A stretch of DNA of 26,590 nt from a virus, in the IMG/VR virus record IMGVR_UViG_3300033571_005467, positions 1 to 26,590 of that record. One strand, written 5' to 3'. Shown here one piece after another: positions 1-26,590 of this stretch. Both the position numbers and the translations under genes were made by a program. The number at the start of each line of letters is the position of its first letter. Position 1 is the first letter of the stretch. A model generated the notes under the pieces. It saw nothing but the letters and a program-made list of their open reading frames with translations, searched no databases and was not told the origin of the DNA.

Positions 1-35
1 ATAAGTTATGTTGAGATATCATAAGGAGACGTGCT

Positions 36-395
36 ATGAGTAACTATTTTTTAGGAAGATCTCCAGAAGAATTAATCGGTAATAATTTCAAATATTTCTA
101 CGCTCTAAGAAGAAATGACGAAGGCGATATTTGGTTTGCTAGAGTTAACATGTTGAGCAGAGAGGATTCTGTAACTATCAATAATCCCGGAACTGCTGAA
201 GATAATTTTGATGGTTTCGAAGCTGGAGTGGATTTCTTTGACGGAAGAGATGCAGATACCAGAGAATTAGAATATCCAAATTTGAAGTACGAACAGTATA
301 GATGGGATGATACCAGCATCTATTACTATATCGATGATGACGGTCAGCTGGTAGCAAGAACGCATACAAAGTACGCTTATCCGAGCGGACTATAA
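36..395 (+). CDS. Small conserved-looking phage protein, unknown function
   Basis: Encodes 119 residues. The start is supported by a Shine-Dalgarno AGGAG at 24-28, seven bases before the ATG. The protein is acidic and rich in aromatic residues, with a Tyr cluster (SIYYYIDDDG) near residues 94-103 and no signal peptide or membrane segment. It lies directly upstream of two very large appendage genes, separated from the next only by a late promoter, so a role in the virion (a tail-fibre or baseplate accessory) is plausible but is inferred from position only. I do not recognise the family with certainty. Its own promoter, if any, lies before the window; the first 35 bases hold only the ribosome binding site and unassigned sequence. 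Confidence 0.75.
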   Translation: MSNYFLGRSPEELIGNNFKYFYALRRNDEGDIWFARVNMLSREDSVTINNPGTAEDNFDGFEAGVDFFDGRDADTRELEYPNLKYEQYRWDDTSIYYYIDDDGQLVARTHTKYAYPSGL

Positions 396-407
396 CTGTA
401 AGATGTA

Positions 408-414
408 ATAAATA
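408..414 (+). promoter_or_regulatory. T4-type late promoter motif (ATAAATA) for the 1127-aa gene
   Basis: ATAAATA matches the T4 late consensus TATAAATA except at the first base. With T4 geometry the transcript would begin near 420, giving a leader of about 21 nt that contains GGAG at 431-434, six bases before the ATG at 441. Position and consensus are seen; activity is inferred. Confidence 0.65.
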
Positions 415-440
415 CATATAATTGATATTTGGAGCTATAA

Positions 441-3400
441 ATGGCTGAGTTTAAACTAGGTAGAATTAAATTTGTATGGAAAGGTGCATGGGCAGCGAGT
501 ACAACATTCGTCAAAGATGACGTCGTAAGATATGGCGGTAAGTCATATGTTTGCGTAGAGGGACACACCTCAGGAATCGCCGCTGGCGGCTTCGAAACTG
601 CTCTAACAGCAGGAAGATGGAGCTTAATGACCGACGGTCAAGCATGGAATAGTAATTGGGCCACTGGCACATACTACAAAGTCAATGACGTTGTGAGATA
701 TGGCGGACGATCATATATTGCTAACACATCGCACACATCTGCTGCTACATCAACACTGGGTCTTGAAAACGACCAATCTAAATGGGACATTTTCAATGAC
801 GGTATTGCATACGCTGGTACTTGGTCATTCCCAACACGATTTAAAGTAAACGATGTTGTGGCCTACGGTGGACAGCTTTACATTTGTACTACACATCATA
901 CCAGTTCTTCAGTATTCGCAACTGGGAATTTCGCAGTGTTTGCAACTGGTTTACAATTTGAAGGCATATATGACAACGCAACAAGCTATCAGCCAGGCGA
1001 TGTTGTTGTCTACGGCGCAAACAGCTATGTAGCGATCCAAACAACTGTAGGTAATTTACCAACCAATCCTAGTTTTTGGTCAGCAGTAACACAGGGTGTA
1101 CAATATAGATCAACTTACAGCGGTGCAACAGCCTATAGAAAAGGCGATATTGTAGCCTATGGTGGATATACCTATGCAGCCAAACAAGACACCACTGGCA
1201 ATGCTCCTACCGACGCTGCAAATTGGGATCTATTAAACAAAGGTTATACATTAATCGGTGCTTACAGCGGCGCCACAGCATACAAGCCAGGTGAATTAGT
1301 CACTTATGGTGGTAATGTCTACGCTGCAAAAACAGACACTACAGGAAATTTACCAACCAGCACAGCACAATGGGATGTATTCACCAAAGGCCTTAACTGG
1401 TTAGGAACATACAGTGCAGGTACAGCATATGCCCCAGGCGATGTTGTAAAATACGGAGCAAGAATATTCGTTAATATCCAAGCTGGCACAGGAAATCTTC
1501 CAACTAACGTCAGCTTCTGGAACGTGCTTAACGACGGTGTTCGCTCTGCAGGTACTTACGCAGACGCCACAGAATATCTAGTAGGCGATATCGTACGCTA
1601 TGGCGGTAGAAGTTATATCTGTATTCTAGGCCATACATCAAACAATGCAACTAACATAGAACCTCCAAATGCCACATACTGGCAGCTACTAGCAGCAGGT
1701 ATGAATTGGAGAGGCAACTACAGTGCTGTTACAGAATATGAATTAGATGATGTTGTTAACTATGCAGGTAGTTCTTGGATCAGTATCGACAACGATAACA
1801 CAGGAAATCAACCAGATGCTTCACCTTTAAGATGGGCATTGGTAGCACAGACTGGTAACTTATCACCAATCCTAACTACCACAGGTGATACTTTCCGTTA
1901 CGGTGCATCAGCAGTTGAAAGATTGCCGGTTGGACAAGAAGGACAAATTCTTGTTGTAAACAACAATTTACCTCGTTGGGAAGATAACAACGAAACTAGA
2001 AACGTTTATTATGTTACACCAGAAGGCAGCAACTCTAATGATGGTTTATCATATAACAGAGCATTTGCTTCAGTTAGATATGCCTGCACACAGGTAAGAG
2101 GTGCTAACTTTACCGGCTCTATCAGCGGCACTACTTTAACTGTAACACTGGTAACATTAGGAACATTATCAGTAGGACAGGTAGTCTACGGTACAGGTAT
2201 AGCACCTGTGAGAATTGCTTCTTTTGCTAGTGGTTCTGGTTTGACAGGAACATACAATTTAGATTCTGCAAGAACATTTTCAAGCGGCTCACTAAGATCA
2301 GCAAGACCTGCTACAATCTATATCAAGGCAGGAACATACACCGAAACATTGCCTATCGTTGTACCAGAAAGCGTACATATCATTGGTGACGGACAGAGGA
2401 ATACCACAGTCCAACCAGCCAGCGGTGTTAGTGCTGACGGTTCAACTTTAAATACTCGTTCAACAATGTTCTTGATGAGTGATGCCAGCATGTTATCAGG
2501 TATATGCATGATAGGCATGACTGGTTTTGCGATCGGTGCAAGCCCAAGCAATATCACAACATCAACTGTTGGTGGAGTATTTGTGGCATTTAACCCTGAC
2601 AGTCCAATATTAACTAAGAGCCCTTACATTACAGATTGTTCAGCTTTCTCATCAGGCGGCACTGGTGCTGTAGTTGATGGTTCATTACACTCAACTGGAA
2701 ATAAATCAATGCTGTTCCATGCATTTACAAACATCAACGACAACGGTGTAGGTTTCTGGGTATCAAATGCAGGTAGAGCAGAAATTGTTTCTTGCTTTAC
2801 ATACTACTGCGCATTTGGTTATGCAGCATCAGAAGGCGGTCAGATCCGTGCGTTGAATGGTAACTGCTCATACGGGGAGTATGGTGCAGCCAGCGTGGGT
2901 TTTGATCCTTCAGAAACCCCAGTAACTGCGGCGTTGTATGGTCAAGAACTTAACTATCTAATTGAAAATGGCGAGTTCGTTAGCAGCGAGATTATCACTG
3001 GACAAAGCTCAGGTGCAACAGCACGAGTATTAATCAATCAACCTTCTGCTAATAAACTGTACTTTAAACAAGTTACTGGGTCGTTTACATCTGGTGAAGT
3101 TATTACCGGCGGCAGCGGAGCAAGAGCTACGGTTAATGCGGGCATTGGAGTAGCTGGACAGAAAGGATTTATTTTAGTAGTTGACGGACTAACAGAGGAA
3201 CCAAGAGCAGGTGGATCTATCACTATCGCAGGTGATGCAGTGTCATACGTTATCCAATCTGTGTCTGAGTATACTGCTGTTCCTGCAACTTATAAACCAG
3301 CAGGTTTCGCGATCATTGTGTTAACTAACGAAAAAGGAACTAGTTCGGCAGAAGACGCAGCAACTACTATCAGATACAAATATAGTAAAGTACGCTTAAC

Positions 3401-3824
3401 AGGACACGATTTCTTAAGTATCGGAACCGGAGGCATAGCTACAACTAATCATCCAAACGATCCGATCCAAGCTCCGTCGCAGGCTGACGAGGTTATTGAA
3501 TTGTTCCCCGGACGTGTATTCTATGTATCAACAGACCAAGACGGTAACTTCCGTGTTGGCGAATATTTCCGAGTTGACCAAGCAACAGGTACTGCTACTT
3601 TGAATGCTAATGCGTTTAACTTGGCAGGTTTGAGTTCGTTACGATTGGGTTCGATCGGTGCTCAATTAGGAGCAACGATTAACGAATTCTCAACAGATGA
3701 AACATTAAGCGGAGCGTCTAACACCGCAGTTCCGACAGAATTTGCAGTTAAGACATATGTAGACAACAAGAGTAGTGAAACATACTTGCTGAATCTTGCA
3801 ACGTCAGTGGCATTCGGCGCATAA
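441..3824 (+). CDS. Tail-fibre-like virion protein: nine glycan-binding-like modules plus beta-helix
   Basis: Encodes 1127 residues. Residues 13-467 hold nine tandem modules of about 45-50 residues with the pattern G-x-Y/W-x(3)-T-x-Y-x(2)-G/D-D-V/I-V-x-Y-G-G-x-S/T-Y, resembling carbohydrate-binding module families 5/12 (chitin-binding type 3). From about 522 a parallel beta-helix-like region begins (YYVTPEGSNSNDG, then IYIKAGTYTETLPI at 626-639). It is interrupted at about 557-617 by a TGSISGTTLTVT-type beta domain often seen in phage fibres. The C-terminus (FYVSTDQDGNFRVGEYF, then LRLGSIGAQLGATINEF) is a hallmark I associate with T4-like marine-phage structural proteins. SD GGAG lies six bases before the ATG. 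Role: appendage or fibre, probably binding host surface glycans. Family assignment is good; the exact virion location is unknown. Confidence 0.85.
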   Translation: MAEFKLGRIKFVWKGAWAASTTFVKDDVVRYGGKSYVCVEGHTSGIAAGGFETALTAGRWSLMTDGQAWNSNWATGTYYKVNDVVRYGGRSYIANTSHTSAATSTLGLENDQSKWDIFNDGIAYAGTWSFPTRFKVNDVVAYGGQLYICTTHHTSSSVFATGNFAVFATGLQFEGIYDNATSYQPGDVVVYGANSYVAIQTTVGNLPTNPSFWSAVTQGVQYRSTYSGATAYRKGDIVAYGGYTYAAKQDTTGNAPTDAANWDLLNKGYTLIGAYSGATAYKPGELVTYGGNVYAAKTDTTGNLPTSTAQWDVFTKGLNWLGTYSAGTAYAPGDVVKYGARIFVNIQAGTGNLPTNVSFWNVLNDGVRSAGTYADATEYLVGDIVRYGGRSYICILGHTSNNATNIEPPNATYWQLLAAGMNWRGNYSAVTEYELDDVVNYAGSSWISIDNDNTGNQPDASPLRWALVAQTGNLSPILTTTGDTFRYGASAVERLPVGQEGQILVVNNNLPRWEDNNETRNVYYVTPEGSNSNDGLSYNRAFASVRYACTQVRGANFTGSISGTTLTVTLVTLGTLSVGQVVYGTGIAPVRIASFASGSGLTGTYNLDSARTFSSGSLRSARPATIYIKAGTYTETLPIVVPESVHIIGDGQRNTTVQPASGVSADGSTLNTRSTMFLMSDASMLSGICMIGMTGFAIGASPSNITTSTVGGVFVAFNPDSPILTKSPYITDCSAFSSGGTGAVVDGSLHSTGNKSMLFHAFTNINDNGVGFWVSNAGRAEIVSCFTYYCAFGYAASEGGQIRALNGNCSYGEYGAASVGFDPSETPVTAALYGQELNYLIENGEFVSSEIITGQSSGATARVLINQPSANKLYFKQVTGSFTSGEVITGGSGARATVNAGIGVAGQKGFILVVDGLTEEPRAGGSITIAGDAVSYVIQSVSEYTAVPATYKPAGFAIIVLTNEKGTSSAEDAATTIRYKYSKVRLTGHDFLSIGTGGIATTNHPNDPIQAPSQADEVIELFPGRVFYVSTDQDGNFRVGEYFRVDQATGTATLNANAFNLAGLSSLRLGSIGAQLGATINEFSTDETLSGASNTAVPTEFAVKTYVDNKSSETYLLNLATSVAFGA
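477..1841 (+). repeat. Nine tandem CBM5/12-like protein modules
   Basis: The modules cover residues about 13-62, 70-117, 125-168, 173-214, 222-264, 272-313, 321-362, 370-416 and 423-467 of the 1127-aa protein. Each carries a D/E-V/I/L-V-x-Y-G/A core flanked by conserved Trp/Tyr. Modules 4 to 7 share the ending T-G-N-L/A-P-T-x(3)-W. The DNA copies have diverged, so the repeat is at protein rather than nucleotide level. Confidence 0.85.
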
Positions 3825-3827
3825 ATA
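3821..3827 (+). promoter_or_regulatory. T4-type late promoter motif (ATAAATA) overlapping a stop codon
   Basis: ATAAATA contains the TAA stop (3822-3824) of the upstream 1127-aa gene. Predicted transcription start is near 3833, giving a 17-nt leader with AGAGG at 3836-3840, nine bases before the ATG at 3850. Confidence 0.65.
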
Positions 3828-3849
3828 AGGACTATAGAGGAAAAATAAG

Positions 3850-6800
3850 ATGGCAAAAGCACTCGCATTTAATTACACATTCAATCCAGCAGCCGATTCG
3901 GTGACGATTGATGGCAACATATCGATCAAACGTGTGTTGCTGATAACCAATGTTACAGATAACATTGTTATCCAAAATTTTGCAGATCCTGCAAAGAAAA
4001 TTTTAAGTCGCAGCTATGATCAGGATGCCGACGAAACTACATTCGTATTACAATACGACTGTGCTTCGATGAGCGCCAGCGACAACTTACAAATTTTCTA
4101 CGAAACTGATACGATCAGATTCCAACCAGACGAAACATTTATTGACCCTGTGTCAAAAATGCGTGTATCTCAGCCAAATACGTTGATTGATACAGACTTT
4201 GAATATGGTCTACAAGCTACTAAATGGGAAACTTTAGAGCGTTTAAATCAAGTGCCAGCTTTCCACTCTGTAACAGGCGATACTCCTCTAACAAACATTT
4301 TAGATGTTACAGTCAGTGGTACTAACATTGTATCTGTAACAACTTCTAGTCCCCATGGTTTAACTGTAGGATTTCCGATTGACGTGCGAGGCGTTGACAG
4401 TCCTACAGCCGAAGGTACATTTATCGTTAAAAGAACTGGCGATACTACATTTACCTACGAAGCAAGAGCAGTTCAAGCAGGTACAGCAACAGCCCCAGTG
4501 AGTATTTTAACTTCATATGTGAATATTACTCCTGGTCGATTCTATGTAGGTTCTCAAATTCCTCTAGATGACAGTGTTTCAAATACCACAGGACCGATCG
4601 TAACTAACGCAGCTAGCCCAAGTACGCTAACTGTTAAGACCAACTATACTCACGGTATGGCTGTAAGTTCTACTTACTATCTAGTCAATACCCTAAGTAA
4701 CTCAAATACAAGCTTCAGTGCTCTCAGCGTTAGTGCTGGCGGTGACGTTGAAGATCGTTCAGCGATCAGCTTATCGACTGGTAACTTCAGCATGTACGAA
4801 CCATTCCACGATGGTACTAGACGTTTTGATATTTCAGACTCTGCTGTTGACACTATCAACGAAACACTGACAATTCCAAATCACGGTATGCTCACAGGCG
4901 ATATGATCGCATATGTAGGCGTTAGTTCTGGCGGCGCATCACCTCAGGTAGCTTCAGTGGTTGGCGGTAGTTATCCGATTTCAGCAGGTAACTTGCCTGC
5001 ATGGGCAGCAGGCACAGGTGCAGACGGCAAAATGCTATATGTGGTAAAAATCAACAACAACACCATTAGACTAGCTACCAACCCAAGAGATGCATATAAT
5101 CAAACCAACTTAATTGGATTCACTGGAACAGGTTCTGGTACATTAACATTTGCACACTTTATACGTGGAACCGATGTTGAAGAATATATCAGCACTATTA
5201 CAGGATCGTCAGGTAGTTCTGAATTAGTGGTTACACTAGTATCTGGGTTTACCAATGACATGTTAAAGATTGTTCCAGAACAACAGTTTACAATCGCTGA
5301 ATCAGCAGTATCAGGATTGAACGGTGTTTATTATGTTAAAACCTCAGGTTGGGATAAAGATGCTTCGACATTTACTATAATTGGCCCAACAAATTCCTCG
5401 GCTGCGCTAGCAGCTCAGGGCGCATCACAGACCTATACCATGGTCGACACTGGCGGAAACAACACAACATCGTTTGATAGATACAATTTTTTATTAAACA
5501 CAGGCATGAGAATCATCGTACACAATGGTCCAACGATAAACCACATGCGAGTATCGATGCACGATTGGAAATCTACCACAGCTAAGTTCTTTACTAGAGA
5601 AGCTATCCAGTCTGACCAGATCTTCATTAAAAATCACGGTTTAACTGTAGGACAACCGCTGATGTTGATTCTAGGTGGTAATACATTGTCCGGCGGCACG
5701 GCCACAGACACTACAGTTTATTTCACGAATGTGATCAACAACGACACAATCCAGATAATGACCACAGAAACCGGCTCAGCAGGTGCAACTGGTCCTTATT
5801 CTCCAACTGTCGGTGTTACCGCAGCAACATTTGGTACACTAACTGCTGCTACATCTTTAGCGGGCGGTATTTATTCGTTACACCCAGGATTCCAAATCGC
5901 TAACTTCACTGCGCAAGGTACATCGGGTGGTAACGGTACTGGCCGTGACAGAGCTATTGGTAAGTTTACCACTGGCCCAGGATACTTATACGAAGGTGTT
6001 CCTATAGTTATCAAGACTGCCGCTGGCGCTACACAACCAGCACCGCTCACAGCCACAGTTGATACATATACCGCATATCAAAAATACTATGTAAGAACTG
6101 TTCTTTCTGCAGATAACAGATTAGAATTTTCATTGGGGTTACAAGAAAGTGCTGGTCCACTGATTGATTTTTCCGGCGCAACCACTGTGGGCTCAGGTTT
6201 CTTTGGATTTAGAATCGATGAAAACATATACGCGAACTCGTTCTATCTAAAAAATCACGGCGGTCTTACTACAACGCAGACAGTCGGAACCACAGGTAGT
6301 CAGGGTACATATCCGGCAGGTATCGGATTCCCAGGACCATTGTTTGATAGAATTGTTGATCCGGGTACAGGCTACGATGGATTACCAAGAGTTAGAACTA
6401 CACTAACCCAGGCGACTCCTATCGCTGGTCTAACAACTGCAACAGTTTATAACATGGTGCCAATCACCAACGATATCTGGAAGGTTATGGCTTGGTCAGA
6501 TACAGCTCTACCAACTGGACAACCTACAGTACAATTTACCAACATAGCCAGCAGAACATCGACTGTGGTTTTTGCTAACTCTGCTGTGGTTAATTTGAAT
6601 GCTAACAGAATTGTTATTCCGTCACAGAGACTAGGCCAACTTACAGAAAATTCTGTTGTTCGATACAGAGCACAAGGTAACTTAAACATTCCTAGTTCAT
6701 ACACAGGATGGCCTGGCTTGATCGACAACAATCAATATATCGTAAGAAACGTTGTATCTAGTGCGTTCTTTGAAGTAGGTTTATTTACAACTCAGTCTTA

Positions 6801-9800
6801 TGCAGCCAACGCAACAACTATCGTTCTAAACGATGCTACAGGACTTGCCACTGGCGACACGCTGAGAATCACCACTTTCGGAACTACTAACCCTGTTAGA
6901 GGTGTTAATGGTCCAATCCAATGGAATGACACCAGTGGTTCATGGGGTACTAAGACTGTTGAAAACAACGAACTGTTGTTGATCACTAACTTAGTTGGTG
7001 CAACACTAACAGTTACACGTGGACACAGAAATACCACTGCGCTTCCAATCTTAGCCAACACCTATATACAGAAAGAATTTGCTTCTTTCCAATTGTTTGC
7101 CACAGAGCAGACATTGCCAAGAGCATTGAACAGCGTAGTAGGTACTACATCAACCAACTTATACCTAGCTACTGCACACGGTCTAAGAACAGGCGATACA
7201 TTGTACTGGCAGTCAGGGGCATCAGGTAACCCAGCATATGTAACTAACTTCCCTTACTATGCAGTGGTCGCAGATGCCAACAACTTCGGTGTTGCTGATA
7301 CACTAACACTGTCTCAAGCTGCTGTGTTACACGACGTAAACGCAACCACTGCCACTAGCTGGACACAATTTTACAGTTCGATTCCATTAACAGGCCTAGG
7401 TTCAAGTCCTTTGGGCAGTCATGTGCTTGAAGACACTTCTGCAACTGGAACTATCGACGGTGGCTATACCGCAACAGCAGTATCAGCAAATACTCTACAG
7501 TTCCAAACTGCATCACAGATTCCTAATAGAACTTTCACATTCTATCCTGAAGATTCGTTGGATCTATTAACAGGCGAATTCTTTATTAGAAATCACGGAT
7601 TTACCACAGGAACCAAAGTTACCTACTCAAGAAATGCACTGACATTTGCGATAGGTGATGGATCAGGCAATCCTGTAGCTGGATATAACAGATTAGTCAA
7701 TAACACAGAATATTTTGTTATTAGAACTAGTTTAAATAGCTTCAAATTAGCAACTTCTAGAGCTAACGCATTTGCTGGTACAGCTATTCTGCGTTATTCA
7801 AGTGCTGGTACTAGCGGTGGACACACTCTGTCAACAGCACAGGTCAGTGGTGAAAGTTTACAAGCTGGTCTAGCAACTATTATTGCACGTGATATCGTGT
7901 TTAACGGTTCTGACAATAACATAGTTGTTGCAGGTGCAGATAGAATTATCGCAACTGGACATGGTTTTAGATCAGGCGACCGAGTAATTTATCAAGTATG
8001 GGGTGGTGGCAGACAGGTTAACGGTCTAGTTAACGGACGTCAGTACTTTATTTCTAACTCTGTGTTTACTGGTGCACCATCAGGTGGTGCTGCCGCAGGT
8101 CAAACTGCTAACCAGTTCTCGCTACACAACACATGGGTGGGTGCTTATACTAACACTGACCGTGCTGACATTTTAGGTGTTGGTACTGGTCGAGTTCACC
8201 AGTTCAAAGTTACTAACCCAACAATGTTCGGAACAACATTCAGAGGCGAATGGTCCACAGCTGACAGCTACAGAGCGGGTGATGTTGTACTGTTTAGAAA
8301 CAGCTATTACATGTCCTTAACTGGTTCAGACTTTGCCACAGGTACTTTGGTTTTCAACTCAGGAAGACAGCCAGCAGCAGAAAGCGGAGCGATCGAAACA
8401 AACTGGATGCCTTGCCCAGTGTTACCAGCATACGGCACAACATTCTTGACACAGTATAGAGGTGGTTCAAGAGTACGTCTAAGCAACACTGTAACTAGAG
8501 TAACTAGATTCTTTGATGCAGGTTCTGCTTCGCGTGTTATTGTAGCTGACGATAGAATTAGCTTTGCACAGGCTCACGGTTTATTCAGTGGTCAAGCAGT
8601 GATCTACAGAATGGATGCTAGGGGCGGATTCCACGGAGGTACTGGTGGTACTGCATCACCTTATAGAGGAACAGGCGGCTGGGCTCCACAGACAGCTATC
8701 GGCGGCCTAACTGTTAATAGAATCTATTATGTAAACTTCTTAAGCACTACTGATATCACATTACATACAAGTCCTCCACTAGCTGTTCGCGGTGGATCTG
8801 GCGACTCTGGTAGCTTTGACTTTGCAGTTGAATTGTCTGCTGTAGGCCAAGGCGAATTCCATAGATTTGAAGTAGTTAACAACGTTGTCTATGACCTGGA
8901 AGTATTGGCAGTTACTAACAATGCTGAAATGATTGTTACAGACCCATATCCATCACGTTCGATCACATTCAATCCGCAAGAAACCAACGTTCACGTAAGT
9001 GGTCTAGGTATGCAGGTTGTTGATATTGTTAACAACGTGATCTATATTCCAAATCACGGATTAGACACTGGTGTTAAGGTTTACTACTCTGCAGGCGTTA
9101 TTGGTTCAGGTACAGCGATAGGCGGTCTAACAGACGGTACTGCTTATTTCATAATTAACTTAACTCCTGATCATATTAGATTAGCTTCTAACATCGTTAA
9201 CGCTTATACAGGAGTAGAGATTGACCTTACTAACACAGGTACTGGTATTCTGCACTATCTAATCGCAGCTACAACATCTGGTTCTTCATGGATCAGATAC
9301 AACGGTACAGGTGATATCAACACTGATACAACTGGTTTGATCACAAACTCTAGCCCATATTCATCACAGGTTGTTGGTAATATCAGAGACGGTGTATTGA
9401 TTGGTCTGCCAATGATTGGGGTAACAGAAGTATATCCAAGACCAGATTGTACAAACGTACACAGACCATTCGATGGCGGTGTTGAAATCAACGCAAGTCG
9501 TACACCTGGTGTAAGTATTGTTCGTCAAACACGTAAGTACTTCCGTTATCAATCTGGTAAGGGTCTACAGTACTCAACTGGTATTAACTTCAGTCCAAGC
9601 ATTGAAGTCAGCAGAATCGTACACGACGGTACAGCATGGGCAACAGTAACTACACGTAAGCCACATAAACTAGTGGCCGGCAATAAGATTTTTGTTCGTG
9701 ATGTTGGATTTACCACAGAGTACGAAGCTGACAAGTGTGAAAGAGATCTAGCTTATATCATTGAAGGCGGTGCATATGACGTTGCTCTAGGCACAAACTA

Positions 9801-11946
9801 TAATGCGATATTCTTAGGAATCGCTGAAGTTAACTCTTTAGAAATTTCTCAGCGTGTGATCAACAACATCACTCTAAGCAAGCAAGAAGTATCACAAATT
9901 ACTGCGGTTTCCAGCGATGGCACAGCACTAAGCAGATCTAACGCATTCTACGATGAAGTGTTAGATATTGTACAGAATGGTAGAGCTGCTGCAAATGCAG
10001 TTAGCTATACCAACCCAAGTACAGCAACAGTGAGCCAGATCGCTGCCAAAGACAAACTAGTAGCCAACAAGGCATTTATTGCTGCTGAAGTTAATGCTTG
10101 GGTAGCTGTTAACTATCCAAACTCACAGCACGATGTGGCAAAATGTACTCGTGACGTAGGTTACCTAATCGATGCAGTGGGCTACGACGTATTATACGGT
10201 GGTAACTCTGCAACTTATGATGTAGCAAGATTCTTCTTCTACGTATATGAAAGCAAGAAACCAGGTACCAGTGCTCTACACAGAGCGCAGACAGTGGCAG
10301 CATATCAAAGAATTTCTGCTATTATCGATGATATCGTTCAAGGCAATTCGATCGTTAAATCTGTAGGTAACGCATTATTCCAGACAACTTCTGGTAACAA
10401 TGCAAACTCAGGAGACGCTGCGGTTGTTGTTAGTTTAGTTGACATCGTTGTTAACTCTATCGACGAAGTATCACAAGAAGCTGGTCAAGCTGCGCTACCT
10501 GCTAAGGTTTATCCTTCGATTACATGGGCCGCAGCAGGTATACAGGCTGCTAAGAATGCGATCGATTCTGCCAGAAATACTATCATCCAGGATATTGTAC
10601 GTGGTCTATACTACACAACACCTGAAAGCGGAAACTACTTCTTAGTAGATGCTACAAACTTAACTGATTTTAGCTTCCGCTACAGAACTACAGCAGTTCC
10701 TGCAGACCTAACACCAACAGGATATATCAGCCTTTTCGTTGAGTCTTGGACAGATGCTGCGGTACGTGCTGGTATGTTCGATGATCAAAACGGTCTATTC
10801 TACGAATATGATGGTTCAACATTGTTTGCGGTAAGAAGAAATTCTACCAAACAGCTTGGTGGTACAGTTACAGTTACTAAAAACTCTAACACAGTTACTG
10901 GTTTGAATACTAACTTCCAGAAACAATTAGACCAAAATGACTTTATCGTTATCCGCGGTCAAAGCTATAAAGTTACAAAGATTACTAGCGATACTGTTAT
11001 CGAAATTACTCCTTCATATCGCGGCACAACAAGATCTAAGGTTATTGTTACTAAGACTGAAGAAGTTCGTTATGCACAGCACGAATGGAGTATTGATGTC
11101 TGCGACGGAACAGGCCCAACAGGCTTTAATCTAGATATCAATAAGATGCAGATGGCCTACATCGACTTTAGCTGGTACGGTGCTGGTAAAGTACGCTACG
11201 GCTTCAAAGGTACAGATGGTAAAGTTATCTATGTACACGAAATTAGACATAATAACAGAGAGATCGAAGCTTACATGAGATCTGGTAACTTGCCAGCAAG
11301 ATACGAGGTTGTAAACGGTACAGCTCCGAGTTACGCTCCTAGCTTGTACCACTGGGGTGCTTCTGTGATCATGGACGGTGTGTTTGAAGATGACAAAGCA
11401 TACTTGTTCACAGTTGCGTCTGGTTCTGGTGGTTCAGACACTATTACTATTCCAACAGCACTAGCAGGTATTCCTGTACCAGTTCTGTCTATTAGACTAG
11501 CACCTTCCGTTGACAGCAGTATTGTTGGCGCACTAGGTGAACGTGATTTGATCAACAGAATGAGTATTACATTGAAACAGGTTGGATTGGTTGTTACACA
11601 GACCACCAGACCAGCTTCTGTAAGATTGATTCTAAACGGAAACTTAGCGCAGGCTGCATACTTCAGTAATTATGGTGCTCCTTCGTTAACACAGCTGATC
11701 AAGCATACAGGTCAATCAACTGATAGTATCACAGGCGGCACTACAATTTATGAATTCCGTGCTGCGGCTAACAGTCCAGTTACAGCTGAACTAGAAGCAT
11801 TGGCTGAAATTGGTAATTCGATCTTAGGCGGTGACTATGTATTCCCGAATGGTCCAGATATCTTAACAGTGGCTGTGGTAACAACTGATACTACAACTGC
11901 TTCACAGATTACTGCACGTATTACATGGTCTGAATCACAGGCTTAA
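3850..11946 (+). CDS. Giant multidomain virion structural protein (2698 aa)
   Basis: One uninterrupted frame of 2698 residues. The N-terminus (TLIDTDFEYGLQATKWE, about residue 117) resembles large structural proteins of marine T4-like phages. The centre carries about ten diverged beta modules built on N-H-G-L/F-x(2)-G-x(2)-V-x-Y followed by an I/L-x-L-A strand (for example nt 4874, 5626, 7588, 7960, 8569, 9049), one CBM5/12-like module (nt 8239-8421), and a mostly helical segment (residues about 1957-2255) with two KC-x-RD repeats. The C-terminal part (AGMFDDQNGLFYEYDG, then KMQMAYIDFSWYGAGKVRYGF, then AYMRSGNLPARYEV) is a conserved block I know from cyanophage and pelagiphage structural proteins. 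Followed by a terminator. Likely a long tail fibre or baseplate-attached appendage; precise location not determinable. Confidence 0.85.
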   Translation: MAKALAFNYTFNPAADSVTIDGNISIKRVLLITNVTDNIVIQNFADPAKKILSRSYDQDADETTFVLQYDCASMSASDNLQIFYETDTIRFQPDETFIDPVSKMRVSQPNTLIDTDFEYGLQATKWETLERLNQVPAFHSVTGDTPLTNILDVTVSGTNIVSVTTSSPHGLTVGFPIDVRGVDSPTAEGTFIVKRTGDTTFTYEARAVQAGTATAPVSILTSYVNITPGRFYVGSQIPLDDSVSNTTGPIVTNAASPSTLTVKTNYTHGMAVSSTYYLVNTLSNSNTSFSALSVSAGGDVEDRSAISLSTGNFSMYEPFHDGTRRFDISDSAVDTINETLTIPNHGMLTGDMIAYVGVSSGGASPQVASVVGGSYPISAGNLPAWAAGTGADGKMLYVVKINNNTIRLATNPRDAYNQTNLIGFTGTGSGTLTFAHFIRGTDVEEYISTITGSSGSSELVVTLVSGFTNDMLKIVPEQQFTIAESAVSGLNGVYYVKTSGWDKDASTFTIIGPTNSSAALAAQGASQTYTMVDTGGNNTTSFDRYNFLLNTGMRIIVHNGPTINHMRVSMHDWKSTTAKFFTREAIQSDQIFIKNHGLTVGQPLMLILGGNTLSGGTATDTTVYFTNVINNDTIQIMTTETGSAGATGPYSPTVGVTAATFGTLTAATSLAGGIYSLHPGFQIANFTAQGTSGGNGTGRDRAIGKFTTGPGYLYEGVPIVIKTAAGATQPAPLTATVDTYTAYQKYYVRTVLSADNRLEFSLGLQESAGPLIDFSGATTVGSGFFGFRIDENIYANSFYLKNHGGLTTTQTVGTTGSQGTYPAGIGFPGPLFDRIVDPGTGYDGLPRVRTTLTQATPIAGLTTATVYNMVPITNDIWKVMAWSDTALPTGQPTVQFTNIASRTSTVVFANSAVVNLNANRIVIPSQRLGQLTENSVVRYRAQGNLNIPSSYTGWPGLIDNNQYIVRNVVSSAFFEVGLFTTQSYAANATTIVLNDATGLATGDTLRITTFGTTNPVRGVNGPIQWNDTSGSWGTKTVENNELLLITNLVGATLTVTRGHRNTTALPILANTYIQKEFASFQLFATEQTLPRALNSVVGTTSTNLYLATAHGLRTGDTLYWQSGASGNPAYVTNFPYYAVVADANNFGVADTLTLSQAAVLHDVNATTATSWTQFYSSIPLTGLGSSPLGSHVLEDTSATGTIDGGYTATAVSANTLQFQTASQIPNRTFTFYPEDSLDLLTGEFFIRNHGFTTGTKVTYSRNALTFAIGDGSGNPVAGYNRLVNNTEYFVIRTSLNSFKLATSRANAFAGTAILRYSSAGTSGGHTLSTAQVSGESLQAGLATIIARDIVFNGSDNNIVVAGADRIIATGHGFRSGDRVIYQVWGGGRQVNGLVNGRQYFISNSVFTGAPSGGAAAGQTANQFSLHNTWVGAYTNTDRADILGVGTGRVHQFKVTNPTMFGTTFRGEWSTADSYRAGDVVLFRNSYYMSLTGSDFATGTLVFNSGRQPAAESGAIETNWMPCPVLPAYGTTFLTQYRGGSRVRLSNTVTRVTRFFDAGSASRVIVADDRISFAQAHGLFSGQAVIYRMDARGGFHGGTGGTASPYRGTGGWAPQTAIGGLTVNRIYYVNFLSTTDITLHTSPPLAVRGGSGDSGSFDFAVELSAVGQGEFHRFEVVNNVVYDLEVLAVTNNAEMIVTDPYPSRSITFNPQETNVHVSGLGMQVVDIVNNVIYIPNHGLDTGVKVYYSAGVIGSGTAIGGLTDGTAYFIINLTPDHIRLASNIVNAYTGVEIDLTNTGTGILHYLIAATTSGSSWIRYNGTGDINTDTTGLITNSSPYSSQVVGNIRDGVLIGLPMIGVTEVYPRPDCTNVHRPFDGGVEINASRTPGVSIVRQTRKYFRYQSGKGLQYSTGINFSPSIEVSRIVHDGTAWATVTTRKPHKLVAGNKIFVRDVGFTTEYEADKCERDLAYIIEGGAYDVALGTNYNAIFLGIAEVNSLEISQRVINNITLSKQEVSQITAVSSDGTALSRSNAFYDEVLDIVQNGRAAANAVSYTNPSTATVSQIAAKDKLVANKAFIAAEVNAWVAVNYPNSQHDVAKCTRDVGYLIDAVGYDVLYGGNSATYDVARFFFYVYESKKPGTSALHRAQTVAAYQRISAIIDDIVQGNSIVKSVGNALFQTTSGNNANSGDAAVVVSLVDIVVNSIDEVSQEAGQAALPAKVYPSITWAAAGIQAAKNAIDSARNTIIQDIVRGLYYTTPESGNYFLVDATNLTDFSFRYRTTAVPADLTPTGYISLFVESWTDAAVRAGMFDDQNGLFYEYDGSTLFAVRRNSTKQLGGTVTVTKNSNTVTGLNTNFQKQLDQNDFIVIRGQSYKVTKITSDTVIEITPSYRGTTRSKVIVTKTEEVRYAQHEWSIDVCDGTGPTGFNLDINKMQMAYIDFSWYGAGKVRYGFKGTDGKVIYVHEIRHNNREIEAYMRSGNLPARYEVVNGTAPSYAPSLYHWGASVIMDGVFEDDKAYLFTVASGSGGSDTITIPTALAGIPVPVLSIRLAPSVDSSIVGALGERDLINRMSITLKQVGLVVTQTTRPASVRLILNGNLAQAAYFSNYGAPSLTQLIKHTGQSTDSITGGTTIYEFRAAANSPVTAELEALAEIGNSILGGDYVFPNGPDILTVAVVTTDTTTASQITARITWSESQA

Positions 11947-11961
11947 TGTGAAAAGGAAAGG

Positions 11962-12001
11962 AAGCAGTAGGACAATTAACTTTGTTCTACTGCTTTTTTT
12001 T
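11962..12001 (+). terminator. Rho-independent terminator after the giant gene
   Basis: A long stem pairs AAGCAGTAGGACAA with TTGTTCTACTGCTT (one G-U pair), with a short loop, followed by a run of eight T (11994-12001). It begins 15 bases after the stop of the 2698-aa gene. The next gene's SD (12002-12007) abuts the T-run and no late motif is visible between them, so the fibre gene may depend on read-through. Confidence 0.85.
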
Positions 12002-12015
12002 AAAGGATTTAATAG

Positions 12016-12984
12016 ATGGCAAAGCCAACCTCAACTACTTTAACTAGAAATCTTCGTATTCTCCCTACTGCTGGTGTAGATACGAGAACTGGTCAATTTG
12101 GAGAAATTGGCTACGATAGAACAACCAGTACATTGGTAGTATACGATGGTCAAACTCCTGGAGGATTTCCATTACTTAAAGCTGACCTAAGTAATCTCGA
12201 AGGTTCAGTCATCGATGTTAAAGGTTCAATATTCGGAGACGATTCTACTTTATTGGTAGATGCTGTAAGAAGTAAAATAGTTGGCCCAGTTGAAACTACT
12301 ACAGTTTTAGCTAGCAGCGGCTTTACCGGTAACCTAACAGGTAATGTTCTTGGTAATGTCACGGGTAATGTTCTCGGTAATGTCACAGGTAATGTAAGCG
12401 GCAATGCTGGAACTATAACAAGTCAGGCTAATTCAGCAACTATTACAGCTTCGAGCACAAACACTGCTAACCAGATAGTGTTGCGTGACAGCAGTGGAAA
12501 TTTCAGTGCCGGTACTATTACAGCCAACATATCAGGAAATGTTACCGGTAATGTCACAGGTAATGTAAGCGGCAATGCTGGAACAGTGACAAATGGAATT
12601 TATACTAATCAGACGTATACTGATCCTTCATGGTTAACTATAAATCTCAGCAAGATCACTTTTACAACAGGTCCAAGCATAACATATCAAGGAACTGGAA
12701 CAAATCTAGGAGTTAGATCAACAACAACTAATCTAAATTTTGGATCAGCACCAATATCATCAAAAACATTTACAGTAGCAGATGTCAACGCTACTACCAC
12801 TAGCAAAATTGCAGTATACGCACACCCTACTACAGACAACGGAGCTCTAGGAGGAGATGAATTTGAAATGGATCCTATACATATCAGCGCAGTATGTCTG
12901 ACAAATGGATCTATAACATTTTATGCGAATGCTGGTCAAGGTCCAGTGAAAGGATCGAGAAATTTTCATTACGTAGTAATATAA
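12016..12984 (+). CDS. Tail fibre protein with GNV/GNVTGN repeats
   Basis: Encodes 322 residues. The SD is AAAGGA at 12002-12007, eight bases before the ATG. The N-terminal segment (GQFGEIGYDRTTSTLVVYDGQTPGGFPLLKAD split across residues about 26-57) resembles N-terminal adaptor regions of phage fibres, where GEIGYD and VYDG turns are common. Residues about 105-133 and 177-193 are GNVTGN/GNVSGN-type tandem repeats typical of trimeric fibre shafts, and the two blocks share a perfect 39-bp DNA repeat. The last 120 residues (YQGTGTNLGVRSTTTNLNF onward) look like a beta-rich tip. Role: fibre or appendage; the tip may contact the receptor. It is probably expressed with the preceding giant gene by terminator read-through. 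Confidence 0.8.
   Translation: MAKPTSTTLTRNLRILPTAGVDTRTGQFGEIGYDRTTSTLVVYDGQTPGGFPLLKADLSNLEGSVIDVKGSIFGDDSTLLVDAVRSKIVGPVETTTVLASSGFTGNLTGNVLGNVTGNVLGNVTGNVSGNAGTITSQANSATITASSTNTANQIVLRDSSGNFSAGTITANISGNVTGNVTGNVSGNAGTVTNGIYTNQTYTDPSWLTINLSKITFTTGPSITYQGTGTNLGVRSTTTNLNFGSAPISSKTFTVADVNATTTSKIAVYAHPTTDNGALGGDEFEMDPIHISAVCLTNGSITFYANAGQGPVKGSRNFHYVVI
12375..12584 (+). repeat. Exact 39-bp direct repeat (12375-12413 and 12546-12584) in the fibre gene
   Basis: Both copies read CGGTAATGTCACAGGTAATG and continue identically through AAGCGGCAATGCTGGAAC. The spacing is 171 bp, a multiple of three, so recombination between copies would delete or duplicate 57 codons in frame. Upstream (12340-12375) further imperfect GGTAATGTT units occur. 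Confidence 0.9.
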
Positions 12985-12987
12985 ATA
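12980..12987 (+). promoter_or_regulatory. Perfect T4 late promoter TATAAATA
   Basis: This is the exact T4 late octamer and it overlaps the TAA stop (12982-12984) of the fibre gene. Predicted start near 12993, leader about 15 nt with AGAGGA (12994-12999) before the ATG at 13008. Confidence 0.75.
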
Positions 12988-13007
12988 TAGTATAGAGGAA
13001 TTAAAAA

Positions 13008-13679
13008 ATGGCAATCATTCAATCAGGTGCATCAAGCGATTTATTAACAGTTGACTCCGGCTTCAAGGCTGCAAGAGTCAGTGTTCTTCCGCCGAACGCT
13101 ACAGGATATTTTCAACTAGGTGCATTCACAGGCTCACTTTCCGGAACCGGCGTGGCTGCAAACTCACCAGTATTCAGTATGCGATGGGCACCAGCAACTG
13201 GCAGGATCGCAGTTATTAGACGTATAGGTATAGGCTTTGTTCAAACCGTAGGTTGGACTGCAGGTGCAGCACACGAATATTCATTGTTCGTTGCTAGAGG
13301 TTGGACAGCTAGTGATTCAGGCGGTACAGCGGTTACTGTAGCGGCTAACTCTAATAAAATGAGAACCAGTGGAGATCCTAGCGGTTTCAATACTCCGTCA
13401 GATATTAGGGTGGCAACAACTTCAACATATACTGCCGGTACAAGAACATTAGATACCAATCCTGTCGCAACTACTATATTTTCCGCAAGCCAGGTAGCTG
13501 TGGCTTCTGCAATATATCCTCAACAGTATAATTTAATACATGATGTTAACACTGGTGATCATCCTATCATTTTAGATAATAATGAAGGACTTGTGATCAA
13601 TAATGTAACAGTATTTCCTGCAGCAGGAAATGCAAGAATGTTTTTCAACATCGAATGGTTTGAAACAACAGCATATTGA
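13008..13679 (+). CDS. Probable virion protein, beta-rich, unknown
   Basis: Encodes 223 residues beginning MAIIQSGASSDLLTVD, with an AGAGGA ribosome site about eight bases before the ATG and its own perfect late promoter. The sequence is rich in Ser, Thr, Gly and Ala with alternating hydrophobic strands and no catalytic motif, which fits a jelly-roll-like or fibre-tip protein. The C-terminus (NARMFFNIEWFETTAY) is aromatic. Last gene of the plus-strand appendage block; it ends at a bidirectional terminator 18 bases downstream. Context suggests a tail tip, receptor-binding or decoration protein, but I do not recognise the family, and this is inference. Confidence 0.75.
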   Translation: MAIIQSGASSDLLTVDSGFKAARVSVLPPNATGYFQLGAFTGSLSGTGVAANSPVFSMRWAPATGRIAVIRRIGIGFVQTVGWTAGAAHEYSLFVARGWTASDSGGTAVTVAANSNKMRTSGDPSGFNTPSDIRVATTSTYTAGTRTLDTNPVATTIFSASQVAVASAIYPQQYNLIHDVNTGDHPIILDNNEGLVINNVTVFPAAGNARMFFNIEWFETTAY

Positions 13680-13696
13680 TACTGTTAACATTCAAC

Positions 13697-13724
13697 AAAA
13701 AGCCGACTCTAAGTCGGCTTTTTT
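13697..13724. terminator. Bidirectional rho-independent terminator
   Basis: Perfect 8-bp stem AGCCGACT / AGTCGGCT with a CTA loop, flanked by AAAA on the left and TTTTT on the right, so both strands have a U-tract. It lies between two convergent genes ending at 13679 (plus) and 13726 (minus) and closes both transcripts. Confidence 0.9.
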
Positions 13725-13725
13725 A

Positions 13726-13977
13726 TTACACTAAGTTTGAATGTAGATATTTTCTATAAGAAGCTATATTGGATCTAACAGTGGCAACTTGATCTGGAAT
13801 ATGTCTATTGAAAATAACTTCTTCGTGCAGATTTTCAATCTTATAAACTTCGTTGGTCAGCTTTAACAGAACATCTGTCATATCCTGTTTGAGTTTCCCC
13901 TCGGGAAGATTATTGATTTTTTCTAAGAACATATTTCGTTCTCTTAGAAAATTTTCGTTACTGGGCAGATCTCTCAT
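13726..13977 (-). CDS. Small helical protein, unknown
   Basis: Encodes 83 residues, charged and predicted mostly alpha-helical (LRERNMFLEKINNLPEGKL, then MTDVLLKLTNEVYKIENLHEE), with no Cys and no membrane segment. The ATG (13977-13975) lies inside the end of the upstream Nudix-like gene, overlapping it by 20 bp in another frame, so translation is probably coupled. Last gene of the minus-strand gp14 operon, two bases before the shared terminator. No function can be assigned; small helical proteins in this position may be virion assembly factors, but that is a guess. Confidence 0.7.
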   Translation of the reverse strand: MRDLPSNENFLRERNMFLEKINNLPEGKLKQDMTDVLLKLTNEVYKIENLHEEVIFNRHIPDQVATVRSNIASYRKYLHSNLV

Positions 13978-14347
13978 TTTCTAATAGTAGTATTGTATTG
14001 ATTTTTGTCTGTATGATCTGATTATTTAAAGTATTCTTTAAACCAGTGTGCATACTCTTAGGCAAGTTTTCAAAAGTACACCATGCTAGAGTTTCGACCG
14101 CAGTGGTTAAAAACTCATCGTTAACTAAACAAACATATGTGCCGTATTCAAAACCTCGGTCTTCGGAAAGATACAGCTCAATAGGGATAATTTTTCCCCT
14201 ACTGAAATCATCTAACAAAGGAGCAGCATCGTCCAACAATGACGATTTTCTTGGAAAAGTGGGAACAGTCCATTTTTGATCTTCGAGGACCAAAAGTATA
14301 CGTTCTGTTTTTTTAGATAAGAATAATAATCCTGCTCGCTGTTGCAT
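13958..14347 (-). CDS. Degenerate Nudix-fold-like protein
   Basis: I choose the ATG at 14347 (129 residues, MQQRAGLLFLSKKTERILL) rather than the TTG five codons upstream. The layout follows the Nudix fold: a strand AGLLFLSKKTERILLVLEDQ, then W-T-V-P where the family has W-x-L-P-G-G, a later strand pair YGTYVCLVND, and a closing E-T-L-A-W-C-T-F-E-N-L-P like the family's W-x-x-x-x-E-L-P. The catalytic Nudix box (G-x5-E-x7-R-E-x-x-E-E) is absent; in its place is KSSLLDDAAPLLDDF. It is therefore probably not a pyrophosphohydrolase, or only a structural relative. It begins 12 bases inside the end of gp15. An ATAAGTA element stands five bases before the ATG. Confidence 0.65.
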   Translation of the reverse strand: MQQRAGLLFLSKKTERILLVLEDQKWTVPTFPRKSSLLDDAAPLLDDFSRGKIIPIELYLSEDRGFEYGTYVCLVNDEFLTTAVETLAWCTFENLPKSMHTGLKNTLNNQIIQTKINTILLLENERSAQ

Positions 14348-14352
14348 GAAAA

Positions 14353-14359
14353 TACTTAT
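14353..14359 (-). promoter_or_regulatory. Possible variant late promoter (ATAAGTA) for the Nudix-like gene
   Basis: On the minus strand ATAAGTA is followed by TTTTC and the ATG at 14347, the same five-base spacing seen at four genes with TAAATA. It differs from the T4 consensus at one internal position and lies at the 3' end of gp15, so it may be chance. Confidence 0.3.
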
Positions 14360-15879
14360 CAAGCATTCAGATCAAAGGTCCAATAACCTGGAGCATATTC
14401 TCCTTCAAAGGACTTGAGCCATTGCTCTCCGTCCCATTTATATTGGATGCCTGTTCTTAAGTTAGTAAAGTACTGAGGCGCTTCTGCGGCATATGGATCG
14501 AAAGACGTTATCCAAGTAGAGCCAGTCCATTCAACAATGGTATTGGCTTTGATAACAGGATCGTCACCGTTGAGATTTTTCCAAGCATCGGGTCCATCAT
14601 AGGCATTAGCTGACGAATCGTTGGAAACCCACTTTCTAGAATCTAAAAATTGACCAACATTCTTGCTGTTATTAACGTCGTCTAACATCAAATAGCGTGT
14701 GCCTACAGGAATATTAGCGAAACTACCAAAGTTTCTAATAGGATTAAATTTATAAGGATCTATGATAGCAGTGACCGCAGGAATAGTATTTGATGGAATA
14801 GTGTCCGGATCGATATTGACTGTTATATATGTAGGATCTATTTCATTGATTTCAAAGCTTCCTATAACCTCATACCCGTTAGGCTGTTTAAACCTAACTA
14901 AACTAGTAGAAGAATAGTTTCCTATCTTTTCAAAAACGATATTCCAATCTATTCTCGGACCAGTTTTCAATGGAGGATCTAATTTCAGTGCTTTAACAAC
15001 TTCGGTGGTATCTACTATTGATAGGTCGTAACCTTGTCCCGAAGGATTCTTTAATAATAGAACACCATAACCTGTGCTCCAAATACCAAGATTTACTTTA
15101 CCGCCAATTTTATTTGGCACGGGCGAATTAAATTGACTTCCTACATTGCCCATGTCATTGTAAATTAGATCATCTAAGGATTTTACTGTTCCCTGATCTG
15201 TAAAGATATTCATAACCAATGATTTTACAATACCAAGTCGTTTAACCTTAGCAGGAGGAGTGATCCATATAGGAGTTTCAAATTCTATAGAACAGATATC
15301 TATATCAGATTCGGGACCTGCAGGAATAGTTCTTGAACTGAACTGTATATTTTTAATATCTAGAACGCTAAGACTGGTCCAATCAATATAGTTGTCTGTG
15401 GTCTGTATTTCTAAACTAGGATTAAACAGAACTAATATCTGTTCTAATAATTGTAATTTTTGATCAGTATTTGAAGTCCATATATCTGCTTTCATGCTGA
15501 GCTTATAAGGCGTAGGCATTAATCTTTCAACAGTATATGTTCCGCCTTGATTTTGTTGATACACAGGATTTCCCTGAGCATCAAATTCGGAATAGTCTCT
15601 TTCGAACACATTGACCTTGCTGATAAATTGAGCATCGCTGAGTCTACTGGTATCCATCTCTAAGCCTGTGATATAGCAGGCAATGCGAGGTACAGTAGGC
15701 ATTTTGTTTTCGCTGTTCTCTTTGATTAACGCAGCAACCTGTCTGGTTAGATCTCCGTACATCACGGGTACATGTCGCTCTTCGGGAGTCTCACCGCCTG
15801 TTTTATATTTGAAGCCTATGAATACACGCATGAATTGTGTAACATATCTTCTTACCTGCCCGTCATAAAAATGATCCAT
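14359..15879 (-). CDS. 15: Tail sheath stabiliser/terminator gp15-like, with C-terminal extension
   Basis: Encodes 506 residues against 272 in T4 gp15. The first about 215 residues follow T4 gp15: an N-terminal HFYDGQVRRYVTQFM (T4 has YFYNSSFRRYATLM), central TPYKLSMKADIWTSNTDQKL and LEQILVLFNPSLE (T4: SPIKMIYELSIFTRYEDDM, EQILPYFQPHF), and FETPIWITPPAKV. gp15 caps the sheath end and joins the tail to the neck. The remaining about 290 residues are an extension not present in T4, ending in two Trp hairpin motifs (VEWTGSTW at 449-456, YKWDGEQW at 480-487). The start overlaps the gp14 stop in TAATG, which implies translational coupling. No Shine-Dalgarno is obvious. Confidence 0.85.
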   Translation of the reverse strand: MDHFYDGQVRRYVTQFMRVFIGFKYKTGGETPEERHVPVMYGDLTRQVAALIKENSENKMPTVPRIACYITGLEMDTSRLSDAQFISKVNVFERDYSEFDAQGNPVYQQNQGGTYTVERLMPTPYKLSMKADIWTSNTDQKLQLLEQILVLFNPSLEIQTTDNYIDWTSLSVLDIKNIQFSSRTIPAGPESDIDICSIEFETPIWITPPAKVKRLGIVKSLVMNIFTDQGTVKSLDDLIYNDMGNVGSQFNSPVPNKIGGKVNLGIWSTGYGVLLLKNPSGQGYDLSIVDTTEVVKALKLDPPLKTGPRIDWNIVFEKIGNYSSTSLVRFKQPNGYEVIGSFEINEIDPTYITVNIDPDTIPSNTIPAVTAIIDPYKFNPIRNFGSFANIPVGTRYLMLDDVNNSKNVGQFLDSRKWVSNDSSANAYDGPDAWKNLNGDDPVIKANTIVEWTGSTWITSFDPYAAEAPQYFTNLRTGIQYKWDGEQWLKSFEGEYAPGYWTFDLNA

Positions 15880-17270
15880 TATTCATCCGCCTTTGGTCTA
15901 AGTGCTTTAGATAGACTTTGTTTTTCAGCGACCTGTTTGTCGTTAATTTTGTTAACTTTATCATTGTTGATAAAGCTGGTTTTAAGAGTATCTCTGGCAT
16001 CTTTGCCTTCGAATGTTTCGCCTGGCGCAACGTCTGAAGGACCTAAATTACTCATAGTCATTCTTACATTATCTTCAATCTTAATCCATCTAGTTCCACT
16101 AAATCTAAACAATCTCTTAGGCATGTAATCTGTTCTTAAACAATATTGACCCATAATTGGATTCAATGGGAAAGCAATACCAGCAGTAAAGGCAGTACCA
16201 TTAGGCGGTTCGCCATCGCCAAGTAAGTATCCTTCATATCCGGTGGTCCTTGGAGTTTCCATAACCGAGGCAGCAGTTGGATTGATGTATATAGGATTGC
16301 CGTTGCCGTCTGTTAATAAATTGCCTTCCGGATCTGTGGCCTGCAATTGAGATGATGCATCAATAGTTGAATTGTCAACAGTAAGTAGTTCGCTGTTGCC
16401 ATTTTCATAATTTTTCTGTACAGTATAATATTGAGTAGTATCGTAACCACTCTTAGGAGCATCTGATTCAGCTTGATCAAGAACTGCCTGCGTGATCTGC
16501 ATTTCTCTTTCGTAAGTTGACATAATATCACGTAGACTGTCGGCTAGTTTATAGTAGCTAGGGTTTGGAGGTGCTATTCCGGTAACTTCTCTAAGCACTT
16601 CATATTTCTTACCATCTGATCCGGTTACAATATCACCTGGATAATATGTAACGTCAGTACTCCAAGTTCCGACAAATCCTTCTGTGTTTGCTATGCCGTC
16701 TAGGATATCTTTAAATTCTTGACTATCTACTAGGGGTTTACATTTTGCACGATATAAATGTGGATACCAAGTTACAGAAAATCCCTCTGCTGCTCTAGTC
16801 ACTTCTTCGATAACATAAAAACGTTTGAGTGCAAATGTTAGATCGTTTAGAGCGAACTCATCTTTGAGATGAGGTAATTCTAAAACATCGCCTGCGATTA
16901 TTTTTCTGCCTAATTTATCAACAGTATCATTGATATGAAACGTAATAAAAATCGTATCGTTTTGTAAAAACAATCCAAATTGACTTAGATTAAAATCTGT
17001 GTCTTGGATGTTGTAAACACCGCGCATGATAAAAATGTCTGGATCGTATTTTCTATCTCTATTTTCTAAGAATAGCAGATCTTGGATATTAGTTACGCTG
17101 TCGGTAGCATAGGTGGGTGTAGTTGGCGTATTTTCTGCAGATGCGCCAGGTCCTAGGTATTTGTGAACTAGGACGTCAGTACCGCCCACCTGAAACATTT
17201 CCCAGATAGTTTTATCGATAAATTTATAGTCGTTGCCCTTTTCTGGGCGATAAAGCGAAAGTCTTGGCAT
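15879..17270 (-). CDS. 14: Neck protein gp14-like, with inserted CBM-like module
   Basis: I choose the ATG at 17270 (463 residues, MPRLSLYRPEKGNDYKF), because the longer frame to 17321 would overlap the divergent gp13 start and its promoter. Residues about 79-173 (IFIMRGVYNIQDTDFNLSQF, then ITFHI, then AGDVLELPHL) match the gp14 neck/head-completion family, which joins head and tail in T4. Residues about 198-245 are a CBM5/12-like module (GTWSTDVTYYPGDIV, ending IAPPNPSYYKLAD) like those in the 1127-aa protein. Residues about 387-398 carry LFRFSGTRWIKI. The protein is nearly twice T4 length (256). A late motif GGTAAATA stands seven bases upstream of the ATG. Confidence 0.85.
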   Translation of the reverse strand: MPRLSLYRPEKGNDYKFIDKTIWEMFQVGGTDVLVHKYLGPGASAENTPTTPTYATDSVTNIQDLLFLENRDRKYDPDIFIMRGVYNIQDTDFNLSQFGLFLQNDTIFITFHINDTVDKLGRKIIAGDVLELPHLKDEFALNDLTFALKRFYVIEEVTRAAEGFSVTWYPHLYRAKCKPLVDSQEFKDILDGIANTEGFVGTWSTDVTYYPGDIVTGSDGKKYEVLREVTGIAPPNPSYYKLADSLRDIMSTYEREMQITQAVLDQAESDAPKSGYDTTQYYTVQKNYENGNSELLTVDNSTIDASSQLQATDPEGNLLTDGNGNPIYINPTAASVMETPRTTGYEGYLLGDGEPPNGTAFTAGIAFPLNPIMGQYCLRTDYMPKRLFRFSGTRWIKIEDNVRMTMSNLGPSDVAPGETFEGKDARDTLKTSFINNDKVNKINDKQVAEKQSLSKALRPKADE

Positions 17271-17277
17271 AGTCATA

Positions 17278-17283
17278 TATTTA
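17278..17283 (-). promoter_or_regulatory. Late promoter motif TAAATA driving the gp14 operon
   Basis: On the minus strand GGTAAATA ends at 17278, with a predicted start near 17272, two bases before the ATG at 17270. It is divergent from and only eight bases away from the gp13 late motif. Confidence 0.55.
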
Positions 17284-17291
17284 CCGCTACG

Positions 17292-17298
17292 ATAAATA
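17292..17298 (+). promoter_or_regulatory. Late promoter motif ATAAATA driving gp13; predicted leaderless
   Basis: ATAAATA is followed by CTTGT and the gp13 ATG at 17304. With T4 geometry (start about six bases after the motif) the first transcribed base is the A of the ATG. No SD precedes the gene. Confidence 0.6.
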
Positions 17299-17303
17299 CT
17301 TGT

Positions 17304-18062
17304 ATGAGCCAAATTGACCAATCAAAACAAGCTGTATACGACTACTGTAAAGCCATGCTAGGCGATGGCATGATCGATATAGAACTAGATCCTATACACT
17401 ACGAAACAGCACTAAATCGCTCTCTAGCGGTTTTCCGTCAACGCAGCGATAATGCTGTAGAAGAAAGCTATGCTTTTTTAACTTTGAATAAAGATCAAAA
17501 CGAGTATATTCTGCCAAAAGAAATACAGCAGGTTCGTCAGATCTTTAGACGCAGCATCGGATCAAGATCCGGTGGTGGCGGTGGCGGTACAGTGTTTGAG
17601 CCGTTCAATTTAGCCTATACAAATACCTATTTGCTAAGTTCAACAAATATGGGCGGACTGTTAACCTATGAATTGTTTAGCAGTTATCAAGAACTTGTGG
17701 GTAAGATGTTTGGTTCGTTTATTAACTTCACCTGGCATCCACAGACTAGAAAATTAGTTATAATGCAAAGACCTCGAGGCGAAGAAGAAGTCATGCTTTG
17801 GGTTTACAATACTAAACCTGATTTTTCTATCATAGAAGATACCTACGCCGGCCAATGGATCAAAGACTATTCATTAGCTAACTGTAAAATGATGTTAGGA
17901 CAGGCCCGCGAAAAATTTGCTCAAATAGCAGGACCCACAGGCGGATCGAGCCTCAACGGAGCAGCACTGAAAACCGAAGCCCAACAAGAAATTGAAAAGC
18001 TCACTGACGATTTGATGAAGTTAGTTCCGGGCGGCAGCGGTTATACTTGGATTATCGGTTGA
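17304..18062 (+). CDS. 13: Neck protein gp13-like
   Basis: Encodes 252 residues (T4 gp13 has 309). The N-terminal helices (YDYCKAMLGDGMIDIELDP), FINFTWHPQTRKLVIMQRPRG, the repeat of acidic helices and the C-terminal GGSGYTWIIG are features I associate with gp13 of T4-like marine phages. With gp14 it forms the neck through which DNA-filled heads attach to tails. A Gly-rich loop (residues 90-96) is present. It is divergent from gp14 instead of lying upstream of it on the same strand as in T4. No Shine-Dalgarno precedes the ATG. The stop TGA (18060-18062) overlaps the -35 box of the next gene. Confidence 0.8.
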   Translation: MSQIDQSKQAVYDYCKAMLGDGMIDIELDPIHYETALNRSLAVFRQRSDNAVEESYAFLTLNKDQNEYILPKEIQQVRQIFRRSIGSRSGGGGGGTVFEPFNLAYTNTYLLSSTNMGGLLTYELFSSYQELVGKMFGSFINFTWHPQTRKLVIMQRPRGEEEVMLWVYNTKPDFSIIEDTYAGQWIKDYSLANCKMMLGQAREKFAQIAGPTGGSSLNGAALKTEAQQEIEKLTDDLMKLVPGGSGYTWIIG

Positions 18063-18088
18063 CACTATAAAAATGCGTATGCTATAAT
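18059..18088 (+). promoter_or_regulatory. Near-consensus sigma70 promoter with extended -10
   Basis: TTGACA (18059-18064), an 18-bp spacer, then TATAAT (18083-18088) preceded by TGC, giving the extended TGn element. Both hexamers are perfect. The predicted start is near 18095, leaving a leader of about 14 nt before the kinase ATG at 18109. It overlaps the end of gp13. This is the only host-type promoter of this quality noticed in a late region otherwise controlled by TAAATA motifs. Confidence 0.85.
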
Positions 18089-18098
18089 ATTCTTAATT

Positions 18099-18103
18099 GG
18101 AGG
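18099..18103 (+). promoter_or_regulatory. Shine-Dalgarno GGAGG deciding the kinase start
   Basis: GGAGG lies five bases before the ATG at 18109. It overlaps the alternative TTG at 18097, which would place the SD inside the coding region, so 18109 is the start. Confidence 0.85.
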
Positions 18104-18108
18104 ATATT

Positions 18109-18795
18109 ATGATCATAGGTATTTGCGGGTTTATTGGCAGCGGTAAAGATACAGTCGCTGACTATCTAGTTAATTTTCACGAATTTAGAAGAGAGAGTTT
18201 TGCGTCAACTCTTAAAGATGCAGTAGCGGCAGTGTTTGGCTGGGACCGGATGCTGTTAGAAGGACGCACCAAAGAAGCCAGAGAGTGGCGAGAGCAAGTA
18301 GATCCTTGGTGGGCACAACGTCTAGACATGCCCACACTTACTCCTAGATGGGTCCTACAATATTGGGGTACAGAAGTCTGCCGTAAATCCTTCCATGACG
18401 ATATCTGGATCGCTAGCTTAGAAAACAAACTCCGCAACTCCAAAGACCATGTAGTAATCTCCGATTGTCGTTTCCCTAATGAAATAGCCAGCATTAAAAA
18501 TGCAGGAGGCAAGATTATTTGGGTACAGCGAGGAGAACTACCCGACTGGTACGAAATAGCTGTAGAATCTAACAAAGGTCATAATTGGGCATTTCAAGAA
18601 CTTAAAATGCGTAAAATCCATGCATCAGAAACTGCCTGGGTCGGAACCGACTTTGATTCGATAGTTGATAACAATGGAACTATTGAAGATCTTTACAATC
18701 AGGCAAAATTAATAATCAGCAACGAGGTCGCCCTGTCTCCAAGTAATGCCCAGTTTAGACAGCACTCGAGCACAATTGTAACAGATTGTTTTTAA
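18109..18795 (+). CDS. 1: Deoxynucleoside monophosphate kinase, T4 gp1-like
   Basis: Encodes 228 residues (T4 gp1 has 241). The P-loop GFIGSGKDT (residues 7-15) binds ATP. VLQYWGTEVCR (82-92), VISDCRFPNEI (116-126) and HASE (171-174) are characteristic of the dNMP kinase family. The enzyme phosphorylates dNMPs to dNDPs for phage DNA synthesis and is cytoplasmic. It has its own strong sigma70-type promoter and SD, so it is probably transcribed early by unmodified host polymerase although it lies among late genes. The last 29 codons overlap, on the opposite strand, the end of the HNH-like gene, which suggests an insertion or a compacted junction. Confidence 0.9.
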   Translation: MIIGICGFIGSGKDTVADYLVNFHEFRRESFASTLKDAVAAVFGWDRMLLEGRTKEAREWREQVDPWWAQRLDMPTLTPRWVLQYWGTEVCRKSFHDDIWIASLENKLRNSKDHVVISDCRFPNEIASIKNAGGKIIWVQRGELPDWYEIAVESNKGHNWAFQELKMRKIHASETAWVGTDFDSIVDNNGTIEDLYNQAKLIISNEVALSPSNAQFRQHSSTIVTDCF

Positions 18796-19044
18796 ATTGC
18801 TGTGACGGCAGTTATCTAAATTGCCGTCAATATGAAATACACTAAAAACTTCAGAGTGCGGTGATTTGAAACCGCACTTTTCGCACTGATTTTTTACTCG
18901 ATATCCTGCACGTTTCCATCTTGGAATACCATGATGCAGTCCGTTAGTCATACAGATTTCACACAGGCTTCTATAATAAGTCTTTCCATTCTTTTTATAG
19001 TTAACGGCTCTAGGTCTTTCCCCGCATTTACATAGTGGTCTCAT
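18709..19044 (-). CDS. HNH-like zinc-finger protein, probably catalytically altered
   Basis: Encodes 111 residues. It has a zinc-ribbon-like N-terminus (C5, C7, C28, C31) and a ββα-Me-like C-terminus: C54-x2-C57, then HIDGNLDN (71-78), N83-L and C88-x2-C91. In active HNH nucleases the core is usually HHIDGN with a later C-H-x3-H; here the first His is Phe70 and the position after C91 is Ala, so nuclease activity is doubtful. It is convergent with the kinase and overlaps it by 87 bp; the far end is divergent from the sheath gene. A TAAATA motif lies exactly five bases before the ATG with no SD. Alternative: a structural or DNA-binding zinc protein. Confidence 0.75.
   Translation of the reverse strand: MRPLCKCGERPRAVNYKKNGKTYYRSLCEICMTNGLHHGIPRWKRAGYRVKNQCEKCGFKSPHSEVFSVFHIDGNLDNCRHSNLKTICYNCARVLSKLGITWRQGDLVADY
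18803..18829. repeat. Inverted repeat TGACGGCA/TGCCGTCA
   Basis: Perfect 8-bp arms with an 11-base loop start eight bases after the kinase stop. It lies within the codons for DGNLDNCRH of the HNH-like gene on the minus strand, and no T-run follows. It may protect the kinase mRNA 3' end or be a by-product of the motif codons. Confidence 0.4.
18855..18881 (+). terminator. Possible terminator for the kinase transcript, inside the HNH-like gene
   Basis: AGTGCGGT / ACCGCACT form a perfect 8-bp stem with an 8-base loop, followed by only four T. It lies 60 bases after the kinase stop and inside the minus-strand HNH-like coding region (residues around the C54-C57 zinc knuckle). The U-tract is short, so efficiency is uncertain. 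Confidence 0.4.
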
Positions 19045-19049
19045 AACAG

Positions 19050-19055
19050 TATTTA
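19050..19055 (-). promoter_or_regulatory. Late promoter motif TAAATA for the HNH-like gene; predicted leaderless
   Basis: On the minus strand TTTAAATA is followed by CTGTT and the ATG at 19044. Same geometry as gp13, the tube-initiator-like gene and the internal-head-like gene. Confidence 0.5.
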
Positions 19056-19119
19056 AAAGATCTGGACCTTTTTGTCCCCTTTTTCTGCTAGTATAACAGG
19101 CCGTTTTTCCGATTTACCG

Positions 19120-19126
19120 CTAAATA
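19120..19126 (+). promoter_or_regulatory. Late promoter motif CTAAATA for the sheath-tube operon
   Basis: CTAAATA predicts a start near 19132 and a leader of about 30 nt with AGGAG at 19149-19153, eight bases before the ATG at 19162. It is divergent from the HNH-like gene's late motif 64 bases away. Confidence 0.6.
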
Positions 19127-19161
19127 TTGTTACGAGAGATTTAACCTCAGGAGAATACAAC

Positions 19162-22100
19162 ATGGCACTAGTTTCCCCAGGCATTCAGGTTACCGTAATT
19201 GATGAGAGTTTTTATACACCAGCTGAACCTGGTACAACTCCGTTAATTGTTGTAGCTACAGCCGAGAACAAACTTAATGGAGCGGGAACCGCAACTGCGG
19301 CAGGTACTCTAAAAGCAAACGCAGGTAAAGCGTTTAGAATGACAAGTCAGAAAGATCTTGTTGATACATTTGGTGTACCTTTCTTTGAAAAGACACCTAG
19401 CGCATCACCAATTCACGGTGGCGAAAGAAACGAATATGGTACCTTAGCAGCATACAGCTACTTAGGTGTTTCTAACTCTGCATTTATTGTACGTGCAGAC
19501 GTTGATCTAAATCAATTAGAAGGCAGAACCGCTGTACCAGGCGCAGAGCCAAGAGACGGAACTTGGTGGGTTGATACCCGTAACACAGCTTGGGGTATCC
19601 AAGAGTGGAACGGTGCAGCAGGTAGCACCACAGGCGGTCAAAAGTTCGCAGCTAAAACTCCTATCGTTTTAACTGATGACGATGCAGCTAAAATTGATCA
19701 AAATACATATGCACCTTTAGAATCAGTTGGTTCTGTTGGTGATTATTGCGTAGTAGCACTAACTGTTGGTAACGCAGCAGATGCTGATTTTAGCTTGTTC
19801 AAAGAAAACTTTAAGATCTACTACAAGAGAGATAAAAAATTATTAGGCGGTGACGCTTGGGTTCTAGTTGGCAGCAACGACTGGAAAGCTAGTCATCCAA
19901 CAGTGTCAAGCGGAACTGTTTCTAACCTAACAGCTGGACACAGTTTCACAATTAACGGAACAACTGTAGCAGTACCAAGCGGCTCAACTGTAGCTGCTAG
20001 ACTAACAGCATTAGTTTCAACAATTAATGGTTTGTCTATCACAGGTATTACTGCAAGAGAAAACGGCGGAAGATTGTTCATATTCACCGACGGTGCTAAC
20101 GATGGCGGATTCCCAGGTAGTCCACAAGGTGCCCCTGGCGATTCATCTTTATCCAATGCTATCGTTATTGGTGCAGGAACAGGCACAGCAGTTGGAACTT
20201 CAACAGCAAACGCAGGTGATCTTGGCATTATCGTTGGAACCTACTATGGTCCAGAATTAGCACAGGCACCGCACACACAAGTTCCATTGTTTAAGACTTT
20301 CGATCCAACTCCACGTCCTACAGGTTCTGTATGGATTAAGACAACTGAGCCAAACAACGGCGCTCGTTGGAGAGTTAAGCGTTGGAACTCAGCAACACAA
20401 ACATGGATTCCTTATTCATCACCATTATATGAAAGCGGACACGCAGCACTGTATTTCTTAGATCGCAGTGGCGGTGGTGTTAATATTCCAACAGACGAAC
20501 TGTTTGCTCAATTCAATGCTGACGAAGAGTCTGGCTACGATACAAGCCCAGCTACAGCAGCATTTAGAGTGTGGAGACGTGCAAATACTGAAAGAACTAT
20601 TATTAGATCTTCAGAAATCACAGTCGGAACATTTTCGTCTGGTTCGAAAACATTTACAATTTCTGAATCTGTAAAAGGCGAACTAGCATTGAGTTCACCA
20701 TTTAGCGTTACATTTACCGCAGCAGGTACAGCAGCAGATGCACAAACTATCGCAGCAGCGATCAACGCAGCAGGTTTCACACACGTTGAAGCTGATGTTG
20801 AAGTAATTTCTGCAACACCAGCAGTTTATCAACTAGTTGTTTACCACAAGGTCGGCGGTGATTTTAGATTAAAAGACACATCCGGAACAACATTATCATC
20901 ATTGTTCACAGGATTTAACATTGATTCTGGAGCAGGCACATTAAATTGCTACACAGCTCCAGCAGCTAGCGGTGTTGATTTTATTGCTTCTAACTGGCAA
21001 CCATTTGCATCAAGAGACTTCTTTGCACAAGCAGGCGCACCATTAGACGAACCATTTGATGGTCAACTATGGTACAACCCAAGCTTCAGCGAAGTTGATA
21101 TCATGATCCACAACGGTACAACCTGGGTTGGCTACAGACAAGCAACAAGCCCATACTGGGCAGGGGCAGATGCAGATCGTACAGATCCAAATGGTCCTAT
21201 CGTAAGTGCTACACAACCAGAAACACAAAGCGATGGTACTGTTCTAAAGAATGGTGATCTATGGATCAGCACAGCTGACATTGAAAACTTCCCAACTATC
21301 TACAGATACAATGGTTTATCTCTAGAGTGGGATTTAATTGACAAGACAGACCAAACTACTGAAGACGGTGTTCTATTTGCTGATGCACGTTTTGGTTCTT
21401 CAGGAGCAACAGGCCACGTAGCAGCTACCATCAAAGATCTACTAGCTTCTAACTATCTAGATCCAGACACTCCAGATCCTGCACTATATCCAAAAGGTAT
21501 GATGCTGTGGAATCTACGTAGAAGTGGCGGCAACGTTAAGAAATACAATAACAACTATATCAATACAGCAGAAGACAATCCACGTTTAGGTAATGTAAGT
21601 ATGGCAGCATACTCAACTGATCGTTGGACCACAGCTTCTCCAAACAACGAAGACGGTTCTGGCGCATTTGGTCGCAAGGCACAGCGTAAAGTTGTTGTAA
21701 TGGCAATGAAGAGTGTTATTGATACCAGTGAAGAAATTCGTGATGAAGAGCGTAGAAACTTCAATATCATCGCTGCACCAGGATATCCTGAAGTGTTAAG
21801 CAACTTGATCAACTTAAACATTGATCGTGGCGTAACAGCGTTTGTTGTTGGCGACACACCATTGAGATTGAAGAACAACGCTACAGAACTAATCAACTGG
21901 GGTACTAACGCAAGACTAGTAACAGACAACGGCGACGACGGTATTGTTAGCTTTGACGAGTATTCAGCAGTTTACTATCCAAACGGATTTACAACTGACC
22001 TAGGCGGTGCTAACGCAGTTGTTCCAGCAAGTCACATGATGCTAAGAACAATCGCCCTAAGCGATCAAGTTAGCTATCCATGGTTTGCACCAGCAGGTAC

Positions 22101-22605
22101 AAGACGTGGTGGTATTACTAATGCAACAGCAGTTGGCTTTATCGATGCAGCAACTGGTGAATTCCAGACAGTGGCATTGAACGAAGGTACACGTGATGTT
22201 CTTTATGATCTAAAAGTTAATCCGATCCCATTCTTTGTTGGAGTTGGTCTAGTTGCATACGGTCAAAAGACTCGTGCAAGAAACGCAAGTGCGTTGGATA
22301 GAATTAACGTAGCTCGTTTGATTGTTTACTTACGTAGCCAATTGAATAAGTTAGCTCGTCCATATGTGTTTGAACCAAACGACAAGATCACCAGAGACGA
22401 AATCAAAGGCGCTGTAGAGAGCTTATTACTAGAACTAGTAGGCCTAAGAGCACTTTATGACTTTGCTGTGGTTTGCGACGAATCTAACAACACACCAAGT
22501 AGAATTGACCGCAACGAATTGTGGGTAGATATTGCTATCGAACCTGTTAAGGCCGTTGAGTTTATCTACATTCCACTACGTGTCAAGAACACAGGAGAAA
22601 TCTAA
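19162..22605 (+). CDS. 18: Tail sheath protein gp18-like, enlarged
   Basis: Encodes 1147 residues (T4 gp18 has 659). The start at 19162 (MALVSPGIQVTVIDESF) has AGGAG eight bases upstream; the longer TTG start would include the late promoter in the coding region. The N-terminus SPGIQVTVID and the C-terminal third (SYPWFAPAGTRRGGI, then FVGVGLVAYGQKT, then RINVARLIVYLRSQL, ending KAVEFIYIPLRVKN) are diagnostic of contractile sheath proteins. The middle holds two flagellin-IN-like insertions (about 250-318 and 483-576) and four Trp hairpin motifs (about 130-153, 385-419, 631-658, 695-726). These probably decorate the outer sheath surface. The sheath contracts to drive the tube through the envelope. 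Forms an operon with gp19, two bases apart. Confidence 0.95.
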   Translation: MALVSPGIQVTVIDESFYTPAEPGTTPLIVVATAENKLNGAGTATAAGTLKANAGKAFRMTSQKDLVDTFGVPFFEKTPSASPIHGGERNEYGTLAAYSYLGVSNSAFIVRADVDLNQLEGRTAVPGAEPRDGTWWVDTRNTAWGIQEWNGAAGSTTGGQKFAAKTPIVLTDDDAAKIDQNTYAPLESVGSVGDYCVVALTVGNAADADFSLFKENFKIYYKRDKKLLGGDAWVLVGSNDWKASHPTVSSGTVSNLTAGHSFTINGTTVAVPSGSTVAARLTALVSTINGLSITGITARENGGRLFIFTDGANDGGFPGSPQGAPGDSSLSNAIVIGAGTGTAVGTSTANAGDLGIIVGTYYGPELAQAPHTQVPLFKTFDPTPRPTGSVWIKTTEPNNGARWRVKRWNSATQTWIPYSSPLYESGHAALYFLDRSGGGVNIPTDELFAQFNADEESGYDTSPATAAFRVWRRANTERTIIRSSEITVGTFSSGSKTFTISESVKGELALSSPFSVTFTAAGTAADAQTIAAAINAAGFTHVEADVEVISATPAVYQLVVYHKVGGDFRLKDTSGTTLSSLFTGFNIDSGAGTLNCYTAPAASGVDFIASNWQPFASRDFFAQAGAPLDEPFDGQLWYNPSFSEVDIMIHNGTTWVGYRQATSPYWAGADADRTDPNGPIVSATQPETQSDGTVLKNGDLWISTADIENFPTIYRYNGLSLEWDLIDKTDQTTEDGVLFADARFGSSGATGHVAATIKDLLASNYLDPDTPDPALYPKGMMLWNLRRSGGNVKKYNNNYINTAEDNPRLGNVSMAAYSTDRWTTASPNNEDGSGAFGRKAQRKVVVMAMKSVIDTSEEIRDEERRNFNIIAAPGYPEVLSNLINLNIDRGVTAFVVGDTPLRLKNNATELINWGTNARLVTDNGDDGIVSFDEYSAVYYPNGFTTDLGGANAVVPASHMMLRTIALSDQVSYPWFAPAGTRRGGITNATAVGFIDAATGEFQTVALNEGTRDVLYDLKVNPIPFFVGVGLVAYGQKTRARNASALDRINVARLIVYLRSQLNKLARPYVFEPNDKITRDEIKGAVESLLLELVGLRALYDFAVVCDESNNTPSRIDRNELWVDIAIEPVKAVEFIYIPLRVKNTGEI

Positions 22606-22607
22606 AA

Positions 22608-23237
22608 ATGGCAATTACATCATTAAATAACTACTCCGTACAGACAGCAGGCCCTGGTAGTAACCAGAGCTTGTTGATGCCAAAGCTAAAGTATCGCTTT
22701 AGAGTGATTCTTTTAGGTTTCGGTGTTGAGCCAAGTACAGAGTTAACAAAACAGGTCATGGATGTTACAAGACCTAAAGTTTCTTTCGAAGAAATGGACA
22801 TCCCTGTGTACAACTCACGTGTTTACCTAGCTGGCAAATATAGCTGGGAAACAATGACATTGACACTACGTGATGACGCAAGCGGCCAAGTTACTAAGTT
22901 AGTTGGTCAACAGATCCAGAAACAATTCGACTTCATGGAACAGGCATCTGCACGTTCAGGCGTTGACTACAAGTTTACGACTAAGATCGAAGTGTTAGAC
23001 GGCGGTAACGGTGGCACAGGCGCTGCAAGTGTGTTAGAAACATTTGAGTGCTACGGTTGCTTCGTACAGAACGCAGACTACGGTGATTTGAACTACGGTA
23101 CTAACGAACCAGCAACAGTAGCATTAACAATTAGATTTGATAATGCTATCCAATCAGCAGGTACTGTTGGTATTGGAACCATTGTTGGAAGAACCATTGG
23201 TTCAGCTATCACTGGTCAGGGCGCATTCAACGGCTAA
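22608..23237 (+). CDS. 19: Tail tube protein gp19-like
   Basis: Encodes 209 residues, close to T4 gp19 (163) with a longer C-terminus. YRFRVILLGFG near the start, VSFEEMDIPVYNSRVYLAGKY and the strand pattern WETMTLTLRDD fit the tail-tube fold, as does ATVALTIRFDNA near the end. Hexamers stack inside the sheath to form the DNA conduit. An AGGAG at 22593-22597, inside the end of the sheath gene, lies ten bases before the ATG. The stop is followed by a strong terminator, so sheath and tube form a two-gene transcript suited to their high and matched copy number. Confidence 0.93.
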   Translation: MAITSLNNYSVQTAGPGSNQSLLMPKLKYRFRVILLGFGVEPSTELTKQVMDVTRPKVSFEEMDIPVYNSRVYLAGKYSWETMTLTLRDDASGQVTKLVGQQIQKQFDFMEQASARSGVDYKFTTKIEVLDGGNGGTGAASVLETFECYGCFVQNADYGDLNYGTNEPATVALTIRFDNAIQSAGTVGIGTIVGRTIGSAITGQGAFNG

Positions 23238-23256
23238 ACCATCCAGTAAATCAAAG

Positions 23257-23280
23257 AAACCCGCAGAAGCGGGTTTTTTT
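23257..23280 (+). terminator. Rho-independent terminator after gp19
   Basis: Stem ACCCGC / GCGGGT with an AGAA tetraloop, followed by seven T (23274-23280). It lies 20 bases after the tube stop and six bases before the next late promoter motif. Confidence 0.9.
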
Positions 23281-23285
23281 GTGGC

Positions 23286-23292
23286 ATAAATA
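23286..23292 (+). promoter_or_regulatory. Late promoter motif ATAAATA; predicted leaderless
   Basis: ATAAATA is followed by TTATT and the ATG at 23298, so the predicted start coincides with the A of the ATG. A terminator ends six bases upstream, so read-through cannot easily supply a leader. No SD is visible. Confidence 0.65.
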
Positions 23293-23297
23293 TTATT

Positions 23298-24398
23298 ATG
23301 AATAAATTCGTGAGATATCTAACCCAAGGATTCGTCGGCGGCCTTCTAAATCCTAAAGGCAACATGGCTAACTGGCAACATGCCACGAGGCTATTTGTTG
23401 ACGACAATTATAGATTAGCTCCTAGAACAAAGTTTATGTTCTATGCTCAATTTGAGCTAGATAGAACTGCGGTTAAATCAAACGTCTTTACAGAAAAACA
23501 TTCAAATGAAATTGGTTTTTTGATCAAAGGAACTGATCTTCCTAAGTTTACTATTGACACAGTAACTAAAAATCAATACAACAGAAAAAAATTAGTTTAT
23601 AAAAATATAACCTACGATCCGATCTCAATGACATTCCACGATGACAATGCTGGAATCATTAACGCTTTGTGGGCGATATACTACGGATATTATTTCCAAG
23701 ATCGTGCATTACCGGATGCTGCTTTTTCAGATACAAAATACAGACCGCAATACGGACCATTAGATACATTTCGTTACGGTCTTGATAATGATAAGAGCGT
23801 TGATATTTTTAAAAGTATCAGTATCTATACACTAAGTAGAAAGCGTTTTAACGGATATACCCTGATTAATCCTAGAATACAAAACTGGGCACACGGATCC
23901 GTGGCCTATGGCGATAACGATGTTTTAGAAAGCACGATGACTGTTCAATACGAATCTGTAAGATACTCATCAGGAAACGTTAGTGTAAACAATCCTAAAG
24001 GTTTTGCTACTCTACACTATGATGTATCGCCTAGTCCTCTCAGTGTTGCTGGTGGCGGCGTTGCTAGACTTACTGGCACAGGCGGTGTCTTAGATGGTAT
24101 CAGTCAGGTGTTTGGTGCAGTAGGTAGCGGTTCAGCTTTTGGTTCTGTAGGCGGATTTTTAGGCACAGCTATTGCTGCTGCTAACACTTATAATAATGCA
24201 GGACGTCTTTCTAAAGAAGGTCTTAAAGCTGAAGCGATTAACATTTTATCTAGCCCGTCGAATATCAGAGGGGCAGTTAATACAGTCAGTGGGGTTATAG
24301 GTTCAGCGTTTCCTTCAAACACCCAAGGTAGTGGCGGAACTACCGCTACTCAGAAAAATCTAACCAATAACAATCCTAGCGCAGGAACAACAATATGA
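23298..24398 (+). CDS. Baseplate tail-tube initiator-like protein (gp54/gp48 type)
   Basis: Encodes 366 residues. Residues about 40-235 look like a tube-fold domain: TKFMFYAQFELDRT, IKGTDLPKFTIDTVTKNQYN, and YDPISMTFHDDNAG, ending in STMTVQYESVRYSS. This is followed by a Gly/Ala-rich helical tail (VFGAVGSGSAFGSVGGFLGT), the same order as T4 gp54 (320 aa), the platform on which gp19 polymerises. T4 gp48 has a related tube fold, so I cannot decide between them by eye. It directly follows gp19. Its stop overlaps the next start in ATGA, implying coupled translation. The ATG has no SD and sits five bases after a late motif. Confidence 0.6.
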   Translation: MNKFVRYLTQGFVGGLLNPKGNMANWQHATRLFVDDNYRLAPRTKFMFYAQFELDRTAVKSNVFTEKHSNEIGFLIKGTDLPKFTIDTVTKNQYNRKKLVYKNITYDPISMTFHDDNAGIINALWAIYYGYYFQDRALPDAAFSDTKYRPQYGPLDTFRYGLDNDKSVDIFKSISIYTLSRKRFNGYTLINPRIQNWAHGSVAYGDNDVLESTMTVQYESVRYSSGNVSVNNPKGFATLHYDVSPSPLSVAGGGVARLTGTGGVLDGISQVFGAVGSGSAFGSVGGFLGTAIAAANTYNNAGRLSKEGLKAEAINILSSPSNIRGAVNTVSGVIGSAFPSNTQGSGGTTATQKNLTNNNPSAGTTI

Positions 24399-24766
24399 GT
24401 ATTACTAATTTACCGGTTCAAGGAACCGAAGACAGCGCAGACGGAACAAAACTATTCTTCAGTCAATACGGAAGACAACCTTTAGAATTTTCCGCCAACG
24501 AAGTTTCAGCCGCAGTAGGATTTTTTGAGTCAAACGGATTTGCAAAAGAAGCAGCCCAGGTCACAGCTTCTGTGATATTGACACAGGCCAAACTCGACGG
24601 AGTTCCGGTATTCAAACTGATCGATTCATTAAAAGTTCTTAACGGTCTACAGTTAAGTTCTTTGATAGGTGAAATATTAAACAACAATAGAAATCCTTCC
24701 TCTACTCTAGGATTTAAAACTAATAGTGTGTCAAAAAGCGATCAAGTAAGAAATATCGCTGCCTAA
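24395..24766 (+). CDS. Conserved small structural protein, unknown
   Basis: Encodes 123 residues. LEFSANEVSAAVGFFESNGF, AAQVTASVILTQAKLDGVPV and EILNNNRNPSSTLGFKT resemble a conserved hypothetical family of T4-like cyanophages found near tail and head genes; that recollection is not verified. Predicted mainly helical, with no membrane segment or catalytic motif. Translationally coupled to the preceding tube-initiator-like gene by ATGA and followed five bases later by gp4. Probably a virion assembly component or chaperone. Confidence 0.7.
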   Translation: MSITNLPVQGTEDSADGTKLFFSQYGRQPLEFSANEVSAAVGFFESNGFAKEAAQVTASVILTQAKLDGVPVFKLIDSLKVLNGLQLSSLIGEILNNNRNPSSTLGFKTNSVSKSDQVRNIAA

Positions 24767-24770
24767 CATC

Positions 24771-25211
24771 ATGGTCAAGTTTGCCCAAGGACGTTTTGAA
24801 ATGAAAAACCCCAACAAGTATGTTGGGAAGAAAATGCCTTTAGCCCGCAGCAGTTGGGAATTTGTCTTTATGCGAATGCTAGACGAACATCAAGGTGTTG
24901 AAAAATGGGCTAGCGAAAGCATACAGATACCTTATAGAGATCCGTTAACTGGCAAGTACACAGTCTATGTTCCGGATTTTTTTATCGTCTACAATGATAA
25001 AACTGGTAAGAAACATGCAGAAGTTGTAGAAGTAAAACCACAAAGTCAAACTCTAAGAGAGCACGTAGGTAAAAGCGCCTATAATCAAGAACAATATATT
25101 AAAAATCTAGCAAAGTGGGAAGCTGCTACTGCATGGTGTAAGCAACAGGGCATCAAATTTAGAGTGGTAAACGAAGGCGATATTTTCCATCAAGGCGGCA
25201 AACGTCGATAA
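24771..25211 (+). CDS. 4: Head completion protein gp4-like (TnsA/PD-(D/E)XK fold)
   Basis: Encodes 146 residues (T4 gp4 has 150). The order F-x-Q-G-R-x-x-M-K-N-P-N-K-Y-V-G-K, RSSWEFVFMRMLDEH, KWASESIQIPY, VPDFFI, VEVKP and KWEAATAWCKQQGIKFRV matches T4 gp4 segment by segment. E30, D69, E87 and K89 form the expected PD-(D/E)XK catalytic pattern of a TnsA-like nuclease fold. In T4 gp4 completes filled heads before tail joining. The start at 24771 keeps the N-terminal block shared with T4; it has no SD and follows the previous stop by four bases, so coupling is likely. Confidence 0.9.
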   Translation: MVKFAQGRFEMKNPNKYVGKKMPLARSSWEFVFMRMLDEHQGVEKWASESIQIPYRDPLTGKYTVYVPDFFIVYNDKTGKKHAEVVEVKPQSQTLREHVGKSAYNQEQYIKNLAKWEAATAWCKQQGIKFRVVNEGDIFHQGGKRR

Positions 25212-25218
25212 GTACAAT

Positions 25219-25701
25219 ATGACCAAAAAATTAGAAGAACTTTTTAATCTTGAGGAATCTAATCCAAAGCCAGTGGAAACTGTCGAAGAGGAAAAGCCAT
25301 CTCACCAAGAAGTAAAATCACTAGATGACAGCTATAAAGCAGTCGCTGAAATTACCAGAGGTCTTCCGCAGATCAAAGAGCTAGATGATCTAGACGAAAA
25401 AGAGCTAGATTCTCTAGCCAGTAAAGCAGAAGCTGCCTATGACGATCTAATGGATCTAGGCATGAACGTAGAAGTACGTTATTCGGGACGTATTTTTGAA
25501 GTGGCTGCAAGCATGATGGGCAATGCTATCAATGCTAAAAACGCTAAAATCGAGAAGAAACTTAAAGCTATCGATCTACAATTGAAAAAATATAAAATCG
25601 ATAAAGATAACAATGAAGATCCAAATGATGTGATTAACGGCCAGGGTTACATTATCACTGACCGTAACGAGCTCCTTAAGAAATTGGGTCAAAAGAGCTA
25701 A
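25219..25701 (+). CDS. 16: Small terminase subunit gp16-like
   Basis: Encodes 160 residues (T4 gp16 has 164). The N-terminus is acidic (EELFNLEESNPKPVETVEEE) and followed by LDDSYKAV like T4 LEDDYGVV. The central coiled coil FEVAASMMGNAINAKNAKIEKKL (in two parts) corresponds to T4 VFATLMGQMTTTNREIL, and the end ITDRNELLKKLGQ to T4 PTELMDEIG. It would oligomerise into a ring that regulates the large terminase in headful packaging. It lies seven bases after gp4. The large terminase gene, adjacent in T4, is not here. An ATAAGTA element stands four bases before the ATG. Confidence 0.8.
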   Translation: MTKKLEELFNLEESNPKPVETVEEEKPSHQEVKSLDDSYKAVAEITRGLPQIKELDDLDEKELDSLASKAEAAYDDLMDLGMNVEVRYSGRIFEVAASMMGNAINAKNAKIEKKLKAIDLQLKKYKIDKDNNEDPNDVINGQGYIITDRNELLKKLGQKS

Positions 25702-25704
25702 ATA
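25698..25704 (+). promoter_or_regulatory. Late promoter motif CTAAATA overlapping the gp16 stop; predicted leaderless
   Basis: CTAAATA contains the gp16 TAA (25699-25701) and is followed by CTACT and the ATG at 25710. Predicted start equals the A of the ATG. Confidence 0.6.
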
Positions 25705-25709
25705 CTACT

Positions 25710-26261
25710 ATGAAAACTTTTAAAGAATATCTTACCGAAAGCAAAAAGACCTACCCGTTCCGTATCAAGGTAGCAGGCGAACTGCCTGAAGGTTTTGCTA
25801 AAAAAGTCAAAGAATATCTAGGATATTGCAGAGCTAATTTGATTGAAAAATCAAAAACTCCGATACAGGCACAACCTCTGGATTTTCCAGAATTAAGTAA
25901 TATGGAAGTGCATGTGTTTGAAGTAGTATGCGAGTATCCAACTACTGCTCCTCAGATACTTGAAAGAATTAAATGCCTAGTTCCTGAAAGTCATTTACGA
26001 GTAAGAAACGGCGGTGATCCAGGCGAAGCAGAACACGCAGGATTTAATCTAGAAGGTTCGGGTGAATCTATTCTAGAAGAGCCAGAGTATAATGATAAAG
26101 TCAAAGCCAAAGATTATTTCGGCGATGATTTTAATAAAGGTTTCTTAAAAGACCTTTCCAAGTCGTCTAAAGAACGCAAAAAGGAAGGCGTTAATACAGA
26201 ATACAAATTACCAAAATCAAAAGAAGATAAAACTGGCGTTAAGAGCGCCATAGGGAGTTAA
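25710..26261 (+). CDS. Internal head/prohead-core-like protein with capsid-targeting N-terminus
   Basis: Encodes 183 residues. The first eleven residues MKTFKEYLTES closely match the T4 capsid-targeting sequence of internal proteins (MKTYQEFIAEA), including an L-T-E at 8-10 that fits the T4 gp21 prohead-protease consensus (L/I)-x-E. This is followed by an alternating β/α domain (PFRIKVAGEL, QPLDFPELSNMEVHVFEVVCEYP) resembling a conserved protein of marine T4-like phages, then a highly charged, probably disordered C-terminus. It is likely packaged in the prohead and trimmed during maturation. No clear SD is present; a late motif ends five bases before the ATG. Confidence 0.7.
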   Translation: MKTFKEYLTESKKTYPFRIKVAGELPEGFAKKVKEYLGYCRANLIEKSKTPIQAQPLDFPELSNMEVHVFEVVCEYPTTAPQILERIKCLVPESHLRVRNGGDPGEAEHAGFNLEGSGESILEEPEYNDKVKAKDYFGDDFNKGFLKDLSKSSKERKKEGVNTEYKLPKSKEDKTGVKSAIGS

Positions 26262-26264
26262 TAA

Positions 26265-26590
26265 ATGGATTTCAATCAATTACTAGCAAGAATGCAGGAA
26301 CTAGATCGTCCTGTGGCCGAGACAGTACCTGCTGCTGAGAATTGCGGCGGGCCAATGAGCATGCCACCGAGTCCATCTACTCCACCGGTTACACCACCAA
26401 GCATGAGTGTTAACTTAAATGCTCAAGGTATGGACAACATCGAAGATTTACTAAAGTTAATTACTAAAGTTAATCCAGATATGGGCAAACCTGAATTACC
26501 ACCTTTGCCTAGTTTAAGTATGCCACCTAGCATCACTTCAATCAAACCTGCAATGCCACCATTGAAAATGTTACCCGACATGGACGGAGA
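26265..26590 (+). CDS. Pro/Met-rich protein, start only (cut by window end)
   Basis: An open frame from ATG 26265 runs to the window end (108 complete codons) with GGGAG (26253-26257) seven bases upstream. It begins MDFNQLLARMQELDRPVAET and continues through a Cys-Gly segment, then Pro/Met-rich linkers (PMSMPPSPSTPPVTPP) around a short helix NIEDLLKLITKV. It resembles small conserved proteins near capsid genes of T4-like cyanophages, in my recollection. Possibly a scaffold or core component; the C-terminus is not seen. It follows the internal-head-like gene by three bases. Confidence 0.7.
   Translation, partial: MDFNQLLARMQELDRPVAETVPAAENCGGPMSMPPSPSTPPVTPPSMSVNLNAQGMDNIEDLLKLITKVNPDMGKPELPPLPSLSMPPSITSIKPAMPPLKMLPDMDG

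Follow-up and report, generated by a model that had tools for sequence, protein, structure and literature searches.

Why should four genes on one stretch of viral DNA, lying on both strands, carry the hexamer TAAATA exactly five bases before their ATG? The window, meaning the whole 26,590-nt stretch analysed here, holds four such TAAATA-N5-ATG gene starts, three on the plus strand and one on the minus strand, all located where the initial annotation had placed them (Table 1). No Shine-Dalgarno (SD) match of at least 4 nt precedes any of them, as had also been claimed. The proposed interpretation was that these are late promoters positioned to make leaderless mRNAs, and it is supported by our analysis, with the RNA 5' ends deduced. 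On the sequence evidence, the sites are very probably gp55-type late promoters, which would supply an inherited set of genes, gp13 and the large terminase among them, with mRNAs that have no leader or almost none.

Table 1. Promoter cores, associated genes and terminator in the window.
Feature	Coordinates	Strand	Details
TAAATA late-promoter core of gp13	17293..17298	+	spacer CTTGT, ATG 17304
gp13-like gene	17304..18062	+	252 aa; phrog_211 head-tail adaptor, E 2.5e-33
TAAATA core of divergent gp14-like gene	17278..17283	-	spacer 7 (TATGACT), ATG 17270
gp14-like gene (label of the initial annotation)	15879..17270	-	phrog_11591 virion structural protein, E 1.5e-84, scanned as 15879-17321
TAAATA core of HNH-like gene	19050..19055	-	spacer CTGTT, ATG 19044
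HNH-like gene	18709..19044	-	111 aa; phrog_2255, E 2.6e-4
Intrinsic terminator, hairpin and T-tract	23252..23281	+	-19.7 kcal/mol, z -4.67
TAAATA core	23287..23292	+	spacer TTATT, ATG 23298
Tail-tube-related gene	23298..24398	+	366 aa; phrog_4542, E 4.7e-10
TAAATA core	25699..25704	+	spacer CTACT, ATG 25710; its TAA is the stop of ORF 25219-25701
Virion structural protein gene	25710..26261	+	183 aa; phrog_14802, E 5.1e-8
TAAGTA variant core	14353..14358	-	spacer TTTTC, ATG 14347, gene 13958-14347
TAAGTA variant core	25209..25214	+	spacer CAAT, ATG 25219; its TAA is the stop of ORF 24771-25211
Leadered comparator TAAATA	19121..19126	+	35 bases before sheath ATG 19162, with AGGAG
Leadered comparator TAAATA	409..414	+	26 bases before ATG 441, with GGAG
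Leadered comparator TAAATA	3822..3827	+	22 bases before ATG 3850, with AGAGGAA
Leadered comparator TAAATA	12982..12987	+	20 bases before ATG 13008, with AGAGGAA

There are 15 TAAATA hexamers in the window. Besides the four spacing-5 starts, they comprise the gp14 site, where the spacer is two bases longer, just as described, four sites 20-35 bases before an ATG with an SD-like stretch, and six within other ORFs (2449, 7733 and 22624 on the plus strand; 14028, 6787 and 5873 on the minus strand), which bears out the remark that the motif also occurs inside genes. The variant ATAAGTA-TTTTC-ATG is present at 14347 as proposed, but the "Nudix-like" label given to the gene behind it is left unconfirmed, since 13958-14347 has no Pfam match at E <= 0.001. 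The claim that the fixed spacing is unlikely by chance holds once relatives are included; from the window alone it is only modestly unlikely, with dinucleotide shuffles giving a mean of 0.64 matches and one shuffle in 100 reaching four. The strength of the pattern is thus due to the relatives.

The main comparison set consisted of four related contigs of 78-353 kb (G001-G004), with ORFs called mechanically. An unbiased scan covered spacings 0-15 before an ATG and considered every hexamer-spacing pair seen there 8 times or more. TAAATA at spacing 5 ranks first, above the SD hexamers, with 50 cases where other spacings average 4.33 (Poisson 3e-35, ignoring the relatedness of the contigs). Of 14 permutations of its letters, only those that coincide in part with a shifted TAAATA, ATAAAT and AAATAT for instance, give a comparable peak. 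The distance from TAAATA to ATG is bimodal in these contigs: 90 ATGs lie at spacing 4-8, 5 at 9-13 and 115 at 14-40, and of all 210 ATGs with a TAAATA at spacing 4-40, 90 belong to the close class. G001 alone has 41 ATGs at 4-8 and 2 at 9-13. Spacings of 6-8 account for 20 of the 90 close-class members, and start codons at spacing 4-8 are almost always ATG (90, with 2 GTG and 2 TTG). SD matches of at least 4 nt precede 6 of 105 close-class starts (4-8) versus 64 of 104 in the far class (16-32), and thus in its rare SD and its ATG starts the close class looks leaderless. A pyrimidine occupies position -1 at 47 of 50 spacing-5 starts versus 31 of 63 leadered ones. The pattern also outnumbers its reversed form in each of the four contigs (20/5, 20/2, 13/1 and 8/2) and by 80 to 17 in seven further contigs of the lineage, although related contigs are not independent and two of them (G005 and G006) look nearly alike.

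The initial annotation had suggested aligning relatives, expecting the spacing to persist while flanking bases drift, and taking its loss in close relatives as contrary evidence. At gp13, spacing 5 is kept in 80 of 80 loci, and spacer columns -5 to -2 hold only 0.47-0.73 bits. When a second query and outgroups are added, spacing 5 is seen in 121 of 131 rows, which include duplicate contigs, and in 56 of 57 unique in-clade contexts. The ten exceptions are nine distant outgroups and a single close relative (L275), whose gp13 is 77% identical and which has lost the motif, with a GGAG stretch instead; overall, the comparison came out as the initial annotation had expected. Spacing 5 also prevails in orthologs of the 23298 gene (29 of 33; 4 in three, 6 in one), in rows for the 25710 gene (106 of 113; 7 in six, 8 in one) and in HNH-like orthologs (47 of 66; 4 in 19), which have a conserved AAGG stretch further upstream. 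The gp14 orthologs (n=79) keep their own distance, with spacing 7 in 67, 8 in seven, 5 in four and no motif in one, and of 79 orthologs of the 13958-14347 gene, 55 have TAAGTA at spacing 5 and 21 at spacing 4. Sheath-gene orthologs keep TAAATA at spacing 30-34 in 51 of 58. Among 42 G001-G002 pairs with both members in either class, 17 close and 23 leadered pairs agree and 1+1 disagree (Fisher 1.2e-9). Of 22 close-class genes of G001 with an ortholog ATG in G002, five fall outside the close class there, one being a nested ATGATG. Judged by these comparisons, the class of a gene, close or leadered, is inherited. Chance or a compositional artefact, to which the window shuffles and the raw matches in T4 (10, with 5 for the reversed pattern) might seem to point, is refuted by this retention of spacing; permuted motifs and other phages show no peak either, and the probability left to it is negligible.

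What reads this motif? In T4, the late promoter TATAAATA occupies positions -13 to -6, and PMC1524935, which gives this geometry, also reports that other T4-like phages do not conserve the T at -13. Nor does this lineage conserve it, where the sites otherwise agree with the T4-type core TATAAATA or TAAATA. No -35 signal is seen, the best TTGACA match averaging 3.0 of 6 positions at 102 close-class sites and 3.03 at 416 other TAAATA. Homologs of the gp55-family late sigma are encoded by the two largest relatives, G001 and G002 (E 6e-80 and 1e-81), with no match in G003 and G004, which are fragments of 90 and 78 kb. RNA polymerase with this gp55-like sigma would thus use TAAATA, or TAAGTA before two genes, as a late promoter core. 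In this jumbo T4-like lineage many cores sit 4-8, mostly exactly 5, bases before the ATG. Applied to TAAATA-N5-ATG, the T4 geometry places +1 on the A of the ATG, and RNA synthesis would begin there or up to about 3 bases earlier, giving an mRNA without usable leader or SD. Together with the pyrimidine at -1, this geometry suggests that the mRNA begins at the AUG or no more than a few bases from it. The remaining cores, 14-40 bases upstream, would give ordinary, mostly SD-led mRNAs. We infer the activity of the motif, the position of the RNA start and the initiation of ribosomes on a terminal or near-terminal AUG. In leadered SD promoters of other phages, an A is found at base 6 after TAAATA in 86% (PA5oct), 74% (Atu_ph07), 67% (S-PM2) and 60% (T4) of cases; in 121Q (62%) and Phosso (56%) it is not peaked over neighbouring bases. 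The lineage's own 64 leadered promoters have no such signature (33%, no peak), so the start position is taken from T4 and some relatives.

The same arrangement could be an A+T-rich non-SD translation signal, or a stop-codon coupling signal, acting on longer mRNAs rather than marking a transcription start. The TAA of the core is indeed the stop of the upstream ORF at 22 of 102 close-class sites versus 32 of 415 other TAAATA, so that coupled translation from a longer mRNA could occur there, and upstream stop codons adjoin the TAAGTA sites or lie within them. However, the same motif lies 14-40 bases upstream of SD-led genes, and the 23298 gene directly follows a terminator whose T-tract ends at 23280, six bases before TAAATA. 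The gp13 and gp14 genes are divergent with 9 bp between their cores, which precludes read-through from one into the other. A reverse core (TATTTA) is present in the 40 bases upstream at 23 of 102 close-class sites versus 11 of 416 others. We consider this explanation improbable. Marginally less probable still is that these are promoters whose RNA starts several bases upstream or heterogeneously, leaving short leaders of about 4-10 nt without SD. Spacings of 6-8 and the usual gp14 spacing of 7 would suit such leaders, but the scarcity of ATGs at 9-13 implies that the start codon is kept close to where transcription is expected to begin, and both the pyrimidine at -1 and the T4 geometry argue the same way.

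Leaderless late promoters of this kind would resemble those of T4 (gp55 sigma, gp33, gp45) in the TAAATA core, the lack of a -35 signal, the virion and packaging genes downstream and the presence, in the two largest relatives, of a gene for a gp55-family sigma. They differ in that T4 and five other named phages, examined whole or in part, keep leaders. The contrast with T4 that had been asserted is borne out, T4 having 3 ATGs at spacing 4-8 versus 35 at 16-32. The close class is absent or at background in T4, S-PM2, 121Q and the examined parts of Phosso, Atu_ph07 and PA5oct, and pattern and reversed-pattern counts are 15/9 in Atu_ph07, 3/2 in Phosso, 15/12 in PA5oct, 6/11 in 121Q, 2/2 in KVP40 and 5/3 in S-PM2. 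Queries with gp13 from Phosso, Atu_ph07 and 121Q gave 8, 3 and 1 loci. Nine of these 12, leaving out L232 (a partial match), L233 (same record as L227) and L236 (the 121Q record itself), were leadered or without TAAATA near gp13. In sister phages, gp13 orthologs combine this promoter core with a leadered mRNA start, which opens the switch in initiation mode to gene-by-gene study.

In Thermus phage phiYS40, whose host has many leaderless mRNAs, middle and late mRNAs are leaderless, and lambda offers a single known case. Both share with this lineage phage mRNAs that begin, here by prediction, at the AUG; phiYS40 is an unrelated phage. Lambda is named in this respect in PMC3160421, which surveys bacterial leaderless (TA-led) genes, and those of Sinorhizobium meliloti are mapped in PMC3616915. 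Bacterial TA-led genes similarly begin with ATG, lack an SD and have their promoter core some 10 bp ahead of the start codon, whereas here the predicted element is of the phage late-sigma type and has a fixed 5-base spacer. Leaderless transcripts escape inhibition by kasugamycin (PMC5230787). Among the papers listed from the open PMC library, none was seen to describe leaderless late genes as a class in T4-like phages; PMC9004378 and PMC11845039 mention the word only in a reference, and PMC10770324 not at all.

Initiation factor IF3 disfavours leaderless mRNAs. Three related phages that lack the leaderless class, Atu_ph07, Phosso and 121Q, encode their own IF3, whereas the 11 records examined from this lineage, many of them fragments, do not; PA5oct and T4 are without both. 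The late programme might, quite tentatively, run through two heritable translation classes, one leaderless and suited to initiating on a terminal AUG and one SD-led, so that packaging, neck and other proteins would respond differently to the state of the ribosome late in infection. Gene-finding and promoter rules for T4-like phages assume SD-led late genes, and here a conserved virion and packaging gene set appears leaderless throughout a large uncultured lineage, in which gp13 has at least 598 relatives. The sharp prediction is a 5' end at the start codon, and the lineage would be a natural system for studying how leaderless mRNAs compete in late infection.

Assigning a host from the phage bS21 proved too weak to name one: the genome collection yielded only 8 relatives, of which seven, 47-51% identical, come from Alphaproteobacteria or Rickettsiales MAGs. 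The first 45 nt fold slightly more weakly in the close class (-3.39 vs -4.31, P 0.05), a difference not counted as support. Finally, ATAAGTA-CAAT-ATG before the ORF at 25219 is a similar site that the initial annotation had not listed; among 119 orthologs, 87 have this TAAGTA at spacing 4 and 26 at spacing 5.

The 26,590-base virus record is a fragment of a T4-like myovirus, with PHROGs matches for fibre, sheath, sheath-stabiliser, gp13-like adaptor, tube and head-closure genes. By gp13, its closest named phages are Atu_ph07 (44.4%), PA5oct (44.1%) and Phosso (40.7%). The putative late-promoter core TAAATA occurs 15 times in the window, and as the initial annotation had claimed, four copies are followed by exactly five bases and an ATG, opening reading frames of 111-366 aa. 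Since shuffled windows hold a mean of 0.64 such matches and 1 of 100 shuffles reaches four, the pattern in the window alone is only suggestive. The same four five-base spacers are found in an 80,762-base contig (G010) whose locus L287 encodes a protein 100% identical to the product of the gene starting at 25710, and for both reasons this record is probably a close variant of the window's virus.

The spacing between core and ATG is sharply structured in four related contigs (G001-G004, with lengths of 353, 280, 90 and 78 kb). Among ATGs opening at least 80 codons, TAAATA stands at spacing 4 in 20 cases, 5 in 50, 6 in 6, 7 in 9 and 8 in 5 (the close class), with 5 in all at 9-13 and 115 at 14-40; G001 by itself has 41 at 4-8, 2 at 9-13 and 38 at 16-32. 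The nearly empty zone at 9-13 is what promoter geometry predicts, as such leaders would be too long for leaderless initiation and too short for a Shine-Dalgarno (SD) sequence. For reading frames of at least 50 codons, window included, SD matches of at least 4 nt precede 6 of 105 starts at spacing 4-8 versus 64 of 104 at 16-32. TAAATA at spacing 5 is the most enriched hexamer-spacing pair, above the SD hexamers (pairs with at least 8 occurrences, spacings 0-15). Seven further contigs of the lineage (81-187 kb, G005 and G006 being apparently near-identical) contain the pattern 80 times and the reversed pattern 17 times; two distant contigs give 1 versus 5.

Putative promoter cores and associated features in the window, with core-to-ATG spacing among orthologs
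Feature	Gene	Position	Strand	Spacing among orthologs
TAAATA core	gp13	17293	+	
TAAATA core	HNH	19055	-	5 in 47, 4 in 19 (n = 66)
TAAATA core	23298 gene	23287	+	5 in 29, 4 in 3, 6 in 1 (n = 33)
TAAATA core	25710 gene	25699	+	5 in 106, 7 in 6, 8 in 1 (113 rows); unique contexts at 5: 32/34
TAAATA core	gp14			7 in 67, 8 in 7, 5 in 4, none in 1 (n = 79)
TAAATA core	sheath			30-34 kept in 51/58
TAAGTA core	14347 gene	14353-14358	-	4-5 in 76/79
TAAGTA core	25219 gene	25209-25214	+	4-5 in 113/119 (2 more skipped)
Back-to-back cores, 9 bp between	gp13/gp14	17278-17298		
Intrinsic terminator	upstream of 23298 gene	23252-23281		

The spacing had been expected to persist in relatives while the flanking bases drift, and this is borne out: before gp13 it is 5 in 80/80 loci, and columns -5 to -2 drift. 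With another query used as well and nine rows from outgroups included, it is 5 in 121/131 rows, the ten exceptions being the outgroups (spacing 16-27, or TAAATA absent within 46 bases) and L275. These rows include duplicate contigs; 56/57 unique in-lineage contexts have spacing 5. Since those 56 were selected for the motif, its own columns cannot vary; spacer columns -5 to -2 carry 0.47-0.73 bits, and at column -1 there is a T in 46 and a C in 10. L275, a 53,393-base contig 77% identical in gp13, is the only close relative lacking TAAATA before this gene; a GGAG stretch found there in its place is perhaps a reversal to leadered initiation. Class membership is also kept between G001 and G002 (Fisher 1.2e-9): 17 close-class genes remain in class and 1 turns leadered, while 23 leadered genes remain and 1 switches. 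This test leaves out five close-class genes (3 lacking the motif, 1 lacking the ATG, 1 at spacing 1 through a nested ATGATG), twelve leadered genes (8 lacking the motif, 4 the ATG) and a single gene whose spacing is 9-13 in the two contigs alike.

The arrangement was also said to be unlike T4, and the counts agree: at spacing 4-8 versus 16-32, T4 has 3 ATGs versus 35, S-PM2 1 versus 21, 121Q 6 versus 42, Phosso (400 kb) 1 versus 48, Atu_ph07 (200 kb) 0 versus 29 and PA5oct (200 kb) 4 versus 36. In Phosso, Atu_ph07 and PA5oct, gp13 itself has a leader. Judged from the genomes sampled so far, the close class is a feature of this one lineage. Among the papers listed by searches of the open PMC literature, none was seen to describe leaderless late genes as a class in T4-like phages. 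In bacteria, leaderless genes are recognised by a TA-like box some 10 bp ahead of the start (PMC3160421); mapping in S. meliloti gave 171 leaderless start sites, every one of them at AUG (PMC3616915). The AR9 paper calls phage transcripts "often leaderless"; AR9's own leaders measure 26-491 nt (PMC5312081).

In T4 late promoters, TATAAATA spans -13 to -6 (PMC1524935), a geometry that puts the presumed +1 at the sixth base after TAAATA, which at spacing 5 would be the A of the ATG. This base is A in 86% of leadered SD promoters in PA5oct, 74% in Atu_ph07, 67% in S-PM2 and 60% in T4 (n = 22, 23, 15 and 30); in 121Q (62%, n = 47) and Phosso (56%, n = 50) there is no peak over neighbouring bases. 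The preference is absent from the lineage's own leadered promoters (33% of 64), which counts against this placement. Base -1 is a pyrimidine in 47/50 spacing-5 starts versus 31/63 leadered starts. The -35 region of T4 late promoters has no sequence conservation (PMC2988020), and no -35 signal was seen at the lineage's TAAATA sites. Late-sigma homologs occur in eight of ten records searched (G001, G002 and the six named phages), and none was found in the fragments G003 and G004. In the terminator upstream of the 23298 gene (-19.7 kcal/mol, z -4.67), the T-tract stops at 23280, six bases ahead of TAAATA; this gene therefore needs its own promoter, with a leader of at most about 17 bases. The gp13 and gp14 genes are divergent, and upstream of gp13 in L001, L018-L020 and L031 their cores form a single palindrome, TATTTATAAATA, that points in both directions. 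The reverse core TATTTA occurs at most 40 bases upstream of 23/102 close-class sites versus 11/416 other TAAATA copies.

In G001 the close class has 43 members, including window-gene orthologs, the large terminase (phrog_36964, E 4e-116), a virion protein (phrog_13484) and an HNH protein; 19 of the 43 were scanned, and many of these either match nothing or hit families without an assigned function. TAAATA also lies 4-5 bases before the ATG of a CHASE2 and adenylate/guanylate cyclase protein (L089:5803-7842, +) and a DAHP synthase (L091:18364-19194, +), both in this class. IF3 (PF00707) is encoded by Atu_ph07, Phosso and 121Q, three phages lacking the predicted leaderless class, and was found in 0/11 lineage records searched, many of them fragments; the correlation is weak because PA5oct, T4 and the two distant contigs lack both. 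A phage-encoded ribosomal protein bS21 is present in G001 (C1:33352-33510), G002 (C1:15466-15624), Atu_ph07, Phosso and PA5oct; neither 121Q and T4 nor the fragments G003 and G004 gave a match.

A variant core, TAAGTA, precedes the 14347 and 25219 genes, and no ortholog of either has TAAATA at spacing 4-5. Over the four contigs TAAGTA is mildly enriched (7 at spacing 4, 5 at spacing 5), presumably for the most part through these genes, since two genes counted across four contigs would make up most of the cases. Because the G is maintained, these sites may be promoters of deliberately different strength; as the upstream stop codon lies within or directly beside each of them, they may also act in coupled translation. 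The TAA of the TAAATA core is itself the stop codon of the upstream reading frame at 22/102 close-class sites (window 25699-25704 and 21 in G001-G004) and at 32/415 other copies.
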